Assembly: GCF_037094495.1 (NCBI RefSeq)
Contig: NZ_CP146612.1
Coordinates: forward strand, 682,001-746,000
DNA length: 64,000 nucleotides
Source: Dehalogenimonas sp. W
GTDB taxonomy: Bacteria > Chloroflexota > Dehalococcoidia > Dehalococcoidales > Dehalococcoidaceae
Direction: 5' to 3'
The notes under the pieces were generated by a model. It was given only the letters and a program-made list of their open reading frames with translations. It had not been told where the DNA came from and made no database searches. The position numbers and the translations under genes are program-made. Shown in pieces: positions 1-64,000 of this stretch. Numbering within the stretch: the stretch's first letter is position 1; every line of letters begins with the position of its first letter.

Positions 1-834
1 GTCACCGAAATCTACGGTCCGGAAGGCTCCGGCAAAACGACGCTGGCCCAGCACATCATCGCCGAATGCCAGAAAGCCGGCGGCAAGGCGTTCTACATTG
101 ACGTTGAACACGCCTTTGATCCCAAATACGCCAAAATCTGCGGCATCAATCTGGATGAGTTCTTCATCGCCCAACCCGACGCCGGTGAAGAAGCGCTGGA
201 TATCTGTGAAAAACTGGTCAGAAGCGGCGGGGCAGACCTGGTGGTCGTAGACAGCGTCGCTGCCCTGGTACCCAAAGCTGAATTGGAAGGGGACATGGGT
301 GATTCTCATGTCGGCCTGCAAGCCCGCCTGATGAGTCAGGCCCTGCGTAAGCTGACAGCTACCATCGGCAACACCGGGACCGCTGTTATCTTCATCAACC
401 AGTTGCGGGAAAAAGTGGGCGTCATGTTCGGTAATCCGGAAGTCACTCCCGGCGGCCGGGCACTCAAGTTCTATTCATCGGTGCGCCTGGATATCCGCCG
501 GATGGAAACACTGAAAGCCGGCAACGTGGCCATCGGCAGCCATGTCAAGGCCAGAGTAGTAAAAAACAAAGTAGCACCGCCGTTCCGTGTGGCTGAATTT
601 GATATCATGTTTGATTCCGGCATTTCCAAGGAAGGCAATCTGCTGGATCTGGGAGTGGAAAGCGGAATCGTTAAAAAATCCGGTGCCTTTTTCTCCTGGG
701 GCGAAACCCGCCTGGGTCAGGGCCGGGAAGCTGCCCGGACTTTCCTGTCGCAGAATAAAGATATCGCCGAAACCATTGAACAGGAAATCAGGGCTAACGC
801 CGGCGGCTGCAAGCTGGACACAGACATAGACTAA
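1..834 (+). CDS. recA: RecA recombinase (5' end outside window)
   Basis: Recombinase A polymerises on single-stranded DNA, catalyses homologous strand exchange and promotes LexA cleavage. The window opens inside the gene: frame 1 is open from base 1 to the TAA at 832-834, giving 277 residues, so roughly 60-70 N-terminal residues lie upstream. Walker A (GPEGSGKTT) is at fragment residues 6-14 and Walker B ([10 protein letters not shown]) near residue 80. The loop regions FINQLREK and [11 protein letters not shown] follow, and the protein ends in the usual acidic tail. recX lies 30 bp downstream on the same strand, the common recA-recX pairing. Only the left truncation, caused by the window edge, is unusual. 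Confidence 0.98.
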
Positions 835-864
835 CCAGTCGGTAAAAACAAAGGCAGATTAACT

Positions 865-1449
865 ATGCCGAAACGGCAGACAGGCGCCAGGCCGCTTGCC
901 GATGGCGCTGAAGACAATATTAACTCACCTGCGGGTGAATCCGGGCAGCGGGCAAAGTCTGAAACAGATAATGCCTGTTTCCAGGCAGCTGTCAGGCTCC
1001 TGGCTCACCGGGCGCGTACTGAGACCGAAATGCGACAGCGCCTGACTCGAAAGAAGTTTGAACCTGAGACTGTCGACCGAGTCATAGACCGTCTGAAGCA
1101 ATCAGGGCTAATTGACGATGCCGCTTTTGCCCGGGCCTGGAGTGACAGCCGGTCATTCGCCAGCCCGCGCTCAACCTACGTTATTAAACAGGAATTGCGG
1201 TTGAAAGGCATCCCTGTTGATACCGCAGAAGCCGCCGTTGAAGACCTGGATGACGCAGCATCAGCCATGAAGGCCGCCGCCGGGCGGGCAGGGCGGCTGG
1301 CCAATTTACCGGCAGAGGAAGCCAAACAGAAACTGGCTGATTTTCTGCGCCGCCGCGGCTTCGGCTGGGAACTGACCCGCCAAACACTGGAACAACTGGA
1401 GTCCGAAGGACTGCTGGGGCAGGTTGACACTACAGAGGGAACACCTTAG
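865..1449 (+). CDS. recX: Regulatory protein RecX
   Basis: RecX binds and modulates RecA filaments. The 194-residue product has the tandem three-helix repeats of the family: the first, with LAHRARTETEMRQRLTRK, begins near residue 45, and the middle repeat contains GLIDDAAFARAW. The C-terminal repeat includes LRRRGFGWELTRQTLEQL. The first 40 residues are a polar, poorly conserved extension, so a later start is possible, but ATG 865 is the first in-frame ATG after recA. The position 30 bp behind recA supports the call and suggests co-transcription. Confidence 0.93.
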   Translation: MPKRQTGARPLADGAEDNINSPAGESGQRAKSETDNACFQAAVRLLAHRARTETEMRQRLTRKKFEPETVDRVIDRLKQSGLIDDAAFARAWSDSRSFASPRSTYVIKQELRLKGIPVDTAEAAVEDLDDAASAMKAAAGRAGRLANLPAEEAKQKLADFLRRRGFGWELTRQTLEQLESEGLLGQVDTTEGTP

Positions 1450-1511
1450 TATAAGCCGGCTACCCCCAGGTAACGGCAGCCAATTAAATATATATCGGGG
1501 GTTTTTTATAT

Positions 1512-3050
1512 ATGGGTCTTGACAACGTACTGGCAATCTTTTTTAGTTTTGTAATCGGCGCCATCTTCGGCGGCATGGCCATTTTCATTTCCCGGGGCAC
1601 CATGATTTCCCGTCAATTGAAAGTTGCCCAACGCAAGGCGTCCCACACCATTGCCGAATCCCGTTCTGAATCCAGAAACATCATTCAGGAAGCCCGGGAC
1701 GAGGCCGACAAACTGCGGCAGACCGCGGAGGGAGAACTTCGCGAACGCCGCACCGAACTGGTCAAACAGGAAAACCGGGTTACTCAGAAGGTAGAAACCC
1801 TGGAGCGTAAGCTGGAGAATCTGGATCAGCGCGAACGCGCCCTGCTTAACCGTGAAAAGTCCATTGAGGAAGAGCTGGAGAAGGTTGAAGATCTCCGCTC
1901 TCAGGAACAACAGAAACTGGAAGCAGTCGCCGGCCTGACTACTCAGGAAGCCAAAGATCACCTGCTTGAGATGGTTGAATCTGAAATGCAGCAGGAGACT
2001 TCCCGCCGCATCCGTCAGTGGGAACAGAAAATCAAAGAAGAGTCAGATGAAAAAGCGCGGGAAATTATCATTCAGGCGATTCAGCGCTGCGCCTCTGATG
2101 TCGTCGCCGAAACTACCGTCAGCGTCGTGCCCATCCCTTCGGATGAAATGAAGGGCCGCCTGATCGGCCGGGAAGGCCGCAATATCCGCGCCCTGGAACA
2201 GGCTACCGGCGTTGACCTGATTATTGACGATACCCCGGAAGCGGTGACCGTCAGCAGCTTTGACCCGGTGCGGCGCGAAATCGCCCGTTTGGCCCTGTCC
2301 AAACTGGTCCTTGACGGCCGCATTCACCCGGCCCGCATTGAGGAAGTGGTAGTTAAAGCCAAGGAAGAGGTGGACGTGGCTATTCAGGCTGCCGGTGAAC
2401 AGGCTGCTTATGCCGCCGGAGTCCACGGGTTGCGTCCGGAATTGATTAAGATTATGGGTCGGTTGAAATACCGCACCAGTTACGGGCAAAACGTGTTGCA
2501 GCACAGCGTTGAAGTTGCCCAGTTGGCCGGTCTGGTCGCCACTGAGTTAGGTGTTAACGTCAATATCGCCAAACGCGCCGGCTTCCTGCATGACATCGGC
2601 AAGGCGGTTGACCGTGAAGTTGAGGGCACCCACGCCGCCCTCGGTGCTGATTTGGTCAAACAGTGGGATAAATCTGCTGACGTCGTCCGCGGTGTCGCCG
2701 AACATCATTTGGACATGCCTGACACCTCCATCTGGGGTTTCATCATTTCCGCCACCGATGCCATCTCCAGCGCCAGACCCGGCGCCCGCCGCGAATCACT
2801 GGAAAATTACATCAAGCGGCTTAAAGCGCTGGAGGAAATCGCCAACAGCTTTGAAGGTGTGGAACGCTCTTATGCCATTCAAGCGGGCCGCGAGGTCCGC
2901 ATCATGGTCAAACCGGAGGTCGTGGATGACCTGGGTGCCATGCGCCTGGCCCGTGACATCGTCAAGAAGATTGAGGACGGCCTGGACTACCCCGGCCAGA
3001 TCAAGGTGACGGTACTCCGGGAGACCCGGGCCACCGACTACGCCAGATAA
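1512..3050 (+). CDS. rny: Ribonuclease Y
   Basis: RNase Y is a membrane-anchored endoribonuclease that starts mRNA decay in bacteria lacking RNase E. The 512 residues match the usual length. An N-terminal membrane helix (about residues 5-25) is followed by a long charged coiled coil to about residue 180. Next come a KH domain with [15 protein letters not shown] near 215-230 and an HD domain with HSVEV and [10 protein letters not shown] (His-Asp metal site) near 330-365. It starts 62 bp after recX with no obvious strong ribosome-binding site, and a perfect terminator follows the stop codon. Confidence 0.97.
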
Positions 3051-3070
3051 GCGTCGCTAATCACAAATAA

Positions 3071-3103
3071 AAGGGGAGAGGCTTCCGGCCTCTCCCCTTT
3101 TTT
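3071..3103 (+). terminator. Rho-independent terminator after rny
   Basis: A perfect stem pairs 3071-3082 with 3088-3099 (AAGGGGAGAGGC with its complement) around a five-base TTCCG loop, followed by a run of T to 3103. It begins 20 bp after the rny stop and separates the recA-recX-rny unit from the Fur-type gene. Confidence 0.93.
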
Positions 3104-3111
3104 GTTATCCC

Positions 3112-3140
3112 TTGACCTCGCCGTTCTCGCATGTCATAAT
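3112..3140 (+). promoter_or_regulatory. Promoter of the Fur-family gene
   Basis: TTGACC (3112-3117) and CATAAT (3135-3140) are separated by exactly 17 bp, matching a housekeeping sigma factor. The start point expected near 3147 lies inside the inverted repeat at 3142-3159, so the regulator could block its own transcription there. Confidence 0.75.
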
Positions 3141-3141
3141 T

Positions 3142-3175
3142 ATTGCAAAAGGTCGCAATAACAATGAGTTGCAAT
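3142..3175. promoter_or_regulatory. Probable metal-regulator operator (ATTGC repeats)
   Basis: ATTGC at 3142-3146 and GCAAT at 3155-3159 form an inverted repeat with an 8-bp spacer. A further TTGCAAT half-site overlaps the start codon region at 3169-3175. The array covers the predicted transcription start, a typical place for repression by a Fur, Zur or Nur protein. That the neighbouring regulator binds here is inference. Confidence 0.55.
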
Positions 3176-3571
3176 ACCATACTTAAAGCCAAAGGCTACC
3201 GCCTGACGCCGCAGCGCCGGGTGATTCTGGACATTCTCCATGGCGGAGATGCCCACTTAACCGCCGACATCATCTATGAACAGGTCAGGGACAAGGTGGC
3301 CGGTGTCAACCGCTCCACGGTTTACCGTACTCTGGAACTTATGGAAAGCCTGGGGCTGGTCGTCAAAGCGGAACTCCATGGTACTCATGTATACCACCAT
3401 TCCGAAGAAGGCCACCATCATCATCTCAAGTGCCGCCAATGCGGCCGGGTGGTGGAACTGCCGGAAGAGTCAATGTCACTGCTCAGAGAAACTTTACTGG
3501 AAAAGCAGGGTTTTGCCGCCGACCTGAACCACCACGTTATCACCGGTTTGTGCCGGGAGTGCCGGGAATAA
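3164..3571 (+). CDS. Fur-family metal-responsive transcriptional regulator
   Basis: Ferric-uptake-regulator-type repressor of 135 residues. The N-terminal winged helix carries KGYRLTPQRRVILDIL and NRSTVYRTLELMESLGLV. The C-terminal dimerisation domain has a His-rich metal motif (EEGHHHHLKC), a CRQCG pair and a terminal CRECRE pair, so a structural Zn site looks intact. ATG 3164 is chosen over the in-frame TTG at 3143, because the TTG lies at or before the expected transcription start. Which metal is sensed (Fe, Zn, Ni or Co) cannot be told from sequence. Its place directly ahead of cbiMNQO suggests control of cobalt or nickel uptake. Confidence 0.9.
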   Translation: MSCNTILKAKGYRLTPQRRVILDILHGGDAHLTADIIYEQVRDKVAGVNRSTVYRTLELMESLGLVVKAELHGTHVYHHSEEGHHHHLKCRQCGRVVELPEESMSLLRETLLEKQGFAADLNHHVITGLCRECRE

Positions 3572-3627
3572 CCCTTTAAGAATCGGAGATTGCCCATTTG
3601 TTTTATCTGGAAATTGGAATTTAACCG

Positions 3628-4266
3628 ATGCATATTCCTGACGGATTTTTGAATACAGCAACCGTGGCCACCACCGGTATCGCCTCGGTCGGCGGACTGA
3701 GCGTCGCCGTAAAAATAGCTGCCAATAAACTGGGCGAGAAACAGGTGCCGCTGATGGGCATTCTGGCCGCCTTCATCTTTGCCGCCCAGATGCTCAATTT
3801 CCCGGTTGCCGGCGGCACCAGCGGCCACCTGATCGGCGCAGCGTTGTGCGCCGTTTTGATCGGCCCCTGGGCTGGAGTGATTATCATGTCCGCTGTTCTC
3901 ATTGCCCAATCACTGATCTTTCAGGACGGCGGTCTGCTGGCGTTGGGCGCCAATATCTTTAATATGGGCTTCGTAGCCGTTTTTGGGGCTTTCCTAACCT
4001 ATAAACTGGTCTCCGGCATCCTGGGCAACAGCCGCCGAGGACGGCTGACCGGCGCGGCCATTGCCGGCTGGGTATCGGTCATGCTGGCAGCATTTGCCGC
4101 CGCCATTGAGCTGGCTGTTTCCGGGGCTTCCCCTTTTGCCGTGGTGACACCGGCCATGCTGGGCATTCACGCCCTGATTGGTATCGGTGAAGGGGCAATC
4201 ACTGTCTTCATTCTTCAGGCCGTATTAGCCACCAGGGCTGATATTCTTGATTTGGAGCGGGTATAA
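3628..4266 (+). CDS. cbiM: ECF transporter S component CbiM (cobalt/nickel)
   Basis: Substrate-binding membrane subunit of an energy-coupling-factor metal transporter. It begins MHIPDGFLN, the hallmark in which the N-terminal amine and His2 help ligate Co(II) or Ni(II). The 212 residues are mostly hydrophobic with about six to seven membrane helices and conserved AGGTSGHL and HALIGIGEGAIT motifs. It starts the cbiM-N-Q-O gene set. Cobalt is the likelier substrate because reductive dehalogenases need corrinoid, but NikM cannot be excluded. Confidence 0.92.
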   Translation: MHIPDGFLNTATVATTGIASVGGLSVAVKIAANKLGEKQVPLMGILAAFIFAAQMLNFPVAGGTSGHLIGAALCAVLIGPWAGVIIMSAVLIAQSLIFQDGGLLALGANIFNMGFVAVFGAFLTYKLVSGILGNSRRGRLTGAAIAGWVSVMLAAFAAAIELAVSGASPFAVVTPAMLGIHALIGIGEGAITVFILQAVLATRADILDLERV

Positions 4267-4270
4267 GTTC

Positions 4271-4585
4271 ATGAATAGCTATCGGAAATGGTGGCTGATT
4301 GCGCTGGGGACAGCTCTAGTCCTGGCTACCCTATCACCTCTGGCTTCCGGCTCACCTGACGGTTTGGAGCGGGTTGCTGAAGATCATGAGTTTATTGACA
4401 CTGCCAGGGCCGCTCCTTTTGAGATCATAGCTGATTACGTTTTTCCCGGAATCCAAAATGAGGCACTGGCGACGATACTTGCCGGCTGGATCGGGGTGTT
4501 AATCCTGTTTGCGCTGATGTATGCCTTCAGCTGGCTGATAACTCGCAAGCAGCTAAAGCATAAAAGCAACAGTCACGAATTTTAA
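4271..4585 (+). CDS. cbiN: PDGLE-domain transporter subunit (CbiN-like)
   Basis: Small accessory subunit of the cobalt/nickel ECF transporter, 104 residues with two membrane helices (about 7-25 and 73-93). The extracytoplasmic segment between them contains SPDGLERVAEDHEF, the PDGLE signature that in some genomes is fused to CbiM or NikM. ATG 4271, 4 bp after the cbiM stop, is preferred to an earlier in-frame start inside cbiM. It fits tightly between cbiM and cbiQ. Confidence 0.88.
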   Translation: MNSYRKWWLIALGTALVLATLSPLASGSPDGLERVAEDHEFIDTARAAPFEIIADYVFPGIQNEALATILAGWIGVLILFALMYAFSWLITRKQLKHKSNSHEF

Positions 4586-4611
4586 GTATAGCTGATCAGG
4601 ATATATCTTCC

Positions 4612-5394
4612 ATGCGACACAGTTTTTTAGACCAATACAGCCACTTGAACAGCCCGGTACACCGACGTGACCCGCGGCTGAAGTTCCTGTTATCACTGCT
4701 GTTCATAGTGGCAGTCGTCCTGACACCCGAAGCCGGTTGGCTGACCTTTGCCGCTTACTTCGGTATGCTCGCCGTCGTCTTTGCGCTGTCGCGGCTGCCG
4801 CTGGGTTACGTTCTAAAACGCTCGCTCGTTATTGTTCCTTTCGTTCTGCTGCTGGGCATCATCAATGTCTTTACCCGGCCCGGACTGGAACTCCTGGGAT
4901 TCAATCTCGGCAGCTGGCATCTGGGCCTTACCGACGGCGGTTTGATTTTCCTTGGTACGCTGCTGGCCCGTAGCTGGTTATCGGTGCTGGCGCTTATTCT
5001 TCTATCCTCCACAACCCCCCTGCCCAGCCTGTTGAAAGGCCTGGAAAAGCTCAGAATTCCGCGGGTAATAGTGATGATACTTTCCTTCATGTATCGCTAT
5101 CTGTTCCTGCTGATTGATGAAGTGATGCGGATGAAACAGGCCCGGGACTCCAGAACCGTGGGGCACTTATCCCGTTCTTTCCAGGCCAAAACCGTGGGCG
5201 GGATGATTGGCGCGTTGTTCATCCGTTCCTATGAACGAGGCGAAAGGGTCTATGCCGCCATGGTGGCACGGGGCTTTGATGGCACCTCCCGGACACTGAA
5301 CGACCTGACCTTCCGCCGCGGTGACGCCGGAGCCGGCATTTTGATGGGGCTGGTTATTCTATTGCCCCTGATAGCCGGACGGTGGCTGTCATGA
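4612..5394 (+). CDS. cbiQ: ECF transporter T component CbiQ
   Basis: Transmembrane coupling subunit linking the ATPase to the metal-binding component. The 260 residues include HRRDPRLKFLLSLLF near the N-terminus, several membrane helices, and the two short cytoplasmic coupling motifs of T components (KQARDSRTVG and AMVARGFDG, with the central Ala-Arg-Gly type signature). The stop overlaps the start of cbiO (ATGA at 5391-5394), indicating translational coupling. Confidence 0.93.
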   Translation: MRHSFLDQYSHLNSPVHRRDPRLKFLLSLLFIVAVVLTPEAGWLTFAAYFGMLAVVFALSRLPLGYVLKRSLVIVPFVLLLGIINVFTRPGLELLGFNLGSWHLGLTDGGLIFLGTLLARSWLSVLALILLSSTTPLPSLLKGLEKLRIPRVIVMILSFMYRYLFLLIDEVMRMKQARDSRTVGHLSRSFQAKTVGGMIGALFIRSYERGERVYAAMVARGFDGTSRTLNDLTFRRGDAGAGILMGLVILLPLIAGRWLS

Positions 5395-6113
5395 ATAAAC
5401 TGATCAGTATTAACAACCTAAGTTACTGCTACCCCGACGGCCATAAAGCGCTGGACGGTATCAACCTGAATATCAGCCGCGGCGAAAGTGTGGCCATTGC
5501 CGGCTCCAACGGTGCCGGTAAATCAACCTTGCTATTGCATTTCAACGGCATCATCCACGGCACCAACGGCGCCGTGAAGGTAGGCGGGTTGCCGGTAACC
5601 GCCGCCAATTTGAAAACGGTACGGCGGCAGGTTGGCGTGGTTTTCCAGAACCCCGACGATCAGCTTTTCTGCCCTGAGGTTTTTGATGATGTCGCCTTTG
5701 GCCCCATTAATATGGGCTTATCCGAAGCTGAAGTGCGCCGGACCGTAGCCGACGCACTTAAAGCCGTCGGTCTGGCCGGTTTTGAACGGCGCTCCTCGCA
5801 TCACCTGAGCCTGGGTGAGAAAAAACGCGTTTCGCTGGCCTCCGTCATGGCTATGTCGCCGGAAGTGCTGGCGCTTGATGAGCCGTCCAGCAATCTTGAT
5901 CCGTCCGCCAAATGGGGACTTATTGACCTGCTTCACTCACTTGATATCACCAGGATTGTCGTTACTCATGATCTGGAATTAATTGAAGCCCTCTGCCCGC
6001 GGCTGATCGTCATGAAGCAGGGGAAGGTGCTGGCTGACGGCGCCACTACCGACATCATGGCTGACCGGGAATTGCTGTTGGCCGGCGGCCTGGCAGCGCG
6101 AAGACACCAGTAA
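5391..6113 (+). CDS. cbiO: ECF transporter ATPase CbiO
   Basis: ATP-binding subunit that powers metal uptake. Walker A is GSNGAGKST near residue 37. The Q-loop region is VVFQNPDDQLFCP, the signature is LSLGEKKRVSLA, Walker B is VLALDEPSSNLDP, and the switch His is in IVVTHDLEL. ATG 5391 overlaps the cbiQ stop; an upstream in-frame GTG at 5382 is less likely. At 240 residues the length is normal. A single ATPase gene implies a homodimer. Confidence 0.95.
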   Translation: MNKLISINNLSYCYPDGHKALDGINLNISRGESVAIAGSNGAGKSTLLLHFNGIIHGTNGAVKVGGLPVTAANLKTVRRQVGVVFQNPDDQLFCPEVFDDVAFGPINMGLSEAEVRRTVADALKAVGLAGFERRSSHHLSLGEKKRVSLASVMAMSPEVLALDEPSSNLDPSAKWGLIDLLHSLDITRIVVTHDLELIEALCPRLIVMKQGKVLADGATTDIMADRELLLAGGLAARRHQ

Positions 6114-6182
6114 TCAGGACCAATCGGCCGGGCTGATCAATGCAGGAAAGCGCCGTAACCTATCCGCCTCATCACCGTTGGC

Positions 6183-6788
6183 CTAAACGGTTGGATAAAG
6201 GTTTTTCGCCTCAATGTAAGCGGCCACCTGCGGCGGCACCAGGTCATCGGTTGCCAGTCCCTTTTTCAACCGGGCCCGGATATCCGATGCTGAAATTTCC
6301 ACGTGCGGACCGTCCAGGATAACCGTGGCCGTTTTTATACCCGGTATCCGGGCATCCAGTGCGTCCAGATCCGGTCGGGGAAAACCGGCGCGCGGCGCGG
6401 CAGCTAGTTTGGCAGCGGTAATAATACGACCGGCGTGATGCCATAAAGGCAGCGCCGCCAGATTATCCCAGCCGAGAATAAAATAGAGCTCATCATCAGG
6501 ATACAAATCCCGCAACTGGACCAGCGTCTCCCAGGTATAAGAAGCGCCGGGGCGCCGGACCTCAATATCACTGACCTTGAAACAGGGCCGGCCGGCGACA
6601 GCCAGTTTGACCATCTCCAACCGTTCTGCAGCGGGACTGACCTGCTGGGCGGCTTTAACCCACGGTTCACCGGCGGGAATAAAGATGACTTCATCCAGTC
6701 CCAGGCAACGACAGGCTTCTTCCGCCAGCATCAGATGACCCATATGAGGCGGGTCAAAGGTGCCGCCCAATATACCCCGTTTTACCAA
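6183..6788 (-). CDS. nadD: Nicotinate-nucleotide adenylyltransferase
   Basis: NadD transfers AMP from ATP to nicotinate mononucleotide in NAD synthesis. The 201-residue protein begins with the nucleotidyltransferase motif GILGGTFDPPHMGHL (HxGH) and has a C-terminal ISASDIRARLKKG motif. Its start overlaps the end of obgE by 7 bp, so the two are probably translated together. obgE-nadD adjacency is common in bacteria. It converges on cbiO with a gap of about 70 bp. Confidence 0.95.
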   Translation of the reverse strand: MVKRGILGGTFDPPHMGHLMLAEEACRCLGLDEVIFIPAGEPWVKAAQQVSPAAERLEMVKLAVAGRPCFKVSDIEVRRPGASYTWETLVQLRDLYPDDELYFILGWDNLAALPLWHHAGRIITAAKLAAAPRAGFPRPDLDALDARIPGIKTATVILDGPHVEISASDIRARLKKGLATDDLVPPQVAAYIEAKNLYPTV

Positions 6789-8032
6789 TAGAACTCCATA
6801 TTGCCGATATAAAACTTCTCACCGGGTTTTAATTTAGCGGCTTTCAGGTGCTTGCCCACTCCCCAGCGCCAGAGTTCCCCGAACAACTGCCGCCTCACTT
6901 CCGGATCATTGGTTTCGGAACCGGCCACCAGACGTTCAAATTCATCAGAATAAACATGCCAGCCGTCTTCTTCCTGAACAGCTGTCACCTTTTCCTTCTC
7001 CGGTTCAGGGCGGAAAACCTTGATATCGCCGCTTTTATCTTCTGTTTGATCCTGCTCCTGAAGCAGACGGTCAATTTCTGCAAGCAGCTTATCAACACCT
7101 TCGCCGGTCAGGGCTGAGATGAATAACGCATTGAAGCCGGCCGCCTTGAACAACTTTTTAAGTTCCGGCATTCGCTCCCTGACCATGTCCAGATCTATTT
7201 TGTTGATGGCCACAACCTGCGGTTTTTGTCCCAGACGCGGGTCGTACAACGATAGCTCGGTGTTTATCATCACCATGTCATTGACCGGTTCCGCGGCGGA
7301 GCCGTCAATCAGATGGACCAAAACACGGGTGCGGGATACATGGCGCAGAAACTGGTGCCCCAGCCCTTTACCCAGGTGGGCATCCTCAATCAGTCCCGGA
7401 ACATCAGCCATCACCCAGCGGCGATCGGCGGCTTCAATCACGCCCAGCGCCGGTTCCAGTGTGGTGAACGGATAAGCACCGATTTTGGGTGTGGCCGCCG
7501 ACACAGCGCGTAACAGGGAAGATTTACCGGCATTAGGCAGGCCGACAATGCCGGCATCCGCAATCAGCTTCAGCTCCAGCAACAGCGTTTTGGTTTCACC
7601 CGCAACGCCCGTCTGCGCCAGTTTCGGAGCCTGGTTGGTGGAAGAGGCAAAGTGAGTATTACCCAGCCCTCCTTTGCCGCCGTGGGCAGCCACAACCCGT
7701 TCCCTGTGCGCCATCAGGTCGCCAATAACTTCCCCGGTGTCCCGGTCCCTGACCACCGTGCCGATCGGCACTTTAATAACAACGTCAGCCCCGCTTTTAC
7801 CGGTACACCGCTGTCCGGCTCCCCGGGTGCCGTCGCCGGCCTTGAAATGCCGCTGATGCCGATACTTCATCAGGCTGCCGGTATCTTTATCGGCTTCCAC
7901 AATAACATTGCCGCCGCGGCCGCCGTCACCACCGTCCGGACCGCCCCGAGGCACAAACTTCTCCCTCCGGAAGCCCGGCGAACCGCGGCCGCCGTCGCCG
8001 CTCTTAACTTCTATTTCAGCCTGATCAATCAA
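6782..8032 (-). CDS. obgE: Obg family GTPase (CgtA)
   Basis: Essential ribosome-associated GTPase. The 416 residues show the glycine-rich Obg fold (FRREKFVPRGGPDGG), the G domain with GLPNAGKSSL (G1), DVPGLIEDAH (G3) and NKIDLD (G4), and a C-terminal OCT-type domain containing a region near FERLVAGSETNDPEVRRQL. The start is TTG 8032, preceded by an AAAAGG ribosome site; an in-frame TGA lies just upstream, so no longer N-terminus is available. nadD overlaps its 3' end. Confidence 0.95.
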   Translation of the reverse strand: MIDQAEIEVKSGDGGRGSPGFRREKFVPRGGPDGGDGGRGGNVIVEADKDTGSLMKYRHQRHFKAGDGTRGAGQRCTGKSGADVVIKVPIGTVVRDRDTGEVIGDLMAHRERVVAAHGGKGGLGNTHFASSTNQAPKLAQTGVAGETKTLLLELKLIADAGIVGLPNAGKSSLLRAVSAATPKIGAYPFTTLEPALGVIEAADRRWVMADVPGLIEDAHLGKGLGHQFLRHVSRTRVLVHLIDGSAAEPVNDMVMINTELSLYDPRLGQKPQVVAINKIDLDMVRERMPELKKLFKAAGFNALFISALTGEGVDKLLAEIDRLLQEQDQTEDKSGDIKVFRPEPEKEKVTAVQEEDGWHVYSDEFERLVAGSETNDPEVRRQLFGELWRWGVGKHLKAAKLKPGEKFYIGNMEFYW

Positions 8033-8351
8033 CTGGAATATCCTTTTTCAGGTCGTCAAATACCTGTAACAACAATATCTTAAATCAGTATATCAGAATT
8101 AGTTATCTTTAACAGTTATATTTATAGGCAGATGCCGCATTCAAACGTAAGCTCTCCGCCGAGTGGCCTTTTCCTGAGTAACCCGCCGCTGACTTATCAA
8201 AAATAAACCATACTTATCTAATTTCTGTCTAATAGTTGTTTGATTTCATCGGGAAGTCATCAAAAAACGGCACCGGTTGTAAAATACTTTACTGCTTTTG
8301 CTGATGCTTTTGCGGGACAATGACCGGAATTAAAAAGAGGAGGTTTCACCA
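8033..8351. other. Divergent intergenic region obgE / small membrane gene
   Basis: About 320 bp without a recognisable gene, clearly more AT-rich than the flanks. It must hold the obgE promoter on the minus strand and that of the 8352 gene on the plus strand. Near the right end a strong ribosome-binding site, GAGGAGGT, precedes ATG 8352. No confident -35/-10 pair or RNA structure was identified. Confidence 0.5.
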
Positions 8352-8522
8352 ATGTCATTATCAGTTTGGAGCGCTATCTTTGTGGTCTTCGCGGGCGTTT
8401 GTGCCTTTACACTGAAGGCACCGGGTAATCCCTTGAAGGGCTTTATCACGCCGAAGCTGTTTTTTGTCCACATCCTGCTGGGGTTGACTGCGATTGTACT
8501 TGCCATCGCCGCCGCCTTGTAG
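8352..8522 (+). CDS. Small two-helix membrane protein, unknown function
   Basis: A 56-residue ORF whose ATG follows a strong ribosome-binding site (GAGGAGGT, 8338-8345) at good spacing. The product starts MSLSVWSAIFVVFAGV and has two predicted membrane helices (about residues 5-22 and 36-55) joined by a short polar loop with KAPGNPLKGFITPK. I do not recognise a family. It stands alone between divergent obgE and a convergent Crp-type gene. The ribosome site, hydrophobicity pattern and free placement argue that it is real. Confidence 0.65.
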   Translation: MSLSVWSAIFVVFAGVCAFTLKAPGNPLKGFITPKLFFVHILLGLTAIVLAIAAAL

Positions 8523-8612
8523 TTATTGAACAGTTATCAAAAGAAGAAGGAAAGAGCGTTTACACTCTTGAAAAGCTGAATTTGAGAAGCAGATTACAGT
8601 GACCTTGCCCGT

Positions 8613-9356
8613 TTAAACGGCTGGTTCGGAAAAACACAGACAGCGCCGGGACGATAATGTTTCCGGCGCTGTTTCCGTCTCAATATTTAGCAGGTGCGGG
8701 GCTATGACCAGGCGCCGCAGTTCATTATCGGTGGTGACCAGCCCTTCTTCCCGGAGTGCTTTAAGGACGTTGGTTACCATTACCCGGGAAGTCCCAATCA
8801 ATGCTCCCAGGTCGTCGTGAGTCAGCCGGAAGCCCAGACGGATGCCGTTTTCTGTAGCTTCTCCGTTTTGCCGGGCTAACCTGCCCAGTGTCCGCAACAG
8901 CCGGTCACGGGCATCATATATGGCCACATCCGCCAGGTGTTCGGTCAGTTGGGCCAGCCGGTCAGCCATCACTTTGATCACCCGGGTTGCCATTGCCGGA
9001 TGACTGGACAGCATCGCCTCCATATCCTTCTTAAAGCAGGCGCAAACCCGGGTGTCTTCCACCGCTTCGGCATTAAAGGTACGGCGGTTGTCGGCAAACA
9101 GGATTTCCTCGCCGAACAGGTCATTCAAGCCCAGATAGCCCAGCGTGATTTCCCGACCGTCTTCAGATAGTTTGAAAAGCCGGAGGCGTCCGGCGGTTAC
9201 CAGGAAAACCGCTTCAGCAGCATCTCCCTCACTGAACAGGCTTTCACCACGCTTGTATTCCAGCCGTCTTACTGAGGAACGCTGCAATTCTGTCCGTTCT
9301 TCATCGGACAGGGCCGCGAAAAGCCACATGTCAGTCATGCAGCCGAGTCTGGTCAT
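8613..9356 (-). CDS. Crp/Fnr-family transcriptional regulator
   Basis: A 247-residue regulator with an N-terminal cyclic-nucleotide-binding-type beta barrel (EGDAAEAVFLVTAGRLRLF, GEEILFADN) and a C-terminal Crp-type winged helix. The helix-turn-helix is LTHDDLGALIGTSRVMVTN, near residues 175-195. The cAMP-contacting Arg-Ser pair of E. coli Crp is not evident and no Fnr-type N-terminal Cys cluster is present, so the effector is unknown. The last residues are encoded within a perfect hairpin (8640-8672). A second in-frame ATG (MTDMW, residue 7) could be the true start. Confidence 0.88.
   Translation of the reverse strand: MTRLGCMTDMWLFAALSDEERTELQRSSVRRLEYKRGESLFSEGDAAEAVFLVTAGRLRLFKLSEDGREITLGYLGLNDLFGEEILFADNRRTFNAEAVEDTRVCACFKKDMEAMLSSHPAMATRVIKVMADRLAQLTEHLADVAIYDARDRLLRTLGRLARQNGEATENGIRLGFRLTHDDLGALIGTSRVMVTNVLKALREEGLVTTDNELRRLVIAPHLLNIETETAPETLSSRRCLCFSEPAV
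8630..8672 (-). terminator. Terminator hairpin overlapping the crp-type 3' end
   Basis: ACAGCGCCGG (8640-8649) pairs perfectly with CCGGCGCTGT (8663-8672). On the minus strand the stem is followed after five bases by TTTTT (8634-8630). The structure lies inside the last codons of the regulator gene, so the stop codon lies beyond the stem. It could serve either strand. Confidence 0.6.
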
Positions 9357-9364
9357 CGGGTTGC

Positions 9365-10057
9365 TTAGCGCCTTCCGCCCATGAGGAGCATGACGAAGTA
9401 CAGTAGCTGCATTACGGCCTGGAGCATGGCGGCCACATAGGTTAGCGCCGCTGCCGACAACACCGCTGAGGCACCGTTCATTTCGGTAACCGAGGCCAGC
9501 CCAGTGGAACGGAGCATGATCCGGGCTCGAGTGGAGGCGTTAAACTCCACCGGCAGGGTGATGACGGAAAAGACGACGGCAGCTCCGAAAAGTGCCACGC
9601 CGGCCCAGGCGATATTAAGCCCGAAAGCGGTGCCGAAACTGTAAAGGATGAAACCTAAAAACACTAAAATGAAGCCGAAGTTGGAGCCGAGGCTGGCTAC
9701 CGGGTAAATGGCATTACGGATTTTAAGGGGGGTGTAGGCGGTCGCATGCTGCACAGCATGACCGACCTCATGGGCCACAATCCCCAGCGCCGCCACCGAG
9801 GACTTGTTGGCCACATCGGGTGACAGCCGGAGCACCCGGCCGCGCGGGTCGTAGTGGTCGGATAGTTTACCCTTGGACAGTTCAACCCGGACTTCCTGAA
9901 GATTGTGCTGGTCCAGCAGCCAGCGGGCGGCGGCCAGCCCGGTCATGCCGCGGTCATTGGCAATCTTGCTATATTTGCCGAAAGTTGAAGAAACCCGCCA
10001 CTGGGCATAAAGCATCAACAGCAGCGGAGGTATGATAAATGCCAGATAAAGTCCCAT
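9365..10057 (-). CDS. Membrane zinc metallopeptidase, YugP family
   Basis: A 230-residue membrane protein. An N-terminal helix is followed by a conserved soluble part with the zinc-protease motif AHEVGHAVQH near residues 93-102, then several membrane helices. A Gly-Arg-Arg C-terminus completes it. This organisation matches the YugP-like family (putative neutral zinc metallopeptidase), whose substrates are not known. It ends 8 bp before the start of the Crp/Fnr gene on the same strand, suggesting one transcript. Confidence 0.85.
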   Translation of the reverse strand: MGLYLAFIIPPLLLMLYAQWRVSSTFGKYSKIANDRGMTGLAAARWLLDQHNLQEVRVELSKGKLSDHYDPRGRVLRLSPDVANKSSVAALGIVAHEVGHAVQHATAYTPLKIRNAIYPVASLGSNFGFILVFLGFILYSFGTAFGLNIAWAGVALFGAAVVFSVITLPVEFNASTRARIMLRSTGLASVTEMNGASAVLSAAALTYVAAMLQAVMQLLYFVMLLMGGRR

Positions 10058-10171
10058 CGCACCCTCCAGTTAGACATAACGATACACCAGAATTATACCA
10101 GAAATCCCCCGTAGCTTAAAGCTGTAGACACCGCTATGCGGTTGTCAGGCCGGTGTCCATGGGTACCGCTG

Positions 10172-12019
10172 TTACTCGCCCCCGCGTCTGGCCAGTGTCT
10201 CCTGACAGGCGGGCACCACCTCATGCAAGCCGCAGGCCAGACAAGAGCCGTCGTGACAGTCACCGGTGGCTTCCGCCGCCAGCGCCCGGCGGTATTCGCG
10301 TTTAAGGTGACCCGGGCTGACACCGATATCAATGTGCGACCACGGCAATAACTCTTCCAGGGACCGGGTCCGGCGGGCGTAGAAATCCGGATCAAGACCG
10401 GTCTCGGTAAAGGCCTCCGCCCAGCGCCCCCAGTCAAAGAACTCGCTCCAACCGTCAAGAGTACTGCCCCGCTGCCAGGCAGCGTAAATCACCGCCGAGA
10501 TTCGCCGGTCCCCGCGCGAGAGCGCCGCTTCCAGGAGGCTCATTTTAGTATCACTCCAGGACAGGCGGATACCCTTGTTTTTAACCAGTCCCAGCAAATG
10601 GTGCTGCTTGGCTGTGACAGTGTCTTCGTCGTCCTGAGCGACCCACTGGAAGGGTGTATGCGCCTTAGGAATAAAAGTCGCCAGGCTGACCCGGAGACTC
10701 GGCCGCCGGCCGGGTGAAGTACGGCCCAGGTTATAGACCCGGTGCAGGGTTTCGGCCATGGCGGACAGGTCTTCCATTGTTTCGGTCGGCAATCCCAGCA
10801 TGTAATATAACTTGAGGGTGGTCCAGCCCCGGTTGAAGGCGGCCGCTGCGGTCGTCAGCAGCTCTTCTTCGGGGATGACTTTATTGATGACCCGGCCCAG
10901 GCGCGGACTGGCCGCTTCCGGGGCGAAGGTCAGGCCGCTGCGTCGTTTTTCCGGCAGGCTTTCCACTAGTGATACGGAACCTGGGGTAACTCTGAGGCTG
11001 GGCAGCGAAATTGCCAGATGCCGGCCGCGGTAGCGCTCGCCGAGTTCGGCCACCAGTGTTTCAATACCTTCATAGTCGGAGGTGGACAGCGATAACAGCG
11101 ATATTTCATCGTAACCGCAGTTATGAATAATCGCGTCGGCGGCTTCCAGCACTTCCTGATGCGGGCGCTGCCGGGACGGCCGGTACACCGTTCCGGCATG
11201 ACAGAACCGACAGCCGCGGACACAGCCGCGGGAGATTTCAATAACGCCGCGGTCCTGCACCGCTTCCAAATAAGGCACTACCGGTTTGGTCACCGGCGGC
11301 GGTAATTCCCGGATAATCCGCCGGTTGATAACCGCCGGCGCGGCCGGGCTTTCGGGCACCAATGCAGCCAGCGTGCCGTCATCATGGTAATCCGCCCGGT
11401 AAAGAGAGGGAATATATACCCCTTCAATACCAGCCAGTTTCTCCAGCAGGGCAGCCCGCCCGCCCGCTTTGCCGCCTGATTGCCACTCGCCTAAAACATC
11501 CAGAAATTCGGTGATGCTGTCCTCGGCATCGCCGACAAAAAAAGCGTCAATAAATGCCGCCATCGGTTCCGGGTTAAAGGCCGAAGTCCCCCCGGCGATG
11601 ACCAGCGGGCAGGTATTATCCCGCGCTGCCGCCCATACCGGCAAGCCGGCTAGATCCAGCATTTCCAGCACCGTGGTATAGGATAATTCGGCGCCCAGCG
11701 AAAACCCGATAACGTCAAAATCCCGCACCGGCCGCTGGTTTTCCAGCGACAGCAGGGCCAGTTCGTTTTCGCGGATAGCTGCGGCCATGTCCGGCCAGGG
11801 CATGTACACCCGCTCGGCCAGGGCATCCGGACGGCGGTTGATGATGTCGTAGAGGATCGGCAACGACAGGTTGGCCATACCGACCTCGTAAATATCGGGG
11901 AACGCCAGCACGCTTTTAACCAGCGTCCGGCTGAAATCCTTTTTCACGGCGTTCCATTCGCCCCCGGTATAACGGGCCGGTTTTTGAACGGCATTCAGAA
12001 CCTGGTCAGGGTAAGACAA
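10172..12019 (-). CDS. B12-binding-type radical SAM protein (TIGR03960-like)
   Basis: A 615-residue radical SAM enzyme. The N-terminal half resembles a cobalamin-binding fold (VGMANLSLPILYDI, DVIGFSLGAE). The radical SAM motif is RGCVRGCRFCHAG (CX3CX2C) near residue 275, and the C-terminal part has ten-odd Cys/His residues. This matches the uncharacterised TIGR03960 family, often found beside ribosomal-protein or TIGR03936 genes in Firmicutes; here it stands alone. The start is TTG 12019 with a GGAGAAA ribosome site. The reaction is unknown. Confidence 0.88.
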   Translation of the reverse strand: MSYPDQVLNAVQKPARYTGGEWNAVKKDFSRTLVKSVLAFPDIYEVGMANLSLPILYDIINRRPDALAERVYMPWPDMAAAIRENELALLSLENQRPVRDFDVIGFSLGAELSYTTVLEMLDLAGLPVWAAARDNTCPLVIAGGTSAFNPEPMAAFIDAFFVGDAEDSITEFLDVLGEWQSGGKAGGRAALLEKLAGIEGVYIPSLYRADYHDDGTLAALVPESPAAPAVINRRIIRELPPPVTKPVVPYLEAVQDRGVIEISRGCVRGCRFCHAGTVYRPSRQRPHQEVLEAADAIIHNCGYDEISLLSLSTSDYEGIETLVAELGERYRGRHLAISLPSLRVTPGSVSLVESLPEKRRSGLTFAPEAASPRLGRVINKVIPEEELLTTAAAAFNRGWTTLKLYYMLGLPTETMEDLSAMAETLHRVYNLGRTSPGRRPSLRVSLATFIPKAHTPFQWVAQDDEDTVTAKQHHLLGLVKNKGIRLSWSDTKMSLLEAALSRGDRRISAVIYAAWQRGSTLDGWSEFFDWGRWAEAFTETGLDPDFYARRTRSLEELLPWSHIDIGVSPGHLKREYRRALAAEATGDCHDGSCLACGLHEVVPACQETLARRGGE

Positions 12020-12079
12020 ATTATTTCTCCATATTCAAATAACTAAAATACAATGGTAATCGCTTCCACGCCGGACACC

Positions 12080-12883
12080 CTATTCAGGCTTGGAAACATT
12101 CCCGTCAAGATCGGCGAGGCGGAATACCATCCCGTCCCGGGCGGCGATGACGCGCACCCCTGTTCGTAGGGTCATCTTTTCCGCGGCTTCCCACGGGTGG
12201 GCGCGCCAGACGTTCATGCCGAAGTGGGTCAGCAAGGCCGCCCCCGGCCTGACCGTTGCGATAATCTTCTCTGCGTCGTCCAGCGTCAGGTGGTCCACTG
12301 TTGGTCTGGGTTCGGTCAATACCACGTTGATGATTAGCAGGTCGGCCTGATAGACCTCGGCCAGCCGGTCAAAATACCGGGTATCGGTGATATAAGCCAG
12401 TGACCGGCCGCCGGAACGGAAAATAATACCATATGTTTCCACCGGATGCCGGTGCCGGAGCGGTGTTTCAAATGACACGCCGTCAAGGTCATATTTACCG
12501 CCCTCCTCCAAGGTGGTGACCTTGCTCAGGAACTTCCGGAGATAGGAAAACATCACCGGTTCCGGGCCGAAGGCGTCGGCGGGAGCGAAGAACTCCCCGT
12601 GACCGCGGAAACCGCCCCCGGTCATCGCCTCAATCATCACGTTGGTATCGCCGGAATGGTCCAGGTGACGGTGAGACAGCACCACCGCGTCCAGGGTTTC
12701 GGGCTTAAGCTCACGTTTATTTACCTGCACGATACAACCCGGCCCCGGATCCAACAGGATGTTTTTACCGGCCAACGACAGCCACAGGCCGCCGGAGGCC
12801 AGCACCTGATGGGCGACCATGAAACGGGCGCCGCCGGTACCGAGAAAGGTTATGGAATCATCAGTGGTGACAGATTCAGACAT
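12080..12883 (-). CDS. MBL-fold metallo-hydrolase
   Basis: A 267-residue metallo-beta-lactamase-fold protein with the di-metal motif SHRHLDHSGD (HxHxDH) near residue 70, FLGTGGARF at the N-terminus and further metal-ligand candidates in DTRYF and LTHFGMN. The arrangement resembles ribonuclease Z-like or PhnP-like hydrolases, but no specific substrate can be assigned. It lies alone between the radical SAM gene and a divergent membrane-protein gene. Confidence 0.88.
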   Translation of the reverse strand: MSESVTTDDSITFLGTGGARFMVAHQVLASGGLWLSLAGKNILLDPGPGCIVQVNKRELKPETLDAVVLSHRHLDHSGDTNVMIEAMTGGGFRGHGEFFAPADAFGPEPVMFSYLRKFLSKVTTLEEGGKYDLDGVSFETPLRHRHPVETYGIIFRSGGRSLAYITDTRYFDRLAEVYQADLLIINVVLTEPRPTVDHLTLDDAEKIIATVRPGAALLTHFGMNVWRAHPWEAAEKMTLRTGVRVIAARDGMVFRLADLDGNVSKPE

Positions 12884-12976
12884 GACCGCCCCAGTATAGC
12901 GGGATTTTTTGGCAGGCGCTATTCAGCAATCCCTTCCCCTGTGGTAATATGGTAAAAATGTATTGTCGGGGAGTTT

Positions 12977-13717
12977 ATGAGCGATAGACGTTTTATCACT
13001 GTTGCCGGGTTGATTGCCGTGGGCCTCTCCGGCCTTTTGTACACCCTGCATTACACCATTTTTGCTGATGCTCATCATATCTTCATCTTTGCCTTGCATG
13101 ATATCGCCTTTTTACCTCTGGAGGTGTTTCTGGTTGTCGTGGTGATTGAACGCCTGTTGTCGCAGCGGGAAAAAAAGGCGTTGCATTCCAAACTCAATAT
13201 GGTGGTGGGCACCTTTTTCATGGCCATCGGCAATCGGCTGATGGCGGAATTATTAACCGATTTCTGCGAGCGCGAAACGCTTTACCAGCAATTCAAGATC
13301 GGTGAGAACTGGCAGGCCTCAGATTTCCGCCGGGCTCGAGAGCAGGCACTCAATATAAAAATGGAAATTGATTTTGAACGGATTGACCTGGAAGGCTTGA
13401 AAGGTCTTTTAGGTGAAAACCGGCAATTCCTGATGACCTTGATGGAAAACCCGAATTTACTGGAGCGCGAGGCTTTCACCGACCTGCTGTGGGCCATCAC
13501 CCATCTGGCTGAAGAGCTGGAAGCCCGGGGCAATCTGACCGCTTTACCGGCAACCGATCGCCGGCACCTGACCGGTGACATCAACCGTTTCTATGACCGG
13601 CTGGTGGCCGAATGGCTTTCCTATGCTGAGCACCTGAAAGGGCATTACCCCTACTTCTATTCCCTGCTGTTGCGTACCCACCCCTTCCAGAAAGCCCCGA
13701 CTGCGGTCGTCGGGTAG
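12977..13717 (+). CDS. Membrane-anchored protein of unknown function
   Basis: A 246-residue protein with two membrane helices (about residues 8-28 and 37-60), followed by a largely helical cytoplasmic domain rich in charged residues. It starts at ATG 12977 behind a GGGGAG ribosome site. No catalytic motif was recognised; conserved-looking segments are LSQREKKALHSKLNMVVG and WAITHLAEELEARG. The two-helix anchor plus helical domain recalls sensor or scaffold proteins, but no function is claimed. Confidence 0.8.
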   Translation: MSDRRFITVAGLIAVGLSGLLYTLHYTIFADAHHIFIFALHDIAFLPLEVFLVVVVIERLLSQREKKALHSKLNMVVGTFFMAIGNRLMAELLTDFCERETLYQQFKIGENWQASDFRRAREQALNIKMEIDFERIDLEGLKGLLGENRQFLMTLMENPNLLEREAFTDLLWAITHLAEELEARGNLTALPATDRRHLTGDINRFYDRLVAEWLSYAEHLKGHYPYFYSLLLRTHPFQKAPTAVVG

Positions 13718-13748
13718 TGACAACCGCTTCCGGCCCCGCCCTGATTGA

Positions 13749-15044
13749 CTAGAGGGCGTCGTCCTGTTGCAGCGGGTTCAGGATGTGGTCGGGACCGGTA
13801 CCGTCGCCCAACGGGGTCAGGGTCAGCAACCGTCGGGCAGTGTGCGGGTATCGGGCGATGAACAGCAGCTCTTCTTCCACCAGTGGTTTGTGAGACAATA
13901 CGTTGGCGTAACGCACCAGCTCCAGAACTTGCTGCGCCTCTTCCTTGTCCTTGAAATGCCAGGCCATGCGGTCGCTCATGATGTGAGAGAAGCCGGAAAT
14001 ACCGGAATACTCGCCGGCACAGATTTCCCGGCCGGTTTCCACCAGTTCGGCGTCGCCTCGCCCCAGTTCTTCACAGCCGTAAAGCTCATAGTTGTGGGGG
14101 TCTTTCAATATGCCGTCGGCATGGATGCCGGATTCATGAGCGAAGGCGTTGGCGCCGACCCCCGGCTGATTGATGGGAATAGGCACGCCGAAGGCGTAAG
14201 AGGCGAATTTGGCAATCTTCCAGCTCTTGGACATGTCTATCGGACTGCCGAGTTCGTATTTGCCGGCAAAACTCTTGCTCTTTGTTAAGGCCAGCACCGT
14301 TGCAATAAGGTCGGCATTGCCGGCCCGTTCGCCGATGCCGTTGATGGTCGTGTTGATATAGGCGTCCTGGCCGCCGTCAATAACGCCGCGGGCTCCGGCA
14401 ATAGAGGTGGCTACCGCCATTCCCAGATCGCCGTGGCAATGAAGCTCAATCGGCATCCCCACCCGCTCGGCCAGTGCCCGGCCGGTCTCATAAATTGAGA
14501 AGGGGTCGTCATAACCCAGAGTGTCGCAGTAGCGCAGGCGCACGGCGCCGTGCTCCCTGGCCGCCAAGCCATATTCAATCAAGAATTCCAGGTCGGTTCG
14601 GGAAGCATCCTCGGCATTAACGCCGACCGTCTCCGCACCCAGCCGGTAGGCGGTGTCTACCGCTGCGGTCATGTCATTGAGGACGTCTTTACGGGTCTTT
14701 TTGCCCTTGAACTTGCCGTTAATCATCTGGTCGGAAGTTGAGATGGACAAGTTGACGTGCTTGATTTCCGGTACCATCTTGAAGGCCAGTTCCACGTCCG
14801 AGGTAACTGCCCGCAGCCACCCCTCCAGGCGCAACGGGGTAATGACGCCTAACTCGGCCAACCGCAGATTGGCTCTCAGGTAGTTAGTTTCATGCTTGGT
14901 CGTCGGGAAGCCGAACTCAGACTGGAAGACGCCCATCTCCGAGAGATACATGTTGACCATGGTTTTTTCCAGTTTGGACAAGCCCAGTCGCGCCGTCTGT
15001 ACGCCGTCGCGGTTGGTTACGTCAATGATATATATTTTTGGCAT
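13749..15044 (-). CDS. Re-citrate synthase / homocitrate synthase family
   Basis: A 431-residue DRE-TIM metallolyase. DVTNRDGVQTAR near the N-terminus is the DRE-type motif, ELHCHGDLGMA carries the metal-binding His pair, and NTTINGIGERAGNA is the second family signature. Annotation pipelines call such proteins homocitrate or isopropylmalate synthase. In Dehalococcoides strain CBDB1 a homologue of this type was shown to be the Re-type citrate synthase, supplying citrate in an organism without the Si-enzyme. That role is the most likely here, by family and organism. A GAGGTG ribosome site precedes the ATG. Confidence 0.85.
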   Translation of the reverse strand: MPKIYIIDVTNRDGVQTARLGLSKLEKTMVNMYLSEMGVFQSEFGFPTTKHETNYLRANLRLAELGVITPLRLEGWLRAVTSDVELAFKMVPEIKHVNLSISTSDQMINGKFKGKKTRKDVLNDMTAAVDTAYRLGAETVGVNAEDASRTDLEFLIEYGLAAREHGAVRLRYCDTLGYDDPFSIYETGRALAERVGMPIELHCHGDLGMAVATSIAGARGVIDGGQDAYINTTINGIGERAGNADLIATVLALTKSKSFAGKYELGSPIDMSKSWKIAKFASYAFGVPIPINQPGVGANAFAHESGIHADGILKDPHNYELYGCEELGRGDAELVETGREICAGEYSGISGFSHIMSDRMAWHFKDKEEAQQVLELVRYANVLSHKPLVEEELLFIARYPHTARRLLTLTPLGDGTGPDHILNPLQQDDAL

Positions 15045-15091
15045 TTTTCACCTCGTTTTTGGGGGTTTGTTGCCCGAGTGGGCTAACTATC

Positions 15092-15120
15092 AATATACCA
15101 TGAATAGACATTTTTGACCA
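15092..15120 (-). promoter_or_regulatory. Promoter of the Re-citrate synthase gene
   Basis: Read on the minus strand, TGGTCA (15120-15115) and TATATT (15097-15092) are separated by exactly 17 bp, about 48 bp upstream of the start codon. Confidence 0.6.
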
Positions 15121-15205
15121 GTATTCCGGCTTGTCATTGCGTTGGAAAACCAGGAAAAGAAGAGAAGCTTTTGCCTTACAGACAGCAGCCGGTGGCTCAA
15201 TCGGC

Positions 15206-16390
15206 TTATGCCCCCGCCGCCATGCCCGACGCCCAGGCCCACGCCAGATTGTAGCCGCCGCGCCGGCCGTCAACGTCCAGCACCTCGCCGGCGAAATAAA
15301 CCCCGGGGTAAATCAGCGATTCCTGAGTATGAGAGTTGACCTCAGTAACGGCCACGCCGCCGCTGGTGAATTCGGCTTCATTCCAGCCGCGGGTGCCGGT
15401 GACTTTGAACCGGCGGTCTTTCAGGAAGCCAACCGCCGCCTCCGGATTGTTCTGTTGGGTAAACAGCTCCCGCAGCAGCGGCCCGAATTTATTAGGCAGG
15501 AAGCCGGTAAGCATGTCTTCCGGCTGGAGGCCCATCTGGCAACGTCGAGTAATTTCTGTCCGCAGGGCAACCCGGTCCAGAAAAGGCACCAGGTCAACTG
15601 ATAACTCAATATCGGCACGACGTTCCCGGTTCAGAGCCACTGAAATTTCCCGGCTGATATCCAGGATACAGGTGCCGGACAGGCCGTACTTGGTGAACAG
15701 CAGCTCGCCGCTGATCGGTTCGCCCGGTTGTCCGCCGATGATGCTGCGGGCACTGGCGAAGATGCGCTGTCCCTGAAGCTGTTGACATAAACCGTCTTTT
15801 ATCACCAGCGGCACTGCGGAAGGCACCGGTTCCACGATGGTGTGTCCCAGTTTTCCGGCCAGCGCAAAGGCGCCGCCGTCGGCCCCGAACGCCGGATAAG
15901 TCTTGCCGCCGCCGGCGATGATAACTTTAGCGCCGTTTATCTGTCGGCCTGTTTTAGCTGTGACCGTCAGGCCGGCGGCTGTCCGGCTGATGGATGTGCA
16001 TTCAAAATCGTATTCCACCGGTACGCCCAGCCGCTTAAGTTCCAGATCCAGAACTTTAAGTACCGATGCCGCCTGGTTGGTCCGGGGGAATACTCGTCCG
16101 TCCTGGGAATAGACCTCCAGACCGAGGTCTTTGAAAAAATCCAGGATTTCCTTTTTGCCGTATCGGTCAAAGACGGAACGCACCAAATCCTTGGCGGCCG
16201 GGTTGTAATGGTGTTCGCTCAGGTCGTCGTTCAGCAGATTACACCGGCCATTGCCCGTGGCCAGGATTTTCTTGCCCAGCCAGGGGGTCTTCTCACAGAT
16301 AACCACCGGCCGGCCGCGTCGGGCGCTGGTGATGGCGGCGCAAATGCCCGCCGCACCGCCGCCGACAATAACCGTTAAATCATTCTGCAT
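15206..16390 (-). CDS. BaiN/HI0933-like FAD-dependent oxidoreductase
   Basis: A 394-residue flavoprotein of the HI0933 (YhiN/BaiN) family. The N-terminus carries the dinucleotide-binding GGGAAG motif. The family motif GKKILATGNGRCNL follows near residue 50. A central AGGGKTYPAFG and C-terminal YPGVYFAGEVLDVDG with a final GG motif complete the FAD site. BaiN of gut clostridia acts in bile-acid dehydroxylation, but most members have no known substrate, so none is proposed. It is a single gene. Confidence 0.9.
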   Translation of the reverse strand: MQNDLTVIVGGGAAGICAAITSARRGRPVVICEKTPWLGKKILATGNGRCNLLNDDLSEHHYNPAAKDLVRSVFDRYGKKEILDFFKDLGLEVYSQDGRVFPRTNQAASVLKVLDLELKRLGVPVEYDFECTSISRTAAGLTVTAKTGRQINGAKVIIAGGGKTYPAFGADGGAFALAGKLGHTIVEPVPSAVPLVIKDGLCQQLQGQRIFASARSIIGGQPGEPISGELLFTKYGLSGTCILDISREISVALNRERRADIELSVDLVPFLDRVALRTEITRRCQMGLQPEDMLTGFLPNKFGPLLRELFTQQNNPEAAVGFLKDRRFKVTGTRGWNEAEFTSGGVAVTEVNSHTQESLIYPGVYFAGEVLDVDGRRGGYNLAWAWASGMAAGA

Positions 16391-16453
16391 TGTCCCGGAT
16401 TATACCGCGACGATACCGGGTGGGCGCAATAAACCTGTCTTTCACCCGGTTGA

Positions 16454-16705
16454 TTAAAATTCAGTAACGCGGGCTTCCTCAACCAGCATGCTACCGAGTA
16501 TCTTCTCAATGGCCATGGTGTGGGAGCACCGGCCCCAGGTGACAAAAAAGTCACAGTTGCAGTGCCATTTGCCGTTTCTAAGTTCTGTATCATGAATATC
16601 GTTCTCGCCGCGGAACTTTACACTCAGGTCGGTAAAGGAAATGCGGTCGGGTTCCTGGGCGTAGCGGTGGGCTTTTTCGATCTTGCCGATTAAGCTGGAT
16701 TGCAT
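16454..16705 (-). CDS. Small SWIM zinc-finger protein
   Basis: An 83-residue protein whose C-terminal half has the SWIM metal motif: CNC followed after seven residues by CSH (CxCx7CxH). SWIM domains bind nucleic acid or protein partners. ATG 16705 is chosen because an excellent GAGGAGGGG ribosome site sits directly upstream; a start six codons earlier is possible. Nothing else of a larger SWI2/SNF2 or Zn-finger protein is attached. Function unknown. Confidence 0.78.
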   Translation of the reverse strand: MQSSLIGKIEKAHRYAQEPDRISFTDLSVKFRGENDIHDTELRNGKWHCNCDFFVTWGRCSHTMAIEKILGSMLVEEARVTEF

Positions 16706-16732
16706 GTCACCCCTCCTCAATTCTTCCTGTTA

Positions 16733-16771
16733 ATAATTAAAAAGCACCGCCGCGTACGACGCGCCAGTGCT
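16733..16771 (-). terminator. Terminator hairpin downstream of the rdhA/intergenic transcript
   Basis: On the minus strand, 16771 to 16743 folds into a stem of about 12 pairs with one mismatch (AGCAC pairing with GTGCT at the base), followed immediately by TTTTTAATT. It lies 28 bp before the SWIM gene and 127 bp beyond the first rdhA terminator hairpin. Confidence 0.65.
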
Positions 16772-16897
16772 TCAGCACCCATTTTCCCGGGGGCTGACTA
16801 CTCGCATATCTGAATATTCCTCAGTACGCTTTTCACTCCCTCATTTTACCCCTCTCCGGGGCTTAAGTCTAGGGGGTTTTGGGGAAATATTTTCTCC

Positions 16898-16933
16898 GGC
16901 GGGGCGTGAAATATCCAGCATTCACGCCCCGCC
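16898..16933 (-). terminator. Hairpin after the first rdhA
   Basis: A perfect 13-bp stem, GGCGGGGCGTGAA (16898-16910) with its complement (16921-16933), around a 10-base loop. It lies 9 bp after the rdhA stop. The minus-strand tail is only moderately U-rich (GAGAAAATATTT), so termination may be partial, with the 16733-16771 hairpin as backup. Confidence 0.7.
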
Positions 16934-16942
16934 ACTTCCGTT

Positions 16943-18373
16943 TTATTCCAATTTTTGTGTGTAACGAGTTGTATCAAAGCCGTAAACCGGGGCATTCTGG
17001 ATGTCCCACCAGGTATTACGTTCTTCCCTTAATGAAAAGCCGTCTGCGCCTCGCGGGTCATAACCAAAGGCTTTGTCCATATTGGTGAAGAAACCGTCAA
17101 AGACAGGGGTAAAGGAGGCAATCGGCTTCACCACCCAGTCATGGATACTGGCTTTATCCTTCTGAGAGAACGGGCAGGATGCTCGGCAGATACCACAGCC
17201 GAACACGCTTTCAAACCAGTAGGTGAGACAGGTTGCTCCGTTGTAATAGTAGTTCTTGATGCCCGGTTTGTTGTAAGGCCCTATGATTTCCCAATACGGT
17301 TCAGTTTCAGAACTGATAGAACCGGACGGGCAGGTCTCGGCACAAAGTTTGCAAGTACGGCAGAAACTAAACATTCCGGCATCAATTGGTTTGGTCGCCG
17401 CTAACGGCAGGTCGGTAAGGAATTTGTAAGTCCGCATCGCTGGGCCGAAATCCGGATTTAGTGTTGACAGACTCATTCGACCCATTTCTGCCATCCCGGA
17501 AAGAGCGTTGCCTCCGGCGCACTGGACAATGGCATTAGACATCATCTCAACTAATCCCTGGTAACCAATGCCGCGTAGGAATTGCTGCATCCGGTTTCCT
17601 ACCAGCGCGCCCTGGTTGTAGGCTAATGTCGTGGTGGCTGAATTAATGTTGTCGGGGGCGCGTTTTAGCATCTCCTGTGATTCCAGGATTGAGAACATGA
17701 CCACATATTTGGCCTTTTCCGGAATCACTCTTTTAGTTTCCGTTTCCTCTGCCTGGTCAACGTTTTCGAATGTATAAGCCTTGCCGTCAGCTTCATGGGA
17801 GTACACGGTTTTTCGGGTGTTCTGGTCAAGTTCAAAGACACGGACGTCCTTCGCTCCAAAAAAGCGTGCAGCGGTTTGTATCATTCGCAGGTTCTCTTCC
17901 GGATTACCCTGCCATTTCGCTGCGCCGTATTCTTCTGGTGTTGATACTATCGGGGGAGCAACGAAATGACCCTCCAACCCGTAAGCAAAACCGAAACCGG
18001 TGGCATTATTCAAGGCAACGTCGCGGAGGGTCGCGCCCGGTTTATTTTCTTTAATCCAGCTTTTTGTATTTGTATCGTTGAGCTGAGCAACCTGCATCAG
18101 CTTTTCAAAGCCGATCACTTTAATGAATGCGTCGTTGTTAAACATCGTCTCCCGGTTATCAAAATAGGGCATCTGGCTCCAGTCAACTTCGGTAGTCGGC
18201 TTGTCAACGTCTTTAACCCACCAGGCGTTCTTGAATCCGGATGCGGCGCCGCTCATTTCATCAAGATCATGAAATATCGGTCCTGCCGCAGCAGCGGCTC
18301 CCAGTCCAACACCGGCCAATCCCAGCGACCTCATGAAATCGCGTCTGCTTAAAGTCGTGTGAAACTTCCCCAT
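16943..18373 (-). CDS. rdhA: Reductive dehalogenase catalytic subunit RdhA (copy 1)
   Basis: A corrinoid and iron-sulfur terminal reductase of organohalide respiration, 476 residues. The twin-arginine signal SRRDFMRSLGLAG is at residues 9-21, followed by a hydrophobic segment and the usual PIFHDLDEM mature start. The first [4Fe-4S] motif is CRTCKLCAETCP (CX2CX2CX3CP) near residue 338. The second is a C, ten residues, then CGICRASCP. The substrate cannot be deduced. The protein is clearly diverged from the tandem pair at 55-58 kb. No rdhB membrane-anchor gene is adjacent. Upstream, a minus-strand TATAAT lies at 18488-18483; the box conserved before the other two rdhA genes is absent. Confidence 0.95.
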   Translation of the reverse strand: MGKFHTTLSRRDFMRSLGLAGVGLGAAAAAGPIFHDLDEMSGAASGFKNAWWVKDVDKPTTEVDWSQMPYFDNRETMFNNDAFIKVIGFEKLMQVAQLNDTNTKSWIKENKPGATLRDVALNNATGFGFAYGLEGHFVAPPIVSTPEEYGAAKWQGNPEENLRMIQTAARFFGAKDVRVFELDQNTRKTVYSHEADGKAYTFENVDQAEETETKRVIPEKAKYVVMFSILESQEMLKRAPDNINSATTTLAYNQGALVGNRMQQFLRGIGYQGLVEMMSNAIVQCAGGNALSGMAEMGRMSLSTLNPDFGPAMRTYKFLTDLPLAATKPIDAGMFSFCRTCKLCAETCPSGSISSETEPYWEIIGPYNKPGIKNYYYNGATCLTYWFESVFGCGICRASCPFSQKDKASIHDWVVKPIASFTPVFDGFFTNMDKAFGYDPRGADGFSLREERNTWWDIQNAPVYGFDTTRYTQKLE

Positions 18374-18594
18374 AGTTATGTTCCTTTCGTCGTTTTTTGT
18401 AAAGGTGTTATTAGGGAAACGAGATAATTTATTTCATGCCTTATCCCCCTTTGACGTTACAAGATGTTACTGAACAGGTTAGATTATACTCCCTGATTTA
18501 TAGAAATACTAGATAGTTAGCAGAAAAATATGGACAAATATTACATATTCGCTGCCAGTGGCACGGTAGAACCAAATTGTCCTACAATAAGCCC
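18374..18594. other. Divergent rdhA/dtd promoter region
   Basis: AT-rich 221 bp. On the minus strand a TATAAT at 18488-18483 suggests the rdhA promoter with a leader of about 100 bases, preceded by a small imperfect palindrome (ACTAGATAGT, near 18508-18517). On the plus strand TACAAT (18583-18588) sits seven bases before the GTG of dtd. Confidence 0.5.
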
Positions 18595-19056
18595 GTGAAA
18601 GCCTTAATCCAGCGGGTCAGCCGGGCGCAGGTAAGCGTGGATGATGAGGTCATCGGCCGCATTACCGCCGGCCTGCTGGTCTTTATCGGCATCGCCCGCG
18701 GCGACGAACCGGCGGACATTGATTACCTGGTTAATAAGCTGGTCAATCTGCGTATTTTTGCCGATGAACAGGGTAAATTTAATTTATCGATGCTTGACGT
18801 TAAAGGCGACCTGCTGCTGGTCAGCCAGTTCACCCTCATCGCCGACACCCGCAAAGGCCGACGCCCCTCTTTTACCGATGCCGCGCCGCCGGAACAGGCG
18901 GACCGTATGTTTAATGACCTGGTCGCCGAAGCAGTTAAGACCGGCCTCCGGGTGGCCACCGGCCGTTTTCAGGCGCACATGATGGTGGAACTGGTTAATG
19001 ACGGGCCGGTGACTATCATGCTGGACTCGCGTGATCGTCTGCTGCCGCGCGCCTGA
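18595..19056 (+). CDS. dtd: D-aminoacyl-tRNA deacylase
   Basis: Removes D-amino acids wrongly attached to tRNA, preventing D-residue incorporation. The 153-residue product starts MKALIQRVSRAQVSVDD in the usual family position. It contains the SQFTLIADTRKGRRPSF motif and a C-terminal Gly-Pro motif in NDGPVTIMLDS. GTG 18595 is chosen over TTG 18577 from family length and because a TACAAT -10 at 18583-18588 puts the transcription start at or next to the GTG, implying a leaderless message. Confidence 0.93.
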   Translation: MKALIQRVSRAQVSVDDEVIGRITAGLLVFIGIARGDEPADIDYLVNKLVNLRIFADEQGKFNLSMLDVKGDLLLVSQFTLIADTRKGRRPSFTDAAPPEQADRMFNDLVAEAVKTGLRVATGRFQAHMMVELVNDGPVTIMLDSRDRLLPRA

Positions 19057-19065
19057 CCGGCGCGG

Positions 19066-19094
19066 TTGAATCATCCCTTTATGCGGCGTACAAT
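19066..19094 (+). promoter_or_regulatory. Promoter of the alpha/beta hydrolase (leaderless)
   Basis: TTGAAT (19066-19071) and TACAAT (19089-19094) are 17 bp apart. The expected transcription start at about 19101-19102 coincides with ATG 19102, so the message would carry no 5' leader. Confidence 0.65.
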
Positions 19095-19101
19095 GCAACC
19101 G

Positions 19102-20028
19102 ATGTCCGACTTTAATCCCTACACATATCGCGACAGTGGTGATTTCAAGGTTGAGCCGGTGAACAGCTCCGGGGCTTTCAAGAAGTTTGAAGTCAGCTTT
19201 TCCTCTGCCTGTCCGACCGACTATCCGCAACTGGATACTGTTACCGGTGAATATTGTCTGCCTAATACTGATGACAAGCCGCCGCTGGTGCTGCTGGTTC
19301 ATGGTGTCGGCGATACCAGCACCGTCCCCTGTCGCTTGCTGGCCGGGGCGCTGACCAAGTCCGGCATCGCCAGTCTCACGCTGACCATGCCCATTCATTC
19401 CCGCCGCCTGCCGGCAGAGATGAAGCGGGATTTTTATAGTCTGTCCGCTCAGGACTGGTACAATCTTTACCGTATTTCGGTGGTTAACATCCGGCAGGCA
19501 CTGGACTGGGCGGAAAGCCGCTCGGAGCTGGATTCCCGGCACATGGGCGTCGCCGGTATCAGCTTCGGTGGTTATGTTTCGGCTATTGCTCTTGGTCTGG
19601 ATCAGCGTCTGCGTGCCGGGGCACTGCTTTTTACCGGCGGCAATCTGGAGAAACTGGCTCGGACCCGATCATCTCGCAAATACGCCCGATACGCGGTCAG
19701 CGACGAACTCTATCGCAAAAATCAAAGCCGGTATATGGCTTATGTCGCCGAGGTCGCCGCCCGCGGTTTTGAAAATGTTTCGCCGCCCCAGCTCGGTTAT
19801 CTCTTTGACCCGTACACCTTCACTCCGGAACTGAAAACGAAGCCGGTACTGATGATGAATGCTTTATGGGACGAATATTTTCCCAAAGAGGCCGTCAATG
19901 ATTTCTGGCAGGCCAGCGGCAAACCCCGTCAGGTATGGCTGCCGGCCGGCCATGCCACCGCCTGGGTCTTTTACCCCGTGATTCGCCGCCAGGTAGTGGA
20001 CATGTTCCGTAAAACGCTGCTGCGTTGA
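19102..20028 (+). CDS. Alpha/beta hydrolase
   Basis: A 308-residue hydrolase-fold protein with the oxyanion-hole segment LLVHGVGDTST, the nucleophile elbow GISFGG (Ser nucleophile), an acidic residue candidate in MNALWDEYFP and a terminal catalytic His in PAGHATAW. It resembles dienelactone-hydrolase or acetyl-xylan-esterase-like proteins, but no substrate can be named. ATG 19102 is preferred over the in-frame starts at 19066 and 19081 because those overlap the promoter. It converges on arsC with only two bases between stop codons. Confidence 0.85.
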   Translation: MSDFNPYTYRDSGDFKVEPVNSSGAFKKFEVSFSSACPTDYPQLDTVTGEYCLPNTDDKPPLVLLVHGVGDTSTVPCRLLAGALTKSGIASLTLTMPIHSRRLPAEMKRDFYSLSAQDWYNLYRISVVNIRQALDWAESRSELDSRHMGVAGISFGGYVSAIALGLDQRLRAGALLFTGGNLEKLARTRSSRKYARYAVSDELYRKNQSRYMAYVAEVAARGFENVSPPQLGYLFDPYTFTPELKTKPVLMMNALWDEYFPKEAVNDFWQASGKPRQVWLPAGHATAWVFYPVIRRQVVDMFRKTLLR

Positions 20029-20030
20029 TT

Positions 20031-20423
20031 TTAAAGCCTTTCCACCAACTCCGCCACCCGTTGCTTAATCTCGTCCCGGATTTCCCGCACCGTCGCCAGA
20101 TCCTGCCCCTTGGGGTCGGGTAGTCCCCAGTCTTCCGCCGGAGTGAAGGTGACCGGGCAGACGCCCTCGTCTTTCATACAGCCCATGGTGATCACCTTGT
20201 CCGCTGCGGCGATCATTTCCGGCGTCAGTAAACGGGGTTTCTTCCGGCTCAGGTCAAAACCGAGTTCCGCAATGGCTTCGGCGACCACCGTATTGACGTT
20301 ATCCCCCGGTGCCGTCCCGGCTGATTCAGCCGTCGCTTTGCCGCCGGCCAGGGCGTTAAAAAATTCCTCGGCCATCTGGCTGCGGCCGGAGTTGTGGATA
20401 CAGACAAAAAGCACTTTTTTCAC
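20031..20423 (-). CDS. arsC: Thioredoxin-type arsenate reductase (LMW phosphatase fold)
   Basis: Reduces arsenate to arsenite. The 130 residues carry the P-loop CIHNSGRS (CX5R) at residues 8-15 and the resolving cysteines in MGCMKDEGVCP. The EDWGLPDP segment holds the conserved Asp-Pro. It starts with GTG three bases after phoU. Its place at the end of the pst operon is sensible because arsenate enters through phosphate transporters. A tyrosine-phosphatase role is less likely given the extra cysteines. Confidence 0.92.
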   Translation of the reverse strand: MKKVLFVCIHNSGRSQMAEEFFNALAGGKATAESAGTAPGDNVNTVVAEAIAELGFDLSRKKPRLLTPEMIAAADKVITMGCMKDEGVCPVTFTPAEDWGLPDPKGQDLATVREIRDEIKQRVAELVERL

Positions 20424-20426
20424 TGC

Positions 20427-21086
20427 CTAATACTTCCCGCCGATCTCCTCCTGTTTGCCGGTGACCACAAAGACCACCCGCTCGCAGATATTGGTTACCC
20501 GGTCGGCGGAGCGTTCCAGGTTATGTCCCGCCCAGATAAGCCGGGTCGCCCGGCTGGCGGTTTTGGGATTTTCAGCCATGAACAGCAGTAATTCACGGAA
20601 TATCTGGTCATAAAGGGCGTCAATTTCATCATCGTCCTCGGTTACCTTCCGCGCCGCCGCCGCGTCCCTGGCCACAAAGGCGTCCATTGAACGCCGCAGC
20701 ATATCAGCCGTTTTCTCAGCCATCCGCGGCAGGTCTATCAGCGGTTTAAGGGGCGGTTCGTCGCCCAGCATGACGGCAATCTTGGCATTACCTGCCGCGT
20801 GGTCGCCGATGCGTTCCAGGTCAATGATGATATTGAGTACGGCCACGATGACTCTCAAGTCGCTGGCCATCGGAGCCTGAGTGGCGATCAGGTGGATACA
20901 ATCTTCCTCAATCTCAAAACGCCGGGCGTTAATCTTCTCATCCTGCTTAATGACCTTGTCGGCCAGTGCCAGGTCGCGGTTTTTCATGGCGTCCATGGAT
21001 AAGATCAATGCCTGCTCCACCATGCTGCCCATGCTTAGTACTTTATCCTGCAATTTTTTCAAACTACGTTCATAATCTGTTCTCAT
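20427..21086 (-). CDS. phoU: Phosphate signalling protein PhoU
   Basis: PhoU links the Pst transporter to the PhoR kinase and represses the Pho response when phosphate is plentiful. The 219-residue helical protein has two PhoU three-helix repeats with the metal-binding-type motifs ERIGDHAAGNA and ERSADRVTNICE. It is last but one of the pst operon and starts 11 bp after pstB behind a GGAG ribosome site. Confidence 0.95.
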   Translation of the reverse strand: MRTDYERSLKKLQDKVLSMGSMVEQALILSMDAMKNRDLALADKVIKQDEKINARRFEIEEDCIHLIATQAPMASDLRVIVAVLNIIIDLERIGDHAAGNAKIAVMLGDEPPLKPLIDLPRMAEKTADMLRRSMDAFVARDAAAARKVTEDDDEIDALYDQIFRELLLFMAENPKTASRATRLIWAGHNLERSADRVTNICERVVFVVTGKQEEIGGKY

Positions 21087-21097
21087 TAATTACTCCT

Positions 21098-21922
21098 TTA
21101 GCCGAAGCGGCCGGTAATATAATCTTCAGTGCGTTTGTCCCTGGGATTGGTGAAAATTTCGGTGGTCGGCCCATATTCCACGAGTTGCCCGGAACGTTCT
21201 TCATCCACCATGAAGAAAGCTGTCTGGTCGGAAACTCGGGCTGCCTGCTGCATGTTGTGTGTCACAATCACGATAGTATATTGGGGCGCCAGTTGCCGCA
21301 TCAAATCCTCTATCTTCAGGGTGGCGATGGGGTCCAGTGCTGAGCAAGGCTCGTCCATCAGGATAACCTCCGGCTCCACCGCCAGCACCCGGGCGATACA
21401 CAGCCGCTGCTGCTGGCCGCCGGAGATGGACAGCCCGGATTGCCCCAGCTTGTCTTTGACCTCATCCCACAGCGCTGCCCGCCGCAGGCTCTGCTCCACT
21501 ATTTCTTCCAGCACCTGCTTTTTACGGATGCCGTGTCGTCGCGGCCCGTAGGCGATATTATCAAAAATGGACATGGGGAAGGGGTTCGGCTTCTGAAACA
21601 CCATGCCGATGCGCTTCCGCAGCTCTACCACGTCAATGTTCCGGTCATAGATATTGACGCCGTCAAATTCTGCCAGTCCCTCCACCCGGGCAATCGGGAT
21701 CAGATCGTTCATCCGGTTAAATATCCGCAGCGCCGATGATTTACCGCAGCCGGAGGGCCCGATGAGCGCGGTGATGCCGCAGGATGGAATGTCCAGTGAC
21801 AAGTCTTTAATCGCCTGGAAATTGCCGTAGTACAGGTTGATGTGTTCCAGCCGGAGCTTGCCGCCCTCGCCGGGGCCGGACGTGTTTTCAGTGTCTTGGT
21901 TAATTACAGGTCTGATATCCAT
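21098..21922 (-). CDS. pstB: Phosphate ABC transporter ATPase PstB
   Basis: ATP-binding subunit of the high-affinity phosphate importer, 274 residues. Walker A is GPSGCGKSS, the Q-loop region is [14 protein letters not shown], the signature is [14 protein letters not shown], Walker B is [13 protein letters not shown] and the switch His is in IVTHNMQQA. The PFPMSI and GPRRHG segments are typical of PstB. It follows pstA by two bases. A 20-residue N-terminal extension rich in polar residues precedes the core. Confidence 0.96.
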
Positions 21923-21924
21923 TG

Positions 21925-22791
21925 TTACCTCTTACGGGTTTTTGTTCTCACTATACTGACCAGGATGTTGAAAAACAGCACCATGGCCACCAGCACCAGC
22001 GCCACGCCCCACATCACTTCTTTGGGCATCCCGGGCACATGGGCGGAAACGGTGTACAGGTGATACGGCAGCGCCATGAATCGGTCCAGCGGTGAACCGG
22101 GCAGGCCCGGCACCAGAAAAGCAGCACCGACCACCAGTATAGGCGCTGTTTCGCCGGCGGCCCGGCTCATAGCCAAAATAGCCCCGGTCAGGATACCGGT
22201 GGAGGCTTCCGGCAGCACCGCGTGGCGGATGGTCTGCCATTTGGAGACGCCGATAGCCAGACTGCCCTCACGGTACTCCGTGGGTACGGCGTTGATGGCT
22301 TCCCGGGAGGTGGTAATGGTCATCGCCAGTGCCTGAGCGGCCAGGGTCAGGGAAGCCGCCAGAATGGACATACCGAAGTCCAGCGCCAGCACGAACACCG
22401 CCAGTCCGAACAGACCAAATACGATGCTGGGTACGCCGGCCAGGTTGATAATGGCCAGATTTATCAGCCGCGTCAGCCAGTTGTTTCGGGCGTATTCGGC
22501 CAGATAGATACCGGCCAGAACGCCGATGGGCAGGGCAAAGAGGATAGTCCCCAGCATCAGGTAGAAGGTGCCGACGATGGCCGGCAGGATACCCCCGGCC
22601 TTGCCCGCCTGGGAGGGCATCTGAGACAGGAACTCCCAGTTGATGACGCTGTAGCCCTGGATAATCATGTAAGCCAGGATGAGGATAATAGGTATCACCA
22701 CCAGCAGCGTGGCTGTCGCCAGCAGCGTCATGGCGGTGCGCTGGGTGAATATTCTGCGGTGATGGACGTGACTTTTAATATAACCGCTCAA
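21925..22791 (-). CDS. pstA: Phosphate ABC transporter permease PstA
   Basis: Inner-membrane channel subunit that pairs with PstC. The 288 residues have six predicted helices and the ABC permease EAA-type loop ([23 protein letters not shown]). It lies between pstC and pstB with gaps of one to two bases, indicating tight translational coupling. Confidence 0.95.
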
Positions 22792-22792
22792 A

Positions 22793-23710
22793 TCAGTTCC
22801 TCGCGAATTTGCGCTTCTGGGCTTCCATGACCCGCGCCGCCGCCAGATTTACCAGGAAGGTCAGGATAAACAGGATCAGGCCGATGGCAAACAGTGACTG
22901 GTACTGCAATCCGCCCCGCACTGCGTTGCCGATACCGGACGCCACGGCCGCGGTCATTGGCATCATCGGTTCAAAGGGAGAATTGGGTACCGCCAGCGCG
23001 CCCCCGGCCACCATCAGCACCGTCATCGTTTCCCCGATGGCCCGGCCCACTCCCAGCATGACCGCGGCCGAGACTCCGGATAGCGCCGCCGGCAGACTGA
23101 CATTCCAGATAGTTTCCCATTTGGTAGCGCCCAGGCCGTAGGAAGCCTGTCGGAATTCATCCGGCACCGCCCGCAACGCGTCTTCAGAGACGGAAACAAT
23201 GATCGGCAAGCTCATCATCGCCAGCATGATGCCGGCGGTGAAACCGGTCAGGCCGGTATTCAGGTTAAACGTCGTCTGAACCCAGGGCGATAACAGCGCC
23301 AGCCCGATGAAACCCATGACCACCGAGGGGAAGCCGGACAGCAATTCCACCAGCGGTTTTACCAGGTCGCTGACCCGCCGCGGCGCCACCTCGGCCAGAT
23401 ACACCGCGGTGCCCACTCCCACCGGTACCGCCAGAATGGTGGAAACAGCCGTTACCCACAGGGTGGACACAAAGAACTGGGAGATGCCCAGCACCGGCGG
23501 TTCCGACAACGGCTGCCAGGTACTGCCGGTCAGGAAGTCCCAGGGGTTGGTCACGAACAAAGCCGGCAAACCCTGTTGCAACAGGATGAAGAAAACACCC
23601 AGCAGCACGAAGATTGCCATAAACCCGGCCAGCCGGATGCCCAGCTCAATCAGTCTTTCCGTCGGACGGCGGCGGGTATTCAGCCGGATACTGCGGGTCA
23701 TTGTTTTCAT
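22793..23710 (-). CDS. pstC: Phosphate ABC transporter permease PstC
   Basis: Second channel subunit of the phosphate importer, 305 residues, six predicted helices, and the EAA-type loop EFRQASYGLGATKWETIWN. It is preceded by the thioesterase gene rather than directly by pstS, an unusual insertion in a pst operon. The start at ATG 23710 is assumed; a second ATG three codons on (MTRSIR) is equally possible. Confidence 0.95.
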   Translation of the reverse strand: MKTMTRSIRLNTRRRPTERLIELGIRLAGFMAIFVLLGVFFILLQQGLPALFVTNPWDFLTGSTWQPLSEPPVLGISQFFVSTLWVTAVSTILAVPVGVGTAVYLAEVAPRRVSDLVKPLVELLSGFPSVVMGFIGLALLSPWVQTTFNLNTGLTGFTAGIMLAMMSLPIIVSVSEDALRAVPDEFRQASYGLGATKWETIWNVSLPAALSGVSAAVMLGVGRAIGETMTVLMVAGGALAVPNSPFEPMMPMTAAVASGIGNAVRGGLQYQSLFAIGLILFILTFLVNLAAARVMEAQKRKFARN

Positions 23711-23725
23711 CGGTTTTGCGGCCCC

Positions 23726-24130
23726 TTAACTTTCCCCGGTGCTTGCGCCGGACGGTGCAGCGTCTCCGGTGTCTTTACGCTGGATTTCCTGTTTGTGCCC
23801 GTCGCGGTCAACGGCAACGAAAGTAATTTTAGTTTCAAATAGAATGGCGTCGGGGCAACTGTGACGCCGGGTGCCGAAAACCCGGACATTATACTGCGCC
23901 GAAGTCCTTCCTATGTGGTGCCGGTTCACTTCAAAACGGATGATTTCACCGCCGGTGACCGCGTGGTGAAAGCTGACGTTGTCCAGCGCCACCGTAACGA
24001 AGCGGTTCTCGGGAAAATCCTGGGAGGCGGTGATGTAAGCGAATTCATCAATCCACTTGAGCATATTGCCGCCGAACAGAAAGCCGTCGTGGTTCAGGTG
24101 TTCCGGTAGAATCAGTTTGTAATGGTTCAT
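23726..24130 (-). CDS. Acyl-CoA thioesterase, hot-dog fold (YciA-like)
   Basis: A 134-residue hot-dog protein of the acyl-CoA thioesterase (BFIT/YciA) type. HLNHDGFLFGGNMLKWIDEFA carries the active-site Asn/Asp region, ALDNVSFHHAV the central strand and FETKITFVAVDRDG a late core strand. The last 20 residues are a polar tail. It lies inside the pst operon between pstS and pstC, on the same strand and downstream of the pstS hairpin. No link to phosphate metabolism is known; it may simply share the transcript. Confidence 0.85.
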   Translation of the reverse strand: MNHYKLILPEHLNHDGFLFGGNMLKWIDEFAYITASQDFPENRFVTVALDNVSFHHAVTGGEIIRFEVNRHHIGRTSAQYNVRVFGTRRHSCPDAILFETKITFVAVDRDGHKQEIQRKDTGDAAPSGASTGES

Positions 24131-24173
24131 GTTGTTTACCTGCTGTGTTTAAGATGACCGATTATAACACGGT

Positions 24174-24212
24174 ATACCCGCCGCCCCGGGAGGGTTTCGG
24201 GGCGGCGGGTAT
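24174..24212 (-). terminator. Strong hairpin after pstS (attenuator)
   Basis: A perfect 14-bp GC-rich stem, 24174-24187 with 24199-24212, around an 11-base loop, 17 bp after the pstS stop. No long T-run follows, so it probably stabilises the pstS message or stops only part of transcription. Excess binding protein over permease is normal for pst operons. Confidence 0.75.
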
Positions 24213-24228
24213 CGGCCGTATTGTCAGG

Positions 24229-25146
24229 TTAGCTCAGGGCAACGAACCCCTGCTCTTCTACTATTTGCTGTCCTGCGGCGGACAAGGCGAAGTCAATGAA
24301 GGCTTTGATGATGCCGGTAGGAGTACCGTTGGTGTAGAAGTAGAGGTACCGGGCAATCGGATAGCTGCTGTCTTTGGCCGCGGCTACGGAGGGCAGTACC
24401 GCCGGGGCGTCGGCCGTGGCTTTGATGCCCACGGCTTTGACCGAGTTATTCAGGTATCCCAGTCCGGCGTAGAAAATGGCGTTGGCGTTCTGGGCCACCT
24501 GAGTGATACCTACTTCGGTGGACGGCAGCAGTTGGACAGCCGGAGCGTACTGGATACTGGTGTCCTTCTTGCCGGCCAGTATCAATTGCACCACTTCTTC
24601 CAGGAAGTAGGCGTAGGTGCCGGAGTTGGTATCGCGGGACAGAACCACTATCTGAGCGTTATTGCCGCCCACCTGGCTCCAGTTGGTGATTTTTCCGGAG
24701 TAAATGTCGGAGAGTTGTTCTATGGTTAATTCACTGACCGGGTTGGCCGGGTTGACCACCACCGACAGGGCGTCCAGGGCAACCTTGGTTTCCACCACGG
24801 TCAGGCCGGCGGCCGTCGCCTGGTCTTTCTCAGATTGTTTCATCGGCCGGGATGACTGGGCAATGTCGGTGGACTTGTTGATAAAGGCGGCGATACCGGC
24901 GCCCGACCCGGGGCCGGATACGGCAATGCTGACGTTCTTGTGCAGTTTCATGAATTCTTCGGCCCAGATAGAGGAAATCGGGGTAACCGTGTTGGAACCG
25001 GTGACATCAATAAAACCGGACAATGTGTCGGTGGTGCCGGTCGGTTCGGGATCATCCCCGTTGTTGCAGCCGGTCACTACCAGTGACAGCGCCAGTATCA
25101 GGGTCAGCGGCAGGGTGAGCCATTTCAGTACCTTTTTAGATTTCAA
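24229..25146 (-). CDS. pstS: Phosphate-binding lipoprotein PstS
   Basis: Extracytoplasmic phosphate receptor of the Pst importer, 305 residues. A lipoprotein signal ends at the lipobox VVTGC (Cys about 27). The mature domain has the PstS phosphate-binding segments TGSNTVTPI, SGPGSGAGIAAF, SSRPMKQSE and SRDTNSGTYAYF. The start is TTG 25146 with an AGGAGA ribosome site. It is the second gene of the operon, after mgsA. Confidence 0.95.
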   Translation of the reverse strand: MKSKKVLKWLTLPLTLILALSLVVTGCNNGDDPEPTGTTDTLSGFIDVTGSNTVTPISSIWAEEFMKLHKNVSIAVSGPGSGAGIAAFINKSTDIAQSSRPMKQSEKDQATAAGLTVVETKVALDALSVVVNPANPVSELTIEQLSDIYSGKITNWSQVGGNNAQIVVLSRDTNSGTYAYFLEEVVQLILAGKKDTSIQYAPAVQLLPSTEVGITQVAQNANAIFYAGLGYLNNSVKAVGIKATADAPAVLPSVAAAKDSSYPIARYLYFYTNGTPTGIIKAFIDFALSAAGQQIVEEQGFVALS

Positions 25147-25183
25147 TGTTATCTCCTTTTTTTATTTAGGGTATCCTATATTT

Positions 25184-25657
25184 CTACAGAGCCGAAACGA
25201 CTCCGGTTAAAAAACGCGACCGTACCGAGGCCTCGTCAATAATGGCTGCGTGTTCAAAAATGAGGTGTAACACGGCTTCGGCGGTCGTCACATTCGTCGC
25301 CAGCGGGACATTATGGACGTCGCAAACCCGCAGCAGAGCGGTGACATCGGGTTCATGCGGCTGGACGGTCAGGGGATCGCGCAGGAAGATAACTGCCTTA
25401 ACCACGCCGGAGGCCACCAGGGAACCGATCTGCTGGTCGCCGCCCATCGGGCCGCTCTGCATCAGGGTGACCGTCAGGTCGGTACGGGCCTGAATAAGCA
25501 TGCCGGTGGAACGGGTAGCCACCAGCGGCAGGGACGCCAGTTTTTCCCGGTGGTTTTTGACCAGGGACAGCATTTCCTCTTTTTTGTTGTCGTGGGCGAT
25601 CAGCGCCAGCGTGATACGGTTCAATTCGTCTCCTTGAGCCTTGTTACTTTTATTCAT
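25184..25657 (-). CDS. mgsA: Methylglyoxal synthase
   Basis: Converts dihydroxyacetone phosphate to methylglyoxal and releases phosphate. The 157 residues contain the family segments ALIAHDNKKEEM, ARSTGMLIQ-type substrate loop (TRSTGMLI), QSGPMGGDQQIG with the catalytic Asp, and PHEPDVTALLRVCDVHNVPLATN. It is the first gene of the pst operon, immediately downstream of the four-repeat Pho box. An internal AGGAG-TTG pair could give a slightly shorter protein. Known enzymes of this family are inhibited by phosphate, so induction under phosphate limitation is biochemically coherent. Confidence 0.92.
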   Translation of the reverse strand: MNKSNKAQGDELNRITLALIAHDNKKEEMLSLVKNHREKLASLPLVATRSTGMLIQARTDLTVTLMQSGPMGGDQQIGSLVASGVVKAVIFLRDPLTVQPHEPDVTALLRVCDVHNVPLATNVTTAEAVLHLIFEHAAIIDEASVRSRFLTGVVSAL

Positions 25658-25668
25658 CTGATAATCCC

Positions 25669-25724
25669 AGTATAAAGGCCCCGCTTTAACGCGCTGTTAA
25701 GGCCATGTTAAGGTTTTGTTAAAG
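25669..25724 (-). promoter_or_regulatory. Pho box and promoter of the mgsA-pst operon
   Basis: On the minus strand four 7-bp units (CTTTAAC, CCTTAAC, CCTTAAC, CGTTAAA) begin at 25724, 25713, 25702 and 25691, an exact 11-bp period. The last ends 10 bp before a TATACT -10 box (25674-25669). Direct repeats spaced by 11 bp, 10 bp from the -10 and without a -35, is the PhoB/PhoP-type activation layout; TTAAC cores resemble Gram-positive Pho boxes. The start point expected near 25662 is about five bases before the mgsA ATG. Confidence 0.85.
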
Positions 25725-25737
25725 ATTCCGGATAAAC

Positions 25738-25766
25738 AAAAAACGGAGGCCGGGAGGCCTCCGTTT
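25738..25766 (-). terminator. Terminator of the phoB-phoR-ltaE transcript
   Basis: A perfect 11-bp stem pairs 25741-25751 with 25756-25766 around GGGA and is followed on the minus strand by TTTTTT. It lies 28 bp after the stop of the gene at 25795 and just before the Pho box of mgsA, cleanly separating the two operons. Confidence 0.92.
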
Positions 25767-25794
25767 GCGGGACATGGCAATATTTTTGAGTGTT

Positions 25795-26418
25795 CTAACT
25801 GCCGGGCGTCTGCCCTCGTTTTTTCAGAAACTCTCTGGCCGCCTTTCGCGCCCGGGGGCTGGGAGCTTCGGCGTAAACTTTGGCAAATTCAATAACCGCC
25901 CCCTGGTCTTCAATAAGTTCAAAACAGCGATCCAGCGCCTCCAGGGCGCAGGCGGCGATAAGCGCCTTCCGGCTGGGGGTATGATGGGTCTGTTCAATGT
26001 TAAGGAGGTAGCCGATGATGCGCCGGCCGCATGAAGGTTTGGCCTTTAACACCCGCCCGGACTGCATGGCGACGTGTTTAGGGATGATCAGGCTGTTATC
26101 ATCCAGTAAGCCAAAATACTTGTCCAGCAATGGTTCAAACAGGGTATCGCCCTTGGCGGCGGCCATACCGGCCAGCAAAGCCACGGCGATATATTTATCA
26201 TCAATACTGCGGCTGTCCAGCATCGCCGCCGTATCCGCCCAGTAATGCACGTGCATCCGCTCCGGATAGGCTTCGGCCAGCGTCTGCAACGCCAGAAAGC
26301 ACCGCTGGCGCTCAGCCAGGTCTTTCGCCTTCAGGCCCTGCCATAATTCCTTCAGCGTAGCGTCTGAGGTCACTGCCTCGCGCGCCAGGCTGATCACTTC
26401 CAGTTCGGTCGGTTTCAT
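25795..26418 (-). CDS. HEAT-repeat-like helical protein, unknown function
   Basis: A 207-residue all-helical protein starting MKPTELEVISLAREA. Successive helix pairs (for example LAERQRCFLALQTLAEAYPE and IDDKYIAVALLAGMAAA) and a C-terminal ARKAAREFLKKRG resemble HEAT or armadillo repeats. The start at 26418 overlaps the ltaE stop by one base (TGATG), showing coupling; a longer reading frame upstream runs inside ltaE and is rejected. No catalytic motif was seen. Confidence 0.75.
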   Translation of the reverse strand: MKPTELEVISLAREAVTSDATLKELWQGLKAKDLAERQRCFLALQTLAEAYPERMHVHYWADTAAMLDSRSIDDKYIAVALLAGMAAAKGDTLFEPLLDKYFGLLDDNSLIIPKHVAMQSGRVLKAKPSCGRRIIGYLLNIEQTHHTPSRKALIAACALEALDRCFELIEDQGAVIEFAKVYAEAPSPRARKAAREFLKKRGQTPGS

Positions 26419-27446
26419 CAGCGGTTTTCCACCACTTTCTTTAGCCGCTCCACGGCCTCGGTTATATCGGCTGCCGTCACCATCCGGTGAGTCACGGCGC
26501 GTACCTGGCTGGGGCCGATGGTGATTAGCCGGACCCCCGCTGCCGCGGCGCGGTTCACCAGCTCTTCGGCATCGCCCCGCGGGGTGAACATCACAATATT
26601 GGTCTGCGGCGTTTCCACCGTCCATCCGGGTATTGTGGCCAGTCCTTCGGCTAGTTGCCGGGCGTGGTCATGGTCGTCGGCCAGCCGTTCGGTCATGGTT
26701 TCCAGGGCGTTGATGCCCGCTGCGGCGATAATCCCCGCCTGGCGCATGCCGCCGCCGGCCATCTTCCGCAGCTTTCGGGCGCGGCTGATAAACTCACTGC
26801 TGCCGCACAGCAACGACCCCACCGGTGCCGACAAACCTTTGGACAGGCACAGGCAGACTGAATCCACCGGCGCGCATAATTCACGCACCGGCACTTTGAG
26901 CGCCGCCGCTGCATTGAAGATACGCGCCCCGTCCAGATGCACCTTCAGCCCGTGCCGCCCCGCCGTTTCGGCCGCCGCCGCGGTATATGCCGCGCTGACC
27001 GCCGCCCCGCCGCAGAAATTATGGGTGTTTTCCAAACACAGCAATGTTGAAACCGGATAGTGGATATTCTTGCCGCGCACTGCCTGTTCCACCAGTTCCA
27101 GGTTGAGGGTGCCGTCGGCGTTATTAGGTATCGTCCTTAAGGATACCCCGCCGAAAGCCGCCGCCCCGCCGCCTTCATTGAGAAAAATATGACTGCGGTC
27201 GCCTAAAATTATCTCATCGCCGTGGCGGGTCTGGGCGAGCACTGCCAGCAGATTGCTCATGGTGCCGGACGGCGTATACAGCCCGGCTTCCTTGCCGGTC
27301 ATTGCCGCTGACAGCTCTTCCAGTCGGTTGACAGTCGGGTCTTCGCCGAAAACATCGTCGCCCACCTCGGCTTCAAACATGGCTTGGCGCATGTCCGTCG
27401 TCGGGTGGGTGATGGTATCGCTTCTCAGGTCAATTATGTTCATCAA
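26418..27446 (-). CDS. ltaE: Low-specificity L-threonine aldolase
   Basis: A PLP enzyme that cleaves threonine or allo-threonine to glycine and acetaldehyde. The 342 residues begin MMNIIDLRSDTITHPT. They contain the GDDVFGEDPTVNRLEE motif, the PLP-region segments LHLDGARIFNAA and CLSKGLSAPVGSLLCG (Lys Schiff base), and an ARKLRKMAGGGMRQAG loop. It lies 11 bp after phoR on the same strand and overlaps the helical-repeat gene, so it probably sits in the phoBR transcript. Supplying glycine from threonine is the likely role. Confidence 0.94.
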   Translation of the reverse strand: MMNIIDLRSDTITHPTTDMRQAMFEAEVGDDVFGEDPTVNRLEELSAAMTGKEAGLYTPSGTMSNLLAVLAQTRHGDEIILGDRSHIFLNEGGGAAAFGGVSLRTIPNNADGTLNLELVEQAVRGKNIHYPVSTLLCLENTHNFCGGAAVSAAYTAAAAETAGRHGLKVHLDGARIFNAAAALKVPVRELCAPVDSVCLCLSKGLSAPVGSLLCGSSEFISRARKLRKMAGGGMRQAGIIAAAGINALETMTERLADDHDHARQLAEGLATIPGWTVETPQTNIVMFTPRGDAEELVNRAAAAGVRLITIGPSQVRAVTHRMVTAADITEAVERLKKVVENR

Positions 27447-27457
27447 GATACTCTCGT

Positions 27458-28786
27458 TTACGGCAGGTGGAACGATATGGTCGTCCCCTGGCCCGGCACG
27501 CTTGCAGCCTTGATCTCACCGCCGTGCGCCTGGACGATATGCTTGGCAATGGCCAGTCCCAAGCCGGTGCCCCCGCTGCTGCGGGCCCGATCCGCCTTGT
27601 AAAATCGCTCAAAAATCCGCGGCAGGTCATCGCCGGAAATACCGGCGCCGGTATCGTTGACGCTGATTTCAATCCCCTTATCCGCCGGTACCGCCCTCAG
27701 GGTGATTTTACCGCCCGGCGGGGTGAACTTGATGGCGTTATGGGTCAGGTTCATCAGTACCTGTTCAATCCGTCCGGCGTCAGCCTTGACCGGCGACAGG
27801 CCCTCCGCGGTTTGCACTTCCAGCGTCAGCTCCCCCCTGTCAGCCTGGGGCCGCAGCCGGCAGGCAACGGCCTCCATCAGCGCGCCGGCATCCATGGTCT
27901 GCTTGTCCAGCGGTGCCGCCCCGCTTTCAATGCGGGAAAGTTCACCCAGTTCATCCACCAGCTGGCCCATTTTATCGGCTTCTACGCTGATACGGGTCAG
28001 GAAGTCATCCGCCACTGTCGGGTCGCTCATCGCCCCGTCTTTAAGCGTTTCCGCCAGCAGTTTCAACGAAGCGATGGGGGTGCGCAGTTCGTGAGAGATA
28101 TTAGCCACAAAGTCCCGCCGCACCGTTTCCAGCCGCTTGAGATTGGTCAGGTCCCGCACCACAATCACCGCGCCGCTCTCATTCAGAACAGGGGTCACCG
28201 TAACGCTGTATTGCCGGCGTCCGGGGCGGGACTCAATCTCGCCTTCCTGCCGCCGCGCGGTCGCGGTGCATTTTTTCAGCATTTCTTCCATTTCATGGTT
28301 GCGTACTACGCTCATGAATGTCTGTCCTTGAGCCTTCCGGTCAAGGTGGAACATTTTAACCGCGGCATCGTTGAATTGAGTGATTTCGGTATTCTTGTCC
28401 ACCATGAAGATGGCGTCATTGACGTGAGCCAGCACCAGATCCATGCGGTTGCGTTCCGCCGTCAGGGATTTCAATCGGTCGCCCACCTTGCGCGCCATTT
28501 CATTAAAGGCGTGTTTAACATCGGTCAGCTCGCCGATAGTCACCAGCCGGACCTTGTCCGGCGGTTCGCCACCGCCCAGCCGCTTCAGCGCCAGTTCAAT
28601 CTCGGCTTCATCATCGGTAGTGGAAGGCACCAGCAGATAGATGGTCACCGCCACCGCCACACTGGCGGCCAGACCGGCAATCAGCAGGGTCGTGGAAAAA
28701 CCCCACACCAGACCCACCACCACCATCGCCACCGCGATGGTGATAATCGCCGTCATGATCAAGCGCCGCAGCAATTGTTCGGTCAT
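27458..28786 (-). CDS. phoR: PhoR-type sensor histidine kinase
   Basis: A membrane kinase of 442 residues. There are two N-terminal helices (about 8-30 and 33-53) with almost no periplasmic loop. A HAMP-like stretch and a PAS domain (LAHVNDAIFMVDKNTEITQFN) follow, then the H-box ANISHELRTPIASLK and the ATPase domain with NLTHNAIKFTPPGGK, DTGAGI and GTGLGLAIAK. Lack of a sensory loop is typical of PhoR, which is controlled through PhoU and Pst. ATG 28786 follows a GAGGA site and overlaps the region of the phoB stop. Confidence 0.9.
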   Translation of the reverse strand: MTEQLLRRLIMTAIITIAVAMVVVGLVWGFSTTLLIAGLAASVAVAVTIYLLVPSTTDDEAEIELALKRLGGGEPPDKVRLVTIGELTDVKHAFNEMARKVGDRLKSLTAERNRMDLVLAHVNDAIFMVDKNTEITQFNDAAVKMFHLDRKAQGQTFMSVVRNHEMEEMLKKCTATARRQEGEIESRPGRRQYSVTVTPVLNESGAVIVVRDLTNLKRLETVRRDFVANISHELRTPIASLKLLAETLKDGAMSDPTVADDFLTRISVEADKMGQLVDELGELSRIESGAAPLDKQTMDAGALMEAVACRLRPQADRGELTLEVQTAEGLSPVKADAGRIEQVLMNLTHNAIKFTPPGGKITLRAVPADKGIEISVNDTGAGISGDDLPRIFERFYKADRARSSGGTGLGLAIAKHIVQAHGGEIKAASVPGQGTTISFHLP

Positions 28787-28787
28787 G

Positions 28788-29480
28788 TCATTCCTCAAAT
28801 TTATAGCCGACGCCCCGCACCGTCACCAGGTGAACCGGTTGCGATGGATCGGCTTCTATTTTTTGCCGCAGCCAGCGGATATGGACGTCTACCGTCCGGT
28901 CTTCGCCCGGGTAATCGTAACCCCAGACCCGGTCCAGCAGGGCGTCGCGGGAGAATACCCGCCCGCGGTTATTCATTAAAAAGTGCAGCAGCTCAAATTC
29001 CCGCGGTGTCAGCTCCATGGCCTGTCCGCTCACCGTCAGCCGGTGCCGCACTGTGTCCAGTTCCAATCTGCCCAGCCGCAGTATGTCGCCGCTGCCGCCC
29101 GCTGCCGCGCCGCCGGTCAGTTCAATCCGCCGCAGCATGGCTTTGACCCGCGCCAGCAGTTCGCGCATGGAAAAGGGTTTGGTCAGATAGTCGTCAGCAC
29201 CCAGTTCCAGCCCCAGCACCTTGTCAATTTCCTCGCTGCGGGCCGTCAGCAGCAGTACCGGCGCCGTGGTTTCAGCCCGCAGGGTGCGGGTGAGTTCAAA
29301 ACCGTCCATTCCCGGCATCATCACGTCGGTGATAATGATATCTGGCTTTTCCCGGCGAATGACCTCAAGACCGCTGCTGCCGTCAGCGGCGGTTACCACT
29401 GTAAAGCCTTCCCGGCTGAGGTTGTACTTCAGCAGGTCGGCCAGGGTGCGGTCGTCTTCAACAACGGCTATTTTAGCCAT
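28788..29480 (-). CDS. phoB: PhoB-type OmpR-family response regulator
   Basis: A 230-residue two-domain regulator. The receiver has the acidic pair VVEDD, phospho-acceptor Asp in IIITDVMMPGMDG, Thr in LLLTARSEE and Lys in YLTKPFS. The C-terminal OmpR winged helix has LTPREFELLHFLM and VDVHIRWLRQKIE. With phoR directly downstream and the pst operon 3 kb away carrying a Pho box, it is the obvious regulator of that operon. A TATACT -10 at 29494-29489 lies only eight bases before the ATG, so the message is nearly leaderless. Confidence 0.9.
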   Translation of the reverse strand: MAKIAVVEDDRTLADLLKYNLSREGFTVVTAADGSSGLEVIRREKPDIIITDVMMPGMDGFELTRTLRAETTAPVLLLTARSEEIDKVLGLELGADDYLTKPFSMRELLARVKAMLRRIELTGGAAAGGSGDILRLGRLELDTVRHRLTVSGQAMELTPREFELLHFLMNNRGRVFSRDALLDRVWGYDYPGEDRTVDVHIRWLRQKIEADPSQPVHLVTVRGVGYKFEE

Positions 29481-29545
29481 GCCGCTTCAGTATAGAGCTT
29501 GCGGGTCAGGGAGGCAACCGGCGCTATCCCAATGGTGTAAGGCGT

Positions 29546-30166
29546 TCAAACGGTTTTGGCCGTCTGGTATTTCAAACGCGACAATGTGTCACAATATTCC
29601 CGAAAATCACTTTCGCTAAAAAAAGCCCGCCGCGGGATGATTAACGGGGACGTATCCGGCGCGTCCAGCCACAATCCGCGCCCGAACACCCCGAATAATT
29701 TGGCGTCCCCGCTTCGCCGTACGGCCAAATATAGATAAGAATCATCCGCGCCGACATAATCAATGTCCCGCCAGAAGACGCTCCGGTGTTTCCCCTCGGC
29801 TTCATCAACAAGGCCTTCCGGGGAAAGGCTCAGGTTATGGCTGCCCAGATTTGGTCCGGGATGATTGTTCAGTGCGCGCTCAATATCCGCAATCCAGCGG
29901 CCTAACAGCCACCGCATGAAGAAGCCCGCACCGAATGCCAGCAAGGCAATGTACACCATCCCCCAGGCGCCGCCTGTATTGCCGTTCACATAAAAAATCA
30001 GGGCGACTACCAGACATATCGTACCGACTAGCATTGGCCCGTGCCTGGCTCCGAAGAATATTCGGCGGATCAGCGGGTGTCTCCTGGTGACATGAGAGGT
30101 GTAAGCCATGATATCGTCAGGATAGGACTCGTAGCTGATTTGTTTTGAGTTTAACGCTTCAGACAT
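29546..30166 (-). CDS. YcxB-like membrane protein, unknown function
   Basis: A 206-residue protein starting MSEALNSKQISYES at ATG 30166, behind a GGAGGAG ribosome site. There are two membrane helices (about 43-63 and 68-90), followed by a soluble domain with LSPEGLVDEAEGKHRSVFWRD and LIIPRRAFFSESDFREYC. This pattern of a helix pair plus a beta-rich domain ending in IPRRAF and a helix matches YcxB-like proteins. Its cellular role is unknown. Confidence 0.75.
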   Translation of the reverse strand: MSEALNSKQISYESYPDDIMAYTSHVTRRHPLIRRIFFGARHGPMLVGTICLVVALIFYVNGNTGGAWGMVYIALLAFGAGFFMRWLLGRWIADIERALNNHPGPNLGSHNLSLSPEGLVDEAEGKHRSVFWRDIDYVGADDSYLYLAVRRSGDAKLFGVFGRGLWLDAPDTSPLIIPRRAFFSESDFREYCDTLSRLKYQTAKTV

Positions 30167-30308
30167 GAATGCTCCTCCATCCCTGACTCTTTGTATTGTA
30201 CCAGACTCCGTCAAATCCGGTCGGGAAATCGTCCGAATTCAGTTCCCATTTCCATTGCCGTCCGCTTGATTTGCCTCAAAGAGGCTAACCCTTTATCATT
30301 AAGAGGTT

Positions 30309-30881
30309 ATGTACCAACAATATGGCCGCCCCGTCTGGCAGAATCCGCTGTTTGTTCTGATCGGTATTAATGTCCTGATTTTCCTGCTGACTCAGGGGAT
30401 GCCGTCACTGGTGGTTCAGCTCGGCATCATGCCGGCCGCTTTTACCAGCGAACCCTGGACGGCAGTTACCAGTATGTTTGTCCATGGCGGTCTGACCCAT
30501 GTGCTGTTCAATATGCTGGCGCTTTATTTCTTCGGCAGCTACCTGACCCAGACCATCGGAGAGCGGGCCATGCTGGGCATCTATTTTATCGGCGGCATCG
30601 TCGGCAGTCTGTTTTTCTGGCTGCTCGGCCCGGCTAATGCGGTGGCCGTCGGCGCTTCCGGCGCTATCTTTGCCCTCGGTGGCGCGCTGGCCGTCCTGCG
30701 CCCCATGACCCGGGTCATCATTTTTCCCATCCCCCTCCCCATGCCGCTGTGGATTGCCGTCATCGGCGGCGGTCTGCTCATTTCCCTCATGCCGGGCGTT
30801 GCCTGGGAAGCCCACCTGGGCGGCCTGCTGACCGGCATCATCGCTGCCACGCTTCTCAGCCGCGGCCGTCTGCGCCTTTAA
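30309..30881 (+). CDS. Rhomboid-family intramembrane serine protease
   Basis: A six-helix membrane protease of 190 residues. The motif MFVHGGLTHVLFNMLALYFFG carries the conserved Asn. GASGAIFALGGA contains the nucleophile Ser (GxSG), and AHLGGLLTG provides the catalytic His. ATG 30309 follows an AAGAGG ribosome site. Length and motif order match the minimal bacterial rhomboid core. Natural substrates are not predictable. Confidence 0.92.
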   Translation: MYQQYGRPVWQNPLFVLIGINVLIFLLTQGMPSLVVQLGIMPAAFTSEPWTAVTSMFVHGGLTHVLFNMLALYFFGSYLTQTIGERAMLGIYFIGGIVGSLFFWLLGPANAVAVGASGAIFALGGALAVLRPMTRVIIFPIPLPMPLWIAVIGGGLLISLMPGVAWEAHLGGLLTGIIAATLLSRGRLRL

Positions 30882-31011
30882 CCTTTTCGCCGCTGTTTTG
30901 ACAGGGGTGAAGTTGTCTCTTTTTACTAACTAATTATTGCCTCATCTGGACAAAAGTCGCGGAATTTCGTCGTTTGCCTCTGAATAACCAGCTATTAGTC
31001 ATAGTACCCGG

Positions 31012-31039
31012 TTGACATTTGTCTACATCCGAGTAAACT
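31012..31039 (+). promoter_or_regulatory. Promoter of the single-domain receiver gene
   Basis: TTGACA (31012-31017) and TAAACT (31034-31039) with a 16-bp spacer lie 33 bp before the TTG start at 31072. Confidence 0.6.
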
Positions 31040-31071
31040 AGAGTGGTCATTCATTCAAAAGGCTTAATAAT

Positions 31072-31473
31072 TTGTTAACCTCACCCGAAAACCGCATATT
31101 AGTCGCCGACGATGAGGCATCCATCTGTGAAATCTGTTTCCGGGTGCTGTCTGGTTTGGGGTTGGAAGTTGACTGTTGCCCCAACGGGCAGGAAGCCTGG
31201 GAAAAGATCACCCGGACTGATTATGCCATCATTCTTTTAGATATCCGCATGCCCATAGCCTCAGGCAAGGATGTATTCCAACATATCAAACAAGAACTCC
31301 CCGACCTGGTGGAACGGGTTATTCTGACTTCGGGCGACCTGATGAATAACGACACCAGTAATTTTGTCCAAAAAACCGGCCGGCCGTTCCTGCCCAAGCC
31401 CTTCACGCCGGACGAACTGACGGCGGTAGTGAAAGAACTCCATACCGCGCTCTATGCTGCTGAGATAGAGTGA
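31072..31473 (+). CDS. Single-domain response regulator (CheY-like)
   Basis: A 133-residue receiver with no output domain. The acidic pair is VADDEAS, the phospho-acceptor Asp is in IILLDIRMP, the switch Thr is in ILTSGD and the Lys is in FLPKPFTPDEL. The start is TTG 31072. No kinase is adjacent; it sits between the rhomboid gene and convergent ectC. It could be a phosphorelay intermediate or act by protein-protein contact. Confidence 0.88.
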   Translation: MLTSPENRILVADDEASICEICFRVLSGLGLEVDCCPNGQEAWEKITRTDYAIILLDIRMPIASGKDVFQHIKQELPDLVERVILTSGDLMNNDTSNFVQKTGRPFLPKPFTPDELTAVVKELHTALYAAEIE

Positions 31474-31502
31474 GTTTCCGGTAAATTATTCCGGCGCGGA
31501 GA

Positions 31503-31895
31503 CTATTCGTGCAGTTGGTAAGCCCCGTCCGCATCATGCACCTCGTCGCCCCGCAGCGGCGGCGTAAAGACGCATATCATCTTCATATCCACGGTGCCGC
31601 CGCGCAGTATATGGCGGTCATGTTTATCCAAAGCGTACAGCACCCCCGGTTCAATTTGGTGAACTTCGCCGGTGGCCAGGTCTTCAATGCTGCCGTTGCC
31701 GGCTACGCAGTACACTGCTTCCAGATGGTTTTTATACCAGATGGGCGTTTCACTGCCGGCATGGATGATGGTTTCATGGAATGAGAAGCCCATCCCATCG
31801 TCCCGCAGCAACAGCCGCCGGCTGACCCAGTTGCCGTTCGGCGCTTTGATTTCCCGTTCGTTGCCGGTACACTCTGCTATCGTTCTAATAATCAC
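31503..31895 (-). CDS. ectC: L-ectoine synthase
   Basis: Cyclises N-gamma-acetyl-diaminobutyrate to ectoine, a compatible solute. The 130-residue cupin begins [14 protein letters not shown] as is usual, with [16 protein letters not shown] and the iron/substrate region [21 protein letters not shown] is also conserved. The start overlaps the end of ectB by 11 bp. It is last in ectABC. Confidence 0.96.
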
Positions 31896-33168
31896 TGCCG
31901 TTCCCCGTTATCAGGTTTTCCTTCTTTTCCAGTACCGCGCCGATAGCCTCGTCAATGATATCCAGGCCGGCCCGCAGCACCTCTTCTTCAATAATCAGCG
32001 GCGGCAACAATTTCAATACATCGTCATTCGCCCCGGCCAGTTCAATGATCAGCCCCCGCTCAAAGGCTTCTCTGGAGACTTCCGAGCAGAAGTTCTGAGC
32101 CGGGATCTTCAGCCCGTTAATCATGCCCTTGCCCCGCACCGTCGCTTCAATCTGGGGGTATTTGGCGGCAATTTCGCCGAGGCGCTCGCGGACTATCTTT
32201 TCCCGGTAAGCCACCGCCTCGGTCATATCCGTGCCCTGCCAGTAACTGAAGAGTTTGGTAGCGGCGACAAAGGCCAGATTATTGCCGCGGAAAGTGCCGG
32301 TGTGCTCGCCGGGTCGCCACTGGTCCAGTTCCGGCCGCAGCAGCACCATGGCCAGCGGCAGTCCGCCGCCGATGGACTTGGACAGGGTGATGATGTCCGG
32401 GCTGATGCCGGAGCTTTCAAAGCTGAAGAAGGTGCCGGTGCGCCCGTTGCCCACCTGGATGTCGTCCACGATGAGCAGGATGTCATAAGCCCGGCAGATC
32501 TGCTCCACCTCTCGCAACCATTCATCGCTGGCCACGTTGATACCGCCTTCGGCTTGCACCGTTTCCAGGATGATGGCTGCCGGCAGGTCCACGCCGGAGG
32601 AGTAGTCGTCCAGAAATTTCCGCAGGTATTCGGCGGTATTAACCTCCGGCCCCAGGTAGCCGTCAAAAGGCATGAAGGAAACGTTGGTGCGGTTGATGAA
32701 GGACTCGTCGCGGTAGAAGGCGTTGCCGGTCACCGCCACCGAACCCATCGTCAGACCGTGGAAGCCGTTGGTGAAGGAGATGACATTACTGCGCCGTTTG
32801 ACCATCCGCGCAATCTTAAGTGCCGTCTCCACCGCGTTGGTGCCGGTCGGTCCGGTGAACTGCACCTTATATTCCATGTGCCGCGGCTGCATGATCGTGG
32901 AATAGAAAGTTTCCAGAAAGTCGCGCTTGGCAGTGGTAGCCAGATCCAGACCGTGGATAACGCCGTTGCCCTTGATGTATTCAATGAGCGCCTCGCTGAC
33001 CATCGGGTTATTATGACCGTAGTTCAGCGTACCGGCGCCGGCGAAGAAATCTATGTATTCGTTGCCGTGGTCATCGGTGAGCTTAGCCCCCTCGGCGGTG
33101 GCGAAAATGGCCGGGAACGCACGGATATAACTCCTGACCTGGGATTCCATTTGTTCAAAAATTCTCAT
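31885..33168 (-). CDS. ectB: Diaminobutyrate-2-oxoglutarate transaminase
   Basis: A PLP aminotransferase forming L-2,4-diaminobutyrate from aspartate semialdehyde, the first step of ectoine synthesis. The 427 residues begin [19 protein letters not shown], typical of EctB. They include [47 protein letters not shown] and the Schiff-base region [12 protein letters not shown]. It follows ectA by three bases. Confidence 0.96.
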
Positions 33169-33171
33169 GTG

Positions 33172-33687
33172 TTACTCCTCGTTAATCATATTCAGGTTTT
33201 CCGGCAGCGGTCCGATTCTCAGCAGTATCTCCGCTTCGTGGCCGCTGCCCAGCAGGTCTTCACCAAACAGCACGCTTTCCCTGAGCGGTGCTCCCAGCCG
33301 TTCGGCCAGCCGGGTAAACAGTTTGCGCGATGCTTGATTTGACGGGTTGACTGAAAGCTCCAGAAACCGCGGCGGCCGGTGCCGATAAACCGCTCTCAGT
33401 AGTTTCTCCAGCAGTCCCCGGGCCACCCTGTGACCACGGCAGTCCGCATGGACCGCAATCTGCCAGGTGAACAGGGTATCCGGGGCGTCCGGCCGGAGAT
33501 AGGCGGATACAAAGCCGACTATCCTTCCGCTTTCGCTATCTTCAGCCACCACGCAGGTGTGGCGGAAATGATCGGCCAGCAGCAGGTAACAGTAGGGTGA
33601 ATTAAGGTCCAGCGGCGGACAGTCCCTGACCAGTTGGTAAATGGCGGGTCCGTCCTGGGTTTCGGGGTGACGATAAATAATATTCAT
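33172..33687 (-). CDS. ectA: Diaminobutyrate acetyltransferase
   Basis: A GNAT-fold enzyme acetylating diaminobutyrate, the second step to ectoine. From ATG 33687 the protein has 171 residues, with PAIYQLVRDCPPLDLNSPYCYLLL and the acetyl-CoA loop ADCRGHRVARGLLEKLL. An in-frame GTG at 33708 would add seven residues; neither start has a clear ribosome site, so the start is uncertain. It leads the ectABC operon. No dedicated aspartokinase gene (ask_ect) is attached. Confidence 0.93.
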   Translation of the reverse strand: MNIIYRHPETQDGPAIYQLVRDCPPLDLNSPYCYLLLADHFRHTCVVAEDSESGRIVGFVSAYLRPDAPDTLFTWQIAVHADCRGHRVARGLLEKLLRAVYRHRPPRFLELSVNPSNQASRKLFTRLAERLGAPLRESVLFGEDLLGSGHEAEILLRIGPLPENLNMINEE

Positions 33688-33929
33688 AATAGCAAAAGAA
33701 AAATACACGCTTTAGGCGGGGATTAGTGTTTGGTGAATTAAGCAGGTACACCGCTCCGGCGGCAGCCTGTCAAGGGCAACCGGAGAAAGGTCAGGGGAAG
33801 AAGCGGACGATAAGGAAATATTTCATTTTAGATTATTTCGCGGCATGCAGCGGCGGTGGCTGTGTTATTTGGGTGTTAAAGCCATCATAACCCATTGGGG
33901 TTATCATTTCAACCCCCCGGAGCGGATTT

Positions 33930-35285
33930 TCAGCTTCCAGAACCGTCCGGCAGGATTATCCGGAAGGTACTGCCCTCACCCGGCGCGCTCTCCACTTCCA
34001 TCCCCCCGCGGTATATCTGCGCCGTCCCCTGGACAATGGACAGCCCCAGCCCGGTGCCTTCCACCCGACGGTCAATGCGGTAGAATCTCTCCCCCAGGTG
34101 GGGCAGGTGTTCCGGGCTGATGCCGATGCCGGTGTCGGTTACTCTTATGATGATTTCGCCGTCCTGTTGTGCCAGCGTGAGGTTGACCTTGCCGCCCGGC
34201 GGCGTGTATTTCACCGCGTTGGACAGCAGATTGTCCAGGAGCCGGTCAAACTGTTCCGGCTCACCAAAGATACTGACCCCCGGTTTTATTTCGGCAGTCA
34301 GTTCAATATCTTCGTTAGCGGCAGGGGCCTGCCACCTGTTCACGGCCTCTTCCGCCAGTTTAGAAAGCTCCAATTCAGCACTTTTCGCTGGCCTGGGCCC
34401 GGCGTCCAGTCCCGCCAGTGTCATCAGGTCATCCACTATCGCCTGCATTTTGTCGGTCCGTCCGATAATGTTTTCCAATGATTGGCGATACTCCTCCGGC
34501 GTCCTCTCTTTCATCAAAGCTACCTCGGCGGATGATCTGATGCCGGTCAGCGGCGCTGTCAGATCGTGTGAGGCGTCGGCGGTGAAGCGGTGCTGCCGCT
34601 GGATAAAGCCGTGGATACGGTCAAAGAGTGCGTTGAGTGTACCGGAAAGCCGGCCCAGTTCGTCTCTATGCTTTACCGGTATCCGTTCTTCCAGCTTCGC
34701 CGGGTCAATCTTCTCGGCAGTATCAGTGATCACCCGTACCTGTCTTAAAGAACTATTGGCCAGTACCCAACCGGCAATTGCAGCGATAATCAGGGCGCCG
34801 GGTAAGGTCATGAATAAAATGTTTCTATAGGTCTTGAGGGCCGCTTGAATATATGCCGTGTCGCGGGCCACCACTACCAGTTTATCTGATCCGGGCGTCA
34901 GGCTTATGAGATACAAACGTGACTGTCCGTCAACGGAATTCATTGAATGGGAATTGATACCCGTTTGCCAGTCTGTGATTCCGCGGAGCGTTTCCTGAAT
35001 GACGGTGTTTGAAGGGCTGTCCCCGATTAACGATTTGGAATTCAGGTCATAAACAAAGAAGGAACTGACTGACTTATCTTCCAGTTCGGCTAACGCCTGA
35101 GGGTATTCGTCACTGGGTATAGTTGAGAGCGTGTTCAGTGCTTCTATGATATCTTCAGCAAGCGAGTTATTTAGATTGGACACCAGGCCGAAAGATAACA
35201 TCAGGGAAGATGCAATGGACATGATCACCAGCGTGGACAGCAGGACAACGGAGTAAAGTCCGGTTAGTTTGAGTTTGACACTCAC
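33930..35285 (-). CDS. Sensor histidine kinase of second OmpR-type system
   Basis: A membrane kinase of 451 residues. Helix 1 (about 5-32) is followed by an extracytoplasmic sensing domain of about 130 residues with no recognised fold and by helix 2 (about 165-190). HAMP, the H-box ASHDLTAPLTGIRSS and an ATPase domain (LLSNAVKYTPPGGK, DTGIGI, GTGLGLSIVQG) follow. The H-box has Asp-Leu-Thr-Ala where most kinases have Glu-Leu-Arg-Thr. The GTG start at 35285 overlaps the regulator stop (GTGA); a longer upstream frame inside the regulator gene is rejected. Confidence 0.9.
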   Translation of the reverse strand: MSVKLKLTGLYSVVLLSTLVIMSIASSLMLSFGLVSNLNNSLAEDIIEALNTLSTIPSDEYPQALAELEDKSVSSFFVYDLNSKSLIGDSPSNTVIQETLRGITDWQTGINSHSMNSVDGQSRLYLISLTPGSDKLVVVARDTAYIQAALKTYRNILFMTLPGALIIAAIAGWVLANSSLRQVRVITDTAEKIDPAKLEERIPVKHRDELGRLSGTLNALFDRIHGFIQRQHRFTADASHDLTAPLTGIRSSAEVALMKERTPEEYRQSLENIIGRTDKMQAIVDDLMTLAGLDAGPRPAKSAELELSKLAEEAVNRWQAPAANEDIELTAEIKPGVSIFGEPEQFDRLLDNLLSNAVKYTPPGGKVNLTLAQQDGEIIIRVTDTGIGISPEHLPHLGERFYRIDRRVEGTGLGLSIVQGTAQIYRGGMEVESAPGEGSTFRIILPDGSGS

Positions 35286-35950
35286 GATCTCAGCCTGTAG
35301 CCTTCCCCCCTTACCGTCTGTAAAGGTCCGGTACGGGCGTCCCACGCCAGTTTCAACCTCAGTTTGGCAATATGGCTGTCAATGACATTAGATTCGTAAT
35401 TGCAATCCGTGCCGCGGATACGGTCTTCCATTTCCAGCCGGGTTATCAGCTTGTTCGGGTTGGTGATGAAGTATTCCAGTATCCGGTATTCAGTTGCGGT
35501 CAGCGCAATCTCCCGGCCGTTGAGATTGACCTGATGGCATGTAGTATCAACGCTAACATCCCCCACCGCAATCTCCGGTGATCGGTTTCCGGTCAAACGT
35601 CTGTTCAGCGCCTGAATTCGGGCCAGTAGCTCTTTGTACTCAAAGGGCTTGCCCAGATAATCATCCGCTCCGGAATTGAGGCCGGTTACTCTGTCGTCTA
35701 TCTCTTTTCTGCCGGTCAGCATGAGGACGGGGATATTCAAACCTTGCCGTCTCAGTGTCCGGCAGACTTCTAACCCATCCTTGTCCGGCAGTGACAGGTC
35801 CAGTATCACCAGGTCAAAGTCGGCAACTCCGGCGAAGTGTACTCCTGAAGCGCCGTCATGGACGCATTCAGCCACGTGACCGTTCTCCCCCAGCACCTGT
35901 TTGATGTCGCAACAGAGTTCTTCGTCGTCGTCAATAACCAGAATTCTCAT
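35282..35950 (-). CDS. OmpR-family response regulator (candidate master of the 36-45 kb block)
   Basis: A 222-residue regulator with receiver motifs VIDDDEE, LVILDLSLPDKDG (Asp acceptor), LMLTGRKE and YLGKPFEYKEL, then an OmpR winged helix with ALTATEYRILEYF and IDSHIAKLRLKL. It is translationally coupled to its kinase. Immediately beyond its start codon, at 36001-36033, lies a promoter element matching three further cassettes in the next 7.5 kb. These share 11-bp-spaced direct repeats 10 bp from the -10, the layout used by OmpR/PhoB-type activators. Control of those promoters by this protein is inference. Confidence 0.92.
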   Translation of the reverse strand: MRILVIDDDEELCCDIKQVLGENGHVAECVHDGASGVHFAGVADFDLVILDLSLPDKDGLEVCRTLRRQGLNIPVLMLTGRKEIDDRVTGLNSGADDYLGKPFEYKELLARIQALNRRLTGNRSPEIAVGDVSVDTTCHQVNLNGREIALTATEYRILEYFITNPNKLITRLEMEDRIRGTDCNYESNVIDSHIAKLRLKLAWDARTGPLQTVRGEGYRLRS

Positions 35951-36000
35951 ACCGTAGTACTATTTACCCATTACTAAATTCTTTTCAGAATCCGTGTTTT

Positions 36001-36033
36001 CTTCATCTGGCCTTCATCTTCGTATGGTAGTCT
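36001..36033 (+). promoter_or_regulatory. Diverged copy of the TTCATC direct-repeat promoter
   Basis: CTTCATC at 36001-36007 and 36012-36018 (11-bp period) is followed after 10 bp by a weak -10, TAGTCT (36028-36033). Aligned with the cassettes at 38.4, 40.9 and 43.5 kb it keeps TTCATCT, TTCAT and TGGTA at identical spacing. It faces away from the regulator gene, towards 36066 and 36248, and could also influence the regulator promoter divergently. Confidence 0.65.
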
Positions 36034-36065
36034 GTTTTAGCGGTATCCCAAAAAGGAGGCTATCG

Positions 36066-36095
36066 GTGAAAAGAAATGTCTCCGCTCTTCATTAA
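36066..36095 (+). CDS. Very short ORF with strong ribosome site (leader peptide or gene stub)
   Basis: An AGGAGG ribosome site (36055-36060) is followed five bases later by GTG and nine codons (MKRNVSALH) before TAA. The placement, about 26 bp after the -10 of the TTCATC promoter, is that of a real translation start. The peptide may be a leader, or the 5' stub of a gene replaced by the AT-rich sequence that begins here. Confidence 0.35.
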   Translation: MKRNVSALH

Positions 36096-36247
36096 CGAAG
36101 TCTTAGAATAATAGACCATCATAACTTCTACGAATAATAACATGTTTACATTGGTGACGCTAAAATCTCAAATAGGATGGTGGAGAAATGATATGAAATT
36201 ATTGTCCAGAGTTGTTTCGAATTTGTCATTTTGGAGGGAGTAATAAC

Positions 36248-37132
36248 ATGTCGACCAAAATTAGGATGCTATCATGTGTAATTAGTATGGTTTTTATTTT
36301 ATCAATACCCGTTTCAATTCATGCTGAACAAAACGAAGAATTTGTTGAATCTAAGGTGGAGGTGAGTGTAAATCAGGAGTCTTTTCTAGATATAGAACCC
36401 GTCGTGATTGAGCTAGTTTCTGATGGTAATATCTATGAAAAAACCGGCGTAAAACCGATGTTGTATGATGATGGGGTGGATGTCAAATCATTTGAAGATT
36501 CCGCTTTAGCTATTGATAGGTTTATGAAGACTTTCCAATTCAGTGAAAAGGATGTTATTGGTTATACAATCATGGGTACTACTGAAATCGTGTTGCTACG
36601 GACAAATCGCGATACTGTTGCTGAGTATATGTTTCAGGATGGGGAAGTGTTTGAATTTAACCTTTCGCTTGAAACTAAGGGAAGTTGGACGAGTGAAGAT
36701 GGCACGGTTACAATGTCTATCAGTGATTTAACCTTCTACGGCCCTGCTTCAGATAACAAAAAGGAAGACTTTAGACTGCTGTCAATCAGACAATATTATT
36801 ATTCTTACACTCAGTCGTACGCAGGTTTGTCTTGCTCTTATGTTGCAGCGGTGGAAGCTTGGCTAGATACTTCAGCTTGGGATTTTATCGCGGTTATTGA
36901 TTGTTGTTATGAAGTTCCTTCACTTAGCTTTTGGACAGATTGGGAAAATTCTGATGCAGCGGATCAGGGTGAGGAAGGTTGGGCAGGTGGTGACGCTGAA
37001 TTTTGCCAATTGTTGAACATAGATTATATTTATTTCATTTTCCACGAACAACATGGTGCATGGGTTACAATTACTTTAGGCGGCGCGACAAACCATGGGG
37101 GATATTCTGACTCTTGGTGGACCTTATGGTAA
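36248..37132 (+). CDS. Secreted protein of unknown function, AT-rich
   Basis: A 294-residue exported protein. The Sec signal MSTKIRMLSCVISMVFILS ends near VSIHA-EQ. The start at ATG 36248 is set by a GGAGGG ribosome site. The mature protein is acidic, with aromatic-rich C-terminal segments (SYAGLSCSYV-type region, EGWAGGDAEFC, SWWTLW) and five Cys in that half, which could form disulfides or a thiol site. The Cys and His positions recall papain-like or C39-like folds, but no family is claimed. Base composition is far more AT-rich than flanking genes, suggesting recent transfer. Confidence 0.75.
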   Translation: MSTKIRMLSCVISMVFILSIPVSIHAEQNEEFVESKVEVSVNQESFLDIEPVVIELVSDGNIYEKTGVKPMLYDDGVDVKSFEDSALAIDRFMKTFQFSEKDVIGYTIMGTTEIVLLRTNRDTVAEYMFQDGEVFEFNLSLETKGSWTSEDGTVTMSISDLTFYGPASDNKKEDFRLLSIRQYYYSYTQSYAGLSCSYVAAVEAWLDTSAWDFIAVIDCCYEVPSLSFWTDWENSDAADQGEEGWAGGDAEFCQLLNIDYIYFIFHEQHGAWVTITLGGATNHGGYSDSWWTLW

Positions 37133-37330
37133 AAATGGACTGAGATTATTTTTGATTTTATCACCGAATTGAAAAAGAGCGAGTTCCCGTTCAAAATCCG
37201 TCATTGTTGAGTTTAACAAGTATTTAGCTTCTCAAAGTCAAAGATAAATTCTACTGATTGGTGTTATTGGTAGATGACCAAATCAATATCGTATCGGACT
37301 CCGAGTTTTCAAAATAATAGGAGGCCCTGA

Positions 37331-38296
37331 ATGTTTAAGAAAAAATGGATTTCAGCCATTGCCCTGGTACTCGTGGTTACTTCGTTTGCCGGGTGTGATA
37401 CAGGGAAGGAAGCGGTATTCTCTATTACCTCTCCCTTGACCGACACGGAAACACGTTCCAATATCGTTAAGGTGGAAGGTACGGTTTCGTCCACCGCCTC
37501 GTCCGTTGAAATTAACGGTCAGTCCGCCTGGGTGGATAACGGTTCCTTTTTCGCCTGGGTGGAACTGGAGGAAGGGACCAATATCGTTAAAGGTACTGCC
37601 GTAATTGGCGGCACCAAACTGGATGATAGCGTTACTGTCACCTTTACCCCGAATCTGACGGTGTTTCTTGATTACCCCAACGGCGGTACCCAGGTTGATT
37701 ACCGGGTTTCGCCGGTGACTGTCAACGGCAGGGTAACGGTGCCCGGTGCGTCGGTCACGGTGAACGATTCGCCGGTTTCCGTTAATACCGACGGCTCTTT
37801 TTCCACAAAAGTTCAGCTTGGTGAGGATGGTGGAACTCTGGAAGTTATCGCCGTTTCAGGTGATGATCAGGACAGTTTGGTTTACTCCGTTCCTCTGGAT
37901 GACGCCGGCCATGTCGTTTTTGATCCCTATACCTCCGGTTTTCTGGACTACAACGGTTCAGTGGATTTTCCGGATTCAGTAACGGTCACTCGAGGCGACA
38001 TAACCGTGATGAACTGGACGCTGTTGACCGGAAAAAGCATTGACTCTCCCCAGGTGTATTATGTGACGATTACCGGCAAAGAGAATTATTCGGCCGGGGA
38101 TAAGCCGCTTCCGTCCGGCTTGAGCGTTACCCCGGTACCGGTTGATCCGGTTGTCTATCCGAATACCGAGTATTCATTGGCGTTTATCATTGAGGCGTCG
38201 GCGGACCTGACACCGGGAACTTATTCCCTTGAAGCCTCGGTCTTCGTCCAGGAAGGGTTCCGGAGTTCTCAGCGCATCGTGATAACAGTGGGGTAG
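37331..38296 (+). CDS. Lipoprotein with Ig-like (glucodextranase-B-type) repeats
   Basis: A 321-residue surface lipoprotein. The signal peptide ends at lipobox FAGC (Cys about 22). Two beta-sandwich repeats follow: VFSITSPLTDTETRSN with VKVEGTVSS and INGQSAWVDNGSF, then VFLDYPNGGTQVDYR with VTVNGRVTVPG and VNDSPVSVNTDGSF. Both share the pattern NG-x-V-x-VNx-DGSF of the glucodextranase-B or big-Ig type. A C-terminal beta domain completes it. The AGGAGG ribosome site is good. Likely a cell-surface binding or structural protein; no ligand is evident. Confidence 0.82.
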   Translation: MFKKKWISAIALVLVVTSFAGCDTGKEAVFSITSPLTDTETRSNIVKVEGTVSSTASSVEINGQSAWVDNGSFFAWVELEEGTNIVKGTAVIGGTKLDDSVTVTFTPNLTVFLDYPNGGTQVDYRVSPVTVNGRVTVPGASVTVNDSPVSVNTDGSFSTKVQLGEDGGTLEVIAVSGDDQDSLVYSVPLDDAGHVVFDPYTSGFLDYNGSVDFPDSVTVTRGDITVMNWTLLTGKSIDSPQVYYVTITGKENYSAGDKPLPSGLSVTPVPVDPVVYPNTEYSLAFIIEASADLTPGTYSLEASVFVQEGFRSSQRIVITVG

Positions 38297-38300
38297 CGTA

Positions 38301-38390
38301 ATGCTGGATTATCTATTAGAACAGATCACTCCGGAAAACCTGCATCATGAGGTTGATGTCGGGATTCCGGTTGGTAATGAAGCATGGTGA
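38301..38390 (+). pseudogene. C-terminal remnant of a MazE antitoxin
   Basis: A 29-codon ORF beginning five bases after the lipoprotein stop. Its peptide contains ITPENLHHEVDVGIPVGNEAW-like spacing of the MazE toxin-binding tail: ITPENLH, then ID/VD, then a terminal W (E. coli MazE ends with ITPENLH...DKEVW). The N-terminal AbrB-type DNA-binding domain is absent, and no mazF follows. It is read as debris of a toxin-antitoxin locus, though a short translated peptide is not excluded. Confidence 0.6.
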
Positions 38391-38416
38391 CCACCGGTGA
38401 ATAATCTTCATACTTG

Positions 38417-38475
38417 AAAAAATTCTCTAAAAACCCCGTTTCGTTCATCTCCCGTTCATGTTGGGGTGGTATAAT
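38417..38475 (+). promoter_or_regulatory. TTCATC direct-repeat promoter cassette, copy A
   Basis: Two CGTTCAT units (38442-38448 and 38453-38459) with an 11-bp period lie exactly 10 bp upstream of TATAAT (38470-38475). No -35 box is present. The 59-bp stretch is identical to copy C (43428-43486), including an A/T-rich upstream part. The expected start near 38482 would transcribe 38536, 38939 and 39043. Confidence 0.85.
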
Positions 38476-38535
38476 CGCTCCGGATAACGTCTATTAAGCC
38501 GGATTCCTAAATCCCATAAATGGAAGGGGGCCGTA

Positions 38536-38892
38536 GTGTTAAACACCTCTGTCAGCTCAACGGAGCCGGTCAAAAATACCTGGCTGCCTACCGGCGCGGG
38601 TTTCCTCAACATCATCAACGGCACTATTGAGATACTTGGCGGTCTGACGCTTATCGGTGCTGTTGAGGTGCTGTCGGGAATCAGGAACACCTGGGTGGGT
38701 GACACCTTTTTTGGTTTACCGCTGATTATCGCTGGAATAGTCGCTGTTATCGGCGGTATCTATTCTTTCCGAAGAAGGTCTTGGAAGCTGGCTCTCGCTG
38801 GAGCTGTCTGTTCATTATTTTTACTCCATTGGACGCTGACCGGCATATTTTCCATCATCCTCCTCTTCCAATCCAGAAAGGAATTCAAATAG
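38536..38892 (+). CDS. Small multi-helix membrane protein, unknown function
   Basis: A 118-residue protein starting at GTG 38536 behind GGAAGGGGG. There are three to four predicted membrane helices (about 24-45, 56-77, 85-106), a short Arg-rich loop YSFRRRSWK and a charged C-terminus. It is the first gene under promoter cassette A and lies upstream of a 35-residue peptide and an ABC-2 permease. No family is recognised. Confidence 0.7.
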   Translation: MLNTSVSSTEPVKNTWLPTGAGFLNIINGTIEILGGLTLIGAVEVLSGIRNTWVGDTFFGLPLIIAGIVAVIGGIYSFRRRSWKLALAGAVCSLFLLHWTLTGIFSIILLFQSRKEFK

Positions 38893-38938
38893 AAAGAATG
38901 GATGCCAGAGTTCATAAATCGGAAAGGAGTATGTACTG

Positions 38939-39046
38939 ATGTCGGGATTAGGGCTGATAGTATTCATCGGTAGTGCATTACTGATAGCCGGGGTCACATA
39001 TGTCGTAGTGAAAGCGTTGTTAGCGTATATCAACAAGAAAAAATGA
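38939..39046 (+). CDS. 35-residue single-helix membrane peptide
   Basis: The ATG at 38939 follows GGAAAGGAG. The peptide is one membrane helix (SGLGLIVFIGSALLIAGV) with a basic tail NKKK. Its stop overlaps the ABC permease start (ATGATG at 39043-39048), so it may be translationally coupled to the permease and act as an accessory subunit. Too short for family assignment. Confidence 0.5.
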   Translation: MSGLGLIVFIGSALLIAGVTYVVVKALLAYINKKK

Positions 39047-40047
39047 TGTTAAGACTCTGGCTCCTTGAACTAAAGAAGATTTTCAAAGGGAAATCCTTCT
39101 ATCTTGTGACTCTTTTACTGTTACTGTTTACCGTAATCACCATGGCGGGGCCGGGGGATTACTATGAACACCAGGTCATTGCCACCACAGATAGAATGAA
39201 TGAAGCTATCGCTGCTCTTGGAGCAGACTATGACCTTGTATATTCTGAGGCGCTACCCGCCGGTTTTGACCGTAGCCGGTATCCGCTGCGGGATGAAAGC
39301 GGCAATAAAATCCCTGGAAATGTTGAGGTTTACCAGCAGATGTACCAGGAATATTATCAGGGACAAATTGACGCCCTTACGGCCGATGGCGCTGAATTTT
39401 CGTTCTCAAGCTTAATGTCGCCCGGCAAAATTGTTCCCATCATGCCGGTTTTTGCCGTTATTCTGGGAGTGATTGTTTTAGCTATGGAATATAATGGCGG
39501 TGTTTACCGTCTGATCATCGGGCGCGGTGTCAAAAGGGGCGATCTGATGTGGGCTAAATTCCTTGCGTTAGCCTCATTGGCGTTGTTGCTGGCAACGGTG
39601 TTGGTGATTACTTCATTTATTATCGGTCTGGCGAATTACAACAGTCTGGCCGCGGCGCAACCGCCCGTTATTGATCCCGGAGCCGTGTTTGAAATCTATT
39701 GGGTATTATTCCTCCTGCTGTTTGCTTATATGGTGTTTGGCGGGGTGCTGGGTACGCTCCTAGCCTCGCCGGTGCCGGCGTTGGTGGCAGGGGTGGTCAT
39801 TGCCTTTATGCTGTCTCAGTTTTTTGTATATGGGCTGACGCCTTGCGGGGACGACATGCTGAGTGCAATTTCCCCGTTAACCCTGGGCTACAATTTCAAC
39901 AGTCTGACCCACCTGTTGTGGGATTCGTCCGATAAAGTGGAATGTTACCGGAGTGTCCCCTGGGCTGTCGGGATGGCGTTGGCGTATATCACGGTTATGA
40001 TTATGTTTGTTCAAGCCAACTTCGGTCACAAGGAGTTGAAGTCTTGA
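39043..40047 (+). CDS. ABC-2 type permease (copy 1, no adjacent ATPase)
   Basis: A 334-residue membrane protein with an N-terminal helix (about 18-35), a large extracytoplasmic loop to about residue 130, then five to six helices and a C-terminal HKELKS. It is a paralogue of the permease at 43534: shared features are LELKK/LEFRK at the start, the YPLRDESGNKIPGN versus YPVNDEEGNPIPEN loop, and the matching SPLTLGYNFNS / SPLSLGYNYGS and KELK ends. No ATPase lies next to it. It may pair with the ATPase at 44580. Confidence 0.85.
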   Translation: MMLRLWLLELKKIFKGKSFYLVTLLLLLFTVITMAGPGDYYEHQVIATTDRMNEAIAALGADYDLVYSEALPAGFDRSRYPLRDESGNKIPGNVEVYQQMYQEYYQGQIDALTADGAEFSFSSLMSPGKIVPIMPVFAVILGVIVLAMEYNGGVYRLIIGRGVKRGDLMWAKFLALASLALLLATVLVITSFIIGLANYNSLAAAQPPVIDPGAVFEIYWVLFLLLFAYMVFGGVLGTLLASPVPALVAGVVIAFMLSQFFVYGLTPCGDDMLSAISPLTLGYNFNSLTHLLWDSSDKVECYRSVPWAVGMALAYITVMIMFVQANFGHKELKS

Positions 40048-40072
40048 CCGGTAGTATTAATGGTAGTATTAT
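40044..40072 (+). promoter_or_regulatory. Promoter/operator of the vapBC-type module
   Basis: TTGACC (40044-40049, overlapping the permease stop) and TATTAT (40067-40072) are 17 bp apart. The spacer carries GGTAGTATTA twice (40050-40059, 40062-40071). Repeats over the core promoter fit autorepression by a ribbon-helix-helix antitoxin. Confidence 0.65.
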
Positions 40073-40110
40073 TAGTATGCCGATATTATGTTGCAGGATG
40101 GAGGATTCAA

Positions 40111-40404
40111 ATGGGTGGCAAAGCGAAGACGGAAAAAATGTCGGTTACTCTGCCCAAGGAATTAGCCGGGGAAATACGTACGGTCGCTTCTCAGGGAGAA
40201 ATCAGCGCCTTTTTTACCGAGGCGTTGGAGTATTACCTGGCCCGGCGCAAGCAGATGATTGCCTTGGAGAGAGGCTTGGGTGCCTGGAAAGATAAAAGCC
40301 ATCCTGACCTGATGACTCCTGAGGATTCAACAGCCTGGGTTCGCGGTATCAGAACGGCGGGTGAAGTACGGCTGCCCGGGCCTGTAGAGACTAGTGTCGG
40401 GTAG
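40111..40404 (+). CDS. vapB: Ribbon-helix-helix antitoxin (VapB-like)
   Basis: A 97-residue protein. MSVTLPKELAGEIRTVA near residues 10-25 is the beta strand and first helix of a MetJ/Arc-type DNA-binding fold, followed by a polar C-terminal tail that would wrap the toxin. ATG 40111 is set by a GGAGG ribosome site. Its 3' end overlaps the PIN-toxin gene by 11 bp, the normal antitoxin-first arrangement. Confidence 0.85.
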   Translation: MGGKAKTEKMSVTLPKELAGEIRTVASQGEISAFFTEALEYYLARRKQMIALERGLGAWKDKSHPDLMTPEDSTAWVRGIRTAGEVRLPGPVETSVG

Positions 40405-40804
40405 TCGGGTCAAAGGCATCGCGTGTGTCGTTGATACGGATATCGCTATTGATTTTCTTAGAAAACGAGAATACGCCCGCATACTGTTAAATCGGTGGGC
40501 CGATGACGGTCTGCTGGCTGTAAGCACACTCACCCACCTTGAAATATACCAGGGTATGAAGCCCGCAGAGGAAGCGGACACCAATGCTTTCCTGGATGGT
40601 CTGGTTTCCATTGGTGTTGATGTCCCGGTTGCCCGGCAGGCGGGTATGATGTTAAGGGCGCTTCGTTCAACAGGGATAACCATCGGTATGGCTGATGCTA
40701 TTATCGCCGCTACTGCCCTTTGGCTGGGGGTTCCGCTGTTGACCAACAACGTAGAGCACTATCCGTTTACTGATTTGCAGGTCATCAGGGGTTTGAAAAT
40801 TTAA
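40394..40804 (+). CDS. vapC: PIN-domain ribonuclease toxin (VapC)
   Basis: A 136-residue PIN nuclease that cleaves RNA when freed from its antitoxin. The acidic metal-binding residues are visible: VVDTDIAIDFLR, LTHLEIYQGM, GMADAIIAATAL and the terminal LTNNVEHYP. The start is GTG within the antitoxin gene, implying coupled translation. The pair forms an insertion between the permease and the next promoter cassette. Confidence 0.9.
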   Translation: MSGSRVKGIACVVDTDIAIDFLRKREYARILLNRWADDGLLAVSTLTHLEIYQGMKPAEEADTNAFLDGLVSIGVDVPVARQAGMMLRALRSTGITIGMADAIIAATALWLGVPLLTNNVEHYPFTDLQVIRGLKI

Positions 40805-40863
40805 GTAATTGGTAGCTGACCACCAGGCGGATGGGATGTCCGATTTGTTCCGGTTTCTCACAA

Positions 40864-40921
40864 AAAAAAACCTCAAAAACCCCGTTTCGTTCATCTCCCG
40901 TTCATGTTCGGGTGGTATAAT
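40864..40921 (+). promoter_or_regulatory. TTCATC direct-repeat promoter cassette, copy B
   Basis: CGTTCAT at 40888-40894 and 40899-40905, then 10 bp, then TATAAT at 40916-40921. The core is identical to copies A and C apart from one base in the spacer (TTCG for TTGG) and small differences in the upstream A/T tract. The expected start near 40928 is 32 bp before the lipoprotein ATG 40960. Confidence 0.85.
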
Positions 40922-40959
40922 CATCCTCCGTGGCGGCCTAATTAAAAAGCGGGGGTAAA

Positions 40960-42018
40960 ATGAAAAAGTGGCTGTTTCCCTCTGTCGTTTTTATTCTGTT
41001 GATGACTTCAGCGTGTTTTTCGCCGGTGTCTGAACCGGTGAAGACCGCTGTCCCTGTTTTGGATTCCTTGCCGGTATATGATTTGAAACGGGGGGATGAC
41101 CTGGTTCCCACCCCCGGCGGCCTGGCTTATCGAGCCTTGGTTGCCTCAGCAGAAGATACTGAATATTGGCCGGCTGTTGAAACCAATCCGGTTGATCTTT
41201 ATCGGGCTCAAGGCCGGGAGAGTCTTAATTATCGGAAAAATATTGAGACTGCTCCAGGTGAAACGCATTACAGCATGTTTTACCTCAGCCGTCCAAGCGG
41301 TTTTTCAGCTGAGGAGGAATTGAATTTTTATACCGCCGATCTCCCTGAAAGCATCCAGCTTTCCCAGTATGGTAGCGGCGGGTTGTGGTTGCCCGGGACG
41401 CTGGCCTCAGCCTTGATAATCACGGTTTCCGAAAACATTGAGCCGGGTGAGCACTCGTTTGAAATCGGGTTGCGTACTTCGGAGTTTGATTACGGCCGGT
41501 TTCCAGTTCGTTTGAAGATTGTCGGCACCCCCGCCTTGGCGATGCCTTTCAATGAACCGTTACTGTCCCTGAATTTGAATCATACCATGGCCGGGGATCG
41601 GGTGGTGTTGGATGTTTACCCTGACGGCTTGATGGTTCAGATTTACGATGAAGGAATCCGGTTCCCGGTTTTTGGGAACCCTGCCACCCGCACCTGGAAA
41701 ACTGCTGTGCTTTCGGAATCCGAACTGAACAGTTTACTGGCAACCGTATCCGCGAGTGGCTTTTATGAACTGGCGTCTGCTTATTCCTTTCCCGGCCGCC
41801 TTAACGAAAGCGGATTGTCTTTCGGGGACATGATATTGTCCATAACCGCAAGCGTCAACGGCCTGACTCATACGGTGAATGCAACCGGCTATCTGTCTCC
41901 TGACGGTGACCGGTCATTCCCGGATATGCCGGCGCAACTGTCTCAAGTCTATGAAGCCATCGTTAGTCTGACCGATAAATTGGTTACCGTCATCCAACAA
42001 GAGATACCTCAGGGGTAG
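40960..42018 (+). CDS. Lipoprotein of unknown function
   Basis: A 352-residue lipoprotein with lipobox MTSAC (Cys about 19), first gene under cassette B. The mature part is predicted mostly beta-strand, with no recognised motif. The middle contains NIEPGEHSFEIGLRTSEFDYG, reminiscent of the 'PGTYSLEASVFVQEGF' strand in the Ig-like lipoprotein at 37331, so the two may share a terminal beta domain. No function proposed. Confidence 0.75.
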   Translation: MKKWLFPSVVFILLMTSACFSPVSEPVKTAVPVLDSLPVYDLKRGDDLVPTPGGLAYRALVASAEDTEYWPAVETNPVDLYRAQGRESLNYRKNIETAPGETHYSMFYLSRPSGFSAEEELNFYTADLPESIQLSQYGSGGLWLPGTLASALIITVSENIEPGEHSFEIGLRTSEFDYGRFPVRLKIVGTPALAMPFNEPLLSLNLNHTMAGDRVVLDVYPDGLMVQIYDEGIRFPVFGNPATRTWKTAVLSESELNSLLATVSASGFYELASAYSFPGRLNESGLSFGDMILSITASVNGLTHTVNATGYLSPDGDRSFPDMPAQLSQVYEAIVSLTDKLVTVIQQEIPQG

Positions 42019-42058
42019 TGGGGCAGAATAATGATGTGTTTGAAAGGACTATGAAATC

Positions 42059-42646
42059 TTGAAGCGTTTCAGGCAATCTGTTTTTCTGGTGCTAGCGGTA
42101 ACCCTTCTATTGTCGGGAGTGTCATGTATTGATCAAAAGGACACGTCTGATATTATGGTCAATACCGGTTTAATCCAGACTCAGGAATTCATCGTTACCT
42201 CAGAATCAACGGAGTTGGAGACGTCGGTCAGGGGTTCTATCTTGCTTTTCGGCAATGATAGCGTCACCGAACGTATCTCAATTATAGCCTGGGTCAATAT
42301 TGATCCGAACGATTGGGGTGGGGTTGTCTTTTATATCCCGGGAAACTGGAATATTTCCGGTGTTACCAGTAGTTATCAACAAAATACAACACCCGATAAT
42401 GAAGCAGTGATCATCTGGCGTACCGGTGACACCGATGAAGAATACGATAAAAGAATAGAAATCGGAATGAACCGTTATACACCGTCAGGAGGTGGAACCG
42501 GAGTGGTCGTTATTGAACTTGACAGGATTGATAAAAGTGCCGATTCATCGGCAATATTCAGGGTACTGATTGGAGTGGGTAGTGATGAGAAAGACGGAAT
42601 TAGGATTTCTCATCCTGATTATAAAGTAATTGAGGTGCTGAATTAG
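42059..42646 (+). CDS. Lipoprotein of unknown function
   Basis: A 195-residue lipoprotein, TTG start, with lipobox SGVSC (Cys about 23). The mature domain is beta-rich and more AT-rich than the surrounding housekeeping genes. It follows the 40960 lipoprotein by 40 bp and is probably on the same transcript. No family recognised. Confidence 0.7.
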   Translation: MKRFRQSVFLVLAVTLLLSGVSCIDQKDTSDIMVNTGLIQTQEFIVTSESTELETSVRGSILLFGNDSVTERISIIAWVNIDPNDWGGVVFYIPGNWNISGVTSSYQQNTTPDNEAVIIWRTGDTDEEYDKRIEIGMNRYTPSGGGTGVVVIELDRIDKSADSSAIFRVLIGVGSDEKDGIRISHPDYKVIEVLN

Positions 42647-42701
42647 TCGGAGAATAATAGAAAAAAATGCTAACTATAATAGTGCTTCAACGAGGGTTCA
42701 A

Positions 42702-43034
42702 ATGAGGAATATAGTTTCCAGCTTAATCATAGTCACCAGTATTATTGCAGGTATCATGTTGTTCGTATTGATGAAACCGGACTCTGCCCCAATCATCACG
42801 ATCGGCTTTTTAGCCAATTTGGTGGTATTTATCGTTGCCTTGATTAATTTAATGCGTAATCGCTTGAGGCAATTAATAATAGGCGGAATAGCCGGCGGAG
42901 TTTTGTTGCTGGTAATTGTAGCAAACGATGTTGTTGGCGGAACGGGCCATCAATTACCTGTAATAGTGGGAGTATATTCCAGTTTTTTGGTTTATTGTTT
43001 TTTGTTGGGATGCTGGTCGCCGCGGGAATCGTAG
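42702..43034 (+). CDS. Membrane protein, 5' part of a probably frameshifted gene
   Basis: A 110-codon ORF with three helices (about 5-23, 31-49, 60-80) and the start of a fourth before the frame runs into LGCWSPRES and stops. The next reading frame (-1) continues with hydrophobic helices from 42995. The join lies at T TTT TTG (42998-43004), a textbook -1 slippery heptamer in the zero frame. Either a programmed frameshift, a mutation or a base-call error in the T-run could explain it. A GAGGG ribosome site precedes ATG 42702. Confidence 0.6.
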   Translation: MRNIVSSLIIVTSIIAGIMLFVLMKPDSAPIITIGFLANLVVFIVALINLMRNRLRQLIIGGIAGGVLLLVIVANDVVGGTGHQLPVIVGVYSSFLVYCFLLGCWSPRES

Positions 43035-43234
43035 TCAAAGGCCAAAGCCGGGTTTTGGCTTTAGCCCCGGCAGTGACGATATATCTGATCTATTCAGTAT
43101 TATTGTTACAAACTCGTGCGGGTTGGTACGTCATATTGGTTGAATCTTTTCTGATCTTCCTGCCGTTTATTCTTGTGTTGGGATTATCTACAGTCTTTGT
43201 TCTTCACGGATCAACCAAACAAAGTCACAGGTAG
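42995..43234 (+). CDS. Membrane protein, 3' part (-1 frame) of the same gene
   Basis: Seventy-nine codons in the -1 frame relative to 42702-43034, overlapping it by 40 bp. It encodes FFVGMLVAAGIVVKG followed by two more helices and a basic end. It has no ribosome site of its own (nominal start TTG inside the T-run), so it reads as a continuation of the upstream gene rather than a separate one. Together the two parts would make a protein of about 180 residues with six helices. Confidence 0.5.
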   Translation: MFFVGMLVAAGIVVKGQSRVLALAPAVTIYLIYSVLLLQTRAGWYVILVESFLIFLPFILVLGLSTVFVLHGSTKQSHR

Positions 43235-43253
43235 TTTATAGGAAGCAAATCTG

Positions 43254-43421
43254 ATGTTGAATCCGGGTTTTTGGCCAAGAGCTGGTATCTTATTTGTCGG
43301 GATGATTCTTACGGCAACAGGGATGATTACCGGTTCGGTTTTTGCCTCGGTAATGGGAGCTGTTTTCTTTCTCGTTGGCGTAGTCGGAGTTGTCGCCCAT
43401 TTCATGAAAACCGACGGATAA
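43254..43421 (+). CDS. 55-residue two-helix membrane protein
   Basis: The ATG at 43254 follows AGGAAG at suitable distance. The product MLNPGFWPRAGILFVGM and onward has two helices (about 9-27 and 31-50) joined by a Gly turn, with an HFMKTDG end. It lies just before promoter cassette C. No family recognised. Confidence 0.55.
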   Translation: MLNPGFWPRAGILFVGMILTATGMITGSVFASVMGAVFFLVGVVGVVAHFMKTDG

Positions 43422-43427
43422 TATTTT

Positions 43428-43486
43428 AAAAAATTCTCTAAAAACCCCGTTTCGTTCATCTCCCGTTCATGTTGGGGTGGTATAAT
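43428..43486 (+). promoter_or_regulatory. TTCATC direct-repeat promoter cassette, copy C
   Basis: CGTTCAT at 43453-43459 and 43464-43470, 10-bp gap, TATAAT at 43481-43486. Identical over 59 bp to copy A, 5 kb away, although the genes around it differ. It drives the permease-ATPase pair at 43534 and 44580. Confidence 0.85.
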
Positions 43487-43533
43487 GCCCCGAAAGCCGT
43501 GGAAAAACGGCAAAAAACCATCCGGAGGTGCCC

Positions 43534-44583
43534 ATGTCCGACACCAGCAGTCTCTTCCGGCTCAGCCGCCTGGAGTTCCGGAAGCTCCGCAAAGGTGCAT
43601 CGCTCTACATCATCGCGGCGGTCATTATCCTTTTCTCCATACTGATAAGCTCCAATGCTAGTGATTCCTACAATTTTCAGGTGCGGCAGTTAGACCAGAA
43701 TTATTCTGAGATAGTTTCCCAACTGGATGCCGGTCATATGGTATTGTTCTCGAATTTTATTCCGGACGACTTTGACTGGCGGGCCTACCCGGTAAACGAT
43801 GAAGAGGGCAACCCTATTCCAGAAAATATAGAGTTCTGGAAGGACTTCTACCGGGATGCCGTCCAGGCGGAGAAAGACAAGCTGACCGCTGAAGACGGAC
43901 GTTTTTCGCTTGCGCAGCTAACCAGTAGCGCCGCTATCAGCTTTTCCAATCTTATTCCGGTGCTGGGAGTGGCGGCCGGTGTCAGCCTGTTTGCCGGCGA
44001 ATTTCGTAATTCCACCTACCGGCTGATGTTATCCCGCGGCATCCGCCGTAACTCCCTGATGAGTGCCAAAATACTCACGGTAATCGGCATGTCGCTATTC
44101 TTTGCCCTGGTGCTTGGTCTGGCGGTGACGCTGAGCGGTTATATGTCCTATTCCGGTTTGTCCGCTGCGGCGCCGGCGGCGTTCAGTTTCGGCGCTTTCC
44201 TGTCTATTATCTGGCTGGGGGCTTTGATGTTCCTGGGCTACACCATGGGCGGGGCAGCCCTGGGCATACTGCTGGCTTCGCCGGTAACCGCCATGACCGT
44301 CGGCCTGATCATTGCCTTTGTCGGCGGCACCATCTTTCTGTTCGCCCATCCGGGTATGGACGGCATCATCGGTTCGTTGTCGCCGCTGTCGCTGGGCTAT
44401 AACTATGGTTCCATGATTCAGGAAACCTGGGTCAACACCACCAGTTTGGGGGTTACCGTTCCGGGCGAAGGGCGTAATGACTACCGTGACCTGCCGGCGG
44501 CCTTCATCGGCGCCTTCATCTATATCAGCTTGTACACCACAGTTGTCTTTACCGTGTTCGGTCGCAAGGAGTTGAAAGCATGA
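43534..44583 (+). CDS. ABC-2 type permease (copy 2)
   Basis: A 349-residue permease with one N-terminal helix, a large loop of about 110 residues and five further helices. ATG 43534 is chosen because GGAGGTG lies four bases upstream; GTG 43528 is possible. It is paralogous to the protein at 39043. The stop overlaps the ATPase start (ATGA at 44580-44583), so the two are made together. The architecture resembles permeases of bacteriocin-immunity or multidrug ABC-2 exporters. Confidence 0.9.
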   Translation: MSDTSSLFRLSRLEFRKLRKGASLYIIAAVIILFSILISSNASDSYNFQVRQLDQNYSEIVSQLDAGHMVLFSNFIPDDFDWRAYPVNDEEGNPIPENIEFWKDFYRDAVQAEKDKLTAEDGRFSLAQLTSSAAISFSNLIPVLGVAAGVSLFAGEFRNSTYRLMLSRGIRRNSLMSAKILTVIGMSLFFALVLGLAVTLSGYMSYSGLSAAAPAAFSFGAFLSIIWLGALMFLGYTMGGAALGILLASPVTAMTVGLIIAFVGGTIFLFAHPGMDGIIGSLSPLSLGYNYGSMIQETWVNTTSLGVTVPGEGRNDYRDLPAAFIGAFIYISLYTTVVFTVFGRKELKA

Positions 44584-45494
44584 ATGTAAGTAACAATATT
44601 CTGGAAACTGAAAATCTGACCAAACGCTTCGGCGAGGTCACCGCCGTTAAGGATTTGAATATCACCGTTGAGCGCGGACAGGTCTTCGGCTTCCTCGGCC
44701 CCAACGGCTCCGGTAAAACCACCACCATTTCCTGTGTCCTGGGTCTGCTGTCTCCCACCTCCGGGAAGGTACGGCTGTTTGGTGAGCCGTGGCAGGCGGA
44801 GTCTTTACGCCGGGTCGGCGTGGTCATGGATCTGCACGGCTTCTACCCCAATTTCTCCGGCCGGGACAACGTTCAGATTTTTGGCGAACTGACCGGGCCC
44901 GTGTCCGATGAGCGGGTGGATGAAGTGTTGAAACTGGTCGGTCTGGCCGACCGGGCTAAAAGCAAGTTCCGCACCTATTCCATGGGTATGAAACAACGCC
45001 TGGCGGTGGCCCTGGCCCTGCTGAATGACCCGGAGTTTCTGATACTGGATGAACCCACCAACGGTATGGACCCGGAAGGTATTGTTGAAATCCGTAATCT
45101 GATTAATGATCTCAACCGGCAGGGCAAGACTATCCTGCTGGCGTCTCATCTGCTGTCGGAGGTGGAGCAGGTGTGTACCCATCTGGCTATCCTCAAGAAA
45201 GGCGTGGTCGTCAGTCAAGGGGCACTGGCCGACCTTATCAGCGGCGCCGGTCAGGCCGGGGTCGTCTTTGAGATCATCACCTCTGACCTGGCGGCATCGG
45301 CCGCTGTGCTGGAAAAAGCCGGCTACGAGGTTAAGCAGGGCCGGGACAGGGTTCTGGTGTCCGCTCCCGCAGACGCGGCTGAAAAGATATCCGCCGCTCT
45401 GGCCGGAGAGAAGCTCTATGTCACCGAGATGCGCCGCACCACCGGCAGTCTGGAAAGTGTCTTTATTGAGGCCACCCAGCCGGGCAAGAAATAG
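44580..45494 (+). CDS. ABC transporter ATPase (CcmA/DrrA type)
   Basis: ATPase partner of the ABC-2 permease, 304 residues. Walker A is GPNGSGKTTT near residue 40, the signature is YSMGMKQRLAVA, Walker B is FLILDEPTNGMDP and the switch His is in LLASHLLSEVEQ. The C-terminal 80 residues form a small regulatory domain common in DrrA/CcmA exporters. It is the only ATPase in the block and may serve both permeases. Confidence 0.93.
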   Translation: MNVSNNILETENLTKRFGEVTAVKDLNITVERGQVFGFLGPNGSGKTTTISCVLGLLSPTSGKVRLFGEPWQAESLRRVGVVMDLHGFYPNFSGRDNVQIFGELTGPVSDERVDEVLKLVGLADRAKSKFRTYSMGMKQRLAVALALLNDPEFLILDEPTNGMDPEGIVEIRNLINDLNRQGKTILLASHLLSEVEQVCTHLAILKKGVVVSQGALADLISGAGQAGVVFEIITSDLAASAAVLEKAGYEVKQGRDRVLVSAPADAAEKISAALAGEKLYVTEMRRTTGSLESVFIEATQPGKK

Positions 45495-45495
45495 A

Positions 45496-45636
45496 ATGGA
45501 TAAAGAGAGCCACCCGGCGGAAAATCGTATGGACAAGGAAAAAAGATTGTTTTACGGCCTGCAGTTGACGGTCGTAGTTAGTGCCACCATTCTCAATACG
45601 GCCTCGTCAAGCCACCTCAGAAGTAACCAACCATGA
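45496..45636 (+). CDS. Possible 46-residue peptide
   Basis: A short ORF one base after the ATPase stop: MDKESHPAENRMDKEKRLF, then a hydrophobic stretch QLTVVVSATILNT. The ribosome site is weak. It overlaps the next small ORF by ATGA. The helix after a charged N-terminus resembles a small membrane protein, but coding status is uncertain. Confidence 0.35.
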   Translation: MDKESHPAENRMDKEKRLFYGLQLTVVVSATILNTASSSHLRSNQP

Positions 45637-45761
45637 ATAACACAATCAGGTCTCAATTAGGATTGCAGCGGATGATTGCCTGTCAGGCGGGCAGACGATT
45701 CGGTATGTCCGGCATGTCGGAGCCCGCTACGCCGGAGAGAAATATGATGTTTTACCGATGA
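45633..45761 (+). CDS. Possible 42-residue peptide
   Basis: Starts in an ATGA overlap with the preceding ORF and ends in an ATGA overlap with the next. The product is Arg- and Met-rich with no hydrophobic segment and no recognised family. Only the overlap chain supports it. Confidence 0.25.
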   Translation: MNNTIRSQLGLQRMIACQAGRRFGMSGMSEPATPERNMMFYR

Positions 45762-45961
45762 GATTCGGGGTTTTTGAGATTTTGTTCATCGGGCTGCTCC
45801 TGGCCGGGCTGGTTTGGGTTGTTTACTAGATTGCCCGGCCACCGGCGGCGCCTGAGCATGAATCGCTGAAACAGGAACTGCGTGACCTGCGCCGCCGCCT
45901 GGCGGCTCTGGACTCCGCTGAAGGGGAAAACTCGGCTGAGGATAAAGGAGACACGCATTGA
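45758..45961 (+). pseudogene. Membrane/coiled-coil protein interrupted by an in-frame TAG
   Basis: From ATG 45758 the frame encodes one membrane helix (FEILFIGLLLAGLVWVVY), then TAG at 45827-45829. It continues open for 43 codons, including the charged helical EHESLKQELRDLRRRLAAL, to TGA 45959-45961. Helix plus short coiled coil is exactly the plan of the next gene, so the TAG most likely breaks a once-intact 67-codon gene. Readthrough is conceivable but no evidence supports it. Confidence 0.5.
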
Positions 45962-46155
45962 TGACATTCGGTTTTATGGAATTCATAATCATATTCATCA
46001 ATATCTTGCTCTGGCTTGTCCCCATCGCTATCGTCGTCATTCTGGTGCGGAACTACCTTCTCAAACGTCGTCGGGAAGAAAACCGGGAACTTCGGGAGGA
46101 AATAGACGCTTTGAAGGATCAGGTTTCCTCTCTGGAGCAGAAAAGGAAGGACTGA
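45961..46155 (+). CDS. Small membrane-anchored coiled-coil protein
   Basis: Sixty-four residues: a membrane helix (MEFIIIFINILLWLVPIAIVV) then a charged helix rich in Glu, Arg and Lys. GGAG at 45947-45950 serves either ATG 45961 or the TTG at 45958. It overlaps the stop of the interrupted gene and is followed one base later by the propeller protein. Such proteins often tether or oligomerise partners; function unknown. Confidence 0.6.
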   Translation: MTFGFMEFIIIFINILLWLVPIAIVVILVRNYLLKRRREENRELREEIDALKDQVSSLEQKRKD

Positions 46156-46156
46156 G

Positions 46157-47386
46157 ATGCTTGGATTTTACGCTTACCTTTTAACATGGTATATCCTCGC
46201 CGCCATTATCGGTGTCATCGTATTCCGTGACGCCCGGAAGCTGGGCCGGCGCACCGGCGAAGCACTGCCCTGGGGTATCGCTTCGGGGCTGTTGCTCCCC
46301 TTTGTCGCCCTGATTTACTATTTTATTACTCGCCGGGACTGGCAGAAGGAAGCCGCCGGTGAGGTTCCGGTGGCTGATGAATCCGCTAGTCCGTTTATCC
46401 GTTTTCTGCACTCAGCCGGTCGTAACCGGGGCGTTCTCGTCGTGTTGCTGCTGATCCTGTTCTCCGTGGGTGCCAATCTCTACGGCCAGGGCTGGTTCTG
46501 CTTCAACTTCGGTGGTTCGGAGGATGTTGACCCGCTGACGGTCCAGTGGCAGAGCGGCATCGGTGCCTGTTTTGACGGTCAGTATCTGTGGGTGGCTGAC
46601 GACGGCGACCGCTCGGTTCGCAAGGTAGACCCGGCTGACGGGTCGGTAGTGGCGGAGGTCCCTATCGAGGGCCGGGCCGAGGGCATGGCTTTTGATGGGA
46701 AGTATCTATGGGTATCGGTGCTCAGCGGGAGTTACCCGAGTGGTCACTTGGTGAAAATAAATGCCGCCAATCTTAAGGTGACAGTGTATGACCAATGGAC
46801 GGTCAACCCTGATGATTACGGCTCCCTGTATTATGACGGCAAATATCTCTGGGGCGGTATGGACAGCCTCAGCAAGATCTGCCGCACCAACGGCATCGTT
46901 TTGGAAGACCATCTGGTGAATAATGGCCTTAGCTATCTTTCTTCCGATGGGCGGTACCTGTGGGCGGCTGGGGAGTCCTTTTATCGTATTGATCCCGAAA
47001 ATGGCGTTATCGGGGACCCCATCGGCCTGATGCCCGGTGCTCTTGGTGGTTCGCTTGTCTTTGACGGTGAAGATTTATGGTATTATATCGGCCCCTTTCT
47101 CTACTGGCTGGATCTGGACGCTGCCGGCAATCCCATCTCCGTGACCACTATGGATATGCCGGTATACGGCGGCAACTCCGTTACCGACGGCAGCAGTATC
47201 TGGATGGTGGACTATGAGGACGGCACGGTGGCCGAATTTGATATTGCCACTCAGGAAATCATCGGCCTGACTACTTATTCTTTCGCCGAAGGTACCTATG
47301 CCATGAGAGCCGCTCTGGCTTACGACGGTCAGGACGTCTGGGTCGTCAACCGCGCCAATGGTTCGGTTTTCAAATTATTAGACTGA
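46157..47386 (+). CDS. Membrane-anchored beta-propeller protein
   Basis: A 409-residue protein. Three N-terminal membrane helices (about 5-22, 40-58, 95-112) are followed by an extracytoplasmic domain with repeated FDGQYLWVADDG, FDGKYLWVSVL, YDGKYLWGGM, SDGRYLWAAGE, FDGEDLWYY and YDGQDVWVVN units, one per propeller blade. This matches YncE/NHL-like propellers, usually protein- or ligand-binding platforms. It ends the small-gene series before two lipoproteins. Confidence 0.85.
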   Translation: MLGFYAYLLTWYILAAIIGVIVFRDARKLGRRTGEALPWGIASGLLLPFVALIYYFITRRDWQKEAAGEVPVADESASPFIRFLHSAGRNRGVLVVLLLILFSVGANLYGQGWFCFNFGGSEDVDPLTVQWQSGIGACFDGQYLWVADDGDRSVRKVDPADGSVVAEVPIEGRAEGMAFDGKYLWVSVLSGSYPSGHLVKINAANLKVTVYDQWTVNPDDYGSLYYDGKYLWGGMDSLSKICRTNGIVLEDHLVNNGLSYLSSDGRYLWAAGESFYRIDPENGVIGDPIGLMPGALGGSLVFDGEDLWYYIGPFLYWLDLDAAGNPISVTTMDMPVYGGNSVTDGSSIWMVDYEDGTVAEFDIATQEIIGLTTYSFAEGTYAMRAALAYDGQDVWVVNRANGSVFKLLD

Positions 47387-47395
47387 GGAATAACC

Positions 47396-48094
47396 ATGGC
47401 AATACCCCGAAAATATCTGGTTCCGGTAATCATGCTCCTGGCGGGGCTGGTGGCGTTCTCCGGTTGCGCCAATCCGTCAGTTGCCGTTTCCAGTCATATT
47501 GATGACCTGGATCTGACCGGGGTCTGGCACCAGGTCGTGGATGTCATTGATGTTCAGGAAGAGACGGCCCGGCTGGACACGTTCAATCTGCTTACCGATG
47601 CTGATGGTGACATACAAAAGTTGTCTCTGAAATTCTATGGCTACGATACTGACGGGAGCCCGAAATTCTATTCCGCCGAGATGAACTCTGCCGGTCAGCT
47701 GGTGGTAAAAACGTTGGTCACCACATCGGTTTTGGAGTACCGGCACCCGTTGGGGATTCTGGCCGAACTTGATGCCGTGGGCATCGCGGCGTTGGAGCGT
47801 GGGGATGGCGGGTTGGCCGTGCAAATAAGATTCCAGCGTAACGATATCGGCTACACATATGACTATGTGGATGTCTTCCATCTGGCACACGGTCATTTGC
47901 GGCAACTGGAACTAATAAGATTATCCAGCAATTATTATAGCTGTACCATTGAATATTTCCGGCTTCAAAAATCTGATTCCGGTATCAATACCACGCCGCC
48001 GATGCCTGTTCCGCCGGGTGAAAGGACCGGACAGGTCTGGTTTTTAACCGAAGATATTAACCGGGCCACCGACGTGGTTTATCTGGGAGGTTGA
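47396..48094 (+). CDS. Lipoprotein of unknown function
   Basis: A 232-residue lipoprotein with lipobox FSGC (Cys about 24), 9 bp after the propeller gene. The mature part begins SHIDDLDLTGVWHQVVDV, a lipocalin-like opening, and is mainly beta-strand with a Pro-rich C-terminal stretch. No catalytic motif. Probably co-transcribed with its neighbours. Confidence 0.72.
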   Translation: MAIPRKYLVPVIMLLAGLVAFSGCANPSVAVSSHIDDLDLTGVWHQVVDVIDVQEETARLDTFNLLTDADGDIQKLSLKFYGYDTDGSPKFYSAEMNSAGQLVVKTLVTTSVLEYRHPLGILAELDAVGIAALERGDGGLAVQIRFQRNDIGYTYDYVDVFHLAHGHLRQLELIRLSSNYYSCTIEYFRLQKSDSGINTTPPMPVPPGERTGQVWFLTEDINRATDVVYLGG

Positions 48095-48102
48095 TTGTAA
48101 CG

Positions 48103-48633
48103 ATGACCAGGAAATCATTGGTGTTGGTTGCCGTTTCGCTGCTGGCCGTACTGTCTGCATGCGGTGATTCTCAGAATCCCGCGACGCAACCGCCTGCGAC
48201 AACCAGCGTCAATTTTGATGTCGCGGCGGTTGCCGCCCAATACATTCCGGCCGAAATACTGGCAGCCGGAGAACTCTCCCCAACCAGCGTTAACATCAAC
48301 CCGATCACGCCCAGGCATTTTAAATTCACCCTGACGGAGCCGGTTACCCTGGCGCAAATGGGATTGGAAGATAACCCTCTGGTTGATGACCGCAGCACCG
48401 GCGAGTTGCCGGCGGGACAATTCGTTCAATTCACCTTTAAAGTCCAGGCTGAAACCAACGAATTGCTGGAAGTTACCGCCACCGACAAGGTTATCCCGGA
48501 TATTACCTTCGGCCCCTTCCCTCCGCCGCCGCCGAGTGTTAACCCGATTATGCTCATCGCTGCCTTTACCGCGGGCATTTCGCTGGCCGGGTTGTTATTC
48601 ACCTGGTTCCGCCGCCGCCGCCGCACCGGATAG
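48103..48633 (+). CDS. Lipoprotein with C-terminal membrane helix
   Basis: A 176-residue protein with lipobox LSAC (Cys about 20), a beta-rich domain, a polyproline linker (GPFPPPPPS) and a C-terminal helix ending in RRRRRTG. This is an unusual combination of lipid anchor and a stop-transfer helix. ATG 48103 is preferred; a TTG at 48091 overlaps the previous stop. The last gene of the accessory block. Confidence 0.72.
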   Translation: MTRKSLVLVAVSLLAVLSACGDSQNPATQPPATTSVNFDVAAVAAQYIPAEILAAGELSPTSVNINPITPRHFKFTLTEPVTLAQMGLEDNPLVDDRSTGELPAGQFVQFTFKVQAETNELLEVTATDKVIPDITFGPFPPPPPSVNPIMLIAAFTAGISLAGLLFTWFRRRRRTG

Positions 48634-48642
48634 AACTTTCGG

Positions 48643-48749
48643 CCCGGTACCGTTCCCATCCAGTCATTGCGAAAGCGCGAAGCGCTTGTGGCAATCCAGC
48701 AAGAATAGTCTGAGACCGTTTTGTAGGGGCTTGGCATGCCAAGCCCGCC
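48643..48749. repeat. Palindromic repeat A, copy 1 (107 bp)
   Basis: Identical as far as read to 48991-49097. It contains GTCATTGCGAAAGCGCGAAGCGCTTG-type inverted pairs (AGCGCGAAGCGCT) and the perfect 20-bp palindrome GGGCTTGGCATGCCAAGCCC. The ATTGCGA...GGCAATCC pattern resembles REP/MITE-like intergenic elements. It yields a shadow ORF on the minus strand, not a gene. Confidence 0.8.
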
Positions 48750-48886
48750 CGGTAAAAAGCCTGACAGCTGACGGCTGACACCTTACACCTTACGCGCCGC
48801 CGCCGAAGCAATCTCGGTTTCCCCCATTGTCATTACCCGTGGAAACGGGTAATCCATAAGAACCGATACTGTACGATTGCTTTCGG

Positions 48887-48973
48887 CCTGGTACCCCGTT
48901 TCGGACATTTGGGTTTGTAATTTAGAAATTGTATGGGATTTGGTGCTTAGAGCTTGGAATTTCCATCGCAACG
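48887..48973. repeat. Repeat B, copy 1 (87 bp)
   Basis: Begins CCTGGTACCCCGTTTCGGAC and matches 49096-49182 with only a few substitutions. In copy 1 it is separated from repeat A by about 137 bp; in copy 2 A and B adjoin. Confidence 0.75.
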
Positions 48974-48990
48974 TAACCATGCCGCGTCCA

Positions 48991-49097
48991 CCCGGTACCG
49001 TTCCCATCCAGTCATTGCGAAAGCGCGAAGCGCTTGTGGCAATCCAGCAAGAATAGTCTGAGACCGTTTTGTAGGGGCTTGGCATGCCAAGCCCGCC
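48991..49097. repeat. Palindromic repeat A, copy 2 (107 bp)
   Basis: Second copy of the element at 48643-48749, same length and orientation, 348 bp apart start to start. The right end runs directly into repeat B copy 2. Confidence 0.8.
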
Positions 49098-49182
49098 TGG
49101 TACCCCGTTTCGGACATTCGGATTTGTAATTTAGACATTGTTTGGGATTTGGTGCTTAGAGCTTGGAATTTCCGTCGCGACG
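49096..49182. repeat. Repeat B, copy 2 (87 bp)
   Basis: Second copy of the element at 48887-48973, about nine-tenths identical by eye, directly abutting repeat A copy 2. Confidence 0.75.
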
Positions 49183-49273
49183 TTGCTCAGGCCCGCCCTG
49201 TAAAGGCTGAAAGCTGATAGCTGACGGCTGACAGCTCGCCTAAAATATATTTCCAAAATGGGACATTTACCTC

Positions 49274-49302
49274 TTGCCTAACACACAATAATATGCTATT
49301 AT
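49274..49302 (+). promoter_or_regulatory. Candidate promoter for a leader or small RNA before dnaE
   Basis: TTGCCT (49274-49279) and TATTAT (49297-49302) with a 17-bp spacer. The expected start near 49309 lies 366 bp before dnaE. A second -10-like TATAAT at 49651-49656 lacks a clear -35 but would give a short dnaE leader. Confidence 0.45.
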
Positions 49303-49674
49303 ATGTTCTGATAAAAAGACGTTTTGGTTGTCAGCCTATTTTCGTAGCACTCCTCTGGAACAGCAGTTACATTCATAAGAAGAGGATTCGTTTCCTTCGC
49401 TTTTAGAAAAGGGTACCAATACTTTACCATGTTGCCGTCCCGTAACATCAGCCGCTGCTGTAATGCGCCGGAAAAGGGCTATTATTACACTCCAGCCATC
49501 CTCGTGAGGCTGCTGCCGAAGTAATCCCTGTACATTTTACTGAAAACTGCCCCTTTTCGGCTGGCCGCTGATAGCTGAAAGCTGACTGTTGACAGCCAAT
49601 TGCCGTCCGCTTAGCCCTGAACTCTCAGGACGGAGAGTCCCCGGTGATGTTATAATGACCGCGGATTTTACCGC

Positions 49675-52600
49675 ATGTTTACACACCTTCACGTTCATAC
49701 TGAATTCAGCCTGCTGGATGGCATGTGCCGCATTCCGGTGCTGGTCGCCCGTGCCAAAGAACTGGGCATGACCGCCCTGGCCATTACCGACCACGGCAAT
49801 ATGCACGGCGCCCTCCGGTTCTACCGGGAGTGCCGCGCTCAGGGTATCAAGCCCATTATCGGCTGCGAGGTCTATGTCGCCCCCGGTTCCCGGCTGGATA
49901 AAACCGCCGCTGACAAGAATCATCGTCACCTGGTGCTGCTGGCCCGCGATCTCACCGGTTACCGTAACCTGCTCAAGCTGGTTTCCCTGGCCAATACCGA
50001 TGGCTTCTACTACAAGCCCCGCGTGGATAAGGAAATCCTCGCCCAGTACCGGGAAGGGTTGATTGCCATGTCGGCCTGTCCTTCCGGCGAGGTGCCGCGG
50101 CTGATCATGGAGAGCCGGCTGGATGAGGCCCGCGAGGCAGCTGCCTGGTACCGGGACAACTTTAATGGTGAGTTTTACTTTGAGATCCAGCGGCATCCAA
50201 TGCCGGAACTGGATAAAATCAACAACGCCCTCATCGCCCTGTCCAAAGAACTGGATATTCCGCTGACGGCCACCGGGGATGTGCACTACGTCCGGCGGGA
50301 AGATGCCCAGACCCATGACCTGCTGCTGTGCATCGGCACCGGCGCCATGGTGAAGGATACCGCCCGGATGAAAATGCAGGCGGACTCGTTCTACCTGAAA
50401 AGCGAAGCTGAGATGGCGGAGCTTTACCGGGACATTCCGGAGGCGCTGGCAAATACCGGTAAGATTGCCGATAAATGCGACCTGACGCTGGAGTTCGGGC
50501 GGCTGCACCTGCCGCAGATAGACCGGCCGGCCGGCATGACCTCCGACGAATATGTCGCTGATCTATGCTATCAGGCACTGCCGAAATACTACCCCGATGC
50601 TTCCGACGCGGTGAAGGAACGACTGGCTTATGAGCTGGATGTCATCAGACAAACCCAGTTCGCCGATTACTTCCTGGTCGTCTGGGACATCATCCGGTTC
50701 GTCAAGGAACGCGGCATCTACTTCGGCGTCCGCGGCTCGGCGGCGGCTTCCATCGTCCTGCGCTGCCTGGACATCACCGAGGTTGATCCGCTGGAATACA
50801 AGCTGGTTTTTGAACGCTTCCTGAACATTGAACGCAAGGAAATGCCGGATATTGACATGGACTTTCAGGATGACCGCCGTGACGAGGTCATTGAGTATGT
50901 GTCGGAAAAATACGGACTGGATCATGTTGCCCAGATCATCACCTTCGGCACGCTGGGTGCCCGGGCGGCCATCCGGGACACCGGTCGGGCGCTGGGCATT
51001 GATCTGGCGGATGTGGACCGGGTCGCCCGCCTGATTCCCTTCGGTCCCAATATGACGCTGGATAAAGCCCTGGAAGAAAACACTGAACTGCGCGAGGCGG
51101 TAGCCTCAGACGGTACCGTGCAGAAGATAATTGATGCTGCGCGCCAGGTTTCCGGTTTATCCCGGCATGCCAGCACCCACGCCGCCGGCGTGGTCATTTC
51201 CAAGGACCCGCTGGCGCTGCATACCCCGCTGCAACGCCTGAACCGGGAATCATCTCAGGGCGGCAAGGCCGACCTGGTGATGACCCAGTACCCCATGGAA
51301 GACATCGGGCTGATTGGTCTGCTGAAGATGGACTTCCTTGGTCTGGCCAACCTGTCCATCCTGTCGCGGGCACAGCAGATTATCGGCGAACGCCGCGGTC
51401 AGCCGCTGGACGTGCACAGTATTCCGCTGGATGACGCCAAAACCTTTAAACTGCTGGCCGCCGGCGAAACCATGGGCGTCTTCCAGTTGGAAGGCGTCGG
51501 CATGCGCCGCTACATCAAGGAATTGAAACCGACCCATTTTACCGACATCGCCGCCATGGTCGCCCTTTACCGGCCCGGCCCGATGGAGCAGATTCCGCGC
51601 TTTATTAAAAGCAAACACGGCGAGGAACCTATTACGTACCCGCACCCGGCGCTTGAGGAGATACTGCAGGAAACCTATGGCGTTATCGTCTATCAGGAGC
51701 AGGTGCTCTTTATCGCCCGCACCTTCTCCGGCTTCTCGTTAGGCCAGGCGGACATCCTGCGTAAGGCCATGGGTAAAAAGAACCCGGAAGTCATGCAGAA
51801 ACAGAAGCAGAACTTTATCGCCGGGGCGCTGAAAAACGGTTATACCGCAGAACTGGCCGCCGAAATCTTCGGTCTGATTGAGCCGTTTGCCGGTTACGCC
51901 TTTAACAAAGCCCACGCCGTCAGTTATGCCCTGATTGCCTATCAGACGGCGTATCTCAAAGCTAATTTTCCGGTAGAGTACATAGCCGCCTTCCTGGCCA
52001 CCCAGCGTGATGTCGCTGAAAAGGTCGCCGCCGCCGCCGTGGAATGCCGCCGCCTGGGTCTTGAACTGCTGCCGCCGGATATCAATGCCAGCGATGTCAA
52101 TTTCACCATTGAAGAAACCGGCAAAGGCTCGGCCATCCGTTTCGGTCTGGCGGCGGTCAAAAATGTCGGTGAAACGGCGGTCGCCGCGTTGGTGGCGGAA
52201 CGCAACACCGGCGGGCCTTTCCGCGGCGTAGAGGATTTCTGCCGCCGGGCTGATGCCGCCTGCATGAACCGCCGCGTCCTGGAGAGCCTGATTAAGGCCG
52301 GAGCGCTGGATTCCTTCGCTGACCGGGGGGCTTTATTACATAATGCCGGCCGCCTTCTGGAGTTTGCCGAACGGGAACGCCGTATCCGTGATTCAGGTCA
52401 GGGGACGCTGTTTGATCTTTTCGGCGGCGTGGCCGAAGCCCCGCCGATGGTGCTGGAACTGGACGGCGGCAGTGCCTCGCTCAATGATATTCTGGCCTGG
52501 GAGAAGGATTTGCTCGGGCTGTATATTTCGGCGCATCCTTTTTCCCGCTTTGTCGGCCATATTGACCATGACACCACCGCCACCTGCGGTGAGATCACTG

Positions 52601-53331
52601 AAGAAATGGACGGTCAGTTGGCCACCCTGGCCGGAATGGTGGTGACCGCCCGCCAGTCCCAAACCCGGGACGGCAATACCTTCGCCTCCGTGGAACTGGA
52701 AGACCTGAATGGCCGGGTGGAGGTAGTGGCCTGGCCCAAGCTGTTCGCCCAGACCCGGGAATTCTGGCAGGAAGGCAACGTCTTGCTGGTGGAAGGCAAG
52801 GTGGTGTTCCGCGGTGACCGCGGCTCCATTCATGCCGATGCCGTCAGGCTCTATCAGCCCGGCGCTGAGGAAGCCGATGTTCAGGTGGGTGAGATGGTCC
52901 GCATCCAAAGAAAGACCGGCGGCAACGGTTACAACGGCCGGCGGGATTTCTCTCCCCGGCCGCCCAAAGCTGTTGCCAAACCCAAACCGAGTCCGGTCAA
53001 GGCGACGGCCGCCGCTGAACCGGCTGAAAAAATTACCCCGCACAATTTACCGTCAGATAAGGAAACACCGCATAACATGTCCCGTAGCTTAAATGTTGTT
53101 CTTAACCAAACCGAAAACGCTGAAGCTGATCTCAAACTATTTAACAAGGTCATGGATATTCTCAGTCTGTATCCCGGCCCCGGCAGCGTTAATCTCCAGA
53201 TTGCCTGCCCCGGCAAGTTGTACCGGCTAAAAATGACCCAGGTGAGAGTAACCTGTAACGATGAATTACTGGAGGAACTGGTGACCCTGCTGGGTGATAC
53301 CGGCAGTGCCGCCTATGAAGGCCATGGCTGA
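49675..53331 (+). CDS. dnaE: DNA polymerase III alpha subunit
   Basis: Replicative polymerase, 1218 residues, of DnaE1 type. The N-terminal PHP domain has FTHLHVHTEFSLLDG and AITDHGNMHG. The catalytic acidic motif PDIDMDFQDDRR is near residue 395. LYRPGPMEQIPRFI and GYAFNKAHAVSYALIAY mark the palm/finger region. Helix-hairpin-helix and an OB-fold (LAGMVVTARQSQTRDG) follow. A Pro/Lys-rich linker and a C-terminal domain (LKLFNKVMDILSLYPG) end the protein. The last bases overlap the DUF2007 gene. Confidence 0.97.
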   Translation: MFTHLHVHTEFSLLDGMCRIPVLVARAKELGMTALAITDHGNMHGALRFYRECRAQGIKPIIGCEVYVAPGSRLDKTAADKNHRHLVLLARDLTGYRNLLKLVSLANTDGFYYKPRVDKEILAQYREGLIAMSACPSGEVPRLIMESRLDEAREAAAWYRDNFNGEFYFEIQRHPMPELDKINNALIALSKELDIPLTATGDVHYVRREDAQTHDLLLCIGTGAMVKDTARMKMQADSFYLKSEAEMAELYRDIPEALANTGKIADKCDLTLEFGRLHLPQIDRPAGMTSDEYVADLCYQALPKYYPDASDAVKERLAYELDVIRQTQFADYFLVVWDIIRFVKERGIYFGVRGSAAASIVLRCLDITEVDPLEYKLVFERFLNIERKEMPDIDMDFQDDRRDEVIEYVSEKYGLDHVAQIITFGTLGARAAIRDTGRALGIDLADVDRVARLIPFGPNMTLDKALEENTELREAVASDGTVQKIIDAARQVSGLSRHASTHAAGVVISKDPLALHTPLQRLNRESSQGGKADLVMTQYPMEDIGLIGLLKMDFLGLANLSILSRAQQIIGERRGQPLDVHSIPLDDAKTFKLLAAGETMGVFQLEGVGMRRYIKELKPTHFTDIAAMVALYRPGPMEQIPRFIKSKHGEEPITYPHPALEEILQETYGVIVYQEQVLFIARTFSGFSLGQADILRKAMGKKNPEVMQKQKQNFIAGALKNGYTAELAAEIFGLIEPFAGYAFNKAHAVSYALIAYQTAYLKANFPVEYIAAFLATQRDVAEKVAAAAVECRRLGLELLPPDINASDVNFTIEETGKGSAIRFGLAAVKNVGETAVAALVAERNTGGPFRGVEDFCRRADAACMNRRVLESLIKAGALDSFADRGALLHNAGRLLEFAERERRIRDSGQGTLFDLFGGVAEAPPMVLELDGGSASLNDILAWEKDLLGLYISAHPFSRFVGHIDHDTTATCGEITEEMDGQLATLAGMVVTARQSQTRDGNTFASVELEDLNGRVEVVAWPKLFAQTREFWQEGNVLLVEGKVVFRGDRGSIHADAVRLYQPGAEEADVQVGEMVRIQRKTGGNGYNGRRDFSPRPPKAVAKPKPSPVKATAAAEPAEKITPHNLPSDKETPHNMSRSLNVVLNQTENAEADLKLFNKVMDILSLYPGPGSVNLQIACPGKLYRLKMTQVRVTCNDELLEELVTLLGDTGSAAYEGHG

Positions 53332-53587
53332 TAACGAGTGGGTTGCCGCCGCAACGGCGGATAATGAGTTTGCCGCCACTTTGTGGCGGGATATCCTGGT
53401 TGATTCCGGTATTCCGGCCTATATTGAATCCTCCGGTTCGGCTACCTTTCTGCAGGTAGCGTCGGCGCTGATGCCGCGCCGGGTGATGGTGCCTCAGGAA
53501 AAGCTGGAAGAGGCCCGGGCGGTTCTGGCTGATATTGAAGAGGTTGACACTCCACCTGTTGAGAGCGATGAAGCTGACGACGCCTGA
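53324..53587 (+). CDS. DUF2007-type small protein
   Basis: Eighty-seven residues starting MADNEWVAAATADNEF at ATG 53324, overlapping dnaE by 8 bp. The core NEFAATLWRDILVDSGIPAYIES followed by a beta strand and VMVPQEKLEEARAVLADIE is the DUF2007 ('putative signal-transducing protein') fold, with an acidic tail. Its biochemical role is not established. Confidence 0.82.
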   Translation: MADNEWVAAATADNEFAATLWRDILVDSGIPAYIESSGSATFLQVASALMPRRVMVPQEKLEEARAVLADIEEVDTPPVESDEADDA

Positions 53588-54272
53588 TTGGCCCCGGCTC
53601 AGCGCCTGGACGCTGGCGGTCGTGCTGCCCCTGTTGATTATCAGTGCCGTTATCGCCGCCGCCTTTAACTTCCAGCCGCTTTATGAGTACGGCTTCAGCC
53701 GTTATAACGTCGCTGAGGCCACCGGGCTGGCCCCGGCGGAACTGACTAAGGCCGCCCACGGTTTGACGGCCTATTTTAATTCCGGTGATGAGTTTATTGA
53801 TCTGGTCGTTGTGAAGGACGGCGAGCCCTTTACCCTGTTTAATGAGCGGGAAATTATTCACCTCTATGACGTGAAGGCCTTGATCCGCCTGGACTATCTG
53901 GGGCTGGACGTCAGCTTGGGGTATTCGTTGCTGGTGGCCGGGCTTTTGTTTTACCGCCGGCAAAGGCAGCTTTTAGCAGCCCCGGTTTTCTGGGGCGGGT
54001 CGTTGACCCTGGCCGTGGTCGCCGCGCTGGGTTTGGCCGCCGCCATTGACTTCAACGCCTTTTTTACCCGCTTCCACATGATTAGTTTTGCCAATGATTT
54101 CTGGTTGCTGGATCCGTCAACCGACTATCTCATCATGTTGTTTCCCGGCGGTTTCTGGCAGGACGCCGTGATTTTCCTCGGTCTGGGCATTGTAATAATC
54201 GCTGCGGTAGCGGCGTTTATCGGCTGGCGGAGTCTTGGCCGCCAGAATATTGATAAGAACAGTGGAGATTAA
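53571..54272 (+). CDS. TIGR01906-family integral membrane protein (DUF1461)
   Basis: A 233-residue membrane protein starting MKLTTPDW at ATG 53571, overlapping the previous gene by 17 bp. There are four helices (about 12-34, 110-128, 136-158, 195-217) with an N-terminal extracytoplasmic region containing YGFSRYNVAEATGL, and FHMISFANDFWLLDPSTDYLI before the last helix, both typical of the family. Function unknown. Confidence 0.85.
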   Translation, partial: KLTTPDWPRLSAWTLAVVLPLLIISAVIAAAFNFQPLYEYGFSRYNVAEATGLAPAELTKAAHGLTAYFNSGDEFIDLVVVKDGEPFTLFNEREIIHLYDVKALIRLDYLGLDVSLGYSLLVAGLLFYRRQRQLLAAPVFWGGSLTLAVVAALGLAAAIDFNAFFTRFHMISFANDFWLLDPSTDYLIMLFPGGFWQDAVIFLGLGIVIIAAVAAFIGWRSLGRQNIDKNSGD

Positions 54273-54275
54273 GTC

Positions 54276-54905
54276 ATGACCAACATAGAGCGACTGAAAG
54301 CCGGTTTCAAGGTGTTCCGCGAGGATTACTACAGCGGCCACCGGCACCAGTTTGAAGATTTAAAACAGGGGCAGCGACCCCGGGTGATGATTATATCCTG
54401 CTCGGATTCCCGGGTTGACCCGGCCATTCTGACTAACAGCGGGCCGGGAGAGATATTTACCGTCCGCAACGTGGCTAATCTGGTGCCGCCGTATGAAGAA
54501 ACCGGCGGTTATCATGGCGTCAGTGCCGCCCTGGAATTCGCCGTCTGTAATCTTCAGGTGTCTAATATTATTGTGCTGGGTCATTCGCAATGCGGCGGCA
54601 TCGGCGCACTGATGGCTGATGGTGTTTCCGGCAGGGACAAGTTCATTTCCAACTGGATGACTATTGCTGAACCGGCTCGACGGCAGGTGAACGCCGAATT
54701 ACCGTCAGCCGATATCGCAACTCGTTGCAGGGCGGCTGAGCGAGCCGCAGTCGCTCTTTCACTGGATAATCTGCGGACCTTCCCTTTTGTCGCCGAAAGG
54801 CTTTTAAGCGGTGAATTGACGCTTCACGGCTGGTACTTTGACCTGGAGAACGGCGACTTACTGGAGTATCAACCCGAAACAGCTATGTTTCAGAGTATCG
54901 TGTAA
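54276..54905 (+). CDS. Beta-class carbonic anhydrase
   Basis: Interconverts CO2 and bicarbonate. The 209 residues show the Zn ligands in SCSDSRVDP (Cys, with the Asp-Arg dyad) and LGHSQCGGI (His and Cys). EIFTVRNVANLVPP and a C-terminal GWYFDLENGDLLEY are also conserved. It lies 3 bp after the membrane protein gene, probably in the dnaE-led transcript. Bicarbonate supply fits carbon fixation from pyruvate/acetyl-CoA carboxylation. Confidence 0.95.
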   Translation: MTNIERLKAGFKVFREDYYSGHRHQFEDLKQGQRPRVMIISCSDSRVDPAILTNSGPGEIFTVRNVANLVPPYEETGGYHGVSAALEFAVCNLQVSNIIVLGHSQCGGIGALMADGVSGRDKFISNWMTIAEPARRQVNAELPSADIATRCRAAERAAVALSLDNLRTFPFVAERLLSGELTLHGWYFDLENGDLLEYQPETAMFQSIV

Positions 54906-54941
54906 GCCGCGTAGGCGGCCGCGCTGAGGTTGTCTGTTTTA

Positions 54942-55424
54942 CTACTCTTCCGGTCGGTTGAGTTCGCTGTGTCCGGCTTCAATGGCTTTGAGCAGCACTT
55001 CCGACAACCGTAAGTCCCCGATGACCTGGCCGTCGTCATCAACTACCGGCAGAATGTCCTCGCCGAGGTCCATCATGCGTTGAAAGGCGTCTTCAAGTCG
55101 GTCGTTTTCTTTGAGGCCGAAGGACCGCCGGCTGCCATGCGCCAGATCCTTCGCTTTAATTGAGGTAACCAGCTCACTGATCTGGGAGTAGGAACCTTCG
55201 TTGCGCCATTTACCGAAAAGCTGGTATTCCGCCCATTTCTGAATAGCCAGCCGGGATACCATGCCGGCAAATTTCTTATCTTCATCAATTAAAAACACGC
55301 CCCGGACTGACGGGTTCGTGGCATAAATATTAATCAGGCGCTCAAGAGTCGTGTCCTGATCCGCAATAAGACTGGCCGTGCCGTGGAGCAGATAAACATC
55401 TCTTACCAGCAGTACCTGGTTCAT
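54942..55424 (-). CDS. CBS-domain pair protein
   Basis: A 160-residue protein made of two CBS motifs: VYLLHGTASLIADQDTTLERLIN with GVFLIDEDKKFAGMVSRLAI, and NDRLEDAFQRMMDLGEDILPVVDDDGQVIGDLRLSEVL. Such pairs bind adenine nucleotides. ATG 55424 is chosen for its AAGGGGG ribosome site; a longer frame starting at 55484 is not supported. It lies between carbonic anhydrase (convergent) and the tandem rdhA genes. Confidence 0.85.
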   Translation of the reverse strand: MNQVLLVRDVYLLHGTASLIADQDTTLERLINIYATNPSVRGVFLIDEDKKFAGMVSRLAIQKWAEYQLFGKWRNEGSYSQISELVTSIKAKDLAHGSRRSFGLKENDRLEDAFQRMMDLGEDILPVVDDDGQVIGDLRLSEVLLKAIEAGHSELNRPEE

Positions 55425-55502
55425 CGGTAGCCCCCTTGAGTTAGTCTCCTGCTTAATTGTAAACCGTACCAACGGTAGAGGCAAAGATAGCTTTAAGAAA
55501 TA

Positions 55503-55530
55503 AGGAGGCGGCTCGTACGAGCCGCCTCCT
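55503..55530 (-). terminator. Palindromic terminator of rdhA copy 2
   Basis: A perfect 28-bp palindrome (14 + 14, no loop) centred on CTCGTACGAG, 20 bp after the rdhA stop. The same 28 bp plus flanks recur at 57217-57244 after the other tandem rdhA. Confidence 0.8.
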
Positions 55531-55550
55531 GAAAGACCGGAGATATTGAA

Positions 55551-56951
55551 TTAGTAGAGATAAGTCGGGTCAAACTGGAAGGTGGGAACTTCTCTCTGCC
55601 ACCAGTCATCCGGGTTGCGGGTACCGTATCCGAAGGCTGTTTCCATGTCGGCGAAGAAGCCATTGAAGATAGGCGTGATGGCCTGGGTGGTTCTAACTAT
55701 ATTGTGAATAATGGCCTCATTACCGCCGTTGAACACGCAGGCGCCGTGGCAGTTTTTGCAGCGTGGGCAACGGAAGTTGAATAGCCTCCAGCCCTTGAAG
55801 CCGGGGATATAGTTCTGGATAGCTTCCTCTTCCGGATTCTCGTGATCCCAGCGCTGTTCACCCAGCGGCATGCTTTCGTAAGGGCAGGAATGAGCGCAGG
55901 TCATGCAGTCAATGCAGAAGCGGGCGATGCCGGCATCAATAGGCTTGGTGGGAGTCAGCGGCATATCGGTGATGATGCGGCCCATCCAGCGGAACAGGTT
56001 ACCGTGGCTGTAAGAGGTGCCCAGCATAGCGGAGCGGGAATGCTCGGTGGTCCCGGCAAAAGCGCCGACACCGGCTGCGGGGGTGAAGCCGCCGGCTTCA
56101 ATATGCATGAAGCCCATGGAACCCAGGAAGTAGTGGACATTATTTCTGACTTTGTTGCCGTGACAGTAACCGGAATAGGTTGGTGCCGGGGCCTGGCGGA
56201 CGTGGTCGGTCGCCTCCAGACAAGCGTAATTGATAAGGTATCTGGCGGTATTGGGGATGACATATTCCGAGTCGGTTTCTTCCGGTTGGTCGGCATCCTT
56301 GAAATTATAGGGCTTGCCTCCGGTGGAGTTTTTATAGACTAGCTTCTTGCCTTTGTCGGTCAGTTCCATGACGCGGACACGGGTGGCGCCGAAGAACTTG
56401 AAGGCGTTGGTGATGGTTTGCAGGTTCTCTTCGGGAGTACCCTGCCATTTAGCCAAACCACGGTCTGCTGGGCTGGGAATATTAACTCCATCCATTTCTC
56501 CGATATAGTTTGGAGAAGGTAGTTTTCTGGAAGCGCCACTAGCTCCAGTAAGTGAATAATCCCGCAGACTCGGACCCTGGTAGGAGGGGAATTTCTCCTT
56601 CATGTACTCAATATCGCGGTTCTCCTCCTGCTTCATGGCGCGGTACTTGGCGATTTCCGGATGCAGGGTGGCATGAGTACCGTTGGTGGCCGTCAGGGGG
56701 AATCTGGAACCTAAGACTTTACGGGTGCGGTCAACGCGCTCAAAGACGTTCCAGTCAATTTCCAGAGTAGGATCGTCATACTCACGTTCCTTAACGTACC
56801 AGGGATGTTTGAACTGAGCTGACGAACTGGTTACCTCATCCAGGTCATGGAAATTGGGGGCAACCACTGCGGCAGCACCCAGGCCGGCACCGGCGAGGCC
56901 GATGCCTTTCATGAATTCGCGGCGGCTGATAGTGGAATGGAATTTGGACAT
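55551..56951 (-). CDS. rdhA: Reductive dehalogenase catalytic subunit RdhA (copy 2, tandem)
   Basis: A 466-residue Tat-exported corrinoid/Fe-S dehalogenase. The signal is SRREFMKGIGLAG near residues 9-21. The first cluster motif is CIDCMTCAHSCP (CX2CX2CX3CP). The second, CPRCKNCHGAC, is also CX2CX2CX3C and lacks the long Cys spacing seen in copy 1. It is very similar along its whole length to copy 3 (57265), differing mainly in short variable patches. ATG 56951 is set by GAGGAG. No rdhB is adjacent. The substrate is unknown. Confidence 0.95.
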   Translation of the reverse strand: MSKFHSTISRREFMKGIGLAGAGLGAAAVVAPNFHDLDEVTSSSAQFKHPWYVKEREYDDPTLEIDWNVFERVDRTRKVLGSRFPLTATNGTHATLHPEIAKYRAMKQEENRDIEYMKEKFPSYQGPSLRDYSLTGASGASRKLPSPNYIGEMDGVNIPSPADRGLAKWQGTPEENLQTITNAFKFFGATRVRVMELTDKGKKLVYKNSTGGKPYNFKDADQPEETDSEYVIPNTARYLINYACLEATDHVRQAPAPTYSGYCHGNKVRNNVHYFLGSMGFMHIEAGGFTPAAGVGAFAGTTEHSRSAMLGTSYSHGNLFRWMGRIITDMPLTPTKPIDAGIARFCIDCMTCAHSCPYESMPLGEQRWDHENPEEEAIQNYIPGFKGWRLFNFRCPRCKNCHGACVFNGGNEAIIHNIVRTTQAITPIFNGFFADMETAFGYGTRNPDDWWQREVPTFQFDPTYLY

Positions 56952-57077
56952 TTGTGTAGTTCTCCTCATAAGTTTTCTTTTTTCAGCGGACTTTCTCGCC
57001 AGTCAACCGGTCTCTCCCGGCAGTCAAAAGTTCATCAATTAACCCTCCGCGTAAATATGAATAACCACTCTCAAACA

Positions 57078-57140
57078 AGTATAAGGGTGATTTTGTGATT
57101 GCGCATCGTACCAAAGGACTAGAGGTTCTAAGCATTTCGG
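57078..57140 (-). promoter_or_regulatory. Conserved rdhA upstream box and promoter (copy 2)
   Basis: On the minus strand the box reads CCGAAATGCTTAGAAC...CTAGTCCTTTGGTACGATG (57140-57104). Exactly 20 bp later lies TATACT (57083-57078). No -35 is visible. Copy 3 has the same box at the same distance, while the intervening and downstream bases differ, pointing to an activator site covering about -35 to -75. Confidence 0.75.
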
Positions 57141-57216
57141 CTATGGACAAAAGGCTAATAATACAATTACTAAAGATGGAAATAATGGGAATAAAGGAGG
57201 TATTTAACAAAACGAA

Positions 57217-57244
57217 AGGAGGCGGCTCGTACGAGCCGCCTCCT
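57217..57244 (-). terminator. Palindromic terminator of rdhA copy 3
   Basis: A second copy of the perfect 28-bp palindrome found at 55503-55530, again 20 bp after an rdhA stop. It shows that the duplicated unit included the terminator. Confidence 0.8.
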
Positions 57245-57264
57245 GAAAGACCGGAGATACTGAA

Positions 57265-58665
57265 TTAGTACAGGTAAGTTGGATCAAACTGGAAGGTGGG
57301 GACGTCGTGTGTCCACCAGTTGTCCGGGTTGCGGGTGCCGTAACCGAACGCCTCTTCCATATCGGCGAAGAAGCCGTTGAAGATGGGGGTGACGGCCTGG
57401 GTGCCCCTGACCACTGCGTGAATGATAGCTTCGTTGCCGCCATTGAAGACACAGGCGCCGTGGCAGTTCTTGCAGCGCGGGCAGCGGAAGTTGAAAAGCC
57501 TCCAGCCTTTGAAGCCGGGGATATAGTTCTGCAGTTTCTCTTCTTCCGGGCTCTCATGATCCCAGCGCTTTTCACCCAGCGGCATACTTTCATAAGGGCA
57601 GGAATGGGCGCAGGTCATACAGTCTACGCAGAAACGGGCGATACCGGCGTCAATGGGTTTGGTGGGCGACAGCGGCATATCGGTGATGATGCGGCCCATC
57701 CAGCGGAACAGGTTGCCGTGGCTGTAGGAGGTGCCCAGCATGGCGGAGCGGGAATGCTCGGTGGTGCCGGCAAAGGCGCCGACACCGGCCGCGGGAGTAA
57801 AGCCGCCGGCTTCAATATGCATGAAACCCATGGTGCCCATGAAGTAGTGAACGTTATTGCAGACCTTGCGGCCGTGGCAATAACCGGAGTAGGTGGGTGC
57901 CGGAGCCTGTCTGACGTAGTCGGTGGCTTCCAGACAAGAGTATAAAATGACATATTTGGCTTTATTGGGGATTACGTTCTCGGTAGCCGTAACTTCCGGA
58001 GCATCAACGTCCTTGAAGTTGTACGGTTTGCCATTACCTTCATTCTTGTAGACCAGTTTCTTGCTTTTTTCGGTTAGTTCCATGACGCGGACACGGGTGG
58101 CGCCGAAGAACTTGAAGGCATTGGTGATGGTCTGCAGGTTCTCTTCCGGGGTGCCCTGCCACTTGGGAAGGCCGCGGTCTTCCGGTCCCTGGGGAGTGAA
58201 GTTCTTGGATACACCCAGGAAATCGGGAGTGCCCAATTTATCCGTGGCGCTGGAAGCGCCGGATAAAGCGTAATCCCGCAGGCTGGGACCCTGATAGGAG
58301 GGGAATTTTGCCTTCATGTACTCAATGTCGCGGTTTTCCTCTGTCTTTTTGGCGCGATAAGCGGCAATTTCCGGATGCAGGGTGGCATGAGTCCCGTTGG
58401 TGGCCGTCAGGGGGAATCGTTGACCTAAAACGGTGCGAGTGCGGTCAACGCGCTCAAACACGTTCCAATCAATTTCCAGGGTTGGATCGTCATACTCACG
58501 TTCTTTAACGTACCAGGGGTGCTTGAAGGCGGGGGACGAACTGGTAACTTCGTCTAGGTCGTGCCATGCGGGGGCAACGGCTGCTGCGGCCCCTAAGCCG
58601 ACACCGGCCAGGCCGATACCCTTCATAAATTCGCGGCGGCTGATTGTGGAATGAAAATTAGACAT
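57265..58665 (-). CDS. rdhA: Reductive dehalogenase catalytic subunit RdhA (copy 3, tandem)
   Basis: A 466-residue dehalogenase in tandem with copy 2 and sharing its Tat signal (SRREFMKGIGLAG), both CX2CX2CX3C cluster motifs and nearly all of the second half. Variation is concentrated around residues 120-155 (for example SGASSATDKLGTPDFLG against SGASRKLPSPNYIG) and 225-250. Because this region helps shape the active site in known RdhA structures, substrate range may differ. The start at ATG 58665 follows GGAGATAA. No rdhB is adjacent. Confidence 0.95.
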   Translation of the reverse strand: MSNFHSTISRREFMKGIGLAGVGLGAAAAVAPAWHDLDEVTSSSPAFKHPWYVKEREYDDPTLEIDWNVFERVDRTRTVLGQRFPLTATNGTHATLHPEIAAYRAKKTEENRDIEYMKAKFPSYQGPSLRDYALSGASSATDKLGTPDFLGVSKNFTPQGPEDRGLPKWQGTPEENLQTITNAFKFFGATRVRVMELTEKSKKLVYKNEGNGKPYNFKDVDAPEVTATENVIPNKAKYVILYSCLEATDYVRQAPAPTYSGYCHGRKVCNNVHYFMGTMGFMHIEAGGFTPAAGVGAFAGTTEHSRSAMLGTSYSHGNLFRWMGRIITDMPLSPTKPIDAGIARFCVDCMTCAHSCPYESMPLGEKRWDHESPEEEKLQNYIPGFKGWRLFNFRCPRCKNCHGACVFNGGNEAIIHAVVRGTQAVTPIFNGFFADMEEAFGYGTRNPDNWWTHDVPTFQFDPTYLY

Positions 58666-58799
58666 TTAAGTTATCTCCTTAATTGATTTTTCTTTTTGCG
58701 GACTTTCCCGCCAGTCAGCCGGTCTCTCCCGGCGGTCATTTTTGTTTTTCCTCCTTTTAAGTGATCGTAAAGTGTATAAACAACAAGACTTACGTTACT

Positions 58800-58872
58800 A
58801 TTGTAAACACTAAAGTCAGGGAAAACATCGTACTAAAGGACTAGTGGGTCTAAGCATTTCGGGTATAGACTA
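58800..58872 (-). promoter_or_regulatory. Conserved rdhA upstream box and promoter (copy 3)
   Basis: The minus strand carries CCGAAATGCTTAGACC...CTAGTCCTTTAGTACGATG, ending at 58826, then 20 bp, then TACAAT (58805-58800). Compared with copy 2 the box differs at only a handful of positions, while the sequence between box and -10 is unrelated. This selective conservation marks it as a binding site. The LuxR-type regulator about 100 bp upstream is the natural candidate ligand. Confidence 0.75.
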
Positions 58873-58910
58873 AAGTACAAAATAAGCGCGACTAAAGTAT
58901 AATTAAACGC

Positions 58911-58942
58911 AAAAAAGGCGGGAGCGAATGTTCGCTCCCGCC
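58911..58942 (-). terminator. Terminator of the response-regulator transcript
   Basis: A perfect 12-bp stem (58917-58928 with 58931-58942), 23 bp after the regulator stop, is followed on the minus strand by TTTTTT. It isolates the regulator from the rdhA promoter. Confidence 0.93.
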
Positions 58943-58965
58943 GGAAGTGATAAGGCTGTGGTGTT

Positions 58966-59703
58966 TTAGATGATGTTTAATTGAGAAGATTTGAGGGCAA
59001 TCTGAGTACGGTTGGTCACGTTCAGCTTGTTCATGATGCGGGTGACGTAGCCCTTAACCGCTGACTCAGAACAGCTTAATTTGATGGCGATTTCCTTATT
59101 GGTCAGGCCGTCGGAAACCAGGCGCAGGGTGCTCATCTCGCGCGGGCTGAGCTGTTGGACAATGATATCAGCGCTGGTAATCTCCTGGGTATCGTTGGAT
59201 ACTTCCTGCATCCTGGTGGGCAGCCTTAAAAGTCGGATCGCCCGGTACAGCAGGTTGCGGTCCCAGATACCGCCGCCGGCGGCTGCGGCGCGGATGGCAA
59301 TGGCAATCAGGGCCTTGGAGCTTTCCCGGGTAATAAAACCGGCGACCTCGTATTGCAGCGCCTGGGCCAGGCTGTATTCATCACCTCGGCTGGTTAATAC
59401 CACCACCGCGGTTGATGGCGAATTAGCGCTCACCGCCCGGGCGATTTCCATGGTGTCAATCTCGGTCAGTTCGCTGTCCACCACCACCACATCCGGAGAA
59501 AGTTCTTCAATCATCTTGATGGCTTCCCAGTTACCTTCGGATTCGCCAACCCAGTCCATATTAGGTTCTTCTCTTAAAAGAGTCTTGAGGCCGGTGCGGA
59601 CAATCGGGTGGTCATCCACCAGGAAAACACGGATGGACGCCGCGGCTTCACCCAGTGCCAACTTAGCTAGATCGTGGACTGTCGCTTCGTCTTGATTATT
59701 CAT
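58966..59703 (-). CDS. LuxR/NarL-type response regulator near the tandem rdhA genes
   Basis: A 245-residue regulator. The receiver has VDDHPIVRTGL, phospho-acceptor Asp in VVVDSELTEID and Thr in VVLTSRGD. The normally invariant Lys is replaced by Arg (GFITRES). The C-terminal LuxR helix-turn-helix is LSPREMSTLRLVSDGLTNKEI and SESAVKGYVTRIM. ATG 59703 follows AGGAG. No histidine kinase is adjacent, so it is an orphan here. The location directly upstream of two rdhA genes sharing a promoter box suggests dehalogenase control. Confidence 0.9.
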   Translation of the reverse strand: MNNQDEATVHDLAKLALGEAAASIRVFLVDDHPIVRTGLKTLLREEPNMDWVGESEGNWEAIKMIEELSPDVVVVDSELTEIDTMEIARAVSANSPSTAVVVLTSRGDEYSLAQALQYEVAGFITRESSKALIAIAIRAAAAGGGIWDRNLLYRAIRLLRLPTRMQEVSNDTQEITSADIIVQQLSPREMSTLRLVSDGLTNKEIAIKLSCSESAVKGYVTRIMNKLNVTNRTQIALKSSQLNII

Positions 59704-59722
59704 CCCAGCTCCTTTTCGGTTG

Positions 59723-60088
59723 CTATCTTTGGTTTCCATTGTCGTTTATCCCTTCAATGACCGGGACGGTTTTTACCGGACACACCAGACAGGTCATTTT
59801 CCTGACGGCTTGCTGTACGCGGTAGTATTGTTTTGGCCGGGTTAAAGCAAAAAGCTCACCCGGCACGCCCTCGCCGGTGATCACATAGCGGTCATAATAA
59901 CGCACCAGCATCTGGTTACGGCGCTTGATAAGAATACGGCAGAGCTGAGAGCGGATCAGTTGGGAGACGCGCTGCTGGGAGAGGCCGTATTGCTCTCCGA
60001 GTTCAGCCAAATTTACTTCGGGGTGAGCCTGATGGTATTCAAATATCTCGCGGTTTCTTTTTCGGGTGTCGGTTTGGTAATTTTGCAT
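59723..60088 (-). CDS. Small helix-turn-helix DNA-binding protein (sigma region 4-like)
   Basis: A 121-residue protein starting MQNYQTDTRKRN at ATG 60088, fixed by CGGAG upstream. A helix-turn-helix is visible in LAELGEQYGLSQQRVSQLI, of the sigma-70 region 4/Trp-repressor kind. The C-terminal half has a two-Cys pair in MTCLVCPV, a possible metal or redox site. It lies 19 bp before the response-regulator gene and is surely co-transcribed. The longer reading frame upstream is the untranslated leader. Confidence 0.75.
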   Translation of the reverse strand: MQNYQTDTRKRNREIFEYHQAHPEVNLAELGEQYGLSQQRVSQLIRSQLCRILIKRRNQMLVRYYDRYVITGEGVPGELFALTRPKQYYRVQQAVRKMTCLVCPVKTVPVIEGINDNGNQR

Positions 60089-60395
60089 GGCGGTTCTCCG
60101 TTTCTTAAGGACAACCTGCAAAAACTGACATTCACTTCCGGTTGAACCGGACGGTGTGAGGTGACGAAAAATCGGCAGCCGGTATTTGCCGAACTCTATT
60201 TGACGGCCCACGCCGGAAAGATCAAGGTTGTCCTTGTGGCAGATAATTGAGACGGGGGAAGGGGGCAATTTTCTTTTTTTAATGTGCTGTGTTTCTTCAG
60301 CACCTGCATTGTAACATGTTGCGATATATATATGTCAAGGTAAAATAAAACTAATTATTTAGCTGAAACGCCCAATCAGCCGGCCGGGTGCTACT
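60089..60395 (-). promoter_or_regulatory. Promoter and about 210-base leader of the HTH/regulator operon
   Basis: On the minus strand TTGACA (60338-60333) and TACAAT (60313-60308) are separated by 19 bp, longer than optimal, with AT alternation in the spacer. The transcript would carry a leader of about 210 bases. In it AAGGACAACCT (60235-60225) is perfectly complementary to AGGTTGTCCTT (60117-60107), which ends 18 bases before the start codon. Long-range pairing near the ribosome site could regulate translation. No known riboswitch family was recognised. Confidence 0.55.
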
Positions 60396-61004
60396 TTAGG
60401 ACCGCCCCTGGTTGCTGTCGCTTAATAAAAATTCAGCCAGCCGGGTGTAAATCGGGCCGGTCGGCGTCAACCGGCTTTGCATTAAACTTACTGTTTCCAC
60501 TGTGAAAGCCGAACCACTGACGGGCAGGTTTTCTGAGAGCCGGGCGGCCAGTTGGTGACGCACATTAACTCCGGCGTCCCGGCGCAGGCGGGCCAGGGTC
60601 AGGTGTGGTGAAAACGGCTGGGTCTCTGCCGGGAATTCCAGTGGCCGCAGACTGTTTTCAATCTGTCGCTGAAGCTGAGTCAATTGGTAGGTCTCACCTT
60701 GCAGACCGCACCAGATAACTTCCGGCCTTTGGCGGCTGGGGAAGGCGCCCAGTCCGGCTAATTCAAGGCGGAAAGGCCTTGAGCGCGAGGTCGCTTCCTC
60801 AATGACTTTCTGCAGTTCGGGAATTCGTGTTACAGGTACATTACCCAGAAATTTCAGCGTCAGGTGGATGCTGTCGGGTGCTACCCATTTAATGCCCGGT
60901 TCCAGTCCCGGCGACAGCATATTCTGGAGGTCAGCTAATTCCTCGCGGATAGTGGCCGGCAGTTCAACGGCGATGAATACGCGAAGATGGTCCTCCGCCG
61001 TCAT
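60396..61004 (-). CDS. thpR: RNA 2',3'-cyclic phosphodiesterase
   Basis: A member of the 2H phosphoesterase family, hydrolysing 2',3'-cyclic ends of RNA. The 202 residues contain the two active-site motifs HLTLKFLG near residue 48 and HLTLARLRR near residue 132. The start overlaps the amidohydrolase stop (ATGA). It is last in a four-gene minus-strand cluster. Confidence 0.94.
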   Translation of the reverse strand: MTAEDHLRVFIAVELPATIREELADLQNMLSPGLEPGIKWVAPDSIHLTLKFLGNVPVTRIPELQKVIEEATSRSRPFRLELAGLGAFPSRQRPEVIWCGLQGETYQLTQLQRQIENSLRPLEFPAETQPFSPHLTLARLRRDAGVNVRHQLAARLSENLPVSGSAFTVETVSLMQSRLTPTGPIYTRLAEFLLSDSNQGRS

Positions 61005-61846
61005 TCAGACAGCCCCAGCATGCCGGCTGCATTGCCGCCGGAGATACTGCGCATAGACCAGGTTGAGAGGTTGGTGGCGCGCAGTTCATCCAGGCATCGC
61101 CGCTGTTTCAGGAGCGGCCAGTCCGAGCCGAAGAGGATTTTATCTGCGCCGACGAGTTCACTCACCCGCTCAAATATCTCCGGCTGGTACAGAAAAGGTG
61201 AAGCGGCGGAGTCAAACCAGACGTTGGTCAGGGCTTTTTCCACTTCCGGCATCAGACCGTAGAAAGGCAGGCCGCCGCCCCAGTGCGACAGTATCAGCCG
61301 GAGGCCCGGATGGGCTTCAATGAAGGGAAACAGAACATCCGGGGTGAGGGTGCCTTTACCCGGATAGTGGTGTCCTACCGGTTCGTCGGCGTGGCAGGTC
61401 ATGACCATACCCAGGTCGGTTAAGGTTTTAACCAGCGGCTTGATCAATCTTCGGTCGTTCAGGTCAAAGCCCTGTACATCCGGTCTCAGCTCTCCAAGCC
61501 CCCGGGCGCCGGCTACGGCACAGCGTTTGAGTTCAGCCAGCGCCGCTTGCCCTGCCGCAGGCTGGACGGAGACAAAGGGGATCAACCGGTCGGGATATCG
61601 GGATGCCGCCTCAAGAATGTAATCATTGGTGCGGACGCAAAGTTCGTGACTGCCCCAGCCGATATTAAGGATGACCGCTTTGTTCACGCCGCTGTCCTCC
61701 ATCTCGGAGATCAAGTCTTCGGCCGTACGCAGTTTGGCTTTGGCGTTGCCGTACAGCTGCGCGAAACAGACATCATTAGCGGCGTATTCTTCCCGCCGCA
61801 TGGTCACTTCCGGTGAAAAGACGTGGGTATGAACGTCAATAATCAT
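61001..61846 (-). CDS. Amidohydrolase-family (TIM-barrel) metal hydrolase
   Basis: A 281-residue amidohydrolase-2-type protein. MIIDVHTHVFSP gives the first two metal His, MTCHADEPVGHHYPG and ILSHWGGGL supply further His, and LFGSDWPLLKQ gives the final Asp. These match the uronate-isomerase/decarboxylase-like amidohydrolase group. The natural substrate is not predictable. Confidence 0.9.
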   Translation of the reverse strand: MIIDVHTHVFSPEVTMRREEYAANDVCFAQLYGNAKAKLRTAEDLISEMEDSGVNKAVILNIGWGSHELCVRTNDYILEAASRYPDRLIPFVSVQPAAGQAALAELKRCAVAGARGLGELRPDVQGFDLNDRRLIKPLVKTLTDLGMVMTCHADEPVGHHYPGKGTLTPDVLFPFIEAHPGLRLILSHWGGGLPFYGLMPEVEKALTNVWFDSAASPFLYQPEIFERVSELVGADKILFGSDWPLLKQRRCLDELRATNLSTWSMRSISGGNAAGMLGLSE

Positions 61847-61869
61847 CAGCTCAGTTTAACAGCCCGGAG

Positions 61870-62556
61870 TCACACCTTCAATGGATTTATTAATTTATCG
61901 GCGTCCCGGCAATCTATTCTCAGGCAACATTCGCTGCACCGCGGCCGGACTCGGCAGAAAGTCTTGGCATGGTTGACGATCAACGCGTGAAATTCATTGT
62001 AAAGTGCCGGGTCAGGCGTCAAGGCCGTGGTAAATAATTGCTGCCAGTCATCATAGCGGTCGGGGCATGGGGCGATACCCAGGCGGGAAAAGAGTCGTCG
62101 GGTATAAGCGTCAATCACAAAAAACGGCATCTCCAGCGCGTACAACAGAATGGAATCCGCGGTTTCCGGGCCGATGCCATGCACTCCCAGCAGTTCTTGT
62201 CGGAGTTCATTGGGGGCGACGGATTTTAAGGCCGTCGGGTCGTCATCAAGAGTTTCCAGCCATTCTGCCAGGGCCTTGAGCTTTTTAGCCTTGGCGTTGT
62301 AGTAACCTGAAGGGCGAATCAAAGCGGCCAGCTCGGCCACATCCAAATTCCGGAATGCCGCTGGAGACAATGATCCGGCTTTTTTGAGGTTGGCGACGGC
62401 TTTTTCCACGTTGCTCCAGGCGGTGGATTGGGTCAGGATAGCCCCGGCCATCATTTCAAACGGTGTTTCGGCTGGCCACCAGTTCTGAGGTCCGTAACAC
62501 CTGAAAAGCGTATCGTAAACGTGGTTTAAACCTGCCGCTGGTGACGGGTCGCCCAT
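61870..62556 (-). CDS. Endonuclease III-like DNA glycosylase
   Basis: A base-excision-repair protein of 228 residues. The helix-hairpin-helix is LLGVHGIGPETADSILLYAL, with Glu where bifunctional Nth enzymes carry the catalytic Lys. The conserved Asp is in FVIDAYTRRLF. A [4Fe-4S] cluster is formed by Cys residues in KTFCRVRPRCSECCLRIDC. Loss of the Lys suggests a monofunctional glycosylase (as in MutY or Mig-type relatives). The start lies inside trmO (31-bp overlap), so a shorter form is possible. Confidence 0.88.
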   Translation of the reverse strand: MGDPSPAAGLNHVYDTLFRCYGPQNWWPAETPFEMMAGAILTQSTAWSNVEKAVANLKKAGSLSPAAFRNLDVAELAALIRPSGYYNAKAKKLKALAEWLETLDDDPTALKSVAPNELRQELLGVHGIGPETADSILLYALEMPFFVIDAYTRRLFSRLGIAPCPDRYDDWQQLFTTALTPDPALYNEFHALIVNHAKTFCRVRPRCSECCLRIDCRDADKLINPLKV

Positions 62557-63008
62557 TCCGGTGCGCTGGCTCCTTCCGCAGGCGAATCATAACCGGGGAT
62601 AAAGGGTTTGATATCCAGTACCGGAGTGCCGTCAATGGCGTCCAGCCCCTGAACGAGCAGAATGTTATCCCGCCGCTCCAACAGCCGCACTGTTGCCCGC
62701 CCGATGGAGTTAGGGCGGTAAGGGCTGCGAGAAGCGAATACGCCTACCGGCGGCAGTTCCTTGCGGCCCCGCGGGTAAACCTTGAGCGCCATTTTCGCCG
62801 GGTCGGTAGCCTGATGCATCCACCAATACACCATGATATGAGAAAAGTCGGCCAGCCCGTCCAGACCCTCGGCCAATTCAGGCCTGATGACGATTTCCGC
62901 CACGATTTCCCGCCAGTTGAAGCCGTTCGCCGGCTTCTCTCTGATAGGGCTGTTAACCAGTCCTATCGGTTTAAGTTCCATTTTGAGTTCGTTATCCATT
63001 TTGCTCAA
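62526..63008 (-). CDS. tsaA: tRNA (t6A37) methyltransferase TrmO/TsaA family
   Basis: TrmO-type enzymes methylate N6-threonylcarbamoyladenosine at position 37 of certain tRNAs using SAM. The 160 residues include MELKPIGLVNSPI, GLADFSHIMVYWWMHQ, GVFASRSPYRPNSIGRATV and GTPVLDIKPFIPGYD, the family hallmarks. Several in-frame Met lie within the first ten residues (MSKMDNELKM), so the start is approximate. Its 3' end overlaps the glycosylase gene. Confidence 0.93.
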   Translation of the reverse strand: MSKMDNELKMELKPIGLVNSPIREKPANGFNWREIVAEIVIRPELAEGLDGLADFSHIMVYWWMHQATDPAKMALKVYPRGRKELPPVGVFASRSPYRPNSIGRATVRLLERRDNILLVQGLDAIDGTPVLDIKPFIPGYDSPAEGASAPEWATRHQRQV

Positions 63009-63218
63009 TCCAGTTTACAGTATCCGGTTGTTAGTTGTCAGTGTTTCTACCGCAACCCGTTGCGATTGCTCCTGCCATAATACTGCCCTTTCGATTCTAC
63101 AGCCCTATGAGTCAACGCTGAATCCGGACTTTATGGCAGAGTCTGCCGTTATCAACCGTTTGAGAACATAGGCAGGGAACAAAGTACACTGTTTTTATCG
63201 CCGGTTACGAACAGGTTT

Positions 63219-63653
63219 TTAGCTGGACGGAGTTTTAACCGAGATGCTGGATTTCAATAATTTATATTGATAGTACAGCACGCAACCGAGGCAGCGCCCG
63301 CCAAGGGCAAAGGACACGACCACGGCCAGCACTCCGGCCACCACGAAACCGGCAATCGTCAAACCCAGGGTAAAGAGGATGGCCGCCAGGCTTAAAAAGA
63401 TAACCGCCAGGGTGTTGTTGAAGCGAGCCAGTTCGCGCGCTTCAGTCGGGGACCCGGCTATGAGGTTTTTAAGCAGAGGTTTGGCAATTTGGACAAATAG
63501 GTTAGCTTTGAGTCCAAATATCAGCCCTGCGAGTTCAATCAGCAGTAATGCTGTCAGGATCAAAGGGCTTTGGGTCACCACAGCCAGAACAACCAAAGCC
63601 ACTATGCCGGTCTGATTCGCTCTTAAATAGGGGACGGGAATTTCTTTCATCAT
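63219..63653 (-). CDS. DUF4395 membrane protein
   Basis: A 144-residue membrane protein with four helices in two pairs (about 14-32, 34-50, 85-103, 104-122), an RANQTGIV segment near the N-terminus and a terminal GRCLGCVLYYQYKLL. This closely fits the DUF4395 family, whose members carry the CLGC motif and often lie beside sulfur-transfer or thioredoxin genes. A sulfur-related role is suggested by the nearby cysK. Confidence 0.85.
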   Translation of the reverse strand: MMKEIPVPYLRANQTGIVALVVLAVVTQSPLILTALLLIELAGLIFGLKANLFVQIAKPLLKNLIAGSPTEARELARFNNTLAVIFLSLAAILFTLGLTIAGFVVAGVLAVVVSFALGGRCLGCVLYYQYKLLKSSISVKTPSS

Positions 63654-63684
63654 ATATTCTTCGCTTTCATTAAATTCGTGCCGT

Positions 63685-63789
63685 TTATGTTGATTGCCGC
63701 TTACCAGCCTCTGTTGGCCGGCAGGAGTTCATCCGGCTGATTTCCTGTCCGGCGTGGACAACGATGGTTTCCAGTTTGTGAGCAGTCAT
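63685..63789 (-). pseudogene. N-terminal remnant of an O-acetylhomoserine sulfhydrylase-like gene
   Basis: A 34-codon ORF with GAAGG upstream. Its first 17 residues, MTAHKLETIVVHAGQEI, resemble the N-terminus of MetY/cystathionine-synthase PLP enzymes (usually KFETLAVHAGQ). The frame then becomes unrelated and stops. It lies 38 bp after cysK on the same strand. The fit is short, so this is a suggestion: a decayed sulfhydrylase gene whose body was deleted. Confidence 0.45.
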
Positions 63790-63826
63790 TATCTTCTTAT
63801 TTCCTTCTCTTTTTGTTAGCGGTTAA

Positions 63827-64000
63827 CTATATTACCGGTGAATCCTGCGTCAGTCCCTGGAACAACCAGGTGCTTAAATAACGTTCCCCTGTGTCCGGCA
63901 GAACAGCTACGATAAGTTTGCCTTTGTTTTCTGGCCTTTTGGCCACCTGAATGGCCGCCCAGGCCGCGGCGCCGGAGGATATGCCGACCAAAATACCCTC
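63827..64000 (-). CDS. cysK: Cysteine synthase, C-terminal part (cut by window end)
   Basis: O-acetylserine (thiol) lyase forming cysteine from O-acetylserine and sulfide. Only the last 57 codons are present, entering from the right edge in frame. [16 protein letters not shown] is the strongly conserved C-terminal PLP-phosphate-side motif of CysK, followed by [14 protein letters not shown]. The TAG at 63829-63827 ends the gene. Confidence 0.93.

Follow-up and report, generated by a model that had tools for sequence, protein, structure and literature searches.

A PhoB/PhoP-type promoter family linked to paralogous two-component systems and predicted envelope genes in Dehalogenimonas sp. W

We analyzed a 64,000-nucleotide stretch (the window) in a single 1.77-Mb contig of Dehalogenimonas sp. 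W. The analysis suggested, with a probability of roughly 0.8, that four promoters in the window are switched on by a phosphorylated response regulator of the OmpR/PhoB type, from a single lineage-specific clade, that their output concerns the cell envelope, and that they spread as copied cassettes. The activator would be the response regulator encoded at 35282, and probably its paralogues too, as the operator is shared, with the signal supplied by the adjacent membrane kinase. A tandem dimer would occupy two half-sites with an 11-bp period in place of the -35 box and, positioned 10 bp from an extended -10, would recruit RNA polymerase. Exported proteins, lipoproteins, and ABC-2 transporters make up the predicted output, which is most likely a cell-envelope response, and duplication of ~60-bp promoter cassettes within each lineage would have placed new genes under the same control. 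Binding, activation, the signal, and cross-control by paralogues are predictions from sequence.

The features of the locus are listed below in window coordinates; G001 and G005 are two genomes of the same genus.

33930..35285, minus strand: sensor histidine kinase with HAMP, HisKA, and HATPase_c domains (Pfam); its GTG start overlaps the regulator stop codon
35282..35950, minus strand: OmpR/PhoB-type response regulator with receiver and Trans_reg_C domains (Pfam PF00072, E 2e-26; PF00486, E 1e-18)
36000..36033, plus strand: regulator-adjacent operator/promoter, TCTTCAT-N4-CCTTCAT-N10-TAGTCT with a TG extended -10, facing 36248
36248..37132, plus strand: secreted protein with signal peptide, family unknown, behind the adjacent promoter with a leader of ~214 nt
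38417..38475, plus strand: 59-bp promoter cassette, first of the identical pair (repeat search and sequence)
38442..38475, plus strand: promoter copy 1, tandem half-sites and extended -10 (sequence)
38536..38892, plus strand: small membrane protein, 118 aa; a relative stands behind a site in G005 (1667287)
39043..40047, plus strand: ABC-2 type permease (PF12679, E 1.5e-12)
40888..40921, plus strand: promoter copy 2 (sequence)
40960..42018, plus strand: lipoprotein (lipobox) behind promoter copy 2
42059..42646, plus strand: lipoprotein-like gene after 40960; a related gene lies behind a G005 site (1666178)
43428..43486, plus strand: 59-bp promoter cassette, second of the identical pair (repeat search and sequence)
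43453..43486, plus strand: promoter copy 3 (sequence), kept 5' of the orthologous ABC-2 gene in G001
43534..44583, plus strand: ABC-2 permease behind promoter copy 3 (PF12679, E 2.7e-16)
44580..45494, plus strand: ABC transporter ATPase (PF00005, E 1.9e-31), with a 4-nt overlap with the permease

Both domains of the 35282 regulator exceeded the Pfam cut-offs, as expected of a member of the OmpR/PhoB family, and its nearest solved structures were DrrD of T. maritima (1kgs) and RegX3 of M. tuberculosis (2oqr). Pfam scans of the 36248 protein and the 40960 lipoprotein gave no match, and the AlphaFold2 model of the former, built without an alignment, had a mean pLDDT of 33.8. The permease gene at 39043 is probably co-transcribed from promoter copy 1. 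Across the genome, leaders from the strong sites to the start codon measured 25–60 nt.

The motif reported by the first-pass annotation, CGTTCAT-N4-CGTTCAT-N10-TATAAT, was found exactly at 38442, 40888, and 43453, always on the plus strand, against an expectation of 0.01 in shuffled windows; no further match with up to three mismatches was present in the 64-kb window, and a repeat search of the window returned a single three-copy family. The 59-bp identity claimed for 38417–38475 and 43428–43486 extended over exactly 59 bp with unmatched flanks on both sides and stopped with the final base of the -10, and the near-identity described for 40864–40921 amounted to 52 of 58 positions. The lack of a -35 box was likewise borne out, the best hexamer at spacers of 15–19 bp matching TTGACA at 2 of 6 positions. 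In all four window sites TG lay one base 5' of the -10, forming an extended -10 (TGnTATAAT in the three exact copies) that had been overlooked earlier and that fits the missing -35. The sites thus have the form of activator-dependent promoters with an extended -10 and no TTGACA-like -35. Their tandem half-sites have an 11-bp period, and period 11 alone gave a signal. In PhoB-type activation, the dimer takes the place of the -35 box, ten bases from the -10.

The diverged fourth copy next to the regulator was real and shared this geometry. The gap to TAGTCT measures 10 bp only if read in the same register as the three exact copies; in the CTTCATC register given previously it is 9 bp. The copy had been placed beside the response-regulator start codon as one of the promoters of the system, but it lies on the plus strand and points at 36248, away from the leftward regulator gene that starts at 35950. 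An equivalent divergent element stands beside the orthologous regulators in G001, G005, G008, and G010. As the half-site beside the window regulator is CTTCAT and that of the three strong copies is GTTCAT, any preference of the 35282 regulator for GTTCAT is conjectural.

A search of the whole genome with TTCAT-N6-TTCAT-N10-TANNNT gave eight matches, compared with one for a reversed-pattern control. Four were in the window, two at 252–254 kb, and two at 1363–1365 kb. Thirteen OmpR-type regulators are encoded in the genome, and the two closest paralogues of the window regulator (717285) are those at 1359723 (46% identity) and 257003 (41%). All eight sites lay 0.7–8.2 kb from one of these three regulators. 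The sites of one locus arose in part by copying from one another and are not independent. For three independent clusters, proximity of 3/3 to these regulators has a probability of ~3e-5 under random placement. The first-pass annotation had raised the prospect of a motif scattered over the genome without relation to the regulator; scatter beyond the window was indeed found, with half of the sites elsewhere, but these tracked the paralogues. A pattern degenerate in the half-sites gave 12 matches at the correct spacing and none in the control, compared with two matches and four control matches when the spacing was one base longer. Among the 12, four were new: two GTTAA-type sites surround a fourth regulator (623457, 43%), and a CTGTCAT-N4-CTGTCAG site at 1360430 adjoins the 1359723 regulator. 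The remaining new match, at 51326, is part of another conserved element.

We further examined 60 relatives, including seven genomes of the same genus, for the TTCAT pattern. It was repeated in two of the seven (six matches in G001 and five in G005), with one match each in G006 and G008, and was absent from G003, G004, and G009, which have no close clade members. A few more distant genomes also matched, and most of those matches look unrelated. TG was present at the extended -10 in 21/21 family matches, and the search pattern had not required it. Site, leader, and gene were kept in a related species, and the DNA further upstream had diverged. A maximum-likelihood tree placed the regulators with adjacent or nearby sites in one clade of 22 rows (support 100/99) with three subclades. 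The 130 bp 5' of each regulator gene were then inspected for tandem KT(C/A)A(T/G) half-sites directed away from the regulator. Divergent half-sites of period 11 were found upstream of 17 of the 22 clade members, compared with 4 of 25 other regulators, and periods 8–10 and 12–14 gave at most one each. With a -10 also required, the counts were 11/22 and 0/25; this criterion was relaxed for regulator-adjacent sites after a first version proved too strict. In some clade members the repeats formed arrays of three or four units. Outside the clade, the four positives were PhoB-like regulators of other families, a result that would be expected if this geometry holds across the OmpR/PhoB family. A scan with the regulator alignment across bacterial contigs matched general response regulators and no relatives of Dehalogenimonas. 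The original proposals of a PhoB-type geometry, a promoter nature, and a linkage to such regulators were supported, the linkage by the clustering of sites in the genome and their recurrence in relatives.

The two half-sites of an operator varied together. Among 22 distinct operators, half-sites agreed at 61 of 66 variable positions, compared with 50.5 after shuffling, and 17/22 had identical half-site cores (shuffle p 5e-5). GGTCAT was paired with GGTCAT, GTTAAT with GTTAAT, and GTTCAG with GTTCAG, and the GTTCAT form also occurred. Such covariation is expected if two identical protein subunits read the two halves. Some of these operators were first found by a scan favouring matching halves, and the non-TTCAT variants were also retrieved by the degenerate pattern with independent halves. 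Regulator-adjacent operators varied among paralogues (CTTCAT, CTGTCAT, GGTCAT, GTTCAG). A simple code relating recognition helix to half-site was sought among the paralogues and not found, and paralogues with a common operator had unlike recognition helices.

The 35282 regulator had been proposed to control all four window promoters; control by it alone was not supported, because two other loci have the same operator together with a paralogue of their own, and some sites in G001 and G005 have no local regulator. A 33-bp site was identical at genome positions 720443, 725454, and 1365221 and at 534620 in G005, and the local regulators at the other loci were 46% and 63% identical to that of the window. 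In the G001 region orthologous to 252–254 kb, an insertion sequence replaces the kinase and regulator, and no close orthologue of that locus regulator was found elsewhere in G001 (best 43%; 75% in G005). Both sites of the region are nevertheless retained in G001, one of them identical over 33 bp, and the DNA conserved with Dehalogenimonas sp. W starts at or shortly before the operator. Three sites at 1666–1668 kb of G005 have no such regulator within 20 kb. The simplest reading of sites kept without a local regulator is control by a paralogue in trans, and the sequence evidence suggests that paralogues probably share the regulon, which would then not be private to the 35282 regulator. It is possible that the regulator of G001 was lost too recently for its sites to decay. 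Strictly local, insulated control, with each regulator acting on the sites of its own locus and the common sequence left over from whole-locus duplication, would fit the clustering of sites with regulators and the differences among regulator-adjacent operators. We consider it unlikely, given the identity of a 33-bp site at the window and 1365221 loci with regulators just 46% identical, and given the regulator-less sites of G001 and G005. We tentatively put forward, at slightly less than even odds, a regulon distributed over several paralogous two-component systems that use one operator code, with ~60-bp promoter cassettes copied inside a lineage to bring in new envelope genes and each species amplifying its own version.

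Two further explanations leave the neighbouring regulators no specific role or deny the repeats a promoter function. A global phosphate-type PhoB encoded elsewhere could recognize the sites as its Pho boxes, which would make the two-component system next to them incidental. The half-sites do resemble those of Pho boxes (compare the site at 1360430) and the GTTCA(C/T)C repeats of actinobacterial PhoP. However, the matches were restricted to three loci, each with a regulator of the same clade; regulators outside the clade lacked the full divergent element upstream, and G003, G004, and G009 had no matches. With sites confined to clade-regulator loci, we rejected this explanation as very improbable. 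Even less credible is a mobile or recombination element in place of a promoter cassette. In its favour, two copies of the 59-bp repeat are identical with sharp ends, and G001 has insertion sequences close to copies. Against it, the copies stand directly 5' of a start codon and its ribosome-binding site, in matching gene orientation; their identity ends exactly at the -10; and conservation between loci and species extends to the core but not to the whole repeat. This explanation was rejected as well.

Cassette copying with little change, as first proposed, described the near-identical window copies well and needs one limit, namely that the copying was lineage-specific. In Dehalogenimonas sp. 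W, the amplified version has AAAAACCCCGTTTC upstream; in G005, CAGCTTTGGG(T/C)T precedes GGTCAT-type sites at three places, and in G001, TTGTCATC(A/C)AAA precedes three sites. Each genome having its own upstream sequence suggests that each copied its own version plus at least 12 bp of the DNA upstream. Across genomes, most of the genes first behind sites had a signal peptide, lipobox, or transmembrane segments according to a simple hydropathy rule applied with no background rate. Pfam identified DUF6612 in two target lipoproteins and little else, and none of the genes at the examined site loci was recognised as a phosphate gene. The exported, lipoprotein, and membrane nature of the targets points to a cell-envelope response.

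Hardly any work exists on the regulators of this lineage of organohalide-respiring bacteria, and few genetic tools are available. Sequence alone here predicts a regulator clade, its operator, covarying half-site variants, and a short target list. The system offers a case for studying the division or sharing of targets among paralogous two-component systems and the growth of regulons by promoter copying.

In geometry and logic, the system follows known PhoB/PhoP-type regulators, and its comparative signature is unusually clean; the clade, the operator code, and the shared multi-locus regulon appear to be undescribed. The position of the sites relative to the -10 is that of E. coli PhoB-class promoters. 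The 7-bp half-sites, 4-bp spacer, 11-bp period, and tandem arrangement are like those of M. tuberculosis PhoP, which binds direct repeats as a tandem dimer with a strict 7-bp plus 4-bp spacing (PMC4832192). Unlike both of these systems, the present one has GTTCAT, GGTCAT, or GTTAAT half-sites, not TCACAGC, an extended -10, and envelope-protein targets. In the same lineage, the rdhPS systems of Dehalogenimonas and Dehalococcoides also adjoin their presumed targets, but the kinases there, described as devoid of transmembrane helices, are associated with reductive dehalogenase genes (PMC13390414). The window kinase has a HAMP domain and presumed envelope targets, unlike a soluble kinase next to rdhAB, and no reductive dehalogenase was found among the ten proteins scanned at 33.9–45.5 kb. 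The Bce-like PsdR/ApsR systems of Lacticaseibacillus paracasei resemble the present ones in being paralogous two-component systems with adjacent ABC transporters and similar operators (PMC10858260). The transporters here belong to ABC-2 families and the kinase is of the HAMP type, unlike a Bce-like detoxification module, and lipoproteins and secreted proteins are among the targets; cross-regulation between the paralogous systems is documented for PsdR/ApsR (PMC10858260), whereas here it is predicted.

The regulator-adjacent promoter was followed in several of the compared genomes by a gene for a conserved secreted protein family, which occupied the first position behind it and carried a motif like PSEIEAMYPMSAEAE. 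Representatives include, among others:
L010, 6507-7169, secreted protein of this family
L075, 5913-6608, secreted protein of this family
L083, 8240-8917, secreted protein of this family
L085, 11094-11765, secreted protein of this family

Pfam gave no match for this family except a weak one to Inhibitor_I36. In the window, the family was absent behind the regulator-adjacent promoter, and a secreted protein of unrelated appearance was found in that position.

Further features of the window and the related genomes were as follows:
L078 (genome G005), 4966, site of the promoter-copy type, upstream of gene 4281-4841
L082 (G001:C1:1517000-1536900), 1622-3234 and 7967-9987, duplicated two-component locus
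Window, 40114-40804, pair of small genes flanked by copies 1 and 2 of the promoter
Window, 48643-49183, two intergenic repeats with almost the same sequence, units of 112 bp and 89 bp (distances between starts, 348 and 209 bp)

Judged by eye, the gene behind the L078 site would encode an ECF-like sigma factor, hinting at a regulatory cascade in the G005 species. In one copy of the L082 duplication, the kinase was retained and the regulator was reduced to a C-terminal fragment. The translated gene pair, also judged by eye, looks like a toxin-antitoxin system of the ribbon-helix-helix/PIN type, and the repeat units are apparently a dispersed non-coding repeat.

Outside the window, a second conserved tandem element was observed in its genome (G000):
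G000:C1:51326-51357, GTAAT-N6-GTAATAACC, then TGnTA; counterparts in G001, G005, G006 and G010

The element occurred once in each of these five genomes, and another OmpR-type regulator (55006) was located approximately 3.6 kb from it in G000. It may be an operator that serves another type of regulator. It is distinct from the TTCAT-type sites and shares with them the 11-bp period and the extended -10.
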